Below, piece after piece: positions 1 through 64,000 of a stretch of 64,000 nucleotides of DNA. Location: contig JARFNK010000003.1 of the NCBI GenBank assembly GCA_029167225.1, positions 1 to 64,000 on the forward strand, in the 5' to 3' direction. Source of the DNA: Sphingobium arseniciresistens (GTDB taxonomy: Bacteria; Pseudomonadota; Alphaproteobacteria; Sphingomonadales; Sphingomonadaceae). Both the position numbers and the translations under genes were made by a program. The notes beneath the pieces were generated by a model. That model was not told the origin of the DNA. It saw nothing but the letters and a program-made list of their open reading frames with translations, and did not search any database. How positions within the stretch are numbered: position 1 is the first letter of the stretch; every line of letters begins with the position of its first letter.

Positions 1-150
1 CGTCACCGCCAATGCCCTGCTCAAAGCAGATCGCCTCTGGCAGCAATCGCGGGCTTGACCATCACGGATACTCTAGGATCGTCCGGCCTCGGTCGAAATC
101 ACCGTCACCCGAATGTGTTGGATGGTTCGCTTTCCAGAGCCGGGGCGTCG
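1..150. other. Region before first gene
   Basis: No convincing gene is seen. Reading frames here are short or run antisense to the aminotransferase that ends at 151. It is the 3' flank of that gene and may hold its terminator, but I see no clear hairpin with a T-run. Confidence 0.4.
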
Positions 151-1266
151 CTACAGGGCGGCGAGGGCCTGCGCCATGCGCGCGATCGCAATGTCGAAGC
201 CCTCAGCCTGCTGGGTGAAGCCAATCCGCATGTGATCCGGCTGGCCGAAGCAGTCGCCCGGCGCCACCAATACGCCTGCCTTGGCGAGCATTTCGCAAAA
301 GGGGCGGCTGTCGCGACCGTCGCTGAACCAGGGATAGGCGGTCGTGCCCCCGCGTGGCTGGCTCCAGGCGAGTCGCCCGTTCGTGCGGGAGATCAGATCA
401 TCCAGCAGCGGCAGGTTATGATTGGCGACCGTCGCCAGCCGCGCGATGATCGTGCCCGCATGATCGAGGGCATGCGCAGCGATCCGTTCCAGCAAGGGTG
501 AACTGCTGATCGTGAAATAGCTGCGCGCATCGATGATCCGCTGCCGCCGCTCGGCATCGCCATCGACGATCCAGCCCATCCGCAGGCCCGGCAGCGACAG
601 CGCCTTCGACATGTCGCCCATCACGATCAGGTTCGCGATCCCCGTGGACGCCGCGGAGGGCAGGGGCGCGCCGAAATAGAGCGGGTGATAGACCTCGTCG
701 ACCAGCAGCGGCGCACCGCGCTCGGCCATGGCACTGGCGAGCCGGGCCAGATCGTGAGGCTCCATCACCGATCCGGTGGGATTGTGCGGCGTGTTGACGA
801 TGGCGCCGACGGTCTTCGCATCCATCGCGGCCAGCACCGCCGCGCCCGTCTGGGCGAAGTCCTGCGCGCGATCCAGCCGGTGCAGGCGGGTGCCCAGGCG
901 CCAGGCCTGCGCCATCGCGGCATAGGCGGGATAGCCCGGATCGGGGATAACGATATTGGCGCCGTCCCGCGCGAGCAGGCACATCAGGATCGACAGGGCT
1001 TCCGAAGCCCCTGCCGTGATGACGACCCAGTCGGGGTCGGTATCGAGAAAGCGCGCGACGGCCTCGCGCAGCGCCCGCGATCCCTCGGGTGGCGCATAGG
1101 CCAATATCGTGCCGCCCATATCCGGCGGCAACCCGTCGCCCAGCGCGAGCAGTTCGTCCACCGCCCATCGCGGCCCGGTGCTCGATGCCAGATTATAGGC
1201 GATCGGCGGATCGGCGAAGTCGTGCCGCGAGAGCCAGTGATCAAGGAGAAAAGGGGGAAGATCCAT
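151..1266 (-). CDS. Pyridoxal-phosphate aminotransferase, class I/II
   Basis: A 371-residue fold-type I aminotransferase that should move an amino group between an amino acid and a 2-oxoacid in the cytoplasm. Visible landmarks are the NPTG motif at about 162-165, the DEVY segment at 190-193 whose Asp contacts the pyridine nitrogen, the Schiff-base lysine in MGDMSKALS at about 221, and the LRMGW segment at 228-232. It has no signal peptide and the family's usual length. It stands alone, and nearby genes do not reveal its substrate. The closest general match is the capreomycidine-synthase/aspartate-aminotransferase-like subgroup, so the amino donor is left open. Confidence 0.85.
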   Translation of the reverse strand: MDLPPFLLDHWLSRHDFADPPIAYNLASSTGPRWAVDELLALGDGLPPDMGGTILAYAPPEGSRALREAVARFLDTDPDWVVITAGASEALSILMCLLARDGANIVIPDPGYPAYAAMAQAWRLGTRLHRLDRAQDFAQTGAAVLAAMDAKTVGAIVNTPHNPTGSVMEPHDLARLASAMAERGAPLLVDEVYHPLYFGAPLPSAASTGIANLIVMGDMSKALSLPGLRMGWIVDGDAERRQRIIDARSYFTISSSPLLERIAAHALDHAGTIIARLATVANHNLPLLDDLISRTNGRLAWSQPRGGTTAYPWFSDGRDSRPFCEMLAKAGVLVAPGDCFGQPDHMRIGFTQQAEGFDIAIARMAQALAAL

Positions 1267-1457
1267 CGTCGCACACCCGCTTTGCCGTTGGGGCCAGGCC
1301 CCGTACCTGCCCTATCCCCTATGTCGGGCGATGCGACGGCGTGAAAGGGCCAAAGGACGATTTCTGGCATGCCCGTGATCTGAAGGCCCCCGGTCCACGC
1401 CGGAACAAGGCGCCTGCATCCTCGTTGATCAGATCCATAACGAAGAGGATCAGGACG

Positions 1458-1535
1458 ATGGGCAAAGGCATATTGCTGTGGCTGGTAGGCGTACCGATCC
1501 CCATCATCCTGCTGCTGTGGCTTTTCTTTCATTGA
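1458..1535 (+). CDS. 25-residue single-span membrane miniprotein
   Basis: A very short gene starting MGKGILLW and ending LLWLFFH. Nearly the whole peptide is one hydrophobic helix with a Pro-Ile-Pro kink in the middle. A purine-rich AGGA lies about 8 bases before the ATG. From memory, near-identical 25-residue peptides occur as orphan hypothetical proteins in other proteobacteria, which favours a real gene, but I could not run a search. Its function is unknown; size and topology suggest an inner-membrane accessory peptide. Confidence 0.5.
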   Translation: MGKGILLWLVGVPIPIILLLWLFFH

Positions 1536-1773
1536 CCGGATTCGCACGCGCGAGGTTCACCCGCCAGGCGCATGGCCCGCGCAGATACGCGGCGGCGTGA
1601 TGCTCCCGATACCGGGCTTCTGGTCCTCTGGGTGCCGCCTGCCGCCGTCATGATGCCACATGCGACGCCCTCCGCGGGTCACATCCGCGCCCAGACAGGG
1701 GCATTGGGATAACACGGCGGGCAGCATAGTGCCCGCCCGCTCCCCCTTGCATCTCTTCCATCTTCGCGTTAAC

Positions 1774-1793
1774 ACTAAACCATATGGTTCAGT
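1774..1793. promoter_or_regulatory. Palindromic operator overlapping the arsR-type start codon
   Basis: ACTAAACCATATGGTTCAGT is a 20-base palindrome with a perfect 12-base core, AACCATATGGTT, and one mismatched pair. The ATG in the core is the start codon of the downstream regulator (1784). No Shine-Dalgarno sequence precedes it, so the mRNA may be leaderless or nearly so. A repressor bound here would block its own gene. Confidence 0.65.
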
Positions 1794-2149
1794 ATTACGC
1801 AGCGCGCCTCGATGCCTCTTTTGCCGCGCTCTCGGACCCTACGCGGCGCGGCGTGCTGGAGCAGCTGGGTCGCACAGAGGCTTCGATCACGGAACTGGCC
1901 GAGAATTTCCGCATGACCCTCACGGGCATGAAGAAGCATGTCGGCATCCTGGAGCAGGCCGGGCTCGTGGCGACGGAAAAGGTCGGGCGCGTGCGGACCT
2001 GCAGGCTCGGCCCGCGCCAGCTTGCGGAAGAAATGGCGTGGATCGAGGCGTATCGGCAGCTCTGGGCCTCACGCTATGACGAGTTGGACGCGCTTGTCGA
2101 GGAACTGAAAGAGAAGGAAAAGAGCGATGGACACGTCAGAAAAGAGTGA
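1784..2149 (+). CDS. ArsR-family winged-helix repressor
   Basis: A 121-residue helix-turn-helix protein. The N-terminal signature LDASFAALSDPTRRGVLEQL (about 9-28) and the recognition region TELAENFRMTLTGMKKHVGI mark the ArsR subgroup that is usually paired with SRPBCC/AHSA1 genes. It lacks the CxC metal site of true arsenic sensors, so metal sensing is not indicated. The gene overlaps the following SRPBCC gene by 23 bases, implying a shared transcript and a functional link. The start codon lies inside a palindrome, which suggests autoregulation. The effector is unknown. Confidence 0.85.
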   Translation: MVQYYAARLDASFAALSDPTRRGVLEQLGRTEASITELAENFRMTLTGMKKHVGILEQAGLVATEKVGRVRTCRLGPRQLAEEMAWIEAYRQLWASRYDELDALVEELKEKEKSDGHVRKE

Positions 2150-2645
2150 TTCCGCCTCGGGCAAGAACGGTACGAGCGTGGAGCGGACGTCGGACCGAGA
2201 ACTGGTCGTCACGCGAATTTTCAATGCGCCCGTGCGTATCGTGTTCGCGGCATGGACCAAGCCGGAGCTGCTCCAGCGCTGGTGGGCGCCGAAATCATTC
2301 GGCGTGTCCTTCTTGTCCTGCGAGGCCGATGTCCGTAGCGGAGGCGCATACCGCTTCGTGTTCGCTCATCCTGCCGCGGAACAGCCCATGGCGTTTTTCG
2401 GCAGATATATCGAAGTCGTGCCGGACGCCTGCCTCGTCTGGACAAACGAGGAAGCAGGCGAAAGCGGGGCCGTGACCACGGTGACGTTCGAAGAAAGAGG
2501 CGGCGAGACGCTGGTGGTCATGCACGACCTTTATCCTTCCAAGGAGGCTCTCGATGAGACGGTCGCCTCCGGAAGCGCGAGCGGATTCAGCGAGACATTC
2601 GATCAGCTGGACGCGCTTCTCGTCGACACCGGGGCGGGAGCGTAA
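2127..2645 (+). CDS. SRPBCC / AHSA1-domain protein
   Basis: A 172-residue START-like protein of the activator-of-Hsp90-ATPase (AHSA1) type. The segments RELVVTRIFNAPVRIVFAAW, LLQRWWAPKSFGV and the C-terminal GFSETFDQLDALL helix are characteristic. The fold makes a hydrophobic pocket, but the ligand of this bacterial branch is not known. It overlaps the ArsR gene and is almost certainly co-transcribed and repressed with it. It is cytoplasmic, of normal family length, and shows nothing broken. Confidence 0.85.
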   Translation: MDTSEKSDSASGKNGTSVERTSDRELVVTRIFNAPVRIVFAAWTKPELLQRWWAPKSFGVSFLSCEADVRSGGAYRFVFAHPAAEQPMAFFGRYIEVVPDACLVWTNEEAGESGAVTTVTFEERGGETLVVMHDLYPSKEALDETVASGSASGFSETFDQLDALLVDTGAGA

Positions 2646-2874
2646 AGACGAGGGCGTCATTGGCATCCGGGTGGCCGTCTCGCCCATGAAGTTTGGGGGC
2701 GGTTGCCCGTCGATGCGGGCCGTCTGGTCGCGTCGATGACGAGGACAAGGCATGTCGGTGATAGGCGGCGATCGCGGGATCGCGTTGATAGCGCGAACCG
2801 AAGATTGCCGGCCATCGCAAAAAGCCGGCCGGCGGACGTGACCGTTTGAAAAGCCGACTTTATGACAAGGTATG

Positions 2875-2948
2875 TGGATGCCCCGCGAGGATTCGAACCT
2901 CGATTGACGGAGTCAGAGTCCGTAGTCTTACCTTTAGACGACGGGGCA
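2875..2948 (-). tRNA. tRNA-Gln (anticodon CTG)
   Basis: Read on the minus strand this forms a complete cloverleaf: acceptor TGCCCCG/CGGGGCA, anticodon stem ACGGA/TCCGT with loop CTCTGAC (anticodon CTG), T-loop TTCGAAT, and an encoded CCA. The first pair is U1-A72. That pair is the known determinant for the Glu-tRNA(Gln) amidotransferase GatCAB, used by most Alphaproteobacteria in place of a glutaminyl-tRNA synthetase. The discriminator base is U. Confidence 0.95.
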
Positions 2949-3179
2949 ATGGGCGGTCGCTCTAGACGGAGCTTTTCCAGGGGTCAAGCGGATTTACGGC
3001 TCCGCCCCGTGACAAATTTCGGGGGGCATGGTGCGGTGCGGGATGCGGGCGGGGAAACCGGCCGTGGCCTGTATCCATAGGCTTCCACCATCATTGGCCG
3101 GCAAACTTGCGCTTTTGAGCGCTCGCGCCTACTCTCTCACTCAAGTACCGACGCCTTCCGGCGGCGGCAGAGCATATAA

Positions 3180-4307
3180 GTGAGATACGGCATGGTGCAG
3201 CGCAGCCGCCCATCGCCGCAGCCTTCCGCCAGACCTGCAGGCGTCGCAGGACAGAAAGGTGGAAGCCCCCCTGCGGTTCCAAGCAGTCCCGGCCCTTTCG
3301 CCGGGGCCGCGGCATCCCCTTTTGGCCATGGCGGCCGATGGAACGGGCGCCGGGCCTATGCCGCCATTGATCTGGGCACCAATAATTGCCGGTTGCTGAT
3401 CGCCAAGCCTTCTGCGGGGGGCTTCATCGTCGTCGATGCGTTCTCGCGGGTCGTGCGGCTGGGCGAGGGGCTGGCGGCCTCCGGGCGGCTGAGCGATGCG
3501 GCGATCGATCGCGCGATCGCGGCGCTCTCCGTGTGCGGAGACAAGCTGCGGCGGCGCAATGTCGCGCTCGCCCGCTCGGTCGCGACCGAGGCGTGCCGCA
3601 GGGCCTCGAACGGGCCGGCCTTCATCGACCGCGTCTATCGCGAAACCGGGATCGCCCTCGACATCATCACGGCCGAGGAGGAAGCGCGGCTGGCGGTGCT
3701 GGGCTGCCACGCGCTCCTGGAGCCGGGCGAGGGGCCGGCGCTGATCTTCGACATTGGCGGCGGATCGACCGAACTGGTGCTGGTCGATACTCATGGCCCG
3801 GCACCGCGCATCCTCGACTGGCAAAGCGCGCCCTGGGGCGTCGTTTCGCTGACCGAGGCGGAACCGGGCGTCTGTGCCGAGGGCGAGGAACGGCTTGGGG
3901 CCTATCACCGGATGCGCGCGCGCGTGACGGAGGCCTTTGCCGGCTTCGCCACCCGCTTGCCCAAGCCGACGGGTTCGGTGCGGCTGCTCGGCACGTCCGG
4001 CACGGTGACGACGCTTGCCAGCCTGCATCTGGAGCTGCCCCGCTATGACCGGCAGGCGATCGACGGATTGATCGTGCCGTCCGCGTCCATGCGGGACATC
4101 TCGACGCGCCTGTCCGCCATGGCGATCAGCGAGCGTCGGACGCTTCCGTGCATCGGGGCGGAGCGGGCGGACCTTGTGGTGGCGGGCTGCGCCATTCTTG
4201 AAACCATCCTCGACATTTGGCCCGCCGAGCGACTAGGCGTCGCCGATCGCGGCATTCGCGAGGGCATATTGCGGGGACTGATGGACCGGGACGGGATTGC
4301 GGCATGA
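3180..4307 (+). CDS. Ppx/GppA-family exopolyphosphatase / pppGpp phosphatase
   Basis: A 375-residue actin-fold (ASKHA) phosphatase. It has the phosphate-1 motif AAIDLGTNNCRLLIA at about 61-75, the phosphate-2 motif DIGGGSTELVLV near 190, and a GTSGTVTTLASLHL adenosine-type motif. The roughly 58 residues before the first motif are Pro/Ser/Gly rich and low in complexity, so translation may begin further in. As a short, N-domain-only family member it should hydrolyse polyphosphate and/or the guanosine pentaphosphate alarmone. Its stop overlaps the rlmE start (ATGA), so the two are one operon. The sequence alone does not separate Ppx from GppA. Confidence 0.85.
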   Translation: MRYGMVQRSRPSPQPSARPAGVAGQKGGSPPAVPSSPGPFAGAAASPFGHGGRWNGRRAYAAIDLGTNNCRLLIAKPSAGGFIVVDAFSRVVRLGEGLAASGRLSDAAIDRAIAALSVCGDKLRRRNVALARSVATEACRRASNGPAFIDRVYRETGIALDIITAEEEARLAVLGCHALLEPGEGPALIFDIGGGSTELVLVDTHGPAPRILDWQSAPWGVVSLTEAEPGVCAEGEERLGAYHRMRARVTEAFAGFATRLPKPTGSVRLLGTSGTVTTLASLHLELPRYDRQAIDGLIVPSASMRDISTRLSAMAISERRTLPCIGAERADLVVAGCAILETILDIWPAERLGVADRGIREGILRGLMDRDGIAA

Positions 4308-4987
4308 CGCGGGGAACAGGCGCCGGCCGGGTGCGGGTGAAGACGGCGAAGGGGCGCACGGCCCAGTCGACGCGCTGGCTGGAGCGACAGCTGAACGATC
4401 CCTATGTGCGCAAGGCGAAGGCGGAGGGCTGGCGTAGTCGCGCCGCGTACAAGCTGATCGAACTGGATGAGAAATTCCGTTTCGTGAAGGGCGCGCGGGC
4501 GGTCGTTGACCTCGGCGTGGCGCCCGGCGGCTGGGCGCAAGTGGTGCGCAAGCAGTCTCCAAAAGCGGCCGTTGTCGGCATCGACCTGTTGCCGACCGAC
4601 GAGATCGAGGGCGTCACCCTGTTCCAGATGGATTTCATGGATGACAAGGCGCCTGCCCTACTGCGCGAGGCGCTAGGCGCTGCGCCCGATCTGGTGATGT
4701 CGGACATGGCGGCCAATACCGTGGGCCATGCCCAGACCGACCATCTGCGCACCATGGGGCTGGTCGAGGCTGCCGCATGGTTCGCGATCGAGAATCTTCG
4801 GCCCGGCGGCACCTTCGTCGCGAAGGTCTTTGCCGGAGGCACCGATGGCGAATTGCTGACGGTGCTGAAGCGGCACTTCTCGACCGTCAAACATGCCAAG
4901 CCGCCGGCGAGCCGCAAGGGCAGCAGCGAATGGTATGTCGTGGCGCAGGGTTTCAAGGGGCCGCGCGACAGCGGCGGCGGCGCATAG
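4304..4987 (+). CDS. rlmE: 23S rRNA (uridine-2'-O-)methyltransferase RlmE
   Basis: A 227-residue FtsJ/RrmJ-type methyltransferase that makes 2'-O-methyl-U2552 on the large ribosomal subunit. The SAM motif VVDLGVAPGGWAQVV, the lysine in RAAYKLIELDEKF, the Asp in MSDMAANT, the lysine in FVAKVFAGG and the Glu in SSEWYVVA give the full K-D-K-E catalytic tetrad. The ATG at 4304 overlaps the stop of the upstream phosphatase and was preferred over a longer in-frame extension with no homology. Upstream pairing with ppx/gppA is common in this group of bacteria. Confidence 0.95.
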   Translation: MTRGTGAGRVRVKTAKGRTAQSTRWLERQLNDPYVRKAKAEGWRSRAAYKLIELDEKFRFVKGARAVVDLGVAPGGWAQVVRKQSPKAAVVGIDLLPTDEIEGVTLFQMDFMDDKAPALLREALGAAPDLVMSDMAANTVGHAQTDHLRTMGLVEAAAWFAIENLRPGGTFVAKVFAGGTDGELLTVLKRHFSTVKHAKPPASRKGSSEWYVVAQGFKGPRDSGGGA

Positions 4988-5048
4988 AACGTGCCTCCTG
5001 CTACTGACGGGGCCTTCACGCGCGTACCGAGCGCCGCTCGGCTGATGT

Positions 5049-5846
5049 TCAGAACCTGCGAGCGATTCCGCAATAGAGCCGCGCATCGGGGCTGTCCGCG
5101 TTGAGCCCGAAGGCGCCGCCCAGATCGAGCTGCCAGGCTTCGGCGGGCTGCCAGGCGAGGGCGCCGGCGATCAGCACTTCGCTGCTATGGCCCATCGGAT
5201 CATTGTCGCGAAAGGTGGATAGCTCAAGAGCGGCGCTGACGGCATCGGACAGGTCGATCCCAAGCCCGGCGACCCCGCCATAGGCGGCGTGGCGTCCTTT
5301 CCCGTCCATGTCGACGGCCGCATCGATCTCAGGCGACAATTGCAGTGAGAGCCCTTTGGCGACATCGACGCTGACGGGCACGATGACCGCCACCGACCAG
5401 TCCCCTGCGCCGATCGCTGATCCACCGGTCGGGAATGTCACGGAGGGCTGGAGGGCGGCGGAAAAGCCGGAGCCATCCGGGTTCATCAAGCTGCGCTTGT
5501 AGGTCAGGCTGAGATCGCCGGTGCCATGTGCCCGCGTGAAGGCACCGGTCGCCTTGTTGCGCTCGCGATTGTGACCGAAGGCCGTCCAGCCCAGTTGCAC
5601 TTCGCTCCTGCTGTCGAGGCCGTAGCGCATCAGCAGGTCGCCGGTCAGCACCGTATCCGTGCGGCTGTCGCCGTCATCGTCCTTCGTCCAGTCGGCAGCG
5701 CCCATCTCCGCCAGAACATGGCCCTTGTCGACGATGCAGGACGGCGTGCCGAGGCCGGGGCGTGTGGGGCAGAGATCGCGCAGATCCTGCGCCGCCGCCG
5801 GCGTCACCCACAGCGTGAAAAGCAGAAGCGGCGTGAGCATTTTCAT
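5049..5846 (-). CDS. Outer-membrane beta-barrel protein, MetA-pathway (phenol degradation) type
   Basis: A 265-residue secreted protein. A short signal peptide ends near PAAAQ, and amphipathic strands with aromatic residues continue to a terminal Arg-Arg-Phe, as in outer-membrane barrels. The layout resembles the transporter-like family once named putative MetA-pathway of phenol degradation. ATG at 5846 is chosen because GGGAG lies about 8 bases upstream; a GTG lies 15 bases further out. Its role is probably passive transport or structural. The neighbouring DsbA-like gene (same strand, 65 bases upstream) does not define a substrate. Confidence 0.6.
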   Translation of the reverse strand: MKMLTPLLLFTLWVTPAAAQDLRDLCPTRPGLGTPSCIVDKGHVLAEMGAADWTKDDDGDSRTDTVLTGDLLMRYGLDSRSEVQLGWTAFGHNRERNKATGAFTRAHGTGDLSLTYKRSLMNPDGSGFSAALQPSVTFPTGGSAIGAGDWSVAVIVPVSVDVAKGLSLQLSPEIDAAVDMDGKGRHAAYGGVAGLGIDLSDAVSAALELSTFRDNDPMGHSSEVLIAGALAWQPAEAWQLDLGGAFGLNADSPDARLYCGIARRF

Positions 5847-5911
5847 CAGTTTTTCTCCCACGCCATATCGCCTGTTCGCAAAGCGGGTTACCGCCGTTCC
5901 GTGCGCTGGCT

Positions 5912-6709
5912 TTAGCTGGCCTTGCTGCTCCGCGCCTTGGCGATGGCTTCCTTCAGCGCTTCATAGCCGACTGCACCGTTCAGCACCTGATCGCCGACGA
6001 CAAAAGTTGGCGTGCCGCTTGCCTGAAGCGCCTGGGCGACCCGGATATTGCCCTCGACCTCGCTATCATATTTTGGGGAGACGATCGCGGCTTCCGCCGC
6101 CTTGCGGTCGATGCCCACGCTCGCCGCCGCCGCGAAGATCGTATCGCGCGAGACCTTCCCGGCGCCATACAGCGCCTTGTGATACTCCATGTAGCGGCCC
6201 TTCTCGGCCGCGAGCAGGGAGACCTTCGCGGCTTCGCCGCTGGCGGCGGAAAGCACGGGCAACTCGCGATAGACGACCTTCAGCCCCTTGTCCTCGGCGA
6301 CCAGCCGGGCGAGGTCGGGCAGGGAGGCGCGGCAATAACCGCAGGCATAATCGAAATATTCGATCAGCACGACATCGGCCTTTTCCGAGCCCTCCCAGGC
6401 GCCGGCATAGGGCGTCTCGATCGCCTTGCGGTTGGCGTCGATGGCGCTGCCCAGCCGCCTCTGCTGCAATTTCTCCACGGCCTGCGGAATGATTTCCGGG
6501 TGTTCGAGGATATAGTCATGCACGATCTTTTCGATCGCGGCGCGGTCGCTGCCGTTCACGCTGGCGGCAGGCGAGGCCGCCTGCATGCCGATCGCGCCGA
6601 GCGCCGCCGCGGCGACAAAGAGACTTCCTCCAAGCATCAATTGAATCTTCCTGTTGGCAAGCGCGGCGCTGAGGCCGGCGGCCGGTGTACGGGGTGTGGT
6701 GTCTGTCAT
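5912..6709 (-). CDS. DsbA-family periplasmic thiol-disulfide protein (Com1/ScsC-like)
   Basis: A 265-residue thioredoxin-fold protein with an N-terminal membrane anchor (about 23-45), a helical stretch with the EHPEIIPQAVEKLQ signature of Com1-like DsbA proteins, a CGYC redox site at about 123-126 and the cis-proline loop SGTPTFVVGD. It should oxidise or isomerise disulfides in exported proteins. Its start overlaps the stop of the upstream M48 protease by four bases, so the two envelope-quality-control genes share a transcript. The family and membrane-anchored topology are clear; oxidase versus isomerase is not. Confidence 0.88.
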   Translation of the reverse strand: MTDTTPRTPAAGLSAALANRKIQLMLGGSLFVAAAALGAIGMQAASPAASVNGSDRAAIEKIVHDYILEHPEIIPQAVEKLQQRRLGSAIDANRKAIETPYAGAWEGSEKADVVLIEYFDYACGYCRASLPDLARLVAEDKGLKVVYRELPVLSAASGEAAKVSLLAAEKGRYMEYHKALYGAGKVSRDTIFAAAASVGIDRKAAEAAIVSPKYDSEVEGNIRVAQALQASGTPTFVVGDQVLNGAVGYEALKEAIAKARSSKAS

Positions 6710-8067
6710 CGTCTTTTCTTGCTGCCTTCCAGCGCGGCGCGGGAAACCATGGCGATGTCCTGTGCGCGCAGCCAGTCGACGGTGCCTTCCTTCAGGCCGG
6801 CGAGCGCAGCCTGCGCACTGCGTAGCGCCATGCCGTCGGCCCCCTGCATCTGATAGCGCTCCGCCGTCGCCAGCGCCGCGCGCGGCTGGTCGCCGCGCTG
6901 CTCATAGACGACGCCGAGCTGATACCAGGCGTCGGGATTGTCATGGTCGCGGGCGACCGCCCGGCGCAGCACGGTTTCCGCCTCCGCATAATGAGCGGGA
7001 TCTTCCGTTGCGATCAGCGCATGGCCGAGCAGGGCGGAGATCAGGGGCGAATTGTCGGATTTCTGGACCGCTTCGCGCAGGGGCGGGATGGCGTCCGCCG
7101 GCCGGCCGCTCTCCAGCAGCACCTGTCCTTCCAGTTCGAGGAAATAGGGGTCATGCTGGTCGGCTGTGACCAGCGCCTTCACCTCGGCCAATGCCTTGTC
7201 CGGGTACGCGCTCTTGTGCCAGGCATAGGCGCGCGCATAATGCGCCGGGATCGACTGGTCGCTTTCGGGATATTGGCGCAGCGTTTGCGTGGGATCGGAC
7301 ACGAAGCCGACCAGCTTTGCCTTGATCCGCTGGAAGCGCGCCTCCCATGCCGGATCATTGGGCTTCTGCCATGACGGATCGGGCTCATAGACCTCGCGCA
7401 GCACGGCGATGCGTTCGCCCGAAAGCGGATGGGTGCGCCCGTAGCTGTCGTCCTGCGGAATGGCGAGGCGATATTCCTGGTTCTGCAGCTTCTTGAAGAA
7501 TTCCAGGCTGCCCCGGCCGCTGATCCCGGCCTTGCTCAGGTAACGCGCGCCGGCAAGGTCGGCGGAGCTTTCCTGCGTGCGCGAGAAAGCGAGATATTTG
7601 CCCATTGCCGCCTGCTGGCCCGCGCCCATGATGCCCATGCCCGCTTCCGCGCCGCCCGCCGCGATGGCCGCTGCGCCCAGCACGAGGCTGAGCAGGGTGA
7701 TGCCGGTCGCGGTCTTGATGCCCTCGGACGAGCGGATGACGTGCCCGCCCTCGATATGGCCGAGTTCATGCGCGATCACGCCCTGTACCTGGTTGGCGCT
7801 GTCGGCCGCAGCGATCAGCCCGCTGTGGATCCACACATATTGGCCGCCGGCGACGAAGGCGTTGATCTCCGGGTCATTGATGATGAGCACCTGCACATTG
7901 CGGGGCTCCATGTTCGCTGCCTTCACCAGCGGCGCGGAGATGGACTGCAGAAAGGCTTCGGTTTCCGCGTCGCGCAGGATCTGCTGCGCGATCGCTGGCC
8001 GCGCGAGCAGGGCGAAGGACAGGATCAGCGCGGCGAACAGGCGCGTAAGACGGGGCAGGCGGGCCAT
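6706..8067 (-). CDS. M48-family metalloprotease with TPR repeats (BepA-like)
   Basis: A 453-residue exported zinc protease. The start at 8067 has AAGGGG upstream and puts a signal peptide first (cleavage near AIAQQ, 27/28). The zinc motif HELGH is at about 100-104 and the third ligand lies in ESSADLAG. The C-terminal half contains tetratricopeptide-like helices such as DAWYQLGVVYEQRGDQ. This domain order matches BepA/YfgC, which degrades or assists stalled outer-membrane proteins such as LptD in the periplasm. The partner gene encodes a DsbA-like protein, consistent with an outer-membrane-assembly quality-control role. Confidence 0.88.
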   Translation of the reverse strand: MARLPRLTRLFAALILSFALLARPAIAQQILRDAETEAFLQSISAPLVKAANMEPRNVQVLIINDPEINAFVAGGQYVWIHSGLIAAADSANQVQGVIAHELGHIEGGHVIRSSEGIKTATGITLLSLVLGAAAIAAGGAEAGMGIMGAGQQAAMGKYLAFSRTQESSADLAGARYLSKAGISGRGSLEFFKKLQNQEYRLAIPQDDSYGRTHPLSGERIAVLREVYEPDPSWQKPNDPAWEARFQRIKAKLVGFVSDPTQTLRQYPESDQSIPAHYARAYAWHKSAYPDKALAEVKALVTADQHDPYFLELEGQVLLESGRPADAIPPLREAVQKSDNSPLISALLGHALIATEDPAHYAEAETVLRRAVARDHDNPDAWYQLGVVYEQRGDQPRAALATAERYQMQGADGMALRSAQAALAGLKEGTVDWLRAQDIAMVSRAALEGSKKRR

Positions 8068-8324
8068 CGCCCCTTCATGGCGGTTCCGGCGGCGTTGTTC
8101 AATGCGGGACGTGCTTGCGCGCGCGACGATCCCGCGTGGGAGGGGAAGAGGATAGGCGGGCATGAGCGAGCGCATGGGGTGCGCGATGCCCGATCGGCGA
8201 TGAACCCGCCGTGAAAGAGGGTGGGGAAAAGTCGGTGTGATGCGACCGGCACCATCACCCGCGCGATCACGCCGCGGTCACAAGGCGCTGGACCTTCCGC
8301 CGAACCATCCCTATCCTGGCCCAT
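8068..8324. other. Divergent intergenic region between M48 protease and thiC riboswitch
   Basis: About 260 bases separate the divergent protease gene from the thiC leader. I see no gene here. It must contain both promoters, but no strong -35/-10 pair stands out. Confidence 0.5.
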
Positions 8325-10932
<2,608 letters not shown>

Positions 10933-10960
10933 TGTCGATCAAGCCTTATCAGGCACCCCC

Positions 10961-11227
10961 TCACCTATACACCTCCCGCCGGTGCCCCACCCGCACCACT
11001 AGAATGACAATCCGTTCATCCTCGATCTGCGCTACCACCCGATAATCGCCGATCCGCCAGCGCCAATAGCCTGCATGGTCGCCAGTCAGCGCGCTGCCCA
11101 GGGTGCGCGGGTCGTCCAGCACGGCGATCCGCTCTTCCAACGTCCTTATGATGCGCGCGGCAGCGGTACGATCCAGCTTCTTCAGTTCCTTCACTGCCTC
11201 GGGCAGGAACTCAACCGTCCAGGCCAA
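10961..11227 (-). CDS. RelE/ParE-family toxin
   Basis: An 88-residue protein with the compact RelE fold signature: [17 protein letters not shown] at the start, [18 protein letters not shown], and the core [16 protein letters not shown] followed by RVGHRREVY. RelE-type toxins cleave mRNA in the ribosomal A site. The Arg, Tyr and His residues near the C-terminus fit that activity. It follows its antitoxin with a 17-base overlap, the usual arrangement. ParE-type gyrase poisoning is less likely given the C-terminal GHRREVY motif. Confidence 0.88.
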
Positions 11228-11441
11228 GGTCGCGCTTCACGTCAGTCAGCGGAATGGCATCGCCATCACGGAAACCCCTCATCCGCTCCTCGGCAAGATA
11301 GAAATCTTCAAGATCGTCCAGATGCGCCTCGATCGCCTCGCGCGCATAAAAAGTCTTGGTCCGCCCCGTCCGTGCGGCCAGCGCCTCGAGCCGACGCTCC
11401 ATCTCAGGGGTCAATCGCACGGCGAGCATCAACATCTCCAT
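11211..11441 (-). CDS. RelB/StbD-type ribbon-helix-helix antitoxin
   Basis: A 76-residue antitoxin. The beginning [21 protein letters not shown] is a ribbon-helix-helix DNA-binding region. [20 protein letters not shown] and the acidic tail should wrap the toxin. Three in-frame ATGs lie at the start (11441, 11435, 11429); the first is used here. A perfect inverted repeat lies only a few bases upstream, so the pair is probably autorepressed by the antitoxin alone or with toxin. It lies next to the low-GC DUF2199 gene. Confidence 0.88.
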
Positions 11442-11445
11442 GATT

Positions 11446-11463
11446 TGCTATACAGATATAGCA
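11446..11463 (-). promoter_or_regulatory. Inverted-repeat operator of the toxin-antitoxin pair
   Basis: TGCTATACAGATATAGCA consists of perfect 7-base arms (TGCTATA/TATAGCA) around a CAGA spacer. It lies 5 bases upstream of the antitoxin start on the minus strand and contains -10-like TATA sequences. The position and symmetry fit a ribbon-helix-helix repressor site covering the promoter. Confidence 0.75.
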
Positions 11464-11568
11464 TGACGCCTCGGATACGACAACGCCTGTCGGTAGTGTC
11501 GCGAAGATTCGACTCTTGCACCATTGGAACATATCAAGAACATCGTCTCGAGTCGGAGGTTCTCTGCC

Positions 11569-12129
11569 ATGGACTACAGCAATGACCAGTCGCTCACCCT
11601 GCATCGCCTCTTCTTCGCGCTGAAGCCCGCCCGCATGGAGGCACATCGCATCGAAGCCTATGTTCGCGAGATTGCTCGCGACGCCCGCCCCATCCGCGTT
11701 GAGCATCAGCATGTCACCCTTGCGATCACCGGCGATTTCCAGAGCCTGCCGCCGGTCTTGGTCGACGCTATGCGGCGCGCGGGTGAAGCGGTGTGGGCGG
11801 CGCCGTTCGACTTGCGGTTTGACCGGGTTTCGGCGAGCAACCGGTCGCTCGCGCTGCGCCCCGGATACACCGTAGCGTCGCTCGCCGCCCTGCAACATGC
11901 CATCGCCGCGGCCATGACGCAGGAAGGCGTGCCGCTGCGCGCCGACTGGCGCTTCAGCCCGCACCAGACACTGGCCTATCGCAAGGGCACGCCCGGTAAC
12001 CGCAAGATCGACGGCTTTGGGTGGCGTGTCGAGGATTTCGTGCTGATACACAGCCATGTCGGGCGCACCCGGCATGAGGAACTGGGCCGCTGGCGGCTCG
12101 CCGGCGACGACCAGCTTGCACTGTTCTGA
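11569..12129 (+). CDS. thpR: RNA 2',3'-cyclic phosphodiesterase ThpR (2'-5' RNA ligase family)
   Basis: A 186-residue 2H-superfamily enzyme. Both catalytic His-x-Thr tetrapeptides are visible: EHQHVTLAITG and PHQTLAYR. The beginning HRLFFALKP is typical. Such proteins open 2',3'-cyclic phosphates and can ligate tRNA halves in vitro. ATG 11569 is chosen over an upstream in-frame ATG because CGGAGG lies 9 bases before it. It is followed after 12 bases by a DUF72 gene and probably shares its transcript. Confidence 0.9.
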   Translation: MDYSNDQSLTLHRLFFALKPARMEAHRIEAYVREIARDARPIRVEHQHVTLAITGDFQSLPPVLVDAMRRAGEAVWAAPFDLRFDRVSASNRSLALRPGYTVASLAALQHAIAAAMTQEGVPLRADWRFSPHQTLAYRKGTPGNRKIDGFGWRVEDFVLIHSHVGRTRHEELGRWRLAGDDQLALF

Positions 12130-12141
12130 AGGAGGACGCAC

Positions 12142-12891
12142 ATGGGCGACATCAGGATCGGGATCGGCGGCTGGACCTATGTGCCGTGGCGGGGCAGCTT
12201 CTACCCCGATGACCTGCGCCAGAAGGACGAGCTGGCCTATGTCGGCGCGCACCTGACCGCGACGGAGATCAACGCCACCTATTACAGCACGCAGAAGCCG
12301 CAGACCTTTGCCAACTGGGCAAAGGCCGTGCCGGACGGCTTCCGCTTTGCCGTGAAGGCCAGCCGCTTCTGCACCAACCGCCGCATCTTGGCGGAGGCCG
12401 GGCCGTCGATCGAGAAATTCGTGGGGCAGGGCATCGTGGAGCTGGGCGACCGGCTGGGACCGATCCTGTGGCAGTTCATGCCGACGAAGAAATTCGATGC
12501 GGAGGATTTCGGCGCCTTCCTGTCACTGCTGCCCGGAAAGGTCGATGGCGTGCCGCTTTCCCATGCGGTGGAGGCGCGGCATCAGAGCTTTGACGATCCG
12601 GCGTTCTACGCGCTCGCGCGCAAGGCGGGCGTCGCCGTGGTGGTCGCCGACCATGCCGAATATCCAAGGCTGAAAGGCGCGGAAGAAGGGGCGGCCCCGT
12701 TCACCTATGCCCGGCTGATGCAATCGCAGGAGGACGAGCCGGCAGGCTATGCGGCCGACGACCTGGCGACATGGGCAAGCTGGACGAAGACCCGCGCAGA
12801 GTCCGGCGACTGCTACATCTTCTTCATCAGCGGCGCGAAAGTCCGCAATCCCGCAGCAGCCATGGCGTTGATGGAGCGCGTCGCAGAGTGA
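12142..12891 (+). CDS. DUF72-family protein (YecE-like)
   Basis: A 249-residue TIM-barrel-like protein. The start RIGIGGWTYVPWRGSFYP, the TEINATYYSTQKPQTFANWA segment, FRFAVKASRF and LWQFMPTKKFD are diagnostic for DUF72/YecE. The biochemical role is unknown, although some relatives sit near DNA or RNA metabolism genes. AAGGAGG lies 8 bases before the ATG. It is downstream of thpR with a 12-base gap. Confidence 0.88.
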   Translation: MGDIRIGIGGWTYVPWRGSFYPDDLRQKDELAYVGAHLTATEINATYYSTQKPQTFANWAKAVPDGFRFAVKASRFCTNRRILAEAGPSIEKFVGQGIVELGDRLGPILWQFMPTKKFDAEDFGAFLSLLPGKVDGVPLSHAVEARHQSFDDPAFYALARKAGVAVVVADHAEYPRLKGAEEGAAPFTYARLMQSQEDEPAGYAADDLATWASWTKTRAESGDCYIFFISGAKVRNPAAAMALMERVAE

Positions 12892-12933
12892 GTGGACGCG
12901 ACCAAACGGCATTTTTCCAGCATCGCTCCTTCT

Positions 12934-13041
12934 CCCCTCCCTCCTAGGGGAGTGCTGGGAGTGGGTGCGCCGCGTGAGCGCCGCTCTATTGTCGGGAAGC
13001 CAGAATAATCGTGCTCGCTACCCACCCCTAAGAGGGAGGGG
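12934..13041. repeat. Inverted-repeat intergenic element
   Basis: CCCCTCCCTCCTAGGGG at 12934-12950 is matched in inverse orientation by CCCCTAAGAGGGAGGGG at 13025-13041, with further partial symmetry inward (GTGGGTG-like against TACCCACC). The arms bound about 75 bases with no gene. Such G/C-rich dispersed palindromes are common between genes in sphingomonads and may be a REP or miniature-element remnant. Confidence 0.55.
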
Positions 13042-13169
13042 AATGGCTTGTTTCACCCAAAATCACATGGATGTATGATGGGTTGCAGCGGGGTGTTTTA
13101 TCAGGGGTACGAAGCCTGCCCCAGCGGTCACCCGCGCCGTCATCGCTAGGCTGGCGGAGGGCGTGCAGC

Positions 13170-13204
13170 AAAAAGCCGCCCCGGCGGTGCGCGCGGGGCG
13201 GCTT
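13170..13204 (-). terminator. Rho-independent terminator for the PspC-type transcript
   Basis: Read on the minus strand, AAGCCGCCCCG pairs with CGGGGCGGCTT and is followed by a short T-run (TTTTT). The 9-11 base-pair GC-rich stem and T-run make a standard terminator about 90 bases beyond the PspC gene stop. Confidence 0.85.
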
Positions 13205-13296
13205 CGCATGCCGGGGCTGGAGAGGGGGACAGGCCCCGGCGGGGAATGAAACGGACTGAACAGGAACGGTGCCCGGACGCCGGGACGGCGTTGCGA

Positions 13297-13485
13297 TCAG
13301 CCTTCGGCGAGCCAGCCTGCCAGCAGATAGGCGACCACGGCGACAGGGCCGAGCGCGAACAGGGTGAGCAGCACCAGGCCGATGCGCAGGATGGTGACGT
13401 CCACGCCCGTCCGGTTGGAAACGCCGGCGCATACGCCCATGATCTTGGCGTTGGGGCGGTCGAGAGTGAAGCTGCGGCTGGTCAT
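13297..13485 (-). CDS. PspC-domain membrane protein
   Basis: A 62-residue protein consisting of a single PspC domain. SFTLDRPNAKIMGVCAGVSN is the conserved head, then TGVDVTILRIGLVL leads into a hydrophobic span ending in AYLLAGWLAEG. PspC domains act in the phage-shock envelope-stress response as inner-membrane partners of PspA/PspB, but single-domain copies like this are often orphan genes. Upstream on the same strand are a low-complexity tract and a 35-residue membrane peptide; both may share a promoter with it. Confidence 0.85.
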   Translation of the reverse strand: MTSRSFTLDRPNAKIMGVCAGVSNRTGVDVTILRIGLVLLTLFALGPVAVVAYLLAGWLAEG

Positions 13486-13506
13486 GATGATGGTCCCTTG
13501 GCTTTG

Positions 13507-13551
13507 GAGGAAGAAGGAAGAAGGAAGAAGGAAGAAGGGGGGGGGGGGGGG
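13507..13551. repeat. GGAAGAA tandem repeat followed by a 15-base poly-G tract
   Basis: About four tandem copies of a GGAAGAA unit run into 15 consecutive G residues (13537-13551). The tract lies between the stop of the 35-residue peptide gene (13566) and the PspC start (13485), so on the coding strand it is poly-C followed by TTCTTCC repeats. Such tracts change length easily during replication and are also prone to sequencing error. Confidence 0.9.
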
Positions 13552-13565
13552 CGCCGGCCGTCCGC

Positions 13566-13673
13566 TCAGGCGAGCGAGACGACCGGCGCGACGGCGGCGC
13601 CGACAAACAGCGATGCGACCACAAGGGCGGCAACCAGCGAAACGGCGACATTCTGGAACTTGGTAACGGTCAT
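13566..13673 (-). CDS. 35-residue membrane peptide
   Basis: A small gene starting MTVTKFQN with one long hydrophobic helix (VSLVAALVVASLFVGAAVAP) filling most of its length. GGGAG lies 8 bases before the ATG, giving good support for translation. I recall similar small membrane peptides in sphingomonads, usually unannotated. Proximity to the PspC-type gene hints at an envelope-stress role, which is inference only. Confidence 0.6.
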   Translation of the reverse strand: MTVTKFQNVAVSLVAALVVASLFVGAAVAPVVSLA

Positions 13674-13904
13674 GATCTTAACTCCCTGAAGATGTGGTGC
13701 CGGTTGTCCCGGCCATGCCCAATCAAATGCAGAGAGCGTGCCAATTTTATTTTCTGGCGGATTTCCATGGCTTTTGGGGGAAGGCTGACATTTTGCGTGC
13801 CGGAACAATTCCTCAACATCTGAATATTTTCCCGATGGTTAGGATTTTTTACGTGGCAATCGCGAGCAAGGGCCGTCTGGTATCCTACAGCCGGCCCCGA
13901 TAAT

Positions 13905-14330
13905 ATGCCGGCCATGCCAGCAACCCCGCCCCTGCTCTTTGTTTACGGTACGCTGCGACGCGGCGCGACGGGCCCGACGGCCTTGCGACTGGCGGAAGGC
14001 GCGCGCTGGCTGGGCGAAGCACGGGCGACAGGCCATCTGTTCATGCTGGATGGCTACCCCGGCTTCGTGCCCGACCCCGGAGGCACCGCCATCGCCGGGG
14101 ATCTCTTCTCAATGGAAGATCCCGACATGCTGCTCGCGGTGCTGGACGATTATGAGGAATGCGCGCCGCATTTTCCGCAACCGCATGAATATGCGCGCAT
14201 CATGCTGGATGTGCAGCGGCAGGACGGCGCCGTCACCCGGGCATGGACCTATGCCTACGCCTGGCCCACGGACACGCTGCGCCGCATCGCGAGTGGCCGC
14301 TTCGATCATCTCGCCGCGCAACATTCATAA
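13905..14330 (+). CDS. Gamma-glutamylcyclotransferase-like protein (AIG2/GGCT fold)
   Basis: A 141-residue protein with the fold's defining start LLFVYGTLRRGA, followed by ATGHLFMLDGYPGFVPDPG and a central LDDYEEC containing the catalytic Glu. The family converts gamma-glutamyl amines to 5-oxoproline plus the free amine. This branch's substrate is unknown. A second ATG at 13914 is equally possible as the start. It stands alone between minus-strand genes. Confidence 0.85.
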   Translation: MPAMPATPPLLFVYGTLRRGATGPTALRLAEGARWLGEARATGHLFMLDGYPGFVPDPGGTAIAGDLFSMEDPDMLLAVLDDYEECAPHFPQPHEYARIMLDVQRQDGAVTRAWTYAYAWPTDTLRRIASGRFDHLAAQHS

Positions 14331-14389
14331 GCGGCGCGGGGATCTAGCCGGCGGGTGGGCGCTGAGCGCTACCCGCCCACGCACCTATC

Positions 14390-14938
14390 TCAATGATGCA
14401 TGGCGCGAACGGCGGCCAGCGTGCTCTTCACATGGCCGGCATAGTTCATCTCGCTATGCACGAAGGCGACGCGGCCGGTGGGCGCGATCACATAGGATGT
14501 ACGGTTGGACATGCCCTCGCGCTGGGGCAGCACCACGTCATAGCCCTTGATGATGCCGGGGCCAGCCGATGCGACGGCAAACTTGTTGCGGCATTCCTCG
14601 ACCGAGAATTTGGCGAGCTTGTCCACCGGGTCGGCGGACATGCCGATCACGGTTGCGCCGGCCTTGGCGAAATCGTCGCTCGCCTCGGCAAATTCATGCG
14701 CCTCGGCGGTGCAGCCCGGCGTGAAGGCGGCGGGGAAGAAATAAAGCACCACCGGCCCCTTCTTCAGTAGCTTGGCGAGGGAGACGTCCATCACCTTGCC
14801 CGCAAGCGCGCCGCGCGTGCTGAAATCGGGGGCCTTGGCGCCCACGGGCAGCGCCGCCTGCGCCGCGATGGGAGAAAGCGCCAGCGCGGCCAGACCGCAG
14901 AGCGGGGCAGCGATCGAACGAAGCAGACTGATGGTCAC
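14390..14938 (-). CDS. Exported peroxiredoxin (Bcp/PrxQ type)
   Basis: A 182-residue thiol peroxidase with a signal peptide (about 1-28, cleavage after AQA). The peroxidatic cysteine lies in AFTPGCTAEAHEF (about 76), and a second cysteine follows in VEECRNKF, which could resolve the disulfide. Bcp/PrxQ enzymes reduce hydroperoxides; the leader places this one in the periplasm, which is less common. The gene is followed on the opposite side by a VOC-family gene on the same strand 12 bases upstream, so the two may be co-transcribed. Confidence 0.9.
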   Translation of the reverse strand: MTISLLRSIAAPLCGLAALALSPIAAQAALPVGAKAPDFSTRGALAGKVMDVSLAKLLKKGPVVLYFFPAAFTPGCTAEAHEFAEASDDFAKAGATVIGMSADPVDKLAKFSVEECRNKFAVASAGPGIIKGYDVVLPQREGMSNRTSYVIAPTGRVAFVHSEMNYAGHVKSTLAAVRAMHH

Positions 14939-14950
14939 GAAATATTCTCC

Positions 14951-15340
14951 TCAGCGTTTCGGCGCGGGCGGTTCCCACAACTCAATGGCGTTGCCTTCGG
15001 GATCGTGGATGCGGGCAAAGCGCCCGATCCCGCCTTCATCCCATTCGGGCTTGGTGATGATCGCAATTCCCGCCTTGCGCAAGCCCGCCAGCATCCCGTC
15101 GAGATCCGAAACGCGGAAGTTCATCATGAACGCCTTGTCCGCGGCGAAATAATCGCTGTCCGCCTTGAAAGGGGCAAAGACCATCGGGCCACCACGCGTC
15201 ATCCACACCCATTCATTGGCCGGCTCGTCCGGGTCTGCCGACTGCCCGCCGCCGACGCCCAGATGGGTGAGATACCAGTCGGCCAGCGCCTTTGGATCAT
15301 GTGCGCGAAAGAAAAGGCCACCCATTCCCAGTACCGGCAT
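14951..15340 (-). CDS. VOC-superfamily (glyoxalase/bleomycin-resistance-like) protein
   Basis: A 129-residue protein of one paired beta-alpha-beta-beta-beta module set. The N-terminal LGMGGLFFRAHDPKALADWY and C-terminal ARIHDPEGNAIELWEP segments are typical of VOC proteins, with the His and the final Glu likely metal ligands. The substrate is unknown. It precedes the peroxiredoxin gene by 12 bases and they may form a stress-related pair. Confidence 0.85.
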   Translation of the reverse strand: MPVLGMGGLFFRAHDPKALADWYLTHLGVGGGQSADPDEPANEWVWMTRGGPMVFAPFKADSDYFAADKAFMMNFRVSDLDGMLAGLRKAGIAIITKPEWDEGGIGRFARIHDPEGNAIELWEPPAPKR

Positions 15341-15437
15341 CGCGATTCTCCTGCGCTTGTCGCTACGAAGTTAGCCGGATTCCTTTTCCGATCAATCCGG
15401 CCTAGGGTGCCCGCAACCACGGGAGGGAACCGCTTCG

Positions 15438-16016
15438 ATGCCGATGGATTGCCCAGACATGCATGCAAGACCTGCCCTGCGCCGACTGTGCGCCGCCCTT
15501 CCCCTGTTGGCCATTGCAATGCTTGCCGCCTGTAATCAGGGGCAGGACAATGGCTCACTCAGCAGCAACATCGCCAATGTCACCGAGCCCGTGCCTGCAA
15601 ACGGTGTCGACGAGGGCAATGGCGCCAATGAAGCCATCGTCGAAACGGAAAGCGCCAATGCGATCGCGGATGACGGCGCGGCGGCCGACAGATCGCTATC
15701 GCCCGTCGACCGGGCCAGCATTCCGGCGCGGCTTCACGGCACGTGGGCGGGCCTGCGGGCGGATTGCAACGATGCCGGCGACCCGCTGCGCCTGACCGTG
15801 TCGGACCGCGCGCTGCGCTATTATGAAAGCGTCGGCGAAGCGACATCGATCGCGCCGGGCGACAAGGGCGCGGTGATCGTGACCGCGCGTTTCTCCGGCG
15901 AGGGCGACAACTGGACGCGGGCACAGATCATGTCGGTCTCGCCCGATGGCCAGCGGCTGACCATCACCACCAATGGCGAGCCCGTCACCCGAAAGCGCTG
16001 CGCTGCTGGCGCCTGA
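15438..16016 (+). CDS. Putative lipoprotein of unknown function
   Basis: A 192-residue protein. A signal peptide ends in a lipobox, LLAIAMLAAC, with Cys at about 32, so it should be lipid-anchored. It continues with an Asn/Glu/Ala-rich linker (about 33-92) and a C-terminal domain starting IPARLHGTWAGLRADC with an even beta-strand pattern. The HGTWA segment resembles small lipocalin-like or DUF-type periplasmic domains. No enzymatic motif is visible. It lies just upstream of recF on the same strand, with no functional link apparent. Confidence 0.6.
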   Translation: MPMDCPDMHARPALRRLCAALPLLAIAMLAACNQGQDNGSLSSNIANVTEPVPANGVDEGNGANEAIVETESANAIADDGAAADRSLSPVDRASIPARLHGTWAGLRADCNDAGDPLRLTVSDRALRYYESVGEATSIAPGDKGAVIVTARFSGEGDNWTRAQIMSVSPDGQRLTITTNGEPVTRKRCAAGA

Positions 16017-16085
16017 TTTTCCAGGCATAGGCCGCGACGACGCAAGCCGCTTACCAGCGGCGGCAAAGCCCGCTACAGCACCGCC

Positions 16086-17156
16086 ATGATTGCCCGCCTG
16101 ACCGTCAGCGATTTCCGCAGCCATGAAGACGCGCTGATCCTGCCCCGCCATCCCTTCGTGGTGCTGACCGGGGAGAATGGCGCGGGCAAGACCAATATCC
16201 TGGAGGCCGTTTCCCTGCTCGCGCCCGGCCGCGGATTGCGCGGGGCGCCGCTGCGCGAGATGGCGCGGCAGGGTGGCAGCGGCGGTTTCGGCGTCGCCGC
16301 GCTGATCGACGACATCATGATCGGCACCGGCGTCACCGCCGATGCGCCGGACCGGCGGCAGGTGCGCATCGGTGGGCGGGCAAGCGCTGCGACCAGCCTT
16401 GCCGAGCATCTCTCCGTCCTGTGGCTGACCCCGGCCATGGATCGGCTGTTCGGCGACAGCCCCGGCGGGCGGCGGCGGTTTCTGGACCGGCTGGTGCTGG
16501 CGCTGCACCCGGCCCATGCGACGCACAGCGCGCGTTATGATGCCGCGATGCGGGCGCGCAACAGCCTGCTGGCCGACCAGCGCGCCCCCGATCCCGCATG
16601 GCTCGCCGCGCTAGAGGCGCAGATGGCCGATCATGGCGCCGCCATCGCGCAGGCGCGCGCCGATCTGATCATCGCGCTGACCGAAGCGCTCGCCGGCCAG
16701 CCCGACCATCCCTTCGCCCGGCCTCTGATTGCGCTCGATGGATGGACGGAGGGCGCCGCGCCGCTGGCCGAGCAGCTACGCGAGGGCAGGCGGCGCGATG
16801 CCGCCGCCGGGCGCACGCTCAGCGGGCCGCACCGCAGCGACCTTGCCGTCACCCACGCCGCCAAGGGGCAGGCCGCCGCGCTCTGTTCAACCGGCGAGCA
16901 GAAGGCGCTGCTGCTCTCGCTCATCATCGCCCATGCGGGGCTCGTCGCCGATCGCACGGGCAAGCCGCCGGTGCTGCTGCTGGACGAGGTGGCCGCCCAT
17001 ATCGATCCGGCGCGCCGGGCCGCGCTGTTCGAACGGCTCGCCGCAACCGGCAGCCAGATGTGGATGACCGGCACCGAACCCGCCCTGTTCAATGCCTTAG
17101 GCGCGGCAACCCGGCTGCATGTCGCGGCGGGACGGGGAATTGTTCCGCAGGATTGA
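16086..17156 (+). CDS. recF: DNA replication and repair protein RecF
   Basis: A 356-residue SMC-like ATPase that helps load RecA at single-strand gaps through RecFOR. The Walker A motif GENGAGKTN lies at about 30-38, the ABC signature region is near SGPHRSDL, and the Walker B region is [14 protein letters not shown]. The N-terminus [16 protein letters not shown] is characteristic. The gene is not next to dnaA/dnaN/gyrB, as is common in Alphaproteobacteria. Length is normal. Confidence 0.96.
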
Positions 17157-17268
17157 GCGCCCGTTCACTTCATGCCGCGTTGCAGCAACGGTTCACCGCA
17201 CCGCAATTCCCATTCGCCCTCCATTCATCCCACAAGGGGATCAAGAAAAGCGAGGGGTCGCAAGTCGC

Positions 17269-17799
17269 ATGTTGAACGGTTTTCGCGCAGCCATTGCGCT
17301 GTTGGTAGCGCTGTGCTGCGTTTCGGTGGCGACCCCGGCTATGGCCGGCACCCTGCAGTGCGCACCCTATGCCCGCCAGATTTCCGGCATCCAACTGTTC
17401 GGTCGCGCCGCCAACTGGTGGGGCGATGCGGAAGGCCGTTACGATCGCGGCCATGAACCCCGCGTCGGCGCTGTTCTCGCCTTCTCGTCCAGCCGTTCCA
17501 TGCCCGCCGGCCATGTCGCCATGGTCAGCCAGGTCGTCTCGGCCCGTGAAGTCCGCCTGACCCACGCCAACTGGTCCTATCGCGGCGGCATCGAGCATGA
17601 TGTCCGCGCCATCGACGTCTCGGCCAATAACGACTGGTCCGATGTCCGCGTATGGTATGGCCCCATCGGCGACCTCGGCAAGCGCTCCAACGCAGCGCAT
17701 GGTTTCATCTATCCCGAGCACAAGGCTCTGGGCGGCACGATGCAGATCGCGTCGGGTGCTGCTGCGACGGACCGCACCCTGGCTGCGGCGAACAACTGA
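17269..17799 (+). CDS. Secreted CHAP-domain amidase/peptidase (first copy)
   Basis: A 176-residue protein with a signal peptide (cleavage near AMAG, 26). A CHAP domain (NlpC/P60-like cysteine amidohydrolase) follows, with the catalytic cysteine in LQCAPYAR, the histidine in GHVAMVSQ, and the LTHANWSYRG segment. Such domains cut peptidoglycan cross-bridges or the N-acetylmuramoyl-alanine bond. ATG 17269 was chosen because it starts the signal peptide. The next gene is a clear paralogue, so this is a tandem duplication. RecF lies 112 bases upstream but is unrelated in function. Confidence 0.85.
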   Translation: MLNGFRAAIALLVALCCVSVATPAMAGTLQCAPYARQISGIQLFGRAANWWGDAEGRYDRGHEPRVGAVLAFSSSRSMPAGHVAMVSQVVSAREVRLTHANWSYRGGIEHDVRAIDVSANNDWSDVRVWYGPIGDLGKRSNAAHGFIYPEHKALGGTMQIASGAAATDRTLAAANN

Positions 17800-17893
17800 T
17801 CCGCGGCTCATCCCAAAGGCGAAATTAACCACATCCTAGGCTTTCCCGGGCAAATTCTTCCCATTGGGATGATCGCATCCGGGAACAACCAAG

Positions 17894-18628
17894 ATGATGA
17901 ATTCAAAGCATGTCGCGGCCATGATGGTCGCGGCGAGCCTCTTTGCAACCTCGCCCGCCAAGGCGTCCGACCCGCTGCAATGCGTGCCCTATGCGCGCAC
18001 CGTCTCCGGCATCGACATCCGCGGAGACGCGTGGACCTGGTGGGGCCAGGCCGAGGGACGCTTCGAACGTGGACACGTCCCGCGCAAGGGCGCGGTGATC
18101 GCGTTTGAATCCTTCGGGCCGATGCGCCTCGGCCATGTCGCCGTGGTGAGCCGGATCATCTCCGACCGCGAAATCCTGATCCGCCATGCCAACTGGTCTT
18201 CGCCCGGCGCCATCGAAACCGACGTGCCGGTGATCGACGTGTCCGCCAATGGCGACTGGAGCCAGGTGCGGGTATGGCACAGCCCGACGGGCCAGATGGG
18301 CGCTCGGACCAATCCGGTCCACGGCTTCATCTATGGCTCGTCGCAGCGCCTCAATCCCTTCGTCCCCGGCCTCGATCCCGAGCGTGACGACGACGACCTG
18401 CTGCCCCAGCGCCGCTACCTCGCGTCGATCGACGTGAAAGCGTTGCAGCGGCAGGGCAGGATGGAACAGCTGAATGCGGCCCCGCGCCTGAAGCTCAACA
18501 TGGCGGTGCTTGCGATGGAAGATGTCGGTGCGCGCGGCCGTCAGCGCTTTGCGATGGCCGACGCGGGCACGCGGCGCACGCTGGCGGAGATTTTTGTCGA
18601 CATCAAGCGCGACGCACGCGGGCGCTGA
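17894..18628 (+). CDS. Secreted CHAP-domain amidase/peptidase (second copy, with C-terminal extension)
   Basis: A 244-residue paralogue of the preceding gene. A signal peptide ends near SPAKAS, then comes LQCVPYARTVSGIDI with the catalytic Cys, RLGHVAVVSRI with the catalytic His, and IRHANWSSPG. It keeps the same domain as its neighbour but adds about 80 C-terminal residues (DDDDLLPQRRYL onward) with no recognised domain. It should act on peptidoglycan in the periplasm. The tail could be a binding or localisation module. Confidence 0.85.
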   Translation: MMNSKHVAAMMVAASLFATSPAKASDPLQCVPYARTVSGIDIRGDAWTWWGQAEGRFERGHVPRKGAVIAFESFGPMRLGHVAVVSRIISDREILIRHANWSSPGAIETDVPVIDVSANGDWSQVRVWHSPTGQMGARTNPVHGFIYGSSQRLNPFVPGLDPERDDDDLLPQRRYLASIDVKALQRQGRMEQLNAAPRLKLNMAVLAMEDVGARGRQRFAMADAGTRRTLAEIFVDIKRDARGR

Positions 18629-18664
18629 AGACGCTGTAACGTCCCGCGCCCGCTGCGCTCCGGC

Positions 18665-18934
18665 TCAGGCCTCTTCCGCGCCCTCGGCGGCGGCGGGCGG
18701 GTTCTCGAACCAGGCCTCGACCTCGCCGCTCAGCTTGATCGTCAGCGGCTGGCCGTGGCGATCGCGGGTCTTGCCGGCGGCAACGCGGATCCAGCCTTCG
18801 GAAATGGAATATTCCTCCACATCGTTGCGCACGCGGCCCTTGAAGCGGATGCCGATGCCGCGCTGAAGCACGTCCATGTCGAAATGGGGGCTGCGCGGGT
18901 TGGTGGAGAGATGGTCGGGGGGCGTGTCGGTCAT
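18665..18934 (-). CDS. DUF3297-family protein
   Basis: An 89-residue protein. The run LSTNPRSPHFDMDVLQRGIG and VEEYSISEGWIRVAAGKTRDR marks DUF3297, a small cytoplasmic family of unknown function found widely in proteobacteria. GGAA precedes the ATG. It has no signal peptide or catalytic motif and ends in an acidic AAEGAEEA tail. It lies convergent to the CHAP genes. Confidence 0.85.
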   Translation of the reverse strand: MTDTPPDHLSTNPRSPHFDMDVLQRGIGIRFKGRVRNDVEEYSISEGWIRVAAGKTRDRHGQPLTIKLSGEVEAWFENPPAAAEGAEEA

Positions 18935-19042
18935 GGCCTGTTCCTGCTGCGGCTTCCGGGGTGCCGGATTGCCGCCCGCCTAGCGGCTAAGGGCCGCGTC
19001 CGTCAACCGGAGCGGCCCTCGACCTCATGCCAGGATCGTCGA

Positions 19043-19333
19043 TCAGCGGCAGATGCGAACGCGCACCCGCTCATGATAGTAGCGATTGTAACGCCATTCG
19101 GTCCAGCAACGCTGGCGGTGATGGCCGCGCCAGCCGCGATCGTCGCGATAGCTGCTGCGCCAGTGGCGGCGGTCGCGATCGCGGCGATAGTCGCGGTGGT
19201 CGCGATAGCGATCGCCCCGGTCATATCCGCCGCGATGGTCGCGATAGCCCCAGTCCTGCGCCGCCGCAGGTGCCGATGCCCCCACAAGCGTCGCGACACC
19301 CAGCAGGGCAGCGATTGCGCTCTTGATCTTCAT
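19043..19333 (-). CDS. Secreted small Arg/Tyr/Gly-rich protein
   Basis: A 96-residue exported protein: signal peptide MKIKSAIAALLG... ending in AAAQ, then a very basic, low-complexity body (RDHRDYRRDRDRRHWR and similar), finishing in a Cys-containing VRVRICR. Sphingomonads commonly encode several such secreted basic proteins with unknown roles. ATG 19333 is preferred because GAGGA lies 6 bases upstream. The GC-rich repeat-like DNA comes from the amino-acid bias and is not a separate element. Confidence 0.7.
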   Translation of the reverse strand: MKIKSAIAALLGVATLVGASAPAAAQDWGYRDHRGGYDRGDRYRDHRDYRRDRDRRHWRSSYRDDRGWRGHHRQRCWTEWRYNRYYHERVRVRICR

Positions 19334-19479
19334 GCTCATTCCTCATCTCCTCGTCACATGCCCCCATGTGGGCCGGGGCCAGTGACCCGCAGCGTGAAGA
19401 GAGAGATGGCGCAACGCGACTGAACCGCCCGGGAACGAGATGTTAAGAGGGCGTTCAGCGCATGAAGCCGTTGCTACGC

Positions 19480-20193
19480 TCAGTCGGCGATACCGGGATC
19501 GGCAGGCAGCGCCCAGTCGATGGTGCCGCGCCCATGCGCCTCCAGAAAGGCGTTCGCCTTCGAGAAGGGTCGGCTGCCCAAAAAGCCGTTATGCGCCGAC
19601 AGCGGGGAGGGATGCGCACTCTTGATGACGAGATGCCGCCCGCCGCGCTCCACGCTGTCGACGAACGCCGCCTTGCGCTGCGCATAGGCCCCCCAGAGCA
19701 GGAAGACCGTGGGCGGCGCAGCCTGATTGACGAGGCGCACGACCGCATCGGTAAAGCCTTCCCACCCCTTGCCCTGATGCGCGGCTGCCTGCCCCATTTC
19801 CACGGTCAGCACGCTGTTGAGCAGCAGCACCCCCTGCCGCGCCCAATGTTCCAGATAGCCGTGGCGCGCGGGCGGGATGCCCAGGTCCGCCTGCATTTCC
19901 TTGTAGATGTTGACCAGCGAGGGCGGCGTCCGCACGCCCGGCCGCACGCTGAAGCACAGCCCATGCGCTTGCCCCGGGCCATGATAGGGATCCTGCCCGA
20001 GGATGACGACGCGCACATCCTGCAGCGGGGTCAGGTCGAGCGCGCGGAAATATTCATTGCCCTTGGGGAAAATCTGCGCGCCCTGCGCCTTGCGCGCCAA
20101 CAGGAACTCGCGCAGCGCCATCATGGCAGGCGTCGCGAAGGCATCGGCTAGCGGCGTCTTCCAGCTTTCGTGCAGCTTCACCCGGTCGTTCAC
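19480..20193 (-). CDS. ung: Uracil-DNA glycosylase (family 1)
   Basis: A 237-residue base-excision enzyme that removes uracil from DNA. It has the catalytic water-activating motif GQDPYHGP (Asp at about 68) and the minor-groove loop [11 protein letters not shown] near 194. Also present are the [10 protein letters not shown] substrate-binding strand and the [11 protein letters not shown] segment. The start is GTG at 20193. It stands divergent from the downstream beta-lactamase gene. Length and motifs are fully standard. Confidence 0.97.
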
Positions 20194-20347
20194 GCAATCA
20201 TTCCCATATGCTGTTCGGCAGCGGCGGACGATGGCCGCCGGCCATGCCCGTCGTCAAGCCGTGTAGCCTCTCATGGGGTATCCGGTAGCGTGGTTGCGGC
20301 GCAGCAAAAGGGCTTGCCCGGCCGCGTGATCTCGCCAATTATGGGCC

Positions 20348-21412
20348 ATGCCATCCTTCACGTCGTTCGCCAGAACATTCCTGCCCATCCTGCTGTTCGC
20401 AGCGCCGCTGCCGACGGCCGATGCCTTCGGCCCGCCCGACGCGCCGCTCAAGCAACAGACTGCCGACGCGCGCCTGAAGGCCGAGTTTGCGCGCTTTGCC
20501 ACCATGTCCGACGGATCGGTGGGCATCGCCGCACAGCGCATCAAGACCGACGGCACGCTCGATCCGCATATCATCGCGCTGAACGGCGACACGCTGTTCC
20601 CGATGGCCAGCACCTACAAGATCGCGGTGGCCGGCACGATCCTGTCGCAGGTGGACCGCGGCATCGTCTCCCTCGACACCATGTTGCCGGTAAACCCGGC
20701 GATCGTCGTGCCCTCCAGCGGCATTGCCGAACAGACGCCGCATCCCGGCGTGACGCTCTCCGTCCACAACCTGCTGGAACTGATGATCACGCGCAGCGAC
20801 AATACGGCGACGGACGTGCTGGTCGCGAAGGTCGGTGGGCCGCAGATCGTCAACGCCTGGCTGCGCAGCATCGGCATCACCGGGCAGCGGGTGGACAGCA
20901 ACACCGCCGACCTGCTCTACCGCGCCATGGGGCTCTCGCCCGAAGCGCTCCACAAGGATGGTCGCAGGCCCGAGCAGATCATGAACGCGGCCATCGCCGC
21001 CGACGCCGAACTGCAGGAGCGCGATGCAAGGGATCTGCCCAACATCGCGTTCGCCAATGATCCGCGCGACACGTCGACGCCGACCGCGATGACGCAGCTG
21101 CTGGTCGCCATCCGCACCGGCAAGGCGCTGAAACCCGACACCAGCGCCACGCTGCTCGACATCATGACCCGCTGCCACACCGGCGCGATGCGGCTTAAGG
21201 GCATGTTGCCGCCGGGCACGCCGATCGCGCACAAGACCGGTTCGCTGAACGGCACGGGCAACGACGCTGGCATCGTCACCCTGCCCGACGGCAGCATGAT
21301 GGCGATCGCGGTGTTCGTGATGAAGGACCGCAAGGGCCATGTCTCGCGCGACCGCATCATGGCCGAAGCGACCCGCGCCGCTTTCGATTACTATCTTTTT
21401 ACAAATACTTGA
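20348..21412 (+). CDS. Class A beta-lactamase homologue with altered omega loop
   Basis: A 354-residue exported protein. The serine-hydrolase motifs are in place: STYK at about 88-91, SDN at 150-152 and KTGS at 296-299. The RDTSTP segment that follows the omega loop is also present. When that segment and the Asn (about 232) are aligned to typical class A enzymes, the position of the deacylating Glu166 holds Arg (about 228). There are also about 30 extra residues before it. So it may be a slow or non-hydrolysing penicillin-recognising enzyme, or its base may be supplied elsewhere. Confidence 0.78.
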   Translation: MPSFTSFARTFLPILLFAAPLPTADAFGPPDAPLKQQTADARLKAEFARFATMSDGSVGIAAQRIKTDGTLDPHIIALNGDTLFPMASTYKIAVAGTILSQVDRGIVSLDTMLPVNPAIVVPSSGIAEQTPHPGVTLSVHNLLELMITRSDNTATDVLVAKVGGPQIVNAWLRSIGITGQRVDSNTADLLYRAMGLSPEALHKDGRRPEQIMNAAIAADAELQERDARDLPNIAFANDPRDTSTPTAMTQLLVAIRTGKALKPDTSATLLDIMTRCHTGAMRLKGMLPPGTPIAHKTGSLNGTGNDAGIVTLPDGSMMAIAVFVMKDRKGHVSRDRIMAEATRAAFDYYLFTNT

Positions 21413-21469
21413 CCGGTCCATCCTATTTTCCGCTGGCCGGCACGCTATGATGCCGGGGTGGAGGATGTG

Positions 21470-21844
21470 ATGGCAGCGACGCGGCAGTTCAGCAGTTTCA
21501 GCCAGTTCTGGCCCTATTATCTGCAGGAACATGCGCGAGTCGGCACGCGCATCCTGCACTATATCGGCACCAGCATCGTGTTCGTTCTGCTGGCGCTGTT
21601 TCTCGCCCTTGGCCAATCCTGGCTGCTCATCGGCGTGCCGCTTGCCGGATACGGCTTTGCCTGGGCGGGCCATATGCTGATCGAGCGCAACCGCCCCGCA
21701 ACCTTCCGCCATCCGCTGTGGTCGCTCCGGGCCGATTTCCTGCTCTGGTATCGCTTCGTGACTGGCCATAGCGGCCGCGACCTGCGCCGTGCCGGCGTGA
21801 TCGGCGATGGCATTATCGATCCGGCCTATCTGCGCGAGACCTGA
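21470..21844 (+). CDS. Mpo1-like (DUF962) membrane protein
   Basis: A 124-residue integral membrane protein. WPYYLQEHARVGTRILHYIGTS and GHMLIERNRPATFRHPLWSL are the two His-bearing signatures of DUF962/Mpo1. In yeast Mpo1 is an iron-dependent dioxygenase that shortens 2-hydroxy fatty acids derived from phytosphingosine. GGAGG lies 5-6 bases before ATG 21470; an in-frame GTG at 21458 is the alternative. In a sphingomonad, which makes sphingolipids with 2-hydroxy acyl chains, a role in their turnover is attractive but not shown. Confidence 0.85.
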   Translation: MAATRQFSSFSQFWPYYLQEHARVGTRILHYIGTSIVFVLLALFLALGQSWLLIGVPLAGYGFAWAGHMLIERNRPATFRHPLWSLRADFLLWYRFVTGHSGRDLRRAGVIGDGIIDPAYLRET

Positions 21845-21910
21845 GGCTGGATGGGCCTGAGCATGGAGATCATCATGCGGCCATTTCCTTCGCGGTAACG
21901 CTTGTGCGCT

Positions 21911-22999
21911 ATGGCATGGCCGATGCCCTTGGAAACGGTCATAGCGCCCCTCCCCGACAGGGACGCGCTCGGCGCACGCTGGCGCGCACTGGAAGCGCGC
22001 GCGCGCGCCAGTTTCTTCCTCGGCTGGACCTGGACGGCAAGCTGGCTGGAAGCCAGTGGCGTGCGGCCCGATCTGCTGAGCGTGCGGAAGGATGGGCGCG
22101 ATGTCGCACTGGCGCTCGTCGGACGCGCGATGGATCGTCGTCGCCTGGGTACTATCCCGACCCTGTGGTGGAACCAGTCGGGCGATGCCGGCATGGACCG
22201 GCCGTTCATCGAATATAACGGCCTGCTGTGCGCCGGCGACGCACCGAGCGGTGCGGTCGATGCCGCCGTCAGCGCCATTGCCCATCGCAAGGACTGGCGC
22301 GCGCTCAGGCTTTCGGGCGTGGAGCCGGGCGCGCCGCTGCTGGCCGCGATGCGGGCGCTGCCGGGCCTGCGCCGTCAGGTGCGGCATGACGCGATGCCCG
22401 TCTATCATGTCGATCTGGAGCCGGTGCGGACGGGGGAAGGCGATTATCTCTCGCTGCTCAGCGCCAATACGCGCAGCCAGATCCGTCGCTCGCTGAAGGA
22501 TGTTCCCGGCGCACCACACGTCGCCATTGCCACAGACACGGCGCAGATCGAGGCATGGCTGGAGGAGATGGCGGTGCTGAACGCCGGCCGCCACGCCGAC
22601 AATGCGTGGGACGACGCCCGCTTTCGCGGCTTTGCCCGCGCCATTGCGCTGCGCGGCCTCCCCACGGGCGAGGTGGAAATGCTGCGGGTCAGCGCTTCGG
22701 GCGACGACATGACCATCGGCCTGCTGCTCAACTTCGTCCACCACGGCATCACGATGAACTACCAGTCCGCCTTTGCCGCGCCGCTCTCCCCCAAGGGCAA
22801 GCCGGGGCTGATGACCCATGCCGCCGCCATCGCCCACAGCGCGCAGGCGGGACGGTCGCGCTACTCGCTGCTCGCCGGGCGGGATCGCTACAAGCAGAGC
22901 CTCGCGACCGGCGAAGAGCAGCTGGAATGGTGGACGCTGGAGCGCTTCTCGCCCCGGCTGGAAGCAGAAGCGCTGCTGCGACGCCTGCTCAGGCGCTGA
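21911..22999 (+). CDS. BioF2/CelD-like GNAT N-acyltransferase (first of two)
   Basis: A 362-residue protein of the CelD/FemAB-like GNAT group. RSQIRRSLKDV (about 195-205) and the late GIDPL-type core GRDRYKQSLATGEEQLEWW, where RYKQ suits acyl-CoA binding, resemble proteins assigned to BioF2/CelD acyltransferases. ATG 21911 is used; an upstream TTG is possible. It ends 11 bases inside the convergent cupin-like gene. Substrates are unknown; relatives sit in exopolysaccharide or lipid loci. It may act with the two minus-strand genes beside it. Confidence 0.75.
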   Translation: MAWPMPLETVIAPLPDRDALGARWRALEARARASFFLGWTWTASWLEASGVRPDLLSVRKDGRDVALALVGRAMDRRRLGTIPTLWWNQSGDAGMDRPFIEYNGLLCAGDAPSGAVDAAVSAIAHRKDWRALRLSGVEPGAPLLAAMRALPGLRRQVRHDAMPVYHVDLEPVRTGEGDYLSLLSANTRSQIRRSLKDVPGAPHVAIATDTAQIEAWLEEMAVLNAGRHADNAWDDARFRGFARAIALRGLPTGEVEMLRVSASGDDMTIGLLLNFVHHGITMNYQSAFAAPLSPKGKPGLMTHAAAIAHSAQAGRSRYSLLAGRDRYKQSLATGEEQLEWWTLERFSPRLEAEALLRRLLRR

Positions 23000-23870
23000 A
23001 CTTGCGCATCACGCGATAGAGCAGCCGCTGCATCGCCTGGCTTTCCGGGCGCGCGCCGATCTTCACCAGCGGCAGGCCGCGGCGGCGCAGCAGCGTATTG
23101 AGCGAGTGCAGTTCCCCCTCCGCCACGCTGCGCGCGGACCGCCAGGTGATCGAGAAGCTGATCGACACGGCATCGCCATTGCGCACGAAATGCGGCGCCT
23201 TCACCGGCACATGGATCGCCTCGCCGGGGCGGAGTGTCACCGGCTTGCCGCGCGTCAGGAAGGAATCGCTCCAGGCAAGGTTGCGGTGCCCGCCGGCATG
23301 GAAGCGCTCGCTCTGCTCGGGCGGCACCAGCGTCTCGTCGCCGCTGGGGAAGACGGTCATGGTCTTCTCGCCCTCGATCTGCAGCAGGATATTATGCTCC
23401 GGGTCCATGTGGAAGGGCGTGACGCTGCCCGGAGAGGAGAGGAAGATGAACGCCTCGCGATGCTCCATCGGGCCGGTCGCACGCGCGACGATGGGCGCGA
23501 GTTCGGCCAGCGCCGCGTCCAGCAGCGCGGCATAGGCCGGGTCCGCCTCCACATTCTTCAGCACCGCCCAGCTACCATTCGCGTCGATGGTGCGAATGGT
23601 GTCGCCCAGCGACAGGCCGTTGGAGGGCGTTTCCTCCGGTCGCACGCCCAGCGGCAGCTTGCCCAGATTATATTCGACGCTCGACGCCGGCATCCGCTCG
23701 GCCAGCGCCGCCAGCGCTTCCCGGTCGAACAGCGGATGACCGGCGAGGCCGTGGACCAGATGCACCGGGCTGTCGGGATAGGCCGCCGCGAAGGATGCCT
23801 TGGCGCCTTCGGCAAAGGCGACATGCGCAGCGATGTCCTCGGTCTGGCGCAAAGGATGCGATACGGTCAT
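22989..23870 (-). CDS. Cupin-like (JmjC-type) Fe(II)/2-oxoglutarate oxygenase domain protein
   Basis: A 293-residue protein with a jelly-roll core. TPFHMDPEHNILLQIEGEKT holds the His-x-Asp pair (about 154 and 156), and a distal His in IHVPVKAPHFVRNG (about 227) completes a facial triad. The cupin_8/JmjC-like family hydroxylates amino-acid side chains or small molecules. Its start lies one base after the stop of the second GNAT gene, so they share a transcript. The substrate is unknown. Confidence 0.8.
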   Translation of the reverse strand: MTVSHPLRQTEDIAAHVAFAEGAKASFAAAYPDSPVHLVHGLAGHPLFDREALAALAERMPASSVEYNLGKLPLGVRPEETPSNGLSLGDTIRTIDANGSWAVLKNVEADPAYAALLDAALAELAPIVARATGPMEHREAFIFLSSPGSVTPFHMDPEHNILLQIEGEKTMTVFPSGDETLVPPEQSERFHAGGHRNLAWSDSFLTRGKPVTLRPGEAIHVPVKAPHFVRNGDAVSISFSITWRSARSVAEGELHSLNTLLRRRGLPLVKIGARPESQAMQRLLYRVMRKFSA

Positions 23871-23871
23871 G

Positions 23872-25005
23872 TCAATGTCCCTTGAACCGGGCGGCAGCGG
23901 CTTCCGCTGCTCCGGCGATGGTATAGGCGGCGGTGCGGCGCAGGCGGGCGAGCCCTGTGCCGCGCAGGGCGACGCGATAATGGACGATGCTGCGCCGTTC
24001 CGCCCACAGGCTGTCGATCATCGGATGATCCGGCGCTGCGCAGCTGTCCATCCACGCCAGGCTGGTGCTGCCTTGTACCGCGTGGAGATTGTCGATCTCT
24101 ATGAGCACACCCGGCGAAAAGCGCGACAGCTGCTCGTCAAAGGCGATCTTGAACGAGAAAGCGCCGTCTCCATGGCCGAAATTGACCAGCATGGCGATCG
24201 CCCGGCCATCCAGGTCGATACGCAGGAAATGCAACCGCCCTGCTGCAAGCGCAGCCGCCGTGGCGGCGCGAAAGAAATCAGCGTCCCCCGGCGTGCAGCC
24301 CAGCGCCGTGCCCTCTTCGCCTTTCCATCCCGATGCTTCCAGCGCCAGGAAATCATCGCACCAGCGCGGCAGCTCGGCCGGATCGGCAAGCATGTGGCTT
24401 TTCACCGCGCCCAACTCCGCCAGCCGTTTTTGCAGGCGGCGCAGTTCCTTGCGCTTCTTGGCGCGCACATGCGTTTCCCAATAGGTATCGGCGGCAAGAT
24501 CCGACCGCAGCAGCGCGCGCTCATGGCGGAGAATTTCGGTAAAGGGCCGCCTCTCTGCGGCGCAGACGGCCTCCAGCCCTGCGGCATTGGCGCCCGCCGC
24601 ATCCAGCGCGGACATGCGCAGGAAATGGGGCGCCCAAGGCGCGGCGTCCAGTTGCGCCAGAAAGCCGCTCCACGCCGCCTGCTCATGGCCCCGCCGAATC
24701 AGCGGGGCGCCGAAAAAGCAGTGGCGATGCATCCAGTTGCCCGCGCAGGCGATGGGCAGGCGGCCATGGCGCGGCATGATGGCGACGGGCAGCAGGCCGA
24801 TCATCAGATCGCCTGCAAACACCTCGATCAGGCGCGGCGGGGTATCGCCGGCAAGATGGTCCAGGGCGGCTTGCAACATGTCGGGCGCGTAGAAGGCATT
24901 GGCTTCGGCGGCATCGAGCGCCAGCTCCGCCCAGCGCTCGGTTCGGGCGAGCCGGAGAGGCGCGCCGAGGCCGGCTTTCAGGGCGGGATCGGGAGCCATG
25001 TCCAT
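23872..25005 (-). CDS. BioF2/CelD-like GNAT N-acyltransferase (second of two)
   Basis: A 377-residue protein of the same CelD/FemAB-like group as the gene at 21911 but clearly diverged. Recognisable parts are VRAKKRKELRRLQKRLAELG, the LEASGWKGEEGTAL segment, SFKIAFDEQLSRFSPGVLIE and the terminal DHPMIDSLWAERR. The GNAT fold is expected to transfer an acyl or aminoacyl group. It is directly upstream of the cupin-like oxygenase on one transcript. The function is unassigned. Confidence 0.78.
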   Translation of the reverse strand: MDMAPDPALKAGLGAPLRLARTERWAELALDAAEANAFYAPDMLQAALDHLAGDTPPRLIEVFAGDLMIGLLPVAIMPRHGRLPIACAGNWMHRHCFFGAPLIRRGHEQAAWSGFLAQLDAAPWAPHFLRMSALDAAGANAAGLEAVCAAERRPFTEILRHERALLRSDLAADTYWETHVRAKKRKELRRLQKRLAELGAVKSHMLADPAELPRWCDDFLALEASGWKGEEGTALGCTPGDADFFRAATAAALAAGRLHFLRIDLDGRAIAMLVNFGHGDGAFSFKIAFDEQLSRFSPGVLIEIDNLHAVQGSTSLAWMDSCAAPDHPMIDSLWAERRSIVHYRVALRGTGLARLRRTAAYTIAGAAEAAAARFKGH

Positions 25006-25077
25006 GGCCCCGCCATAGCCCCGAAATCTTAGGGAAAGGCTAAGGCCGGAGAGCCGCGTGCGCTGCGCGCCGCCGCG

Positions 25078-25815
25078 TCAGCGGATCGCGCAGGGGACGA
25101 TGTCTTCCACGTCGGGTCGCGCGCCGACCTTGCGGAAGCGCGCGAAATAGCCGCCGGCGGTGGGCTTCGGCACGACCTGTTCCAGACGGTAGCCCACCGC
25201 GGCGAACTCGCAGGCGAGCAGGCGCGGTGGGGTGCCGTGCTGCGCGGTGGGGCGATTGGCGTCCACCACGATCACCTCGCCATCGGGCTTCAGCGCCATG
25301 TGCAGGTGCCAGAGGAAGGCATAGGGTTCCGCGATCTCATGATACATGTGGACCATGAAAATCCGGTCGAAGCTGCCCGCCGGCAACCGTGGATTGTCGG
25401 CCGCACCCAGTTTCACGCTGACATTGCGCCAGTTCTCGCGCGTGATGCGGCGGCCGAGCGCGTCGATCGTCTCGGGCATGATGTCTTCGGCCAGCACGCG
25501 GCCCGCCGGCCCTACGCGCCGCGCGAGGCGGGTGGTGTAATAGCCCTCGCCCGCGCCGATGTCCGCCACGGTCATGCCCGGCTTGATCCCCGCCCGGTCC
25601 ATGATGTCCTCCGCCTCGTTCAGGCGGTCGCGCGCTTCCTCGGTCGACCAGCGGGTGGAAACGATGGGCGCGACAGGGCGATCGGCGCGCGGGAAGGCGC
25701 GGGCGGCAGCCGGCCGATCGGACTGGTCGTCACCCGACAGCCGATCGCAGGCCGCGGTCGCCACCAGCACCGGCAGCAGCGACAGGAGCAGACGTGCCCG
25801 CATGGCCGGCACCAT
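25078..25815 (-). CDS. Class I SAM-dependent methyltransferase with predicted lipobox
   Basis: A 245-residue protein. Its first 23 residues look like a lipoprotein signal, LLPVLVATAAC, giving Cys at about 23. The rest is a Rossmann methyltransferase: motif I DIGAGEGYYTT at about 85-95, an acidic loop AEDIMPET, and VDANRPTAQHG. A SAM enzyme outside the cytoplasm would lack its cofactor, so either the start is further in or the domain has lost activity. The sequence alone does not settle this. It lies between the GNAT cluster and prfB on the same strand. Confidence 0.75.
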   Translation of the reverse strand: MVPAMRARLLLSLLPVLVATAACDRLSGDDQSDRPAAARAFPRADRPVAPIVSTRWSTEEARDRLNEAEDIMDRAGIKPGMTVADIGAGEGYYTTRLARRVGPAGRVLAEDIMPETIDALGRRITRENWRNVSVKLGAADNPRLPAGSFDRIFMVHMYHEIAEPYAFLWHLHMALKPDGEVIVVDANRPTAQHGTPPRLLACEFAAVGYRLEQVVPKPTAGGYFARFRKVGARPDVEDIVPCAIR

Positions 25816-25835
25816 ATCCCTTAATCGCGCCTTGC

Positions 25836-26963
25836 TCAGTCGACGTCCTCCACCTCGACCTTCTCGCCCGTCACACGCTGCGAGAGGGCCGCGGCCATAT
25901 AGGGGTCGAGCGCGCCGTCCAGCACGTCGTCGGGCGCGGTGGAGACAACCCCGGTGCGCAGATCCTTCACCATCTGATAGGGCTGCAGCACATAGGAGCG
26001 GATCTGGTGGCCCCAGCCGATGTCGGATTTCGACGCATGTTCGGCGCTGGCGGCGGCCTCGCGCTTCTGCAGTTCCGCCTCGTACATGCGCGCCTTCAGC
26101 ATGTTCATGGCTTCCGCCTTGTTCTTGTGCTGGCTCCGCTGGTTCTGGCAGGCGACGATGATGCCGGTGGGCACATGGGTGATGCGGACGGCGGAGTCCG
26201 TCGTGTTGATGTGCTGTCCGCCGGCGCCCGATGCGCGATAGGTGTCGATCTTGAGGTCGCTTTCATTCACCTCGATCTCGATATTGTCGTCGATCACCGG
26301 ATAGACCCAGACCGACGAGAAGCTGGTATGCCGCCGCGCCGAGCTGTCATAGGGGCTGATGCGGACGAGGCGATGGACGCCGCTTTCGGTCTTGGCATAG
26401 CCATAGGCGTTCTCGCCCTTGATCAGCAGCGTCGCCGACTTGATGCCAGCCTGCTCGCCCGCCTGATAATCGACCAGTTCCACCTTGTAGCCGCGCTTCT
26501 CGGCCCAGCGCTGGTACATGCGCTGCAGCATCTCGGCCCAGTCCTGGCTTTCGGTGCCGCCGGCGCCGGCGTGGATTTCCAGATAGGTGTCGTTGCCGTC
26601 CGCCTCGCCGGCGAGCAGCGCCTTCACCTTGTCCTCGTCCGCGCGGATGGCCAGCGCCTTGAGCGCGGCGACGGCTTCGTCGACCATCGCCTCGTCACCC
26701 TCGGCCTCGGCCATCTCGATGAGTTCGGCGGTGTCGCGCTTTTCGCTGTCGATCGCGCGGGTGGCGCCGATCGCGGTGTCGAGCCGGGTACGCTCGCGCA
26801 TCACTTCCTGCGCGGCCTTCTGGTTGTCCCACAAGGTCGGGTCTTCGACGCGCGCGTTCAGCTCGTCCAGCCGGCGCAGCGCCCGGTCCCAGTCGAGGAA
26901 ACGCCGCAACAGGTCGAGTGCGGCGTCGATACGGTCGATATATTGCTGCGCTTCGGCGCGCAT
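25836..26963 (-). CDS. prfB: Peptide chain release factor 2
   Basis: A 375-residue RF2 that terminates at UGA and UAA. The hydrolysis motif GGQ is at about 248-250, and the stop-codon-reading tripeptide is SPY (about 203-205) in place of the common SPF. Domains are otherwise standard, with the N-terminal coiled helical region and [19 protein letters not shown]. No internal UGA frameshift site is needed here, as the frame is continuous. ATG 26963 with GGAGA upstream is chosen. Confidence 0.95.
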
Positions 26964-27046
26964 GGTCGTTCTCCAATATTCCGCCCCGCGCCCTGCGCGG
27001 AGGATAAATCCCATGATCCGTCAGGCCCACGGCCAACGGGTTCACA

Positions 27047-29566
27047 CTAATATATGCCGCCCTGCTCCTGCAGGAAATCATTGTCGTTGCGCGCGCGGCC
27101 GGCGGCCTTGGCGCGCGTTGCCGCCGCCTTTTCCTGCGCGTCGATCTCTTCCTTGCGGATCGTGCGACGCGGTTCGGATTCAGGCTTGAACGCTTCCCAG
27201 ATCACCGGCGACTTGGGATCGTCGGTCGGCCATGCGCCATAGACGCGCTTCCCCGACCGGCGATCGATGCGGACCATGCGGATGCCGTTTGGCGCGATGA
27301 ACGGCGTCTTGGGCATCTTTTCCAGGATTGGCGTCATTGCCTGTTTCCAGATCGGCGCGGCGACCCGGCCGCCCTGCGCATAGCCGCCAAGGCTGCGCGG
27401 CGTATCGAAGCCCAGATAGACGCCCGCCACCAGATCGGGCGATCCGCCCACGAACCACACATTGGTCGGGCCGTTGGTGGTGCCGGTCTTGCCGAACAGC
27501 GGCCGGTTGAGGTCGCGCAGCGTCGTCGCGGTGCCGCGCTGGATGACGCCCTCGGTAATGTGGACGATCTGATAGGCGGTCATCGGGTTCATCACCTGGC
27601 GCCCCTCGAAGCCGAAGCGCGGCATCGGCTGGCCATCCCAGTTGGGCATGTTGCAGCCGTCGCAGGCGCGCCAGTTTTCCGGCCAGATCACCTTGCCGCG
27701 CCGGTCCTGCGCATAGTCGATCACCTTGGGCGCAAGCTGCCGGCCATGGTTCACCAGCATCGCATAGGCATTGACCATCCGCTCCACCGTCGTCTCGCCC
27801 GCGCCCAGCGCGAAGGAGAGATAGGGCTGATAGTCGCCGATGCCCATCGCCTTGATGGTGCGCACGACGCGCTCCATGCCGGTCTGCGATGCCGCGCGCA
27901 CCGTCATCAGGTTGCGCGACTGCTCCACGCCCCAGCGCATCGTCTGCGGCCCCGCGCCGCTGCCCGAGAAGTTGCGGAAGCATTTCTGCCCCAGCCGCAC
28001 GGACTGCAGCACGCAGAAGGGACCATCGACGATGATCGAGGCGGGCGTCATGCCGCTGTCCAGCGCGGCGGCATAGACGAAGGGCTTGATGGTCGATCCC
28101 GGCTGGCGCAGTGCCTGCGTCGCGCGGTTGTAGGAGGAAAGCCGCGCGTCGAAACCACCCTGCATGGCGTGGACGCGCCCGGCATGGGTATCCTCGATCA
28201 TCATGCCGCCGGAAACTTCGGGCACGTTGCGCAATGCCCAACTACCGCCATTGGCGGCGACCGCGATCAGGTCGCCGGGCTTCAGCGCGTCGAAGGCAGG
28301 CGTGCCCGCACGGCGATAGACCATTTGCGCGGCCGAGGCCGGCAAGGTGCCCGTGCTGCCATCGGAAAAGCCGATCTGCGCGGCGCCGGCATCCTTCGAG
28401 ATGATCGCCGCGATCTTCCACCCGGCATAGTCGATGCCGATGAAGCTCGCCGCCAGTTCGCGGCGCCAGCCATTGGCCATGTTGATCGTCGCGACCGGGC
28501 CGGACCAGCCCTTGCCCGCGTCATAGCGCTGCAGCCCTGCACGCAGCGCGTCTGCCGTAAGCTGCTGCATGGCGGGATCGAAGGGGCTGCGGACCCACAG
28601 GCCGCCGGCATAGACGCTGTTCGGCCCGTCCTGCGCCTTCTCGCCGAACTTGTCGATCAGGCGGCGGCGCACCTCTTCCATATAATAGCCGCCGGCATTG
28701 CCATAGGGCGATCCATGCGCGGCGACGGTGCCCAGCGGTTCCGCCACGGCTTCCTGATATTGCGCATCGGTGATCCAGCCATTCTTGCGCATCTCGCCCA
28801 GCGCCCAGTTGCGGCGCTCCAGCGCGCGCTCATGCCCGCGTTCGCTTTCCGGGCGATAATTGGCCGGCCCCTTGGGCAGGATGGCGAGATAGGCCATTTC
28901 GTGCAGCTTGAGGTCGGCGACGTCCTTGTCGAAATAGGCGCGCGCCGCCGCCTGCACGCCATAGGCGTTGCGGCCGAGGAAGATCTGGTTGAGGTAGAGT
29001 TCCAGGATCTGCTGCTTGGTCAGCACATTTTCCATGCGATAGGCGAGGATCATCTCCTTCACCTTGCGCGTGGGCGAATATTCGTCGCCGATCAGCAGGT
29101 TCTTCGCCACCTGCTGCGTGATGGTGGAGCCGCCGCGCGCCCGCTCGCCCGACCCCAGCTTGCTCGCATAGTCGAACACCGCGCCGAAGAAGCCGGGGAT
29201 GTCGACGCCATGATGATCGAAGAAGGTCTTGTCCTCCGCCGCCAGATAGGCGCGGATCATCAGCGGCGGGTAATCGGCATAGTTCAGCTGCACGCGGCGT
29301 TCGCGCGCATAGCTGTGCACGGGCTGGCCGTTCACGTCCCGCACGATCGTCGGCAAGGGCGGTTCATAGGCGAGGAGGGTGCGCGCATCGGGCAGGTCGC
29401 GCGCGAAGATCAGCCAGAATGCCAGGACGAACAGCAACAGGCCGCCCAGCGCATAACTCGCCAGCCGAACCCATTTGCGCGCCCAGAGCGTGCCGATCCC
29501 GCTGGCCATGCCGCCCACGTCGCGGCGCAGCCGGTACCCGAAGCTGTGCGTTTCACCGGTCTCCAT
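27047..29566 (-). CDS. Penicillin-binding protein 1A (bifunctional glycosyltransferase/transpeptidase)
   Basis: An 839-residue bifunctional cell-wall synthase. After a transmembrane helix (about 30-55) comes the GT51 glycosyltransferase with EDKTFFDHHGVD (about 113), GGSTITQQVAKN and LELYLNQIFLGRNAYGV. The transpeptidase has its nucleophile in PGSTIKP (about 496), then SRN in VEQSRNLM and KTGTTNGPTNVW. It makes cross-linked peptidoglycan in the periplasm. ATG 29566 is chosen over GTG 29569. A cell-wall amidase gene lies upstream on the same strand with an 87-base gap. Confidence 0.95.
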   Translation of the reverse strand: METGETHSFGYRLRRDVGGMASGIGTLWARKWVRLASYALGGLLLFVLAFWLIFARDLPDARTLLAYEPPLPTIVRDVNGQPVHSYARERRVQLNYADYPPLMIRAYLAAEDKTFFDHHGVDIPGFFGAVFDYASKLGSGERARGGSTITQQVAKNLLIGDEYSPTRKVKEMILAYRMENVLTKQQILELYLNQIFLGRNAYGVQAAARAYFDKDVADLKLHEMAYLAILPKGPANYRPESERGHERALERRNWALGEMRKNGWITDAQYQEAVAEPLGTVAAHGSPYGNAGGYYMEEVRRRLIDKFGEKAQDGPNSVYAGGLWVRSPFDPAMQQLTADALRAGLQRYDAGKGWSGPVATINMANGWRRELAASFIGIDYAGWKIAAIISKDAGAAQIGFSDGSTGTLPASAAQMVYRRAGTPAFDALKPGDLIAVAANGGSWALRNVPEVSGGMMIEDTHAGRVHAMQGGFDARLSSYNRATQALRQPGSTIKPFVYAAALDSGMTPASIIVDGPFCVLQSVRLGQKCFRNFSGSGAGPQTMRWGVEQSRNLMTVRAASQTGMERVVRTIKAMGIGDYQPYLSFALGAGETTVERMVNAYAMLVNHGRQLAPKVIDYAQDRRGKVIWPENWRACDGCNMPNWDGQPMPRFGFEGRQVMNPMTAYQIVHITEGVIQRGTATTLRDLNRPLFGKTGTTNGPTNVWFVGGSPDLVAGVYLGFDTPRSLGGYAQGGRVAAPIWKQAMTPILEKMPKTPFIAPNGIRMVRIDRRSGKRVYGAWPTDDPKSPVIWEAFKPESEPRRTIRKEEIDAQEKAAATRAKAAGRARNDNDFLQEQGGIY

Positions 29567-29656
29567 CACCGGGCGGCTCTAGGCAAATTACGCGGCCAAT
29601 GCCAGTGCCGTTTGTCTGATGCGTCCAGCGACATGGCGGCCCGTCTCGCGCGCTCG

Positions 29657-30667
29657 TCAGTTCGACGCGGCAAGACGGCGGGCGAAATGCACCTCCACCG
29701 CCTTTGCCACGCCCAGCGCGATCTTCGCCCGCCCCTCACGCGAGGCGAGGAAGGCGGCGTCCGCCTTGTTGCTGATATAGCCGGTTTCGAACAGGACGGA
29801 CGGCGTGTCCGGCGCCTTCAGCACGATCAGCGAGGCAAAGCGGTGATAGGCGCTGCGAAAGGGGACATAGGGCGAAGCCTCCCGCTGGAGCAGGCGCGCG
29901 AAGGCTGATGACGCCGCCATGGTCTCGCGCTGGGTCAGGTCGATCAGGATCGATGTCACGTCGCTGCCCTGGCTTGCCAGGTCGATGCCGTTGATGATGT
30001 CCGCCTTGTTCTCCCGCGCGGCGAGGCGCGCCGCCTCACGGTCGGATGCGGTTTCCGACAGGGTATAGACGGTCGCGCCATGCGCTTCGTCATTGTCTGT
30101 CGAATCGGCATGAACGGAAATGAACAGGTCGGCCCCAAGCCGCCGGGCGATGCCATAGCGTTCCTGCAATACCAGGAAGCGATCGTCGGCGCGGGTCAGC
30201 GCCACCCGCACGCGGCCCGATTGTAGCAGGGCATCGCGAATCGTGAGCGCCACCGCCAGCGTCACATCCTTTTCACGCGCGCCTGTCTCCTTGTTGATCG
30301 CGCCCGGATCATGACCGCCATGGCCGGCGTCGATCACCACCAACGGCCGGTCCGATCCGCGCGGCCCCTGCACGATCGGTAGGGCGATACCCGATGAGGC
30401 CGGCGGGATCGGCACGGTGATGCTGTGCATGCGGCGCGGCGGCCGGGCGCTCATCGCCGCCGGCGGATCGAAGGCAGGGCGCGCGATGTCCATGCCGCCA
30501 AAGGGGTGCGCGCGCGCCTGATCGCACACGCCATGCCCGACCGCGGGGCCATGTGCGAAACAAGCGGTCGCCAAGATGAGCCCGTGCAGCATGGCGCCGT
30601 TCTGCCCGGCGGACCGGGCGCTCGTCCAGAGCCAATTGCGCGGTGCGCGACGATATTGGCGCGCCAT
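29657..30667 (-). CDS. N-acetylmuramoyl-L-alanine amidase (Amidase_3, AmiA/C type)
   Basis: A 336-residue zinc amidase that splits septal peptidoglycan. Zinc-site landmarks are VVIDAGHGGHDPGAI (about 110-124), a later Glu, and SVHADSTD. The C-terminal VLFETGYISNKADAAFL holds the catalytic Glu. The first ~90 residues contain a hydrophobic leader-like stretch but no AMIN targeting domain. It precedes PBP1A and is likely co-transcribed, pairing a hydrolase with a synthase. The N-terminal start is uncertain. Confidence 0.9.
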   Translation of the reverse strand: MARQYRRAPRNWLWTSARSAGQNGAMLHGLILATACFAHGPAVGHGVCDQARAHPFGGMDIARPAFDPPAAMSARPPRRMHSITVPIPPASSGIALPIVQGPRGSDRPLVVIDAGHGGHDPGAINKETGAREKDVTLAVALTIRDALLQSGRVRVALTRADDRFLVLQERYGIARRLGADLFISVHADSTDNDEAHGATVYTLSETASDREAARLAARENKADIINGIDLASQGSDVTSILIDLTQRETMAASSAFARLLQREASPYVPFRSAYHRFASLIVLKAPDTPSVLFETGYISNKADAAFLASREGRAKIALGVAKAVEVHFARRLAASN

Positions 30668-31169
30668 GACCAGAAGAACCGCGCTGCCGCAAAGAGCATC
30701 GCGCCATGGGCGAAACCATCATGCGTAAAAGTGCCGGTTCACATTTTCTTTACCATATTTGGCCAAGACAAGCCGATGTAGCACCGCTGAAAAATTTGTG
30801 GCGCCAACATTGCCGGGCGGGCCGGCGGCTGCTACCCCTTTGCGATCCCGTGGAAGCCGCCTTTGCGCGGCCGGCATCGGGACAAGAATTTTCGGGCGAT
30901 TTTCCATGCGTCCGAAACAACAGGTTGACGCTGCATGAGGCATTTTTTCCAGACGACGCACGGTCCCGTTACGGGCGCTGCGTCGTGGGCGCTTCATGCC
31001 CGGCCCGGCACATTGTCCGGCCATGCCCGTGCAGCAGACACAAGCATCCATCCCAACGGGACGAAGGCGCACCGTGCGCCGCATTCGACGTGCGTGCTCC
31101 GCCCGTCCCCCATTTACAGCATGGCCGGCCGGCCCCTGGCCGCCGCCCGCCATGCCCGGAGTATTTTGA
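30668..31169. other. Long rne leader / divergent promoter region
   Basis: About 500 bases with no convincing gene between the divergent amidase gene and rne. Long untranslated leaders upstream of rne are known to mediate RNase E autoregulation in other bacteria. A two-tier stem-loop lies within it at 30953-30986. The rest shows no clear promoter. Confidence 0.5.
30953..30986 (+). promoter_or_regulatory. Stem-loop in the rne leader
   Basis: ACGACGCA (30953-30960) pairs with TGCGTCGT (30979-30986). Within the loop CCCG and CGGG flank TTA, giving a two-tier hairpin about 184 bases before the rne start. It could be a target for feedback control by RNase E. Only the pairing is seen; function is inferred. 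Confidence 0.45.
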
Positions 31170-33923
31170 ATGACAATGCGTATGCTGATCGATGCGCGCC
31201 ACCGGGAAGAAACCCGTGTCGCCATCGTCAAGGGAAACCGGATCGAGGAATTTGATTTCGAGTCCGCTGAGCACAAGCAGCTCAAGGGGAATATCTATCT
31301 CGCCAAGGTAACTCGCGTCGAACCGTCGCTGCAGGCGGCGTTCGTGGATTACGGCGGCAATCGCCACGGCTTCCTGGCCTTTTCCGAAATCCACCCGGAC
31401 TATTACCAGATCCCGCGCGAGGACAAGATCGCACTGCTCGCCGAAGAGGCCGAGCATGCCGCCGAAGAGGCTGCGCTGCGCGCCGAAGAGGATGACGACG
31501 AGGCCGCCGAAGGCGCCGTCGAGGATATCGCTCCCGTCGCGCTGGGCGAGGACGAGGATGGCGAAGGCCATGACGACGCGCCGCGCGCGCCGCGTCGCGG
31601 CGGTGGCGACGAAGCCGCCGACGAACTGCGCCGCAAGCGCATGGCGCTGCGCCGTCGCTACAAGATCCAGGACGTCATCAAGCGCCGCCAGGTGCTGCTC
31701 GTCCAGGTCGTGAAGGAAGAGCGCGGCAACAAGGGTGCGGCGCTCACCACCTATCTGTCGCTCGCCGGCCGTTACTGCGTATTGATGCCCAACACGTCGC
31801 ATGGCGGCGGCATCAGCCGGAAGATCTCGAACGCGGCCGACCGCAAGCGGCTGAAATCGATCATCGCCGACATGGCGCTGCCCTCCACCATGGGCTGCAT
31901 CGTGCGGACCGCCGGCCTGCAGCGCACCAAGACCGAGATCAAGCGCGACTTCGACTACCTCGCCCGCCTGTGGGACGAGATCCGCGAGAACACGCTCAAG
32001 TCCGCCGCGCCGGCGCTGATCCACAACGACAGCGACCTCATCAAGCGCGCGATCCGCGATATCTATAATCGCGACATCGAGGAAGTGATCGTCGAGGGCG
32101 AATATGGCTACAAGGCCGCCCGCGACTTCATGAAGCTGCTGATGCCCAGCCATGCCCGGCGGGTGAAGCAATATGCCGATGCCGTATCCCTGTTCCAGCG
32201 CTTCGGCGTGGAGGATCAGCTGGCCGCGATGTACCATCCGGTCGTGCAGCTGAAGTCGGGCGGCTATCTGGTCATCAACCCGACCGAGGCGCTGGTGTCG
32301 ATCGACATCAACTCGGGCCGCTCGACCCGCGAGCATGGCATCGAGCAGACGGCCGTCGCCACCAACCTGGAGGCCGCGCGCGAGATCGCCCGCCAGCTGC
32401 GCCTGCGCGACATGGCCGGCCTTGTCGTCATCGACTTCATCGACATGGAGCTGAACGGCAATATCCGCAAGGTCGAGAAGGCCATGAAGGAGGCCCTGAA
32501 GGACGATCGCGCCCGCATCCAGGTCGGCCGCATTTCCGGCTTCGGCCTGATGGAGATGAGCCGCCAGCGCCTGCGCACCGGCGTTCTGGAGGCATCGACC
32601 CGCGAATGCCCGCATTGTGAGGGCACCGGGCTCGTCCGCACGGCATCGTCTTCGGGCCTGTCCGCGCTGCGCATGCTGGAGGAAGAGGCGGCACGCGGTC
32701 GCGGCAGCATCATCACCCTGCGCGCCAGCCAGGAAGCGGCCTTCTATGTGCTCAACAACAAGCGCCGCGAACTGGACGAGATCGAGCAGCGCTATGGCGT
32801 GACCATCACCATCCTGCCCGATGGCGAGGTGGAAGGCGCGCGCATGTCCGTGGAGGCTGCCGGCCCGCGCCCGACCCAGGTGGTGCATTATGCGCCGATC
32901 GTGGAAGAGGATGACGATCTCGACCTGCCCGAGGACGAGGAAGAGTTCGAGGAAGAGGAAGAAGTCGTCGAGGCGAGCGAGCCGCGCCGCGAACGCAGCG
33001 AACAGCGCGAAGGCGACCGGGAAGACCGGGAAGGCGGCAATCGTCGCCGTCGCCGTCGTCGCCGTGGCCGTCGCGGCAATCGCGACGAAAATGGATCGGA
33101 CGCCGAGGGCCAGAGCGAGCAGGCCGAAGAGGCGCTGCAGGATGGCCAGGACGAAGGTGAAGGCGAGAGCGAGGCCGAGACCGAGGGCAATGAGCCCGTG
33201 GGTGAGCGCGAGGAAGGCGAAACGGCAGAAGCTGGTGAAGCCCGTCGTCGTGGTCGCCGCGGTCGCCGCGGTGGCCGTCGCCGCCGCGGTGGCGAAGAGG
33301 GCGTGAACGACACGGCCGAAGCCGTAGGCGAAGCTGCCCCGGTGGCAGATGTCGACGCGGACGTTGCCGCGGAGCCCGTCGCCGAGCCGGCTGTCGAGAC
33401 CGTCGCGGAAGCGCCGGAAGCGGAAGCCGCTCCCAAGACGCGCCGTCGCCCTCGTGCCCGGAAGACTGCGGACAAGCCCGTTGCAGGCGAAGCTGCTGCC
33501 GAGCCCGCAGCCGAGCCTGCCGTCGAGGCACCTGTGGACGCCGCCGCACCGGAAGCCGAAGCACCGGCACCCAAGCCCAAGCGCAGCCGCAAGAAGGCAG
33601 CACCGGCGGCTGAGCCTGCCGTCGCTGCGGAGGTCGCGCCTGAAGTCGAGGCCGAAGCCCCGGCGCCCAAGCCCAAGCGCAGCCGCAAGAAGGCAGCGCC
33701 CGCAGTGGCGGCGGATGTCGAGCCGGCGGCGGACGTCGCCGTGGCAGCGTCAGCCGAAACCCCCGCGCCCGAGACGCCCGCCCCCGTCGAAGCCGAAGCC
33801 CCAGCGGCTCCGGTGGAACAGGACGCGCCTCAACTGGACATCGCGCCAGTGGCGGAAGAGGCCGAAGCCGAGGAAGATGGCCCGCCGCGTCGCGGCTGGT
33901 GGCAGCGCACCTTTGGCGCGTGA
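31170..33923 (+). CDS. rne: Ribonuclease E
   Basis: A 917-residue endoribonuclease that starts mRNA decay and processes rRNA and tRNA. The first part (RMLIDARHREETRVAIV) leads to an S1 RNA-binding domain split by a long acidic insertion (about 91-155, rich in Glu/Asp). The catalytic region includes EALVSIDINSG and VIDFIDME, and the Zn-link motif CPHCEGTG has its cysteines at about 480 and 483. The C-terminal 350 residues are Arg-, Glu- and Ala/Pro-rich and should scaffold the degradosome. Two KPKRSRKKAAPA repeats appear there. Confidence 0.95.
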   Translation: MTMRMLIDARHREETRVAIVKGNRIEEFDFESAEHKQLKGNIYLAKVTRVEPSLQAAFVDYGGNRHGFLAFSEIHPDYYQIPREDKIALLAEEAEHAAEEAALRAEEDDDEAAEGAVEDIAPVALGEDEDGEGHDDAPRAPRRGGGDEAADELRRKRMALRRRYKIQDVIKRRQVLLVQVVKEERGNKGAALTTYLSLAGRYCVLMPNTSHGGGISRKISNAADRKRLKSIIADMALPSTMGCIVRTAGLQRTKTEIKRDFDYLARLWDEIRENTLKSAAPALIHNDSDLIKRAIRDIYNRDIEEVIVEGEYGYKAARDFMKLLMPSHARRVKQYADAVSLFQRFGVEDQLAAMYHPVVQLKSGGYLVINPTEALVSIDINSGRSTREHGIEQTAVATNLEAAREIARQLRLRDMAGLVVIDFIDMELNGNIRKVEKAMKEALKDDRARIQVGRISGFGLMEMSRQRLRTGVLEASTRECPHCEGTGLVRTASSSGLSALRMLEEEAARGRGSIITLRASQEAAFYVLNNKRRELDEIEQRYGVTITILPDGEVEGARMSVEAAGPRPTQVVHYAPIVEEDDDLDLPEDEEEFEEEEEVVEASEPRRERSEQREGDREDREGGNRRRRRRRRGRRGNRDENGSDAEGQSEQAEEALQDGQDEGEGESEAETEGNEPVGEREEGETAEAGEARRRGRRGRRGGRRRRGGEEGVNDTAEAVGEAAPVADVDADVAAEPVAEPAVETVAEAPEAEAAPKTRRRPRARKTADKPVAGEAAAEPAAEPAVEAPVDAAAPEAEAPAPKPKRSRKKAAPAAEPAVAAEVAPEVEAEAPAPKPKRSRKKAAPAVAADVEPAADVAVAASAETPAPETPAPVEAEAPAAPVEQDAPQLDIAPVAEEAEAEEDGPPRRGWWQRTFGA

Positions 33924-33984
33924 CCTGATGTGCGGCGCCGGCGCATTACCTCGCCGGCATCGCAATCCTTAACGGGAATTGAAG

Positions 33985-34028
33985 AAAGGCCGGTGCTTCT
34001 CTGAGGGAGGCACCGGCCTTTTCTCTTT
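33985..34028 (+). terminator. Rho-independent terminator after rne
   Basis: AAAGGCCGGTG pairs perfectly with CACCGGCCTTT (33985-33995 against 34011-34021), followed by a T-rich run (TTTTCTCTTTT). It is about 60 bases after the rne stop and is a strong terminator. Confidence 0.9.
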
Positions 34029-34154
34029 TGCGAGGCGCGCATCTCCGCGAGGTCGATCGTGGCACGCGTCGCGGCGCATTGTCGTGCCGGCGAGGTGAGC
34101 TTGCCGCCGGCACGTGGCGGTATCGACAAGGGTGAGGTGCGAGGCCAGAGTGTC

Positions 34155-34451
34155 ATGACCATGCAAGACCAGCCCGATCTCTCGACCAAAGCCGGCCGGA
34201 AGGCCTATCGCCATGAATTGCGGATGGTGGCGGTGCGACCGCGCCGTGTCGGGCTATGGCTGATGGTGGCGGGGCTGCTGGTGATGGCGCTGCCTCTGGT
34301 CGCGGGGATCCACAGCATCGCCGGGCTCTCCCCGCAGTTCCTGGGCGCAGCGATGATGGCGGCGGCGGTGCCGTTGCTGATCGCCGCCGTGCTGCTGCGA
34401 TCGCGTTACCACATGCAGCGCATGCGCGGAAATGCGCGTCGCCGGCCATGA
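34155..34451 (+). CDS. Two-helix membrane protein of unknown function
   Basis: A 98-residue protein with a charged N-terminus (about 1-33) and two hydrophobic spans, LWLMVAGLLVMALPLVAG and GAAMMAAAVPLLIAAVLL. It ends in a basic MRGNARRRP tail. No domain is recognised. ATG 34155 is chosen because the upstream extension in the same frame looks like random coding. It stands alone after rne and ends just before a convergent minus-strand gene. Confidence 0.5.
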   Translation: MTMQDQPDLSTKAGRKAYRHELRMVAVRPRRVGLWLMVAGLLVMALPLVAGIHSIAGLSPQFLGAAMMAAAVPLLIAAVLLRSRYHMQRMRGNARRRP

Positions 34452-34493
34452 GCGCGGCAGCTTTCAGTTCAACGGGCTGAGATCAGCCGGTTT

Positions 34494-34955
34494 CTACAGG
34501 AAATAGCGCATCTTGACCTGTTGGGTCGATGCGCTGCCGCCGATGGTGAAGCGCGCGGAACGAAAGCTGGGCGCGCCGAAGCGGATCGTCGGATTTTCCG
34601 AAAAACCCACGCCCTCGCGGGGGATGCCGGCGAAGGTGTCCAGCCGCTGGTTGTTGTTCTCGTCATGGATGATGGCGATGGCATAGCCCCCTGCCGGCAG
34701 AGGTCCGACGGAGAGGGTCCGGTTGCCATTGGCGGGAATGCTGTAGTGCCGCTTGTCCGGGTCGCCGGTGCAATCGGGGAAATGGTCCGGCATGCGGGTG
34801 AGGCAGATGCGCAGCGCGCCCTTGGTCGATCGCAGGCTGTCGACCTCGACGGTCAACGGCTGGGGAAGGTCTGCCGGGGCAACGCCCATCAGCACGAGCC
34901 CGACTGGCAGAAGGGCTGCCGCACGGGCCAGCATGGCAGCTTTGGGCAGGATCAT
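34494..34955 (-). CDS. DUF2141-family secreted protein
   Basis: A 153-residue exported protein with a signal peptide (about 1-27). The body begins LTVEVDSLRSTKGALRICLT and contains LPAGGYAIAIIHDENNNQRLD, the DUF2141 signature. The function is unknown; the fold is likely a small beta-sandwich. The start overlaps the stop of the sterol-desaturase gene by four bases (ATGA), so the two are translationally coupled and should act together. Confidence 0.85.
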   Translation of the reverse strand: MILPKAAMLARAAALLPVGLVLMGVAPADLPQPLTVEVDSLRSTKGALRICLTRMPDHFPDCTGDPDKRHYSIPANGNRTLSVGPLPAGGYAIAIIHDENNNQRLDTFAGIPREGVGFSENPTIRFGAPSFRSARFTIGGSASTQQVKMRYFL

Positions 34956-35755
34956 GCGGCAGGTTCCCTTGAATCGGATGACGAGTCCGAGGATAGATGG
35001 GGGGATGTCTTCGCGGCCGCCTTTCCGGGCGCGCGGGCGAAGCTGGCAATGCCCGAATCGGTGCCGCACAGCCTGTCCCAATAGCGGAAATACAGGCCGT
35101 AATTACAGGCGTAGAGCTGGTGGTGGCGCTCGTGATGGCTGGCGGTGATCAGCCATTTGCCGGCGGCGCCGTGGACGATCGCCCGCGGGAACATCTCCCA
35201 CCCCATATGGTTGCCGATGCCCATGATCGTCATGATCGTCAGCACCGTCGCGAGCGCGCCGACATGGATGGGAATGACGAACACCAGCGCCGGGATGACG
35301 ACAGCGCCGGTCACGGCTTCCCATGGATGAAAGCTCATCGCCGCCCAGGCCGTGGGCGGACGGCTCCTGTGGTGGACGGCATGGGCGATGCGGAACAGGC
35401 GCGGCGCGTGCATCGCCCGGTGCGTCCAGTAGAACCATGTGTCATGCGCGGCGAGATAGAGCAGAACCGATACAGGGAGATACCAGAGCGGCATCGCATG
35501 GACGTCGGTATAGATGCGCGTCCAGCCATGGTCGCGCCAGCCCCAGGCGACGATGCCCGCCGGAATGCCATAGATGAACGCGGAAACCAGCGACCAGCCG
35601 ATTTCGGCCCTGATCTGCCGGTCGAGCCCGGCATAGAGCCCCGGATGGCGCAGCCGCGTCGCCAGCGCGAAACCGCCACTGGAGAGCAGATACCGCACGG
35701 CCACGATCAGGCTCATCGCCAGCGCGGACAGGGATATGGCGGAAAGGGCGGTCAT
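34952..35755 (-). CDS. Sterol desaturase / fatty acid hydroxylase superfamily membrane enzyme
   Basis: A 267-residue di-iron membrane oxygenase. Transmembrane spans surround three His boxes: HDTWFYWTHRAMH, HAVHHRS and HHERHH, close to the family's eight-His pattern. Such enzymes hydroxylate or desaturate fatty-acyl, sterol or carotenoid substrates. In a sphingomonad, carotenoid or sphingolipid substrates are plausible; sequence does not say which. It is the upstream gene of an ATGA-coupled pair with DUF2141. Confidence 0.88.
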   Translation of the reverse strand: MTALSAISLSALAMSLIVAVRYLLSSGGFALATRLRHPGLYAGLDRQIRAEIGWSLVSAFIYGIPAGIVAWGWRDHGWTRIYTDVHAMPLWYLPVSVLLYLAAHDTWFYWTHRAMHAPRLFRIAHAVHHRSRPPTAWAAMSFHPWEAVTGAVVIPALVFVIPIHVGALATVLTIMTIMGIGNHMGWEMFPRAIVHGAAGKWLITASHHERHHQLYACNYGLYFRYWDRLCGTDSGIASFARAPGKAAAKTSPHLSSDSSSDSREPAA

Positions 35756-35828
35756 CAGCGCCGGCTATAGCGCTGTTATTGCAGTGCGTCACGATGGAAG
35801 GCGGGGCATGGACGAAATGCCGCGCCGA

Positions 35829-36011
35829 TCAGTCCGGATCGTCGCGCTTGGCGCCGTCCAGTCTTTTGGCGAGCGCGGCGCTCTCCTGCTCCGCGGCCTG
35901 CTTCTCGGCCTTGGTCCGGCCGAATTTCGCGCGATTGGCGGCGGCGGTCCGGTCCGCGTCCGCGCGTGCTTTTGCCTTGCGGGCCATCCGTAAGTTGATG
36001 ATCTCGGCCAT
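35829..36011 (-). CDS. DUF4169-family small protein
   Basis: A 60-residue, very basic and charged protein. The beginning MAEIINLRMARKAKARADAD and ANRAKFGRTKAEK match the DUF4169 family of Alphaproteobacteria. Its function is unknown; the lysine/arginine-rich helix could bind RNA or ribosomes. The in-frame extension upstream is not conserved, so ATG 36011 is used. Confidence 0.85.
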   Translation of the reverse strand: MAEIINLRMARKAKARADADRTAAANRAKFGRTKAEKQAAEQESAALAKRLDGAKRDDPD

Positions 36012-36043
36012 GGTGCTGTTCCGGTCGTCCCCTTGTTGCTGGC

Positions 36044-37132
36044 TTATCCAGCACATTCCACGGTCACATGCTCAAGCCCGGCGACCTCGCGCAGGCGAGT
36101 GCGGATGGCATTGCCGTCTGCGGGGCCGGAGAGGCTGAGGATGGCGGCGTGCGCGTGCGGCCCGATGCGCCAGACGTGCAGATCGGCGATCGTTGCGCCC
36201 TCCGCTTCGGCGAGCGTGCGGACGCGGGCCATCAAGCGAGGCTCGGCGGTGTCGAGCAAGACGGAAGCGGTGTCGGCCATCAGGCTCCAGGCCCAGCGCG
36301 CGATGACGACCGCGCCCATCAGGCCCACGGCCGGATCGAGCCACCACCAGCCCATGTAACGCCCCGCGAGCAGCGCGGCGATCGCCAGTACGGATGTCAG
36401 CGCGTCGGCCAGCACATGGACATAGGCGGCGCGCATGTTGTTGTCGCTGTGGCCATGGGCGGCGGCGTGATCGTGCCCGTCGTCATGGTCATGCCCGTGG
36501 CGATGGCCATGGGCGCCATGATCGTGACCATGGCCCAGCAAAACGGCGCTCAGCAGGTTGATGATGAGGCCGATCACGGCGACCAAGGTCGCGTCGCCAA
36601 AGGCCACCTCGACCGGCTGGAACAGGCGCATCCCCGATTCGACCGCGATGCCGATCGAGACCACCGCGAGCAGCAGGGCGGAGGCGAAGCCGGCGAGATC
36701 GCCGACCTTGCCGGTGCCGAACGTGAAGCGCGGGTTGCGGGCATGGCGCCGGGCATAGCCGTAAGCGGCAGCGGCCACCGCCAGCGCCCCGGCATGGGTC
36801 GCCATGTGGAAGCCATCGGCCAGCAGCGCCATCGATCCGGTGAACCATCCTGCGGCGATTTCCACCACCATCGTCACCGCCGTCAGCCAAACGACCCAGA
36901 CCGTCCGCCGCTGATTCCGGTCATGCGACGCGGCCAGGTAGATATGGTCGAAATAATGGCTGTCCTCGCCATCGATTTCGGGCGCGTCGGGATTGGGTGC
37001 CGGTACATGGGCGCGGGCGTCGCTGTGATCGTGGCCGTGGTCATGCCCATGGTCATGTTCGTGTCCATGACGGTGCCCATGATCGTGGCCGCAGCCGGAA
37101 TGATCGTGCGTCTGGCTCATCTCATTTCCCAT
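36044..37132 (-). CDS. dmeF: Cation-diffusion-facilitator metal efflux protein DmeF
   Basis: A 362-residue CDF transporter exporting Ni2+/Co2+ by proton antiport. A long His/Asp-rich N-terminus (GHDHGHRHGHEHDHGHDH) and a second His-rich loop (HGHRHGHDHDDGHDH) bracket six transmembrane segments with the site residues in LLADGFHMATHAG and HVLADALTSV. It overlaps the regulator gene by 11 bases; the pair is the classic dmeR-dmeF operon of Alphaproteobacteria. Confidence 0.9.
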   Translation of the reverse strand: MGNEMSQTHDHSGCGHDHGHRHGHEHDHGHDHGHDHSDARAHVPAPNPDAPEIDGEDSHYFDHIYLAASHDRNQRRTVWVVWLTAVTMVVEIAAGWFTGSMALLADGFHMATHAGALAVAAAAYGYARRHARNPRFTFGTGKVGDLAGFASALLLAVVSIGIAVESGMRLFQPVEVAFGDATLVAVIGLIINLLSAVLLGHGHDHGAHGHRHGHDHDDGHDHAAAHGHSDNNMRAAYVHVLADALTSVLAIAALLAGRYMGWWWLDPAVGLMGAVVIARWAWSLMADTASVLLDTAEPRLMARVRTLAEAEGATIADLHVWRIGPHAHAAILSLSGPADGNAIRTRLREVAGLEHVTVECAG

Positions 37133-37397
37133 ATCGGCGAATCAACGCCAGCAATTCTTCCGAAGCGGCGGCGCGATCGGCATCGGTCAGGCCGGGGCGG
37201 GCAACATGTTCCCGGACATGGCTCTCGATCAACTCCTCCATCAGTCCGCCCACCGCGCCACGGATGGACGCGACAAGTTGCAGCGTGGTGGAGCAATCCG
37301 CGTCGCCCTCCAACTGGCGTTCGACAGCGCCGAGCTGCCCGGTGATGCGGCGCACCCGGTCCAGCAATTTGCGACGATCTTCGATTACATGTGCCAT
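37122..37397 (-). CDS. dmeR: DmeR/RcnR-family metal-responsive repressor
   Basis: A 91-residue CsoR/RcnR-family all-helical tetrameric repressor. It contains KLLDRVRRITGQLGAVERQL, the conserved metal cysteine in DADCSTTLQLVASIRGAVGG and HVREHVARPG. Metal binding (Ni/Co) should release it from DNA and allow efflux expression. It precedes and overlaps dmeF. A matching operator lies right at its start codon. Confidence 0.9.
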   Translation of the reverse strand: MAHVIEDRRKLLDRVRRITGQLGAVERQLEGDADCSTTLQLVASIRGAVGGLMEELIESHVREHVARPGLTDADRAAASEELLALIRRYGK

Positions 37398-37419
37398 AGT
37401 ATACCCCCCTATATTATAT
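37396..37419 (-). promoter_or_regulatory. DmeR/RcnR-type operator
   Basis: TATACCCCCCTATA (37400-37413) is an AT-flanked six-C tract with outer ATAG/TATAT symmetry. This form, a G/C-tract bracketed by AT inverted repeats, is the known operator style of CsoR/RcnR repressors. It starts at the regulator's start codon. Confidence 0.75.
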
Positions 37420-37774
37420 GGCGCGGAGCCGCAAGATGGTTGCCGGAGGGCGCGTTGTCGGATTTTGGCTATGATGAATGCCAGCGGATAGCTGCTGGTC
37501 TGTCAGGGCCGGTTTGGCGGGCGATTGGGGGCTTCCCCAAGCAGTGTTGTCCACCCAGCGCAGGCTGGGCTCAGGCCTCGCCGCGCATCATCCCCCGAGA
37601 TGCGAGCCTATGCTGGCATCTCAGGCGGAGGCACGCAGTCGGGGTAGCACTTCCCCAACCCTGTCCCGTCATCGTCTGTGACCCTGGCCCGCGCAGGTGT
37701 GGCGATAAGGGCAAGGCGCTTTTCAGGCGAAGGAAGAGTTGCTCCAGGCCGGCAAACTTTGGGCGCTTCCAGCC
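37420..37774. other. Gap between dmeR promoter and trpE end
   Basis: About 350 bases. No gene is seen: reading frames are short and not conserved-looking. It should hold the dmeR promoter and the trpE terminator region. Confidence 0.5.
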
Positions 37775-37793
37775 GCCCGGCCGCCAGCCGGGC
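37775..37793 (-). terminator. Hairpin directly after trpE (possible terminator)
   Basis: GCCCGGC pairs perfectly with GCCGGGC around CGCCA, immediately beyond the trpE stop on the minus strand. No clear T-run follows, so intrinsic termination is uncertain. Confidence 0.35.
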
Positions 37794-39308
37794 CTATTGC
37801 CCGAAGCCGCTCTCGCGTGAAATCCGCACGGCTTCGCGGGCGGCGGCCAACAATGCGCCGCTCTTCGCCTCGCATTCGCGCTGTTCGTATAACGGATCGC
37901 TGTCGGCGACGATGCCCGCGCCCGCCTGCACATGCATCACGCCATCCTTGAGGACGGCGGTGCGCAGCACGATGCAGCTGTCCATGTTCCCGTCCGGCGA
38001 GAAATAGCCGACGCCGCCGGCATAGGCGCCGCGCGTCTCGCTCTCTAGTTCGGCGATGATCTCGCAGGCGCGCACTTTTGGCGCGCCCGAGACGGTGCCT
38101 GCCGGGAAGCCTGCGAACAGCGCGTCGAGCGCATCCTTGTCGTCCGCCAGCCGGCCGACGACATTGGAGACGATATGCATGACGTGGCTGTAGAATTCGA
38201 CCGTGTAGCTGTCGGTGACGGTCACGCTGCCGGCGGTGGCGACGCGGCCGACATCGTTGCGGCCAAGGTCCAGCAGCATCAGATGCTCGGCGCGCTCCTT
38301 GGGATCGGCGAGCAGGCTTTCGCGGTTCGCGGCGTCCTCCACGGCGCTCTTGCCGCGCGGGCGGGTGCCGGCGATAGGCCGGATCGTGACCTCGCCGTCG
38401 CGTACCCGGACCAGGATTTCCGGGCTAGATCCGATCAGCGCGAAACCGGGCAGGTCAAGATAATAGAGGAAGGGCGAGGGGTTGATGCGCCGCAGCGCGC
38501 GATAGAGGGCGATCGGCGGCAGCGCGAAAGGGCTTGTGAAGCGCTGGGCGAGCACCACCTGAAAGATGTCGCCCGCGACGATATAGTCCTTCGCGCGCTC
38601 GACCATCTCGCCATAGCGACCCTCGGGCAGGACCGGGGTGACGACGACGTCGGGCACCTCTGCAGGCGCCGCGACGGCGGGGAGCGGCGCGGCGAGGCGC
38701 GCGGCGGTGGCGTCGATGCGTTCCAGCGCCTGTGCGATCGCGCGATCGGCATCGGCATCGCTCTCGCCGAAGCTGCCCTTCCACACCGGCGCGACCAGGA
38801 ACAGCGCGTCGGCGAGGCGATCGAACACCAGGATGACGGTCGGCCGCACGAACAACATGTCGGGCAGTTCCAGCGGATTGTCGGCCGGGCGCGGCAGCTT
38901 CTCGACAAGGCCGACGGTCTCATAGCCGAAATAGCCGACGAGGCAGGCGAGCGCGGCGGGCAGCTGCGCATCATGCTCGGCCCGGCATTCCTCCACCAGC
39001 GCGCGCAGGGCACCGAGCGGGTCTTCGGCGAGCGGCGTGAAGGCGTCGCGATCGGTCGCCCAATGGCGGTTGATCTCCGCCTCCCGGCCCTTGCCGCGAA
39101 AGACGAGATCGGGCGCGAGGCCGATCAGGCTGTGGCGGCCACGCACCGCGCCGCCCTCCACCGATTCCAGCAGGAAGTCGCCGCGATCGGGCTCGAACAG
39201 CTTCAGCGCGGCCGAAATCGGCGTGTCCGTGTCGGCGATCTGGCGGCGCCAGACGAGCGCGGACTTGCCCTGCGCCAGCGCGCGGCGCGCGGTCGATATG
39301 CCGGGCAT
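37794..39308 (-). CDS. trpE: Anthranilate synthase component I (TrpE)
   Basis: A 504-residue chorismate-utilising enzyme that starts tryptophan synthesis with the TrpG glutaminase. Landmarks are the GYFGYETVGLVEKLP region, KDYIVAGDIFQVVLAQRF, IAGTRPRGKSA, AEHLMLLDLGRNDVGRVA, GTVSGAPKVRACEII and GGVGYFSPDGNMDSC. ATG 39308 is used; a GTG 30 bases earlier is possible. An aminodeoxychorismate synthase component I (pabB) is the alternative, but the LLDLGRNDVGRVA pattern and the full length favour trpE. It ends 43 bases from ppiD. Confidence 0.88.
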   Translation of the reverse strand: MPGISTARRALAQGKSALVWRRQIADTDTPISAALKLFEPDRGDFLLESVEGGAVRGRHSLIGLAPDLVFRGKGREAEINRHWATDRDAFTPLAEDPLGALRALVEECRAEHDAQLPAALACLVGYFGYETVGLVEKLPRPADNPLELPDMLFVRPTVILVFDRLADALFLVAPVWKGSFGESDADADRAIAQALERIDATAARLAAPLPAVAAPAEVPDVVVTPVLPEGRYGEMVERAKDYIVAGDIFQVVLAQRFTSPFALPPIALYRALRRINPSPFLYYLDLPGFALIGSSPEILVRVRDGEVTIRPIAGTRPRGKSAVEDAANRESLLADPKERAEHLMLLDLGRNDVGRVATAGSVTVTDSYTVEFYSHVMHIVSNVVGRLADDKDALDALFAGFPAGTVSGAPKVRACEIIAELESETRGAYAGGVGYFSPDGNMDSCIVLRTAVLKDGVMHVQAGAGIVADSDPLYEQRECEAKSGALLAAAREAVRISRESGFGQ

Positions 39309-39351
39309 GTCCGCCGGATGGCCTGCTGAGCTACTCACTGGACCGCCGCCT

Positions 39352-41307
39352 TTACTGCGCGACGCCGTTGGCGCGGCGCAGCTCCGCCTGCACCTTGGCC
39401 ACCGCGCTGGCATTGCGGGTCACGCCCAGATGGGTCTCGATGGCGCGCTCGAACTGCTCGGCGATCTCGCCGCTGACGACCTTGCCAAGGTCGCTGCGCA
39501 CGCGCTCCACCAATGCGGGAATCTTGCCGGCGTCGCCGGTCTGGATGTTGTCCAGCTGGATCACGAAATAGCCGCGACCGCCGCTGATCGGCATCACCTT
39601 CACGCTCTTGGGCGCCATGGAAAACAGCATCGCCAGTTCTGCCGGGGGCTGCTGGTCGCCGCGCATCACGTCGGCACGGCGGCCGCCGGCCTTCTGCACG
39701 GGGGGCAGGGTGACGCCGGCCGTGGCCATGGCCTTGTCCAGCGGCGTGCCCTTGGCCACGGCGGCGCGGATCTTCTCCGCCAGCGCCTTGGCCTGCTTGT
39801 CGCCCTCGGCCAACTTGTACTGAACGACGATGACGTCCTTGACCTTCTCCAGCGGCGGCGGCGCGGCGGCAACGATGTCGCCGATCGCGAGCAGGGCATA
39901 GCGCTTGCCAGCCTCCACCGGCACCAACTGCGCATCATCGTCCTCGCTCATGTCGAAGGCGGGGCGGAGTAGCGGGGCGACTTCGGGCGGCGCCTTGTAA
40001 TTCTGTTCCTGCACGCTCTGGCCGGTGGCGATCAGGTGCGGTGTGGTGGCGACGGTCAGGCCGTTGTCCTTCGTCACCTCGTCAAAGGTGGCGCCGCCCG
40101 AAACCTGGTCTTCCAGCTTGCCAGTGAAGTCGCTCAGCAGCTGCGCTTCCTTGGCGGCGCGCAGCGTTTCGGTGATCTTGCCACGCACCTGCTCCAGCGT
40201 CTGGGCCGGGGTGCGGGTGATCGCGGTGATCCGCAGCACATGCCAGCCGAGCGGCGACTTGACCGGCCCGGCGATCGCGCCCTGCGCAGCCTTGTAGGCT
40301 GCGTCGGCGACGGCGGCGTTGCTTTGCGCGGCAAGGGCCTCGCGCGAAAGATCCTTGAAGCTGGCGACGGCGAGCCCGGCCTGCTGCGCGGCGCTGGCGA
40401 GCGAGGTGCCCTTGGCGACGTCTGCGGCGATGCTCTTCGCTGCGGCCTCGGTGGGCAGGACGAGCTGGTCGATGCTGCGGATCTCCTTGGCCGCATACAC
40501 CGCCTTGTCCTTGGCATAGGCAGCGGCGATCTCCGCTTCCGACGGCGTGGCGGCGGTGGCGAAGCGGGTGACGTCGATCAGCGCATAGCGCAGGCGGCGC
40601 TGTTCGGGCACGGTGAAGCGCGCGGCGTTCTTCGCGTAATAATCCTTAAGCTGCGCTTCGTTGGGCTCCGGCACATTGGCGAAGGCCTGCGCCGGGATGG
40701 CAGCGATGTTGCCCGCGCGCGTTTCCAGCAGCAGCGAGGCATAGGGGAGGACGAGGCTGCTGGGCAGCTTCACGCCAAGGCCGGCGGGGGCGAGCAGCTG
40801 CTTGGCGAGCAGGTCGCGGGTGATGTCGTCGCGCAGCGCCTTTTCGCTGATGCCCTCGCGCGACAGCGCCTGACGGAAAAGATCCTGGCTGAACTTGCCC
40901 GATGCGTCCTGGAACGCCGGGATGCCGGCGATCTGCGCATCGACCATGCGCTTGCTCACGCCCATGCCCTGGTCGTCGGCAAAGGCCGAGACGGCAAGGC
41001 CGGCAACAAGCTGGTCCATCACGCGGGGCAGAGCGCCCTGCGCCAGAAATCCGTCGATCTGCATGCCGGGATTGGCGCGCCGCTGCTGTTCGAACAGGCG
41101 CTGGGTGCGGCTCTGCAATTCCGTGGTGCTGAGCGATTCTCCGCCGACCTTCGCAGCGTTGTCTCCGCCGCCCATGACGGTGCTGAGCCCGCCGCCCAGC
41201 CCCTGAATGTCGCCCGCCGCAAAGGCAAGGCCGATCATGGCAAGGAAGGCCAGCGCGATGTAGGCGCCGATCCGATGACCGAGAAAGCGGCGAAAAAAGC
41301 TGAGCAT
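39352..41307 (-). CDS. ppiD: Periplasmic peptidyl-prolyl isomerase / chaperone PpiD-like
   Basis: A 651-residue protein. A single N-terminal membrane helix (about 12-33) anchors it. Next are a SurA-like N-domain, and a parvulin (rotamase) segment with YAAKEIRSIDQLVLP and AIAGPVKSPLGWHVLRI, then a long C-terminal region. PpiD works at the SecYEG exit to help newly exported proteins fold. ATG 41307 is used because upstream in-frame extension lacks homology. It lies upstream of trpE on the same strand, a typical alphaproteobacterial order. Confidence 0.88.
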   Translation of the reverse strand: MLSFFRRFLGHRIGAYIALAFLAMIGLAFAAGDIQGLGGGLSTVMGGGDNAAKVGGESLSTTELQSRTQRLFEQQRRANPGMQIDGFLAQGALPRVMDQLVAGLAVSAFADDQGMGVSKRMVDAQIAGIPAFQDASGKFSQDLFRQALSREGISEKALRDDITRDLLAKQLLAPAGLGVKLPSSLVLPYASLLLETRAGNIAAIPAQAFANVPEPNEAQLKDYYAKNAARFTVPEQRRLRYALIDVTRFATAATPSEAEIAAAYAKDKAVYAAKEIRSIDQLVLPTEAAAKSIAADVAKGTSLASAAQQAGLAVASFKDLSREALAAQSNAAVADAAYKAAQGAIAGPVKSPLGWHVLRITAITRTPAQTLEQVRGKITETLRAAKEAQLLSDFTGKLEDQVSGGATFDEVTKDNGLTVATTPHLIATGQSVQEQNYKAPPEVAPLLRPAFDMSEDDDAQLVPVEAGKRYALLAIGDIVAAAPPPLEKVKDVIVVQYKLAEGDKQAKALAEKIRAAVAKGTPLDKAMATAGVTLPPVQKAGGRRADVMRGDQQPPAELAMLFSMAPKSVKVMPISGGRGYFVIQLDNIQTGDAGKIPALVERVRSDLGKVVSGEIAEQFERAIETHLGVTRNASAVAKVQAELRRANGVAQ

Positions 41308-41624
41308 GGGGCGTCCGGCAATGGCGTTGAGGGCAAGAAGGGCCGCTTTAGGGCGGGAGCGCCCCAGCATCAAGCCCGGCGTCGGGGACCGAGCCGGATA
41401 ACGGGCGGTATAACGGGGCGGTAGAAAAAGGCGCCCTTGGCTGCGGGGCCGATGCGCAACAGTTTCCTTGCGTTGCGGGAAGTGCGCCGCCGCCCCCTCC
41501 CAAACGCAAATGCCGGGCGACGAGGCCGCTCCCTCCCGATCGGAGCCTCCCGCACTGGACAAAGGCCGGCCAGTCGTTATCGCTGCACCGCACAATCTGT
41601 GGTGCAGCAGGGATTGGAGCAAAA
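41308..41624. other. Divergent intergenic region between ppiD and tpiA
   Basis: About 317 bases with no gene. It should hold the promoters for ppiD and tpiA. A hairpin lies close to the tpiA start (41582-41608). Confidence 0.5.
41582..41608 (+). promoter_or_regulatory. Inverted repeat before tpiA
   Basis: GCTGCACCGCA pairs with TGTGGTGCAGC (41582-41592 against 41598-41608), with one G-U wobble and a 5-base loop. It is 16 bases before the tpiA ATG and could be an operator or a leader hairpin. Confidence 0.45.
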
Positions 41625-42380
41625 ATGAATATAGGAATATCCAGGCGTAAGTTGGTAGTCGGTAACTGGAAGATGAACGGGCTGCGGGCGCAGCTGCCTG
41701 AAATAGAATCGATCGGCGCGCTGGCGTCCACCCATGCGCAGGTAGAGGTTGGCCTGTGCCTGCCCGCGACATTGATCGCGCCGGCGGTGGACGTGGCCGG
41801 CGGCGCTTTCGTCGGCGGTCAGGATTGCCACATGAAGGCCAGCGGCCCCCATACGGGCTGCATATCGGCCGATATGCTCAAGGAAGCCGGCGCGAGCTGG
41901 ACGATCGTGGGCCATAGCGAGCGGCGCACGGACCAGCATGAAAGCGATGCCGATGTCGCGGCCAAGGCGTCGGCGGCGCAGGCTGCAGGGCTGAAGGTCA
42001 TCCTGTGCGTGGGCGAAAGCCTGGACGTGCGCGACGCCGGCGATGCCGAGGCGGTCGTATCGGCGCAGCTTGTCGCGTCGCTGCCCGAAGGCGCGGCGGC
42101 GGACTGGCTCGCCATCGCCTATGAACCGATTTGGGCCATCGGCACCGGGCGAATCCCCACGATGGAAGCGGTCGCGGCGATGCACGCGGCGCTGCGTTCC
42201 GCGCTGGCATCTCGCATCGGCGAAGAGGCCGGCGGCATGCGAATCCTCTATGGCGGATCCATGAATGGCGAGAATGCCGCCGAGCTGCTGGCAATCGATG
42301 ATGTCGACGGCGGCCTTGTCGGTGGCGCAAGCCTGAGCGCGGGCAAGTTCGCGCCGATCGTGGAGGCGGCGGCGGCCTGA
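41625..42380 (+). CDS. tpiA: Triosephosphate isomerase
   Basis: A 251-residue TIM-barrel enzyme interconverting dihydroxyacetone phosphate and glyceraldehyde 3-phosphate. NWKMNGL (Asn and Lys), IVGHSERR (His) and the catalytic-Glu loop AYEPIWAIGTG are all present, as is LYGGSMNGENA. GGAG precedes the ATG by 7 bases. It starts the tpiA-secG-pyrG run, a conserved alphaproteobacterial order. Confidence 0.97.
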   Translation: MNIGISRRKLVVGNWKMNGLRAQLPEIESIGALASTHAQVEVGLCLPATLIAPAVDVAGGAFVGGQDCHMKASGPHTGCISADMLKEAGASWTIVGHSERRTDQHESDADVAAKASAAQAAGLKVILCVGESLDVRDAGDAEAVVSAQLVASLPEGAAADWLAIAYEPIWAIGTGRIPTMEAVAAMHAALRSALASRIGEEAGGMRILYGGSMNGENAAELLAIDDVDGGLVGGASLSAGKFAPIVEAAAA

Positions 42381-42385
42381 ATGTT

Positions 42386-42425
42386 TTCCGCGCCCGCCCG
42401 TGGGGATATCCGGGAGGGCGCGGAA
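42386..42425 (+). terminator. Hairpin after tpiA (possible terminator)
   Basis: TTCCGCGCCCGCCCG pairs with CGGGAGGGCGCGGAA (one mismatch) right after the tpiA stop. No T-run follows, so termination would be weak or factor-assisted. Confidence 0.45.
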
Positions 42426-42586
42426 GGTCTGTCGCAGGCATGGTCTTGGATGGGGGCAGGGATCGGGCCTGAAATGGCGGCTTAGATACCGGCATTCCGG
42501 TCGCGATCGACGCTACCATTGAACCGGCGGGCCAACCTCGCTATGTGCCCGCCCATATTCCCAATTCATCGGACATCCGCGTCGCC

Positions 42587-42982
42587 ATGATCTTCACTCT
42601 TCTTCTGGTCGTTCAGGCCATCGTCGCGACCGCCCTGGTCGCCGTCATCCTGATGCAGCGGTCGGAAGGTGGCGGCCTTGGCACCGGCGGCAGCCCGTCG
42701 GGCTTCATGTCGGCGCGCGGCGCGGCGGACTTCCTCACGCGCTCGACCGCAATCCTGGCGACCATCTTCGTGACGCTCAGCGTCATCATGGCGGTGATGG
42801 CCTCGGTGCAGCACGCGCCCAGCAATATCGACACCTCGCTGGTCAAGACGGCGCCTGCGCCGACCGCGAATGTCCCCACCCCAGCGACGGCCGATCCGCT
42901 CGCGGGCGCGGCCCAGGCCGTGGGCAACGGCACGGCGACGACCGGCGCTGCCAGCAATTCGAGCGTCCCGCTCGCAAACTGA
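42587..42982 (+). CDS. secG: Protein-export channel subunit SecG
   Basis: A 131-residue two-helix membrane protein of the SecYEG channel. The first helix MIFTLLLVVQAIVATALVAV, the MQRSEGGGLGTGGSPSGFMS loop and the second helix TAILATIFVTLSVIMAVMAS are typical. The C-terminal tail is Ala/Pro/Thr-rich and low in complexity. ATG 42587 is preferred over GTG 42545 as it begins directly with the helix. Confidence 0.92.
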   Translation: MIFTLLLVVQAIVATALVAVILMQRSEGGGLGTGGSPSGFMSARGAADFLTRSTAILATIFVTLSVIMAVMASVQHAPSNIDTSLVKTAPAPTANVPTPATADPLAGAAQAVGNGTATTGAASNSSVPLAN

Positions 42983-43007
42983 CGGGGCCTCGCCCCTTCA
43001 CCGCCAC

Positions 43008-43040
43008 GGTCGGCCCACCCCTTCGGGCCGACCTTTTTTT
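43008..43040 (+). terminator. Rho-independent terminator after secG
   Basis: GGTCGGCCC (43008-43016) pairs perfectly with GGGCCGACC (43025-43033), followed by seven T residues. This separates secG from pyrG. Confidence 0.92.
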
Positions 43041-43101
43041 GTGAGCGTTCGGCAACGGGCGCTTGCCCAACATCACATATAGAGGCTAAGCCTTACCTCC
43101 C

Positions 43102-44733
<1,632 letters not shown>

Positions 44734-44881
44734 CCCTGTTCCTGCGGCCGGCGGCGGCGTCACGCTGCCGGCCCGCATATTTTCTGCGCTATCGTCGCGA
44801 CGTCCGGTTTCCGCCATTTGGCGAACCGCCTCCCCTCCGCCATAGTCCTGCCCGCGAATCGACAAGCGAACGGGGGATCAT

Positions 44882-45562
44882 GTGGACGCGAGCGAGCTTT
44901 ACGGAAAACTGCCGGAACAAAGCCTGCTCCATTCGCTGACCCGCGAGGAGCTGAACGAGCTGCTGCGCGATGCGCGCGAGCATAAGGCGAAGAAGGGCGA
45001 GACCCTGCTGAGCCAGGGCGACAATGGCGACTTCCTCGTCATCCTGCTGGAAGGGCAGGCGCGGGTCACGCTGTTCACCGCGAACGGGCGGGAGATCGTG
45101 CTCGCCTATGCCTCGGCCGGATCGGTGCTGGGGGAGATCGCCCTGCTCGACGGCGGGGTGCGGACGGCCAGCGTCATCGCCATGGAGAAGCTGCGCTATG
45201 TGACCCTGGCGCGCGGCGCATTCGAGCGGGTGATCGCGAGCAACCACGGCATCGCATTGCGCATCATGCGGGAGCTGTCGCAGCGGCTGCGGCTTGCCAA
45301 CCAGACGATCGAGACCGACCGCGCCTATGGCGCCGCACCGCGGCTCGCCCGCTTTCTCCTGCGGCTGCTGGCCGAGGGCAATGACGATGATGTCATCACG
45401 CTCAGCCAGACGGAACTGGCGATGTTCGCCGGCATCAGCCGAGAGAACATCAACCGCCAGCTCAGCCTGTGGGGGCAAGCCGGCATCGTCAGCACCGAGC
45501 AGGGCCGCATCCGCGTGCTCGAAAGCGACCTGCTGGAGGACATCGCCGACGCGCTGGAGTGA
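44882..45562 (+). CDS. Crp/Fnr-family transcription regulator
   Basis: A 226-residue regulator. A cyclic-nucleotide-binding beta-roll (GDFLVILLEGQARVTLF, AGSVLGEIALLDGGVRTAS) is followed by a dimer helix (about 115-145) and a C-terminal helix-turn-helix (SQTELAMFAGISRENINRQL). It has no N-terminal cysteine set, so it is not an oxygen-sensing Fnr; Crp-like ligand binding is possible. GTG 44882 is the start in this frame. Targets are unknown. Confidence 0.88.
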   Translation: MDASELYGKLPEQSLLHSLTREELNELLRDAREHKAKKGETLLSQGDNGDFLVILLEGQARVTLFTANGREIVLAYASAGSVLGEIALLDGGVRTASVIAMEKLRYVTLARGAFERVIASNHGIALRIMRELSQRLRLANQTIETDRAYGAAPRLARFLLRLLAEGNDDDVITLSQTELAMFAGISRENINRQLSLWGQAGIVSTEQGRIRVLESDLLEDIADALE

Positions 45563-45611
45563 GGAAAAGCGAAGGGGGTAGCCTTTTATCGGGGTCACCG
45601 TCCTTGCCGGA

Positions 45612-45893
45612 TCAGCGGGTTTCCCGTGAGGTCGCGTCGAGCATCATGTGCCAGATCTCGATCGTGTCGTCCCGATAGGCCGCCTCGCTCATCCCCAGAT
45701 GGACGTTCTTGACGACCTCCATGCCGATCTCGACGGCTTCCTCGGATGGTTCGCGGATGGCCGCGAGCACGGCCTTCGCCGCCTCCTGATAGGCCTGCCG
45801 TAGCGGACCGGAATCAGGATCGTCCCAGTTCCAGCCCGGATTGATGCGGTCATGCAGGGCGCGAGCGGCGCGTTCGATCGGTCTGGCGTTCAT
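45612..45893 (-). CDS. Protein of unknown function
   Basis: A 93-residue protein from ATG 45893. It begins MNARPIERAARALHDRINPG, with a central GPLRQAYQEAAKAVLAAI helix and a C-terminal EIWHMMLDATSRETR. No domain is recognised and there is no signal peptide or membrane helix. It lies convergent with the Crp-like regulator and ends 50 bases from it. Confidence 0.55.
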   Translation of the reverse strand: MNARPIERAARALHDRINPGWNWDDPDSGPLRQAYQEAAKAVLAAIREPSEEAVEIGMEVVKNVHLGMSEAAYRDDTIEIWHMMLDATSRETR

Positions 45894-46010
45894 GATAGGA
45901 TTATGGCCGAGCGCGCGGCCACGGCAAGTCCCAAAGCCCAGGATGATGCCCATGGCCATCCTTGCGCGCCTGTCCATCGTCGCGGGCTCCATTTCCCGTC
46001 AGGTACGATG

Positions 46011-46397
46011 TCAATGTGCCGGCTGCCACGTCGGGCCCTTGCACAGGAAGGCGACGCAGCCTTCGACCTTCAGCGTGCCGTCGGCATTGCGATAGACCTT
46101 GGCGCTGTAGCTCTTGCCGGATTCAGGATTGAAGACCTTGCCTTTCCAGAGCGATCCGGAATCCTTGAGGTCCGTCAGGATCGCGACGCCCTGTGACGGC
46201 TTGGCGCCCGGCTTTGGCTTGAGCACCTTGACGACCTTGCCGCACATCGCCTTGCCGCAGGGGGCGATCTCGACCAGCGCCTCGCCATTGTCGGTCAGCC
46301 ACTTGCCGGCGATGGGCTGCGCGGCCAGGGCCGGGCTGGCGAAGGCGATGAGGGTCGGGGCGAGGAGAAGGCTGGCAGCGACAATGGCTTTGTTCAT
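46011..46397 (-). CDS. DUF2147-family secreted protein
   Basis: A 128-residue exported protein: signal peptide MNKAIVAASLLLAPTLIAFA..., then the DUF2147 domain (AGKWLTDNGEALVEIAPCG, FNPESGKSYSAKVYRNADG, LKVEGCVAFLCKG). The fold is a small periplasmic beta-structure with two likely disulfides. The function is unknown. The much longer in-frame reading frame upstream is antisense to other genes and not used. Confidence 0.85.
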   Translation of the reverse strand: MNKAIVAASLLLAPTLIAFASPALAAQPIAGKWLTDNGEALVEIAPCGKAMCGKVVKVLKPKPGAKPSQGVAILTDLKDSGSLWKGKVFNPESGKSYSAKVYRNADGTLKVEGCVAFLCKGPTWQPAH

Positions 46398-46659
46398 GGA
46401 ATGGCGCTCCGGTGAAGGCGTGAAGAGATCGGGAGGAGCTGCGGGGGTTCCGCCGGCTTCGATGTCGTAAGAGCCCCATCGGCGTGGAGAAATGATGGAG
46501 GAACGTTGTTCTCGCGATGAAGGCCGCCTGAACGTCCTGCCTCCGCATGTCCCGCTTCTCGCCCTGACCGGGCCGTGGCGTGACGCCTCCCATGTCGATC
46601 CCCCATTGCCATCCCACGAGCGCCCGGCATGATGTGCTGCAATGCAGCGAGGGACAGGC
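46398..46659. other. Promoter region of the purine-catabolic cluster
   Basis: About 260 bases between the DUF2147 gene and hpxX. No gene is seen. A 13-base palindrome at 46636-46648 lies just before the hpxX start. Promoters for both directions must be here. Confidence 0.45.
46636..46648 (+). promoter_or_regulatory. Palindrome before hpxX-like gene
   Basis: GCTGCAATGCAGC is a perfect 6-base inverted repeat around a single A, about 11 bases before the HpxX start. It could be an operator for a purine-responsive regulator, but no regulator gene is in the window. Confidence 0.35.
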
Positions 46660-46845
46660 ATGGCGGTTGATGGTGGAACGGCAAAGGCGGAAGCGGGCGA
46701 GGAGCAGGCTGTCGTGGCGCTGGCCGCGCGGCTGATAGGCATGGATCTGCCCGAGGCGGTAGTGCCCGGCGTTGCGGCCAATCTGAAGCTGCTGGGCGAG
46801 CATCTGGCGCGGCTGGATGGACAGCCGGAGGCTGAACGCAGATGA
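46660..46845 (+). CDS. hpxX: HpxX-like / AtzG-like small subunit (DUF4089)
   Basis: A 61-residue helical protein with the DUF4089 pattern (EQAVVALAARLIGMDLPEAV, VAANLKLLGEHLARLD). In the s-triazine pathway the AtzG subunit of this family forms a complex with the amidase AtzE and resembles GatC. ATG 46660 (with GAGGGAC upstream) is used over 46642. The next gene, an amidase, overlaps by four bases, as in the hpxX-hpxY pair of the Klebsiella purine cluster. Confidence 0.8.
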   Translation: MAVDGGTAKAEAGEEQAVVALAARLIGMDLPEAVVPGVAANLKLLGEHLARLDGQPEAERR

Positions 46846-48233
46846 GCGCCGACTTGCCCGGGGCTGCAGACCTGCCCAATGACATTGCGGGCATCGCGCA
46901 GGCCGTGCGCAGCGGTGCGGTCTCCGCCACACGCTTCGCCCGTCGCGCGATTGATAGGATGGGCGTGGCCGATGGCGACGTGCTTGCCGCGACACGCATT
47001 CTGGAAGCGCGCGCGCTGGCCGATGCGGCTGCCGTCGATGCGATGGTGGCGTCCGGCGCCGATCCGGGGCCGCTTGCCGGCGTGCCCTTCGGCGTCAAGG
47101 ACCTGTTCGACATTGCCGGCCTGCCGACGACCGCCGGTGCAGCGATGCGGGCGCGTGCGGCGCCGGCGACCGGCGATGCCGAAGGCGTGCGGCGATGCGT
47201 CGCCGCGGGCGCCGTGCTGGTGGCGAGCCTCAACATGGACGAGTTCGCCTATGGCTTTGCAACCATCAACGCTGCCTATGGCACGACCCGCAATCCGCAT
47301 GACCTCTCGCGCCTTGCCGGGGGCTCCTCGGGCGGATCGGCGGCGGCGGTGGCGGCGGGCTTCCTGCCGCTGACGCTCGGCACCGACACCAACGGCTCGA
47401 TCCGGGTGCCGGCGTCGCTGTGCGGGGTATGGGGGCTGAAGCCCACCCATGGTGGCCTGCCGATGGCCGGGGCCTTTCCTTTCGTCGACAGCTTCGACGA
47501 TATCGGACCGTTCGCGGCCAGCCTTGCCGACCTGCGACTGGCGCATGGGGTGTTGGCCGGCGCGCCGCTGCCCCCGGTGGAGGCCGGGGGATTGCGCGTC
47601 GCGCGGCTGGGCGGCTGGTTCTCCGCCAATGTCGCGCCAGACATTGTGGCGGGGATCGACGCCATCGCCGCGCATCTGGGCGGCATGCCCGCCGTTGAAC
47701 TGCCACAGGTCGAGCGGGCGCGCTCCGCTGCTTTCCTGATGACGGCGGCGGAGGGCGGTGCCCGGCACCTGCCGGCGCTCCGGCGCGATGCCATGGGCTT
47801 TGATCCCCAGACTCGCGACCGCCTGATTGCCGGGGCGATGCTGCCGGCCAGCGCCTATTTCAGGGCGCAGGATTTCCGGTGCTGGTTCCTGCAGCAGGCG
47901 CTGGACCTGTTTGCGCGCCATGACGTGCTGATCGCGCCGGCGACGCCCTGCGCTGCGCCCTTGATCGCTGATCCGATGATCGACGTGGACGGCGCGAGGG
48001 TGCCCGCACGCGCGCATCTGGGCCTCCATACCCAGCCGATCAGTTTCATCGGCCTGCCCGTGATCGCCGCGCCGCTGGCCCGTGGGCCGGGCGAACTGCC
48101 GGTGGGCGTGCAACTCATCGGCGCGCCGGGGCGGGAGGACGTGCTGTTCGCGCTCGCCGCCGCGCTTGAGGATGCCGGGCTGCTGCGCGCCGCGCCGCCA
48201 GTCTTCCCTTTTCTCTCCCGGTTGCCAGCGTGA
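46842..48233 (+). CDS. hpxY: HpxY-like / AtzE-like amidase-signature hydrolase
   Basis: A 463-residue amidase-signature enzyme. The Ser-cisSer-Lys triad is visible as Lys in GVPFGVKDLFD (about 86), the cis-Ser in LAGGSSGGSAAA (about 163) and the nucleophile in GTDTNGSIRVP (about 186). It is most like AtzE, which hydrolyses the ureido amide of 1-carboxybiuret. In this cluster the equivalent substrate would be oxalurate or another ureido acid from purine breakdown. It overlaps its HpxX partner by four bases. Confidence 0.85.
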   Translation: MSADLPGAADLPNDIAGIAQAVRSGAVSATRFARRAIDRMGVADGDVLAATRILEARALADAAAVDAMVASGADPGPLAGVPFGVKDLFDIAGLPTTAGAAMRARAAPATGDAEGVRRCVAAGAVLVASLNMDEFAYGFATINAAYGTTRNPHDLSRLAGGSSGGSAAAVAAGFLPLTLGTDTNGSIRVPASLCGVWGLKPTHGGLPMAGAFPFVDSFDDIGPFAASLADLRLAHGVLAGAPLPPVEAGGLRVARLGGWFSANVAPDIVAGIDAIAAHLGGMPAVELPQVERARSAAFLMTAAEGGARHLPALRRDAMGFDPQTRDRLIAGAMLPASAYFRAQDFRCWFLQQALDLFARHDVLIAPATPCAAPLIADPMIDVDGARVPARAHLGLHTQPISFIGLPVIAAPLARGPGELPVGVQLIGAPGREDVLFALAAALEDAGLLRAAPPVFPFLSRLPA

Positions 48234-48249
48234 AAGCCGCTGCTATGAT
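48222..48249 (+). promoter_or_regulatory. Predicted sigma-70-type promoter for the purine permease
   Basis: TTGCCA (48222-48227) and TATGAT (48244-48249) are separated by 16 bases, close to the standard -35/-10. It overlaps the end of the hpxY gene and would start transcription near 48256, giving a leader of about 110 bases before the permease. A small CCTGCC/GGCAGG hairpin (48257-48277) begins that leader. Confidence 0.5.
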
Positions 48250-48365
48250 ACCCTTGCCTGCCAGATGAAAAGGCAGGAAATCCGGGGGGATGTCATCGAG
48301 AAGCGGACAATCCGTCGCACAGGCACCATGGCCCGTGCGCGGGTTCTGGGGGAACTGATCCGACG

Positions 48366-49727
48366 ATGACCGATGCTGTGCCTGTTGCCGATTCTTCCGC
48401 GCCCGCCTCTTCCATCGATCGCCACTTCCGCCTGACCGAACGCGGGACATCCGTGCGGACCGAGGTGCTGGCGGGTGTCACCACTTTCCTGACGATGGCC
48501 TATATCGTGCTGGTGAACCCGGCGATCCTGGGGCAGGCGGGGATGCCCGTCGCCGCCGTTGCTGCCGCGACCTGTTTCGCCGCCGCATTTGCCAGCATCC
48601 TGATGGGCTTCGTCGCCAATGTGCCGCTGGCGATGGCGCCGGGCATGGGTCTCAACGCCTATTTCAGCTTTACCGTCGTGCAGCAGATGGGCGTGCCCTG
48701 GCCGGTGGCGCTGGGCTGCGTGTTCATATCCGGCGTCGCCTTCGTGCTGCTGACGCTGGTAGGCGTGCGCCAGCTGATCGTCGCCGCCATCCCGCCATCG
48801 CTGTTTGCCGCGGTCGCCGGTGGCATCGGCATGTTCATCGGCTTCATCGGCCTGAAGAATGCCGGGATCGTCGTCTCCAATCCCGCGACCGCCGTGGGGC
48901 TGGGCGACATGCATTCGCCCGGTGTGCTGCTCGCCATCTTCGGCCTCGTGCTGATCGGCGCGCTGTCGGTCTGGCGGGTGAAGGGCGCGATCCTGATCGG
49001 CATGGTGGTGACGACGATCGCCGCCGCGCTGCTGGGACAGGTGAGCTTCAAGCCGGAGCCCTATAGCCTTGGCGCGCTGACGGAAACAGCCTTCCGCCTC
49101 GACCTCGCCGGCGTGTTCGGCGCGCCCGGCAAGCATGGGCTGGGCGTGCTGGAGATCGTCTTCGTCTTCCTGTTCGTCGACCTGTTCGACAATCTCGGCA
49201 CGCTGGTTGCCGTCACCAAGCGGGCGGGGTTGATGGATGCGGCCGGGCGGATACCGGGCCTCAACCGCATCTTGCTGACCGATGCGACCGCGACCATCGT
49301 CGGATCGATGGCGGGGACCAGCACCGTCACCAGCTATGTCGAGAGCGCGGCGGGCGTACAGGCGGGCGGGCGCACCGGCCTGACCGCGATCGTCACCGGC
49401 ATCCTCTTCCTCGCAGCCATGTTCGCCGCGCCCTATGCGCAGCTGGTACCGGTCGCCGCGACCGCGCCGGCGCTGATCCTCGTCGGCAGCCTGATGATGG
49501 CGCCGCTGGTCGAGGTCGCGTGGGACGAGCCGTTCGAGGCGATCCCGGCATTCCTGACGGTCGTGCTGATCCCGCTGACCTTTTCCATCGCCAACGGCCT
49601 GGCCTTCGGCATCACCGCCTATGCGCTGCTCAAATTGCTGCGCGGCACCGCCACCAAGGGAGACTGGTTATTATTCGTTCTTGCAGCCCTGTTCGTCGCG
49701 CGTTTCGCCTGGATGAGCGCGGCATGA
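48366..49727 (+). CDS. AzgA/GhxP-type purine permease (NCS2 family)
   Basis: A 453-residue transporter with about 12-14 hydrophobic spans. The MAPGMGLNAYFSFTVVQQMG segment near 84, the FLFVDLFDNLGTLVA and VGSMAGTSTVTSYVESAAG motifs mark the COG2252 (AzgA) clade for adenine, guanine and hypoxanthine. The xanthine/uracil clade of NCS2 has different motifs, so a purine-base importer is likely. Its stop overlaps the start of the exported nucleosidase gene. Confidence 0.88.
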   Translation: MTDAVPVADSSAPASSIDRHFRLTERGTSVRTEVLAGVTTFLTMAYIVLVNPAILGQAGMPVAAVAAATCFAAAFASILMGFVANVPLAMAPGMGLNAYFSFTVVQQMGVPWPVALGCVFISGVAFVLLTLVGVRQLIVAAIPPSLFAAVAGGIGMFIGFIGLKNAGIVVSNPATAVGLGDMHSPGVLLAIFGLVLIGALSVWRVKGAILIGMVVTTIAAALLGQVSFKPEPYSLGALTETAFRLDLAGVFGAPGKHGLGVLEIVFVFLFVDLFDNLGTLVAVTKRAGLMDAAGRIPGLNRILLTDATATIVGSMAGTSTVTSYVESAAGVQAGGRTGLTAIVTGILFLAAMFAAPYAQLVPVAATAPALILVGSLMMAPLVEVAWDEPFEAIPAFLTVVLIPLTFSIANGLAFGITAYALLKLLRGTATKGDWLLFVLAALFVARFAWMSAA

Positions 49728-50653
49728 TGCGCGTGCTCTGTGGTGCCGGGCTCGCCCTGCTGGCGCTGGTCGCTACGCCGGCCATGGCGCAGAAAGTCGA
49801 CACCACCCCGCGGACGGCGGTGATGACGGCCTTCCCGCCGGAATGGGATTCGATGGTCCACATGGTCGAGAAACCGGTGGAGCATCATATCAACGGCCTG
49901 CTCATCCTGACCGGTACGATGGCGGGCAAGCCAGTGGTGCTGATGCAGAGCGGCGTGTCGATGGTGAATGCGGCGATGACGTCGCAGCTGCTGCTGGATC
50001 GCTTCACCGTGAAGCGCATCGTCTTTTCCGGGATTGCGGGCGGCATCGACCCCGGCCTCGATGTCGGCGACGTCGTGGTGCCCGAGCGGTGGAACCAGTA
50101 TATGGAGGTCTCGCTCGCGCGGAAACTGCCCGATGGCAGCTGGGCGCCGCCCGAGCGGCAGGATGCCGACGCCCTGCCCAATTACGGCATGATGTTCCCG
50201 CGCGGCGTGCGCGTGGGCAATGCGACCGAGCCTTCGACCCGTCACCGCTGGTTCATGGCCGATCCCGCGCTGCTGACGCTCGCCCGATCCTCCATCACGG
50301 GCGCGAAGCTGGCGCGCTGCCTGCCCGCGACCGGCGCCGCAACGCCGAAATGCCTGGAGAAGGAACCCAAGGTCATCGTCGGCGGCGGGGGCGTCAGCGG
50401 GCCGGCCTTCGCCGACAATGCCGAATATCGCGAATATCTGTTCAAGACCTTCCAGGCGCAGGTGCTTGACATGGAGAGCGCGGCGGTGGCCCATGTCGCC
50501 TATGCCAACAGCGTGCCCTATATCGCCTTCCGCAGCCTGTCCGATCTGGCCGGTGGCGGCGATGGCCCCAACCAGATGGTGATTTTCATGAACCTGGCGG
50601 CGGTCAATTCCGCGACCGTGGTGCGCAGCTTCGTGGCGGCGCTGCCGGATTGA
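49724..50653 (+). CDS. Exported purine nucleosidase / phosphorylase-superfamily protein
   Basis: A 309-residue protein of the PNP/MTAN fold with an N-terminal signal peptide (cleavage near AMAQ). FSGIAGGIDPGLDVGDVVV, DMESAAVAHVAYANSVPYIA and FRSLSDLAG hold the ribose-binding Glu and the Asp in the base site. An extracytoplasmic member could release bases from nucleosides outside the inner membrane. It overlaps the permease gene, which suggests that it feeds that transporter. Most relatives are cytoplasmic, so export is notable. Confidence 0.8.
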   Translation: MMRVLCGAGLALLALVATPAMAQKVDTTPRTAVMTAFPPEWDSMVHMVEKPVEHHINGLLILTGTMAGKPVVLMQSGVSMVNAAMTSQLLLDRFTVKRIVFSGIAGGIDPGLDVGDVVVPERWNQYMEVSLARKLPDGSWAPPERQDADALPNYGMMFPRGVRVGNATEPSTRHRWFMADPALLTLARSSITGAKLARCLPATGAATPKCLEKEPKVIVGGGGVSGPAFADNAEYREYLFKTFQAQVLDMESAAVAHVAYANSVPYIAFRSLSDLAGGGDGPNQMVIFMNLAAVNSATVVRSFVAALPD

Positions 50654-52236
50654 TGCAGCACAGCCCCCAGTCGCTTCGCGGGATCGTGACCGCGCCGCAT
50701 CATCTGGCGGCGCAGGCCGGGCGCGACATCTTGGCGGACGGCGGCAATGCGGTGGAGGCGGCGGTGGCCGTCGCCGCGACGCTGGCGGTCGTCTATCCAC
50801 ATATGACGGGTATCGGCGGCGACGGCTTCTGGCTGATCGCCAATCCCGATGGGTCGGTCGAGGCGATCGACGCCTGCGGACGGAGCGCCGCTGCGGCGGA
50901 CCTGTCGCTCTACGCCGGCATGGAGGCGGTGCCATGGCGCGGGCCGCTGGCGGCGAACACTGTCGCTGGCACGATTTCCGGCTGGGCGCTGGCGCTGGAG
51001 AAATATGGCGCGGGCATCGGGCTGGAACGCCTGCTGCGCGATGCGATCCACCATGCCGATGCGGGCGTGGTGGTGACGCGCGGCGGCGCGGGGATCGCGG
51101 CGGCCAAGGGCGCGGAGCTGCGGGGGCTGCCTGGCGCCTGGGCCGAGACGTTCGAGCCGGAAGGGCGACCGCTCCAAGAGGGCGACATCCTGCGCCAGCC
51201 GATGCTCGCCGGCACGCTGCGGCGGCTGGTCGCGGAAGGGCTGGAGAGTTTCTACACGGGCACGCTGGGCGCCGACATTGCCGCAGACCTTGCCGCGCTG
51301 GGCAGCCCGGTATCGGCACAGGATCTGGCCGATCATCGCGCCGAGCCCTCCGTGCCGCTGCATGTGCCGGTGAGCGGCGCGCGCCTCTACAATCATGCGC
51401 CGCCGACACAGGGCATTGCCGCGCTGCTCATCCTGGCGCTCTACGACCGGCTGGGCGTGCGCGGGCCAGCCGATGGCTTCGCGCATGTGCATGGACTGGT
51501 CGAGGCCACGAAACAGGCGTTCCTCTGGCGCGACCGGCATTGCGGCGATCCGGCATGGATGACCGCCGATCCACAGGTGCTGCTGGACGATGCGATGGCG
51601 CTCGACGCGATGGCCGCGCGCATCGATCCCGCCACTGCGCTGCCTTGGCCGCAGCCCTCGCAGCTTGGCGACACGACATGGTTTGCCGCCGCCGACGGCG
51701 AGGGCCGCGTGGTCAGCTGCATCCAGTCCACCTATTTCGAATTCGGCTCCGGCATCGTGCTGCCGAAGACCGGGATCACCTGGCAGAACCGGGGGGCATC
51801 TTTCCGGCTGGCGGCCGATGGCTGGAATGCGCTGAAGCCTCGGCGCAAGCCCTTCCATACGCTCAACCCGGCGCTTGCCCGCTTCGATGACGGCCGCGTC
51901 ATGGCATATGGCACCATGGGCGGGGAGGGCCAGCCGCAGACGCAGGCGGCGCTCTTCTCGCGCTATGCCTGGGGTGGGGTGGGCTTGCAGGACGCGATTT
52001 CCCGTCCGCGATGGCTGCTCGGGCGGACATGGGGCGAGGACAGCGCCAGCCTGAAGATCGAGGACGGGTTCGACCCCTCGCTCTACGTCGCGCTTGCCGA
52101 CGCCGGGCATGAGGTGGAACGGGTCGGGCCGCTGACGGCGATGATGGGCCATGCCGGCGCCATCGTGCGCCATCCCGACGGGCGGCTGGAGGGCGCGAAC
52201 GATCCGCGCAGCGATGGCATGGTGAGCACATGGTGA
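50653..52236 (+). CDS. hpxW: HpxW-like gamma-glutamyltransferase-family Ntn hydrolase (oxamate amidohydrolase type)
   Basis: A 527-residue Ntn hydrolase that should self-cleave before a threonine; the nucleophile is in SQLGDTTWFAAADGEG (about 341). GGNAVEAAVAVAATL, the DACGRSAAAADLS region, and FGSGIVLPKTGITWQNRG are family motifs. In Klebsiella HpxW cleaves oxamate to oxalate and ammonia. It is soluble here, with no signal peptide, unlike true periplasmic gamma-glutamyltransferase. Genes on both sides are purine-catabolic. The assignment rests on context and family. Confidence 0.78.
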   Translation: MQHSPQSLRGIVTAPHHLAAQAGRDILADGGNAVEAAVAVAATLAVVYPHMTGIGGDGFWLIANPDGSVEAIDACGRSAAAADLSLYAGMEAVPWRGPLAANTVAGTISGWALALEKYGAGIGLERLLRDAIHHADAGVVVTRGGAGIAAAKGAELRGLPGAWAETFEPEGRPLQEGDILRQPMLAGTLRRLVAEGLESFYTGTLGADIAADLAALGSPVSAQDLADHRAEPSVPLHVPVSGARLYNHAPPTQGIAALLILALYDRLGVRGPADGFAHVHGLVEATKQAFLWRDRHCGDPAWMTADPQVLLDDAMALDAMAARIDPATALPWPQPSQLGDTTWFAAADGEGRVVSCIQSTYFEFGSGIVLPKTGITWQNRGASFRLAADGWNALKPRRKPFHTLNPALARFDDGRVMAYGTMGGEGQPQTQAALFSRYAWGGVGLQDAISRPRWLLGRTWGEDSASLKIEDGFDPSLYVALADAGHEVERVGPLTAMMGHAGAIVRHPDGRLEGANDPRSDGMVSTW

Positions 52237-52264
52237 AGGCCGTGCTGAGATCGCGGGTGGCCAG

Positions 52265-53518
52265 ATGGTGAGCGTGCTCGGCGGCATCGCCCCCGGCGGG
52301 GCGCGGGCGGTGGCGCGCTGCGACGCGCTGGGCGTTGCGCCCTATAGCGACATGGCGGGCGGGCTCTACCGTGGCTACCTGACGCCTGCCTACGCCGCCG
52401 CGCAGGATGCCGTCGCGGGCTGGATGGCGGAAGCGGGCATGGTGGTGACGCGCGACGCCGCCGCCAACCTCATCGGCCGCTATGAAGGCAGCATTGCCCA
52501 AGCGCCCGCGCTGCTGATCGGCAGCCATCTCGACAGCGTGCGCGATGCAGGGCGCTATGACGGGCCGCTCGGCATCATGCTGGGCATCGAATGCGTCGCC
52601 GCGCTCCATGCGCAGGGCAGGCGCCTGCCCTTCCCGATCGAAGTGATTGCCTTTGGCGATGAGGAGGGATCGCGTTTTCCCGCCGCGATGCTGACCAGCC
52701 GCGCGGTCGCCGGCACGCTCGCCGCGCAAGCGCTCGATATTGTGGATGCCGATGGCGTGGCGCTGGGCAAGGCGGGGGTCGACGTTGCGCGCTATCTTTC
52801 GGCGAAGCGCGCGCCGGGTTCCACGCTTGCCTATCTGGAGACGCATATCGAGCAGGGGCCGGTGCTGGAGGCGCAGGGGCTGGCCGTGGGAACCGTCACC
52901 GGCATCGCCGCGCAGATGCGCTACCAGCTGACGATCACCGGGACGGCCGGTCATGCCGGCACCAGCAGCATGGGCCTGCGCCGCGATGCGCTTGCTGGCG
53001 CGGCGGAAATGATGGTCGCGATCGAAGGGATCGCGCGGCGCGACGCATCCGATCTGGTGGCGACGGTCGGTCGGATCGAGGCGCTGCCGGGCGCGGCCAA
53101 TGTCATCCCCGGCACCGTGCGCTTTACGCTGGACGTGCGCTCGGGCGATCCGCAGCGTCGCGACCGCGCGGCTGGCGGCATGCTGGATGAAGTCGCCGCC
53201 ATTTGTGCCCGGCGCGGGCTGGATTTCGCCATCGAACGGGTCCACGATCTGCCGGCCAGCCCCTGCGACGATCGGCTGATGGCGCTGATGGATGCGGCGA
53301 TCGGTCGGGCCGGCGCGCCGCCCTTCCGCCTCGTATCCGGTGCGGGGCATGATGCGATGGTGATGGCGGCGCTGTGCCCCACCGCCATGCTGTTCATCCG
53401 CTGTGCCGGTGGGGTCAGCCATAACCCGGCCGAAGCGGTGGATGCCGCGGACGTGGAGGTTGCGCTGGCGGTGATGCTGCACTTCGTCGATGGCCTTGGA
53501 GAGACGTTTGAACCCTGA
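52265..53518 (+). CDS. Allantoate amidohydrolase (M20/M40 family; HpxK/AllC type)
   Basis: A 417-residue di-metal amidase. Metal-site motifs are IGSHLDSVRDAGRYDG, FGDEEGSRF, ETHIEQGPVLE and the closing GGVSHNPAE. It should turn allantoate into ureidoglycine (or ureidoglycolate) plus CO2 and ammonia. Related N-carbamoyl-amino-acid hydrolases are possible, but the position between HpxW and a PucG-type aminotransferase argues for allantoate. It lies 28 bases after hpxW. Confidence 0.85.
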   Translation: MVSVLGGIAPGGARAVARCDALGVAPYSDMAGGLYRGYLTPAYAAAQDAVAGWMAEAGMVVTRDAAANLIGRYEGSIAQAPALLIGSHLDSVRDAGRYDGPLGIMLGIECVAALHAQGRRLPFPIEVIAFGDEEGSRFPAAMLTSRAVAGTLAAQALDIVDADGVALGKAGVDVARYLSAKRAPGSTLAYLETHIEQGPVLEAQGLAVGTVTGIAAQMRYQLTITGTAGHAGTSSMGLRRDALAGAAEMMVAIEGIARRDASDLVATVGRIEALPGAANVIPGTVRFTLDVRSGDPQRRDRAAGGMLDEVAAICARRGLDFAIERVHDLPASPCDDRLMALMDAAIGRAGAPPFRLVSGAGHDAMVMAALCPTAMLFIRCAGGVSHNPAEAVDAADVEVALAVMLHFVDGLGETFEP

Positions 53519-54749
53519 CCTCAACCCGCTGCTCTTCGGTGAGATCGACCCGCCCCAGCGGCTGCTGATGGGGCCGGGGCCGGTCAATGCGCATCCCCGC
53601 GTGCTGCGCGCCATGTCGGCTGACCTGCTGGGCCAGTTCGACCCGGAAATGACCGGCTATATGAACCAGGTGATGGCGCTCTATCGCCCGATCTTCGGCA
53701 CGGCGAACCATTGGACCATGCTCGTCGATGGCACCGCGCGGGCGGGGATAGAAGCGGCGCTGGTTTCGCTGGTCGCGCCGGGCGACCGGGTGCTGGTGGT
53801 GAATTTCGGTCGCTTCGGCCTGCTGCTCACCGAAATCCTCGGCCGCATCGGCGCGGTGATCGAAACGGCCGATGCGCCCTGGGGAGAAGTGGTGCCGATG
53901 GAGGCCATCGCCGCCGCCATCGCGCGCTTCGGGCCGAAGGTCGTCGCCTGCGTGCATGGCGACACCTCGACGACGATGGCGCAGCCGCTGGATGGGCTGG
54001 GCGCGCTGTGCCGCGAGGCGGGGGCGCTCAGCTATGTCGATGCCACCGCGACCATCGGCGGCATGGCGCTGGCGGCGGATGGCTGGGGCGTGGACGTCGT
54101 GACGGGCGGCCTGCAGAAATGCCTGGGAGGGCCATCGGGCTCCGCGCCGATCACCATATCGGATCGCGCCGCCGAGCATATCTTCGCGCGCCGCCATGTG
54201 GAGCAGGGCATCCGCCGCGACGACATCGTCGACGGCACAGGTATCCGCATCGGCTCCAACTATTTCGACCTCGCCATGATCATGGATTACTGGTCGGAAA
54301 AGCGCCTCAACCATCATACCGAGGCGACGACGATGCTCTACGGCGCGCGGGAATGCGCGCGCATCTGCCTGGCCGAGGGGCTGGAGGCACGCTATGCCCG
54401 CCATGCTTCGGCCGGTCGCGCGGTCACGGCGGGGCTGCGGGCGATGGGGCTGAGCGTGTTCGGCGACGACGCGCATCGCATGACCAATGTGACCGGCGTC
54501 TACATCCCCGAGGGTGTGGATGGCGAGGCGGTGCGCACCGCCATGCGCGAGCATTTCGAGATCGAGATCGGCACGGCCTTTGGCCCGCTGCAGGGCAAGG
54601 TCTGGCGGATCGGCGCGATGGGCTACAATGCGATGAAGCACAAGGTGCTGACCACGCTGGCCGCGCTGGAAGTGTGCCTGCGCGCGCAGGGCTTTGCGCT
54701 GCCCGCGGGCGCGGCGGTGGATGCGGCCTTGCTGGGGTGGGAGGGGTGA
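53490..54749 (+). CDS. Class V aminotransferase, PucG type ((S)-ureidoglycine-glyoxylate aminotransferase)
   Basis: A 419-residue PLP enzyme. LLMGPGPVNAHPRVLRAM, HWTMLVDGTARAGIEAALVS and the Schiff-base lysine in GGLQKCLGGPSG (about 210) are typical. PucG/HpxJ-type members convert ureidoglycine and glyoxylate to oxalurate and glycine. Context (allantoate amidohydrolase before, allantoinase after) makes this the best assignment. Starts at 53490 (ATG) or 53508 (TTG, with GGAGAG upstream) are both possible. Confidence 0.85.
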   Translation: MALERRLNPDLNPLLFGEIDPPQRLLMGPGPVNAHPRVLRAMSADLLGQFDPEMTGYMNQVMALYRPIFGTANHWTMLVDGTARAGIEAALVSLVAPGDRVLVVNFGRFGLLLTEILGRIGAVIETADAPWGEVVPMEAIAAAIARFGPKVVACVHGDTSTTMAQPLDGLGALCREAGALSYVDATATIGGMALAADGWGVDVVTGGLQKCLGGPSGSAPITISDRAAEHIFARRHVEQGIRRDDIVDGTGIRIGSNYFDLAMIMDYWSEKRLNHHTEATTMLYGARECARICLAEGLEARYARHASAGRAVTAGLRAMGLSVFGDDAHRMTNVTGVYIPEGVDGEAVRTAMREHFEIEIGTAFGPLQGKVWRIGAMGYNAMKHKVLTTLAALEVCLRAQGFALPAGAAVDAALLGWEG

Positions 54750-54802
54750 GCGGCTTTTCCCATCCGATCGGGCTGCGCTTGCACATGCTCTGCTATTCCA
54801 CC

Positions 54803-54885
54803 TCCGTTCGGGCTGAGCGTGTCGAAGCTCTGTTCTTTCCTGAAGAAAAGAAGGACGCGGCTTCGACACGCTCGGCCCGAACGGA
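54803..54885. repeat. Long palindromic element in the purine operon
   Basis: Two 26-base arms (54803-54828 and 54860-54885) are complementary with a single G-T wobble, around a 31-base loop that has its own TTCTTT/AAAGAA inner stem. The arms begin TCCGTTCGGGCTGAG and end CTCGGCCCGAACGGA. It lies 12 bases before the puuE start. It resembles dispersed REP-like palindromes common in sphingomonad genomes and may alter mRNA stability or expression between neighbours. Confidence 0.85.
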
Positions 54886-54897
54886 CGAGAGGTTTCT

Positions 54898-55791
54898 ATG
54901 ACCGCCCCCCGCGATCTCGTCGGCTATGGCGCCTCGCCGCCCGATCCGCGCTGGCCCGGCGGTGCGCGGATCGCCGTGCAGTTCGTCATCAACTATGAGG
55001 AAGGGGCCGAGAACAGCGTCCTCAATGGCGACAAGGGCTCCGAAGCCTTTCTCTCCGAAATGGTCGGCGCGGCCAGCCACCCGGACCGGGCGATGGCGAT
55101 GGAGAGCCTGTATGAATATGGCAGCCGCGCCGGCTTCTGGCGGCTGCACCGGCTGTTCACGGCGCGCGGCCTGCCCGTCACCGTCTTCGGCGTGGCGACG
55201 GCGATGGAGATGAACCCGGCGGCGGTCGCGGCGATGCTGGCGGCGGACTGGGAAATCGCCAGCCACGGCCTGCGCTGGATCGACTATCAATATCAGCCCG
55301 AAGAGGTCGAGCGCGCCCATATCGCGGAGGCCATCGCGCTCCACACTCGCTTGACCGGCAGCCGCCCGCTCGGCTGGTATCAGGGGCGGACCTCGCCCAA
55401 CACGGCGCGGCTCGTGGCGGAGGAGGGGGGCTTCCTCTATGATGCGGATAGCTATGCCGACGACCTGCCCTATTATGACCGGCGGTTTGGCAAAACCCAG
55501 CTGGTCGTGCCCTATACGCTCGACGTCAACGACATGAAGATCGTGGCGCTCAACGGCTTCACCGAAGGCGAGCAATTCTTCCGTTACCTGCGCGACACGT
55601 TCGACTATCTTCATGCCGAAGGCGGGCGCATGATGTCGATCGGCCTGCATGGCCGCATTGCCGGGCGGCCGGGACGGACGGCGGCGCTCGCCCGCTTTCT
55701 GGACCATATAAGCGCAAGAGAGGATGTCTGGATCGCGCGGCGGGTGGATATTGCCCGTCACTGGCTGAAGGAGCATGCGCCCGATGACTGA
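54898..55791 (+). CDS. puuE: Allantoinase PuuE-type (polysaccharide-deacetylase fold)
   Basis: A 297-residue NodB-fold enzyme that hydrolyses allantoin to allantoate without the usual metal-dependent allantoinase. IAVQFVINYEEGAENSVLNGD, SLYEYGSRAGFWRLHRLF, EIASHGLRWIDYQYQ and LGWYQGRTSPNTARLV match PuuE-type allantoinases. GAGAGG precedes ATG 54898. It follows a palindromic repeat that may separate it from the upstream aminotransferase, and overlaps the next gene by 8 bases. Confidence 0.88.
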   Translation: MTAPRDLVGYGASPPDPRWPGGARIAVQFVINYEEGAENSVLNGDKGSEAFLSEMVGAASHPDRAMAMESLYEYGSRAGFWRLHRLFTARGLPVTVFGVATAMEMNPAAVAAMLAADWEIASHGLRWIDYQYQPEEVERAHIAEAIALHTRLTGSRPLGWYQGRTSPNTARLVAEEGGFLYDADSYADDLPYYDRRFGKTQLVVPYTLDVNDMKIVALNGFTEGEQFFRYLRDTFDYLHAEGGRMMSIGLHGRIAGRPGRTAALARFLDHISAREDVWIARRVDIARHWLKEHAPDD

Positions 55792-56200
55792 GACCGTAGC
55801 CGACACCAAAACCGACACCGTGACCATCGACGATCCCGCGTTGCTGGCGGAAGTGACCGCCGCCTTCGCCGAATATGAGCGCGCGCTGATGGAGGATGAC
55901 ATCCCGGCCATGGACAAGCTGTTCCACGACGCGTCGACCACCAACCGTTATGGCGTGGGCGAGGTGCTGTACGGGATCGAGGAGATCCGCGAATTCCGCA
56001 AGGGCCGTGGCGGATCGCCGCAGCGCAAGCTCGGTAAGGTCGCGATCACAGTCTATGGTGATCGTTTCGCCACCGCCGACGCCGAGTTCTTCCGCGAAAA
56101 TAGCGACCGGCGCGGTCGCCAGACGCAGAGCTGGGTCAGGTTCCCGGATGGATGGAAAGTGGTTTCCGCCCATGTCAGCCTGGAGGGGAGCACGCATTGA
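55784..56200 (+). CDS. hpxZ: HpxZ-like DUF3225 protein (AtzH-like)
   Basis: A 138-residue SnoaL/NTF2-like fold protein. DDPALLAEVTAAFAEYERAL, TTNRYGVGEVLYGIEEIREF and RQTQSWVRFPDGWKVVSAHV mark DUF3225/HpxZ. In the Klebsiella cluster hpxZ accompanies hpxW, hpxX and hpxY. The AtzH relative in s-triazine loci also has an AtzE/AtzG partner. The biochemical role is unsettled. ATG 55784 with GAAGGAG upstream is chosen; the gene overlaps puuE by 8 bases. Confidence 0.85.
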   Translation: MTETVADTKTDTVTIDDPALLAEVTAAFAEYERALMEDDIPAMDKLFHDASTTNRYGVGEVLYGIEEIREFRKGRGGSPQRKLGKVAITVYGDRFATADAEFFRENSDRRGRQTQSWVRFPDGWKVVSAHVSLEGSTH

Positions 56201-56703
56201 CGGCGCAGTTAGCCACAGTTTCCGAGGTGAACGCGCTGGGCGAGGCGGCCTTCGTCGCCCGCTTCGGCACGCTGTTCGAACATTCCCCATGGGTGGTGGA
56301 GCGTGCGGCAGGGCTGCGTCCCTTTGCTGATCTCCATGCCGGGCTGATGCAGGCGGTGCATGAGGCGAGCGCCGAGGAGCAGCTGGCGCTCATCCGCGCG
56401 CACCCGGAACTGGCGGGCAAGGCGGCGATCGACCGGACGTTGACCGATGCTTCGGCCGCCGAGCAGGCCTCCGCTGGGCTCGACCGGCTGACGGCGGAGG
56501 AATATGCCCGCTTCCATGCGCTCAACGCCGCTTACGGGGAGCGCTTCGGCTTTCCCTTCATCATCTGCGTGCGGCTGACCGACAAGGCGGGCATATTGGA
56601 CGCCATGGAACGCCGCGCCGCCAACGACCGGGAGACCGAGATCGCGACCGCCATCGCGCAGATCGGCGAGATCGTCCGCCTGCGGCTGGAGGACATGCCG
56701 TGA
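56197..56703 (+). CDS. uraD: OHCU decarboxylase (UraD)
   Basis: A 168-residue enzyme that converts 2-oxo-4-hydroxy-4-carboxy-5-ureidoimidazoline to (S)-allantoin. LIRAHPELAGKAA (catalytic His) and the C-terminal ERFGFPFIICVR are diagnostic. TTG 56197 overlaps the hpxZ stop (TTGA) and has GGAGGGG upstream, so it is used as the start. It confirms that uric-acid oxidation products are handled here. It is followed at once by the flavoprotein gene. Confidence 0.92.
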   Translation: MTAQLATVSEVNALGEAAFVARFGTLFEHSPWVVERAAGLRPFADLHAGLMQAVHEASAEEQLALIRAHPELAGKAAIDRTLTDASAAEQASAGLDRLTAEEYARFHALNAAYGERFGFPFIICVRLTDKAGILDAMERRAANDRETEIATAIAQIGEIVRLRLEDMP

Positions 56704-58154
56704 TGGAGGATGACGCCATCGGCCTGCCGGCGCTGGAAAACCGGCTGGTGCACGATCTTGCCCTGATCGGCCATGCCGGCACGGACTGGACGCGGCCGCG
56801 CATCCATGAGGATGGCCATGTCTATGATGTCGTGATTGTCGGCGGCGGGCAGAGCGGTCTTGCCGCCGCCTTCGGCCTGCTGCGCGAGCGGATCGGCAAC
56901 ATCCTCGTCATCGACGAGGGGCCGGAGGGGTTTGAGGGGCCATGGGAAACCTATGCCCGCATGGTGACGCTGCGCACGCCCAAGGATCTCAACCCCATCG
57001 ACTATGGCGTGCCGTCTCTCTCCTATCGCGCCTGGTGGGAGGCGCAGCACGGGCGGGAAAGCTGGGCGGAACTGGGCAAGATCGCGCGCGGTGACTGGAT
57101 GGCCTATCTGCGCTGGTATCGCCGCGTGCTGGCGCTGCCCGTCCGCAACGACCACAAGCTGACGATGATCGAGCCGATGCCGGAGGATGGCCTGCATCGC
57201 CTGCACATCGCCAACGGCCTGACCTTCCTTACCCGCAAGGTCGTGCTGGCGACTGGTATTCAGGGCGGCGGCGAATGGCACACGCCGCCGATGATCGAAC
57301 AGAAGCTCTCGCGCGGGCTCTACGCCCATACCAGCGAGCCGATCGACTATGCGGCGCTGGCGGGCAAGCGCATCGGCATCCTGGGCGGCGGGGCTTCGGC
57401 CTTCGACAATGCCAACTGGGCGCTGGGGCTGGGCGCGGCTGCGGTGGAGGTGTTCATCCGCCGCGAGAAACTGCCGCGTATCAACCCGATCCGCTTCATG
57501 GAGCAGGTGGGTTTCACCGCGCGCTATCCGGCGCTGGACGACCAGACCAAATATCGGGTGATGGCGGGCTTCCTGGGCCATAACCAGCCGCCGACCAACG
57601 ACACGTTCGAGCGCGCGGCGGCCTGGCCCGGCTTTGCCCTCCACCTGGGCGCGCCATGGCTGGATGTCGAAGAGGTTGCGCCGGGGGGCAGCGCCGTGCG
57701 TGTCACGACGCCGCAGGGCAGCCACATGTTCGATTTCGTGGTGCTGTCCACCGGGCTCGTCAGCGACCCAGCCCTGCGCCCGGAGCTGGCGCTGGTGGCG
57801 AACGGCATTGCGCGCTGGCGCGACCGGGTGAGCCCGCCCGATGGGATCGCCAATCCGCTGATCGACGCGCACCCTTATCTGGGCGACGGTTTCGAGCTGC
57901 TGCCGCGCGAGGCGGCCGATGCCGCGCGGGTCCACGGCCTGTTCGCCTTCAACTATTCCGCGCTCATCAGCCTTGGCCTCTCCGCCTCGGCGCTTTCGGG
58001 CCTGCGGAACGCCTTGCCCCGCCTTGTCGCCGGCGTCGCCAACCAGCTGTTCCTCGATGATGGGGACGTGCTGGTCGAAGACCTGCTGGGCTATGACGAG
58101 CATGAGTTCCTGGGCGAATGGCCGCGTCAGGGCGCGCGGGAGGCGGCGGCATGA
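56703..58154 (+). CDS. FMO-like flavoprotein, candidate urate hydroxylase
   Basis: A 483-residue FAD/NAD(P)H protein. A first dinucleotide fold with GGGQSGLAAAFGL lies at about 47-59 and a second with ILGGGASAFDNANWALG at about 226-242, as in flavin-containing monooxygenases. It has no signal peptide. It sits between uraD and uraH with overlapping starts and stops, while no uricase, PuuD or HpxO is seen. HpxO urate hydroxylases have only a single such fold, so this is a different enzyme type. The urate role is inferred from position; other oxygenations cannot be excluded. Confidence 0.75.
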   Translation: MEDDAIGLPALENRLVHDLALIGHAGTDWTRPRIHEDGHVYDVVIVGGGQSGLAAAFGLLRERIGNILVIDEGPEGFEGPWETYARMVTLRTPKDLNPIDYGVPSLSYRAWWEAQHGRESWAELGKIARGDWMAYLRWYRRVLALPVRNDHKLTMIEPMPEDGLHRLHIANGLTFLTRKVVLATGIQGGGEWHTPPMIEQKLSRGLYAHTSEPIDYAALAGKRIGILGGGASAFDNANWALGLGAAAVEVFIRREKLPRINPIRFMEQVGFTARYPALDDQTKYRVMAGFLGHNQPPTNDTFERAAAWPGFALHLGAPWLDVEEVAPGGSAVRVTTPQGSHMFDFVVLSTGLVSDPALRPELALVANGIARWRDRVSPPDGIANPLIDAHPYLGDGFELLPREAADAARVHGLFAFNYSALISLGLSASALSGLRNALPRLVAGVANQLFLDDGDVLVEDLLGYDEHEFLGEWPRQGAREAAA

Positions 58155-58498
58155 GCGATGCCTCCACCCCAACCCTGTCGACGCATGTGCTGGACACCAC
58201 CCATGGCTGCCCCGCGGCCGGCGTCGCATTGCGGCTGACGGCGGCGGACGGCAGCCGGCTGTTCTCCGGCACGACCAATGAGGATGGCCGCTGCGCCGGC
58301 CTGCCCGCGCTCGCAACCGGGCGTTACCGGCTGGAGTTCGACGTCGCGCCCTATTTCCGGGCGCGGGGCGTGGCGCTGCCCGATCCGCCCTTTCTCGACA
58401 CCGTCGCCATAGACTTCGGCGTTGCGCCGGGCAGCGACCATTATCATGTGCCGCTGCTCGTCTCTCCCTTTGGCTATTCGACCTATCGGGGCAGCTGA
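58151..58498 (+). CDS. uraH: 5-hydroxyisourate hydrolase (transthyretin-like)
   Basis: A 115-residue enzyme that opens 5-hydroxyisourate to OHCU, the substrate of UraD. The beginning LSTHVLDTTHGCPAAGV and the C-terminal signature YSTYRGS with HYHVPLLVSPF are diagnostic. ATG 58151 overlaps the flavoprotein stop. Presence of both uraH and uraD implies that the intermediate 5-hydroxyisourate is made in the cell, hence a urate-oxidising enzyme is expected. Confidence 0.95.
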   Translation: MSDASTPTLSTHVLDTTHGCPAAGVALRLTAADGSRLFSGTTNEDGRCAGLPALATGRYRLEFDVAPYFRARGVALPDPPFLDTVAIDFGVAPGSDHYHVPLLVSPFGYSTYRGS

Positions 58499-58499
58499 G

Positions 58500-59978
58500 A
58501 TGAGCGTGCGCTTCCTGCTGGATGGCGAGGTGGTCGAGATCGCCGACGTCGATCCGACCGCGACGGTGCTCGACCTGCTGCGTTACCGGCTGCGCCGCAC
58601 CGGCAGCAAGGAAGGCTGCGCCGAGGGTGATTGCGGCGCATGCACGGTGCTGCTGGGCGCGCTTTCCTCCGAAGATGCCGTGGAATGGCGGGCGGTCAAT
58701 GCGTGCATCCTCTTCGTGCCCATGCTGGACGGACGCGCGCTGTTGACCGTGGAAAGCCTTTCGCAGGGCGGTGCGCTTGCGCCGGTGCAGCAGGCGATGG
58801 TGGCATGCCATGGGTCGCAATGCGGCTTCTGCACGCCGGGCATCGTCATGTCGCTGCACGGCAGGGCGATCGGCGCCATGGGCACGGTGGACGTGCCGGT
58901 GGCCGATGTCCTTTCCGGCAATCTGTGCCGCTGCACCGGCTATGGGCCCATCCTGGCGGCGGGCGAGGCTGTGGCATCTGCGCCGCAGGATGATGTGGAT
59001 GTCGTGGCGGCGCTCAGGGGGCTGGTGCGTCGGGAACCGCTGGCGTTCACTTATGACGATCCGCTGTCCGGCACGCAGCGCCGCTGCTTCGCGCCGCATT
59101 CTTCGGATGAGCTGGCGGCACTGCTGATCGACCATCCCGAAGCGAGGCTGGTCGCGGGCGCGACCGATGTCGGCCTCTGGGTGACGAAGCAGCATCGCGT
59201 GCTGCCCGACATCATCCTGCTGGGCGACGTCGCCGACCTGCGCGGGATCGATGAGAGCGACGCCGGGCTGACGATCGGCGCGGGCGTGCGCTATGCGGAG
59301 GCGCAGTCGGCGCTTGCCCAGCTCTCGCCCGACCTTGGCGAACTGGTGCGACGGATCGGCGGGACGCAGGTGCGCAATGCCGGCACCATCGGCGGGAATA
59401 TCGCCAATGGATCGCCCATCGGGGACATGCCGCCCGCGCTGATCGCCTTGGGCGCAACGCTCACCCTGCGGCGCGGCGGGGATCGGCGGACGATGCCGCT
59501 GGAAGACTATTTCCTCGCCTATGGCAGGCAGGACCGGGCGCCCGGCGAATTTGTCGAAAGCCTCTTCGTGCCGCGCCCGGCGGCCGGAACGCTGGTGCGG
59601 ATCACCAAGCTTTCCAAGCGTTTCGACAGCGACATTTCGGCGGTCTGCGGTGCCTTCGCGCTGACCATCGAGCAGGATGTCGTCACGCAGGCGCGCATCG
59701 CCTTTGGCGGCATGGCCGGCACTCCTGCCCGTGCCCGCGCCTGTGAGGCGGCGCTGACCGGCCAGCCATGGAGCGCGGCGACGGTCGAGGCAGCCTGCGC
59801 CGCGCTGGCGCAGGATTATGCGCCGCTCAGCGACGTGCGCGGGTCTTCCGACTATCGGCTGACGGCGGCGGCCAACCTGCTGCGCCGCATCTGGGCGGAA
59901 ACGCGCTATCCCGATGAGCCGATGAGCGTGCTCGATCCGGCATTGCTGTCTGCGCTTGCGGGGACACGCCATGGCTGA
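58500..59978 (+). CDS. xdhA: Xanthine dehydrogenase small subunit (2Fe-2S and FAD)
   Basis: A 492-residue electron-transfer subunit. The plant-type 2Fe-2S cluster uses Cys 40, 45, 48 (GCAEGDCGAC) and 69. The second cluster uses Cys 108 and 111 (QCGFC) and 143 and 145 (LCRC). A FAD domain follows with VAGATDVGLWV and RNAGTIGGNIANGSPIGDMP. It oxidises hypoxanthine and xanthine to urate with the molybdenum subunit. ATG 58500 is two bases after the uraH stop. Confidence 0.96.
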   Translation: MSVRFLLDGEVVEIADVDPTATVLDLLRYRLRRTGSKEGCAEGDCGACTVLLGALSSEDAVEWRAVNACILFVPMLDGRALLTVESLSQGGALAPVQQAMVACHGSQCGFCTPGIVMSLHGRAIGAMGTVDVPVADVLSGNLCRCTGYGPILAAGEAVASAPQDDVDVVAALRGLVRREPLAFTYDDPLSGTQRRCFAPHSSDELAALLIDHPEARLVAGATDVGLWVTKQHRVLPDIILLGDVADLRGIDESDAGLTIGAGVRYAEAQSALAQLSPDLGELVRRIGGTQVRNAGTIGGNIANGSPIGDMPPALIALGATLTLRRGGDRRTMPLEDYFLAYGRQDRAPGEFVESLFVPRPAAGTLVRITKLSKRFDSDISAVCGAFALTIEQDVVTQARIAFGGMAGTPARARACEAALTGQPWSAATVEAACAALAQDYAPLSDVRGSSDYRLTAAANLLRRIWAETRYPDEPMSVLDPALLSALAGTRHG

Positions 59979-62316
59979 TCGCGACGCCGCCCTGCCGCCC
60001 GAAGTCCCGCCGCTGACCGGCGCCGTCCACCGCGCGATCGGGCATGACAGCGCCGCGATGCAGGTCGCGGGCGCCGCGCTCTATGTCGACGACATGGCCG
60101 AGGGTGCCGAGATGCTGCACCTTGCCTTCGGGCAGAGCAGTCAGGCGCATGCCGATATCCTCTCGATGGACCTTTCCGCCGTGCGCGCCGCGCCGGGGGT
60201 GGTTGCGGTCTATACCGCCGCCGACATTCCGGGCAAGAATGATGTGAGCCCGGTGGCGGGCGACGATCCGCTGCTCGCCGAAGGACGGGTTATCTTCATG
60301 GGCCAGCCCATCTTCCTGGTCGCGGCCACCAGCACGATGGCCGCGCGCCGTGCCGCGAAGCTGGGCAAGATCGACTATGCCCCCCTGCCCGCGCTGCTCG
60401 ATATCGACGCCGCGCTGCAGGCGCAGTCGCTGATCGAGGCGAGCCAGAAAATGGGGCGCGGCGATCCCGATGGCGCGATGGCGGCGGCGCCCCACCGGCT
60501 CTCCGGCAAGGTCGCCATCGGCGGGCAGGATCATTTCTATCTGGAAGGGCAGGTGGCGCTCGCGACGCCGGGCGAGGACGGGCAGGTGCATGTGCTCACC
60601 TCCTCCCAGCATCCCAGCGAAGTGCAGCATCTGGTCGCGCATCTGCTCCACAGCTCCAGCGCCGACGTGACGGTGGAGGTGCGCCGCATGGGCGGCGCGT
60701 TCGGCGGCAAGGAAACGCAGGCCGCGCTGTTCGCCGGTGCCGCCGCGCTGGTGGCGAGCAAGACCGGCCGCCCCGCCAAGTTCCGCTGCGACCGGGACGA
60801 CGACATGGTCATGACCGGCAAGCGCCATGATTTCACCGCCGCCTATGATGTCGGCTTCGACGGAGACGGGCGCATCGAGGGCATCCGCATGACGCTGGCC
60901 TCGCGCTGCGGCGCGACCACCGACCTTTCGCCCGCGATCAACGACCGGGCGATGTTCCACGCCGACAATTGCTATTATCTGCCCGCCGTCGAGATCGTCT
61001 CGCACCGGGCGAAGACCCACACCGTGTCCAACACCGCCTTTCGCGGCTTCGGCGGACCGCAGGGGATGCTGGTGATCGAGCGGGTGATGGATGCCATCGC
61101 CGCGCATCTTGGCCGCGATCCGCTGGCCGTGCGCCGCGCGAACCTGTACGACCGGGCCGGCGAGGACAGCGGGCGGCGGATCACCCCCTTCCACATGGAA
61201 GTGACGGACAATGTCGCCCCCGAGCTGATCGACGCACTGGCGGATCGTGCCGACTATGCCGGGCGGATGGCGGCGGTGGAGGCATTCAACGCAACGCATC
61301 ATGTGCTGAAGAAGGGGCTGGCGCTCACCCCGGTCAAGTTCGGCATCAGCTTCACGACGACGCATCTCAACCAGGCCGGCGCGCTGGTGCTGGTCTATGC
61401 CGATGGCTCGATCCAGCTCAACCATGGCGGCACGGAGATGGGGCAGGGCCTGTTCATCAAGGTGGCGCAGGTGGTGGCGGATGTCTTCGCCGTGCCGGTC
61501 GACAGCATCCGCATCACCGCGACGCGGACGGACAAGGTGCCCAACACCTCGGCGACCGCGGCCTCCTCGGGCTCGGACCTCAACGGCATGGCGGCGCTGA
61601 ACGCGGCGGAGCAGATCCGCGATCGGCTCGCCAATCTGCTCGCCTCGCGCCATGGCATCGCGCCGGAGGATGTGCATTTCACGCCCGAAGGCGTAGTCGC
61701 TGGCGACAGCGTCACGCCCTTTGCCCAGCTCTGCCGCATGGCGCATATGGCGCGGGTCTCGCTGGCGGCGAGCGGCTTCTATGCGACGCCCGACATCCAT
61801 TATGACCGCGCCCGGCACAGCGGCCGGCCCTTTTATTATTTCGCCTATGGCGCGGCGATGAGCGAGGTGGTGATCGACACGCTGACCGGCGAGCACAAGG
61901 TACTGGCCGTGGACATCCTCCACGATGTCGGCCGCTCGCTGAACCCGGCCATCGACCTGGGGCAGGTGGAGGGCGGTTTCATCCAGGGCATGGGCTGGCT
62001 CACCACCGAGGAACTGGTGTTCGACGACAAGGGCCGGTTGCTGAGCCATGCGCCGTCCACCTACAAGATCCCCACTGCCAGCGACCGGCCCGCGCATATG
62101 GACATCCGCCTGTGGGATGGCGGCTGCGCGAACGTGCCGACCATCCATCGGTCGAAGGCCGTGGGTGAGCCGCCCTTCATGCTGGCGCTCTCGGTGCTGT
62201 CGGCGCTGACCCATGCTGTCGCCGCCGCCGTGCCGGGAAAAGGATTGCCCGCGCTCGATGCACCGGCGACGCCAGAACGCATCCTCGGCGCCATCGCGGC
62301 GTTGCGGGCGGGGTGA
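59971..62316 (+). CDS. xdhB: Xanthine dehydrogenase large (molybdopterin) subunit
   Basis: A 781-residue subunit that binds the molybdenum cofactor and purine. GGAFGGKETQAALFAG, NTAFRGFGGPQGM, GGTEMGQGLFIK and KAVGEPPFMLALSV (containing the active-site Glu) are in place. The start overlaps xdhA by 8 bases. Its length matches the bacterial two-subunit type. The active enzyme makes urate from xanthine. Confidence 0.97.
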   Translation: MADRDAALPPEVPPLTGAVHRAIGHDSAAMQVAGAALYVDDMAEGAEMLHLAFGQSSQAHADILSMDLSAVRAAPGVVAVYTAADIPGKNDVSPVAGDDPLLAEGRVIFMGQPIFLVAATSTMAARRAAKLGKIDYAPLPALLDIDAALQAQSLIEASQKMGRGDPDGAMAAAPHRLSGKVAIGGQDHFYLEGQVALATPGEDGQVHVLTSSQHPSEVQHLVAHLLHSSSADVTVEVRRMGGAFGGKETQAALFAGAAALVASKTGRPAKFRCDRDDDMVMTGKRHDFTAAYDVGFDGDGRIEGIRMTLASRCGATTDLSPAINDRAMFHADNCYYLPAVEIVSHRAKTHTVSNTAFRGFGGPQGMLVIERVMDAIAAHLGRDPLAVRRANLYDRAGEDSGRRITPFHMEVTDNVAPELIDALADRADYAGRMAAVEAFNATHHVLKKGLALTPVKFGISFTTTHLNQAGALVLVYADGSIQLNHGGTEMGQGLFIKVAQVVADVFAVPVDSIRITATRTDKVPNTSATAASSGSDLNGMAALNAAEQIRDRLANLLASRHGIAPEDVHFTPEGVVAGDSVTPFAQLCRMAHMARVSLAASGFYATPDIHYDRARHSGRPFYYFAYGAAMSEVVIDTLTGEHKVLAVDILHDVGRSLNPAIDLGQVEGGFIQGMGWLTTEELVFDDKGRLLSHAPSTYKIPTASDRPAHMDIRLWDGGCANVPTIHRSKAVGEPPFMLALSVLSALTHAVAAAVPGKGLPALDAPATPERILGAIAALRAG

Positions 62317-63248
62317 TGGCGGTGCTCGACTGGGCGGAAGAGGCGCTGCGGGGATTGGCGCATGGGCCTACCGCGATGGTGACGGTGCTGGCGACGGAGG
62401 GCTCCGCGCCGCGCGGGCCGGGCACGCGCATGGTGGTCACGGAACATGGGCTTTCCGGCTCGATCGGTGGCGGCATGCTGGAATATCGCGCCGCCGAGCA
62501 GGCGCGCGCGATCCTTGCCCTTCCGCCCGGAAGCTGGCGGGTGCAGGATTACCCCCTCGGTCCACTGCTCGGTCAATGCTGCGGCGGCAAGGTCCGCCTG
62601 CTGGTCGAGCGGCTGGACGAGGACGCCGCGACCTGGCTGCGCGCCGCCGATTTCGGCACCGTCTGGGAGGCGCGCTTCGGCGGCGACCGGATCGTGCGCG
62701 CGCCGCTGGACACCGATGCAACCGCCGCGCTGCCCTCTGCTCGTGATCCGCGCCCGGAGCCGGGCGCCGTGCTCGCCGAGCGGCTTGGCACGGCGCCGCG
62801 CCCCGTCATCATGCTGGGCGCGGGCCATGTCGGGCAAGCGATCGCGCGCGCCGCCCATGGCCTACCCTTTGCCTTCGCCTGGTATGACAATCGCGCCGAG
62901 GCGGCCGGGATCGCCGGCGTCACCCATGCGCAGGAGGAAGAGATGCTCTGCGCGATCGGCGCCGCGCCGCGCAATGCCGCCATCCTCATCCTTACCCATG
63001 ACCATGGCCTCGACTTCCGTTTGACGCAGGCGTCGCTGCCCCGGTCTTTCGCCTTTACCGGAGTCATCGGGTCCGCCACCAAGCGCGCCCGCTTCCTCTC
63101 GCGCCTGCGCAAGGCGGGCATGGATGAGGAGGCGCTTGGCCGCATGGTCTGCCCCATCGGCATGGCCGGCATCAACGGGAAGGAGCCCGAAGTGATCGCC
63201 ATCGCCGTCCTCGCCCAGCTGCTCGCGCTCGCGGGGCCGCGCGCATGA
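62316..63248 (+). CDS. xdhC: Xanthine dehydrogenase accessory protein XdhC
   Basis: A 310-residue molybdenum-cofactor sulfurase/insertion factor. The N-terminal XdhC/CoxI part has GSAPRGPGTRMVV and SIGGGMLEYRA and QCCGGKVRLLVERL; the C-terminal Rossmann part has MLGAGHVGQAIARAA and GVIGSATKRARFLSRL. ATG 62316 overlaps the xdhB stop. It should load sulfurated cofactor into XdhB, and its presence confirms a complete XDH operon. Confidence 0.95.
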   Translation: MAVLDWAEEALRGLAHGPTAMVTVLATEGSAPRGPGTRMVVTEHGLSGSIGGGMLEYRAAEQARAILALPPGSWRVQDYPLGPLLGQCCGGKVRLLVERLDEDAATWLRAADFGTVWEARFGGDRIVRAPLDTDATAALPSARDPRPEPGAVLAERLGTAPRPVIMLGAGHVGQAIARAAHGLPFAFAWYDNRAEAAGIAGVTHAQEEEMLCAIGAAPRNAAILILTHDHGLDFRLTQASLPRSFAFTGVIGSATKRARFLSRLRKAGMDEEALGRMVCPIGMAGINGKEPEVIAIAVLAQLLALAGPRA

Positions 63249-64000
63249 GCCTGGCCGGTTATCGCGCCGAAATTCTTGCCGTGCCCCATGATCCCGCGCA
63301 GGCGGGTGCGGAGGCGATCGTTCATTACCCAGACGGCCTGCTGGTCGTGGACGACGGCATCGTCGTGGCGCTGGGCGATCATGGGAGACTTGCGCCCCGA
63401 TACCCTGACGCGCCGGTCACGGCCTTCCCCGGCGGGCTGATCGTGCCGGGCTTCATCGACACCCATATCCATTATCCGCAGACCGAGCGGATCGCCGCCC
63501 ATGGCGCGCAATTGCTCGACTGGCTGGACCGGCACATCTTCCCTGCAGAGATGGCCTTTGCCGATCGCGCCCATGCCGATGGGGTCGCCGCCTTCTTCCT
63601 CGATGAACTGCTGCGCAACGGCACGACCAGCGCGCTGGTGTTCTCCACCATGCACCCCGCTTCGGTCGATGCGCTGTTCGAGGCGGCGCTGGCACGGAAC
63701 ATGCGGATCGTGTCGGGCAAGACGATGATGGACCAGTGCGCGCCGGACGCCCTGTGCGACACGGCCGAGGGATCGCGCGCCGAGAATGAAGCGCTCATTG
63801 CCCGCTGGCGGGGGCGTGGCCGGCTTGGTTATGCGATCACGCCGCGTTTTGCGCTCACCTCCTCCGACGCGCAGTTGCAGGTGGCGGGCGATCTGCTCGC
63901 GGCCCACCCGGATGCGCTGCTGCACACGCATCTGTCGGAAAATCGGGGCGAGATCGCCGCAGTGGCCGCGCGCTTCCCGCACGCGATCGACTATCTCGAC
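63245..64000 (+). CDS. guaD: Guanine deaminase (3' end beyond window)
   Basis: The first 252 residues of an amidohydrolase that deaminates guanine to xanthine. The zinc motif PGFIDTHIHYPQTE, the guanine-specific TPRFALTSSDAQ and the late THLSENRGE are diagnostic. ATG 63245 overlaps the xdhC stop. The gene runs off the window end so length cannot be judged. It supplies xanthine for the dehydrogenase just upstream. Confidence 0.93.
   Translation, partial: MSLAGYRAEILAVPHDPAQAGAEAIVHYPDGLLVVDDGIVVALGDHGRLAPRYPDAPVTAFPGGLIVPGFIDTHIHYPQTERIAAHGAQLLDWLDRHIFPAEMAFADRAHADGVAAFFLDELLRNGTTSALVFSTMHPASVDALFEAALARNMRIVSGKTMMDQCAPDALCDTAEGSRAENEALIARWRGRGRLGYAITPRFALTSSDAQLQVAGDLLAAHPDALLHTHLSENRGEIAAVAARFPHAIDYLD

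Follow-up and report, generated by a model that had tools for sequence, protein, structure and literature searches.

The available portion of PMC4562309 counts four types of urate oxidase, namely uox, hpxO, hpyO and puuD, and describes the HpyO of Xanthomonas, reported in 2012, as a urate hydroxylase dependent on FAD and NAD(P)H and non-homologous to HpxO. In the same portion of that source, HpxO and HpyO are stated to reduce O2 to water, not to H2O2. In the available excerpts of PMC10460076 and PMC12029181, a gene of Bacillus strains is called FAD-dependent urate hydroxylase on the strength of annotation alone. HpxO, described in Klebsiella, is a group A flavoprotein, and PuuD is a membrane protein linked to cytochrome c. 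The study of HpyO by Michiel et al. in 2012 reportedly included complementation of A. baylyi lacking hpxO, together with Michaelis kinetics.

The locus described here lies in a window of 64,000 nucleotides, the whole stretch of DNA analysed. Its gene at 56703..58154 had been singled out in the first-pass annotation as an FMO-like flavoprotein in the slot of a missing urate oxidase, and as possibly a previously undescribed type of urate hydroxylase. The evidence presented below indicates that it very probably encodes an HpyO-type urate hydroxylase supplying the urate-oxidising step of a purine-breakdown cluster, an assignment that rests on sequence relationship, conserved neighbourhood, alternation with PuuD, and a genome in which none of the other three types was found. 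The genes concerned are the following.

46842..48233, + strand, AtzE family amidohydrolase (TIGR02715 and NF006631 over cut-off)
48366..49727, + strand, xanthine/uracil permease family transporter (PF00860)
50650..52236, + strand, gamma-glutamyltranspeptidase family protein (PF01019; TIGR00066 below cut-off)
52265..53518, + strand, allantoate amidohydrolase (NF006775 over cut-off)
53490..54749, + strand, class V aminotransferase (PF00266), by position a putative ureidoglycine-glyoxylate aminotransferase
54898..55791, + strand, puuE, allantoinase (TIGR03212 over cut-off)
55775..56200, + strand, hpxZ, oxalurate catabolism protein (NF033625 over cut-off; PF11533)
56152..56703, + strand, uraD, OHCU decarboxylase (PF09349, 9e-49; TIGR03164 over cut-off)
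56703..58154, + strand, hpyO-like gene, predicted FAD and NAD(P)H-dependent urate hydroxylase (open ORF, 483 aa)
58151..58498, + strand, uraH, 5-hydroxyisourate hydrolase (PF00576; TIGR02962 over cut-off; ORF from 58118)
58422..59978, + strand, xdhA, xanthine dehydrogenase small subunit (TIGR02963 over cut-off)
59956..62316, + strand, xdhB, xanthine dehydrogenase molybdopterin subunit (TIGR02965 over cut-off)
62313..63248, + strand, xdhC, accessory protein (TIGR02964 over cut-off)
63245..64000, + strand, guanine deaminase, continuing past the window end (TIGR02967 over cut-off; full ORF L009:3246-4556)

Family models agree with the first-pass annotation that genes for xanthine oxidation, 5-hydroxyisourate hydrolysis, OHCU decarboxylation and allantoin hydrolysis are present. 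Taken together, these genes appear to form a pathway from guanine to oxalurate products, and for the oxidation of urate the family models name no enzyme. No NCBIfam equivalog was over cut-off for the class V aminotransferase at 53490..54749. The AtzE family amidohydrolase is presumably HpxY-like, and we assume from its position that the gamma-glutamyltranspeptidase family protein may be the oxamate amidohydrolase HpxW. Genes of the latter family recur: many acetic acid bacteria have one in their urate cluster, as does Sphingobium sp. AS12 (L117), which has the same cluster as the window.

The hpyO-like gene overlaps both of its neighbours, as had been noted before. At TGATG (56701–56705) the stop codon of uraD and the start codon of the hpyO-like gene have one base in common, and at ATGA (58151–58154) the hpyO-like stop overlaps the likely uraH start. 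Because of these overlaps at both junctions, translational coupling with uraD and uraH is likely. If the uraH ORF were read from 58118, the overlap with the hpyO-like gene would be 37 bases; since 58151 is the likelier start, it is probably only 4 bases. The hpyO-like ORF also has an alternative start, GTG, at 56700.

The genome searched for the other types of urate oxidase comprises 6.6 Mb in 120 contigs and is rated 100% complete and 6% contaminated. Cofactor-free uricase (PF01014) and PuuD (PF06181, Urate_ox_N) each gave 0 matches genome-wide, while the positive controls, B. subtilis and C. vibrioides, respectively, were matched. With the HpxO model NF033623, nothing in the genome was over the 500-bit cut-off, the best score being 190.9 bits, so that the absence of all three types, previously noted for the window, extends to the whole genome. 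Between 168 and 191 bits were reached on this model by three HpxO-like group A monooxygenases, and it could be supposed from these scores that one of them oxidises urate. They are, however, far under the cut-off. All three score better with the model for 3-hydroxybenzoate 6-monooxygenase, whose cut-off they likewise fail to reach, and a search for 12 genes of the purine cluster, uraD, uraH, puuE and xdh among them, gave no match in the 11–14 kb read around them. For these reasons the three genes were rejected as the urate oxidase, and urate oxidation by any of them is considered highly improbable.

Another candidate, a canonical uricase just past 64000, was also rejected. The first-pass annotation had allowed for a canonical urate oxidase there or elsewhere, but none was found in four ORFs, up to ~72.7 kb, that were scanned on the contig sequence reaching to 79999, nor was Uricase or PuuD found in the genome searches. 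The ORFs scanned encode the guanine deaminase, an SBF-like transporter, a long product without family match and a ribonucleotide reductase. At L009:6593-10258 (~66592–70257 of the contig) long open frames lie on both strands, of 1221 aa on the minus and 1127 aa on the plus strand, and the plus frame had no Pfam or NCBIfam match.

In the protein search, 3305 of the 7997 scored candidates were relatives at E 0.001. Given this number, and the recurrence of the gene order elsewhere, a chance match is not an issue. The closest relatives, among them that of Sphingobium aquiterrae (88% identity), mark the host as a sphingomonad. Among the 120 relatives listed, four at 72–76% identity are named FAD-dependent urate hydroxylase, and two of these four bear the name HpyO. 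The window protein is 66% identical over 474 positions to P0283 of Xanthomonas sp. PPL133 (56 member sequences), a protein other than the assayed X. campestris HpyO and known here without its neighbourhood, and 67% identical over nearly its full length to P0308 of Pseudoxanthomonas.

Phylogenetic analysis placed the window protein with the Xanthomonas homologue. The tree, built by a quick method with a short search and with SH-aLRT as the single support measure, has 74 rows: 65 sequences (118 reduced at 82% identity) and eight named proteins, plus the window protein. One 23-row clade (SH-aLRT 100) holds both the window protein and that of Xanthomonas, together with other sphingomonads, Parvibaculum, Acidocella, Paenibacillus and a Priestia plasmid protein. 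All 14 rows of this clade with readable context, the window included, adjoin uraD/uraH, and nine rows are without context; as far as context was read, the window's clade is urate-specific.

The proposal of a previously undescribed type of urate hydroxylase is to be judged against this relationship. It could appeal to the lack of any curated NCBIfam model naming the product of 56703..58154 and to the absence of the other three types from the genome searches. The 66% identity to a Xanthomonas homologue of the same clade speaks against it, as does the fact that HpyO is already in print as the fourth type, according to the available part of PMC4562309. The first-pass annotation had listed three types where that part of the source counts four, and the claim was wrong because HpyO had been overlooked; we give this reading almost no credence. 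What stands is that the gap is real within the reach of these searches and that the gene most likely fills it, with a type known as HpyO since 2012. The window protein resembles the HpyO of Xanthomonas in that it shares a clade with a Xanthomonas homologue, in its two dinucleotide motifs and in not being an HpxO homologue, and differs in its host family and in the local order uraD-hpyO-uraH-xdhABC. With HpxO it would have the predicted reaction and the use of FAD and NAD(P)H in common; it belongs, however, to another family, has two dinucleotide folds, and gave no hit with the HpxO model at E 0.001.

The apparent gap in the organism's uric acid pathway would thus be closed by an already known enzyme type, and the novelty, if any, would lie in distant relatives (acetic acid bacteria, ~45% identity), not in the window gene. 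Named relatives are mostly called FAD/NAD(P)-binding protein, oxidoreductase, CzcO or hypothetical, and it is because of such uninformative names, and the lack of a curated NCBIfam model, that the gene goes unnoticed. The assignment is of some use for the correct annotation of purine use. A soluble class B-fold urate hydroxylase, reported in the available part of PMC4562309 to form water rather than H2O2, also has some value for the treatment of gout with enzymes.

Outside the window's clade, linkage to urate genes was more varied. Of the 24 rows in a second clade, which holds acetic acid bacteria, Niveispirillum and others and is about 42–49% identical to the window protein, 16 are linked to uraD/uraH, six are not (among them L050, with <5 kb read on one side) and two are unread. 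In a further clade of 20 rows, none is linked, 19 are not and one is unread. The last seven rows are three unlinked Rhizobiales, a Myxococcota/melainabacterium trio (two linked, one not) and a single long row, also unlinked. In the phylum sample, 22 of 398 genomes, the organism's own included, had a match at E 1e-80; of 24 places outside the window, one was near uraH and 23 were without uraD or uraH within the ≤8 kb read. Because such more distant homologues (36–44% identity) are common and lie mostly away from urate genes, the broad family is not urate-specific. At class level, a match at E 1e-92 was found in 1 of 369 genomes (sample around G249), and a second sample gave 1 of 350, the two samples having their listed genomes in common and the match being G556 in both; in the order of G556, the gene occurs in one of two genomes.

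A scan of contigs covered at least 596 stretches, and the best 80 of at least 563 relatives were kept. These had been ranked by a Niveispirillum protein, for which reason the set leans to the Niveispirillum branch, and no Xanthomonas locus by name was among the best 80. In 60 of the 80, both uraD and uraH lie within 8 kb; of the 20 where these were not seen, 12 have <5 kb read on one side.

In the family of the window's organism (179 genomes), the hpyO-like gene is present in eight genomes and uraD in nine, and all eight with the hpyO-like gene have uraD within ~130 bases of it. The ninth uraD genome (G896) has no hpyO-like match; there, uraD-uraH is followed immediately by a full-length PuuD, in a cluster that has puuE ahead of these three genes and xdhB behind them. 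PuuD, an unrelated protein (PF06181), thus holds the same place beside uraD-uraH as the flavoprotein. Uricase was found in none of the 179 genomes. PF06181 was matched in 19 of them, only G896 at full length; the other 18 matches, which are partial (36–42 bits, about 65–95 of 295 positions), were not counted as PuuD. They fall at about 145–247 of PF06181 and are over its cut-off though short, and would therefore inflate PuuD counts.

A similar alternation was observed in 50 genomes with a relative: PuuD was present in none of the 38 with a uraD/uraH-linked relative and in four of the 12 with an unlinked one, five of these 12 (L050, L051, L052, L064, L110) having <5 kb read on one side. This test covered 50 of the 80 loci and a single enzyme type, PuuD. 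Fisher values for the alternation counts were 4e-13 and 0.002, which ignore kinship and serve as a guide only.

This pattern bears on the possibility that the substrate of the flavoprotein is some other compound in the pathway, while an unrecognised enzyme elsewhere in the genome oxidises urate. Class B enzymes usually oxidise heteroatoms, and the distant homologues are mostly not urate-linked, as this explanation would suggest; the gene alternates with PuuD beside uraD-uraH, however, and the protein shares its clade with Xanthomonas, which leaves the explanation only a slight chance. 

The first-pass annotation had also described two dinucleotide folds like those of class B flavin monooxygenases, and both the motifs and the predicted fold bear this out. 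Two GxGxx(G/A) motifs are present in the 483-aa product. The structure model (pLDDT 92.3) has two dinucleotide-binding domains in one chain, as in class B, and its predicted fold is that of a class B (N-hydroxylase-like) flavin monooxygenase, matched by Foldseek and VIA-align to PvdA, KtzI, SidA and FMO. PvdA, SidA and KtzI are only 14–20% identical to the window protein; they hydroxylate nitrogen in an amine, and the window protein is predicted to act on a carbon atom of a purine. Structure searches found no close solved structure. Residues that may line the substrate pocket were sought in a comparison of 66 of the 74 rows, sorted into groups chosen from the tree, of 23, 18 (16 linked, two not) and 25 rows (24 unlinked, one unread). 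The candidates are conserved in both of the groups that are mostly urate-linked, and occur in at most five of the 25 other homologues; their role is a guess. The positions are as follows.

56841..56858, + strand, GGGQSG, residues 47–52, first dinucleotide motif (putative FAD site by analogy with class B enzymes)
57384..57401, + strand, GGGASA, residues 228–233, second dinucleotide motif (putative NAD(P)H site by analogy with class B enzymes)
57498..57503, + strand, M266-E267, candidate substrate-pocket residues (residue comparison)
57582..57587, + strand, N294-Q295, candidate substrate-pocket residues (residue comparison)
57657..57659, + strand, W319, candidate substrate-pocket residue (residue comparison)
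57996..57998, + strand, S432, candidate substrate-pocket residue (residue comparison)

We infer by analogy the likely activity, cofactor preference and chemistry of the window protein; the flavin mechanism is modelled on those of HpxO and class B enzymes. NAD(P)H would reduce the bound FAD, and the reduced flavin would react with O2 to give a C4a-(hydro)peroxyflavin. This intermediate would put one oxygen on C5 of urate, yielding 5-hydroxyisourate, and the other oxygen would end up in water. The unstable product would next be converted to allantoin by UraH and UraD, whose genes flank the hpyO-like gene and are probably translated together with it.

The second branch is found in urate clusters of mostly acetic acid bacteria (L050–L107, matches at ~8001–9400) and of Niveispirillum and its kin (L014, L045–L047). 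Where tested, its urate-cluster genomes are without PuuD, and the branch is possibly a separate putative urate hydroxylase subfamily. More broadly, we see an even chance that the HpyO family is wider than the one published enzyme and consists of purine-carbon hydroxylases with the class B N-hydroxylase fold, distributed from sphingomonads to plasmids of Bacillota. The ~45% branch (acetic acid bacteria, Niveispirillum) and a myxobacterial branch, both in urate clusters of PuuD-less genomes, would then be putative urate hydroxylase subfamilies with substrate pockets of their own.

Plasmids were also searched (348 records), and two of the six regions examined were urate-linked. On a plasmid of Priestia filamentosa (L013, 6001–7431), the gene, with 59% identity to the window protein, is part of a compact permease-uraD-uraH-hpyO unit, and a recombinase and a Tn3-family transposase lie a few kb away. 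Finally, one metagenome sequence, P0090 (619 aa, on a contig of 2641 bases), appears as a UraD-HpyO fusion, with PF09349 at 2–143 followed by the flavoprotein. It could be an assembly error; since uraD and the hpyO-like gene overlap by one base in the window, such a fusion could also arise by the loss of one stop codon.
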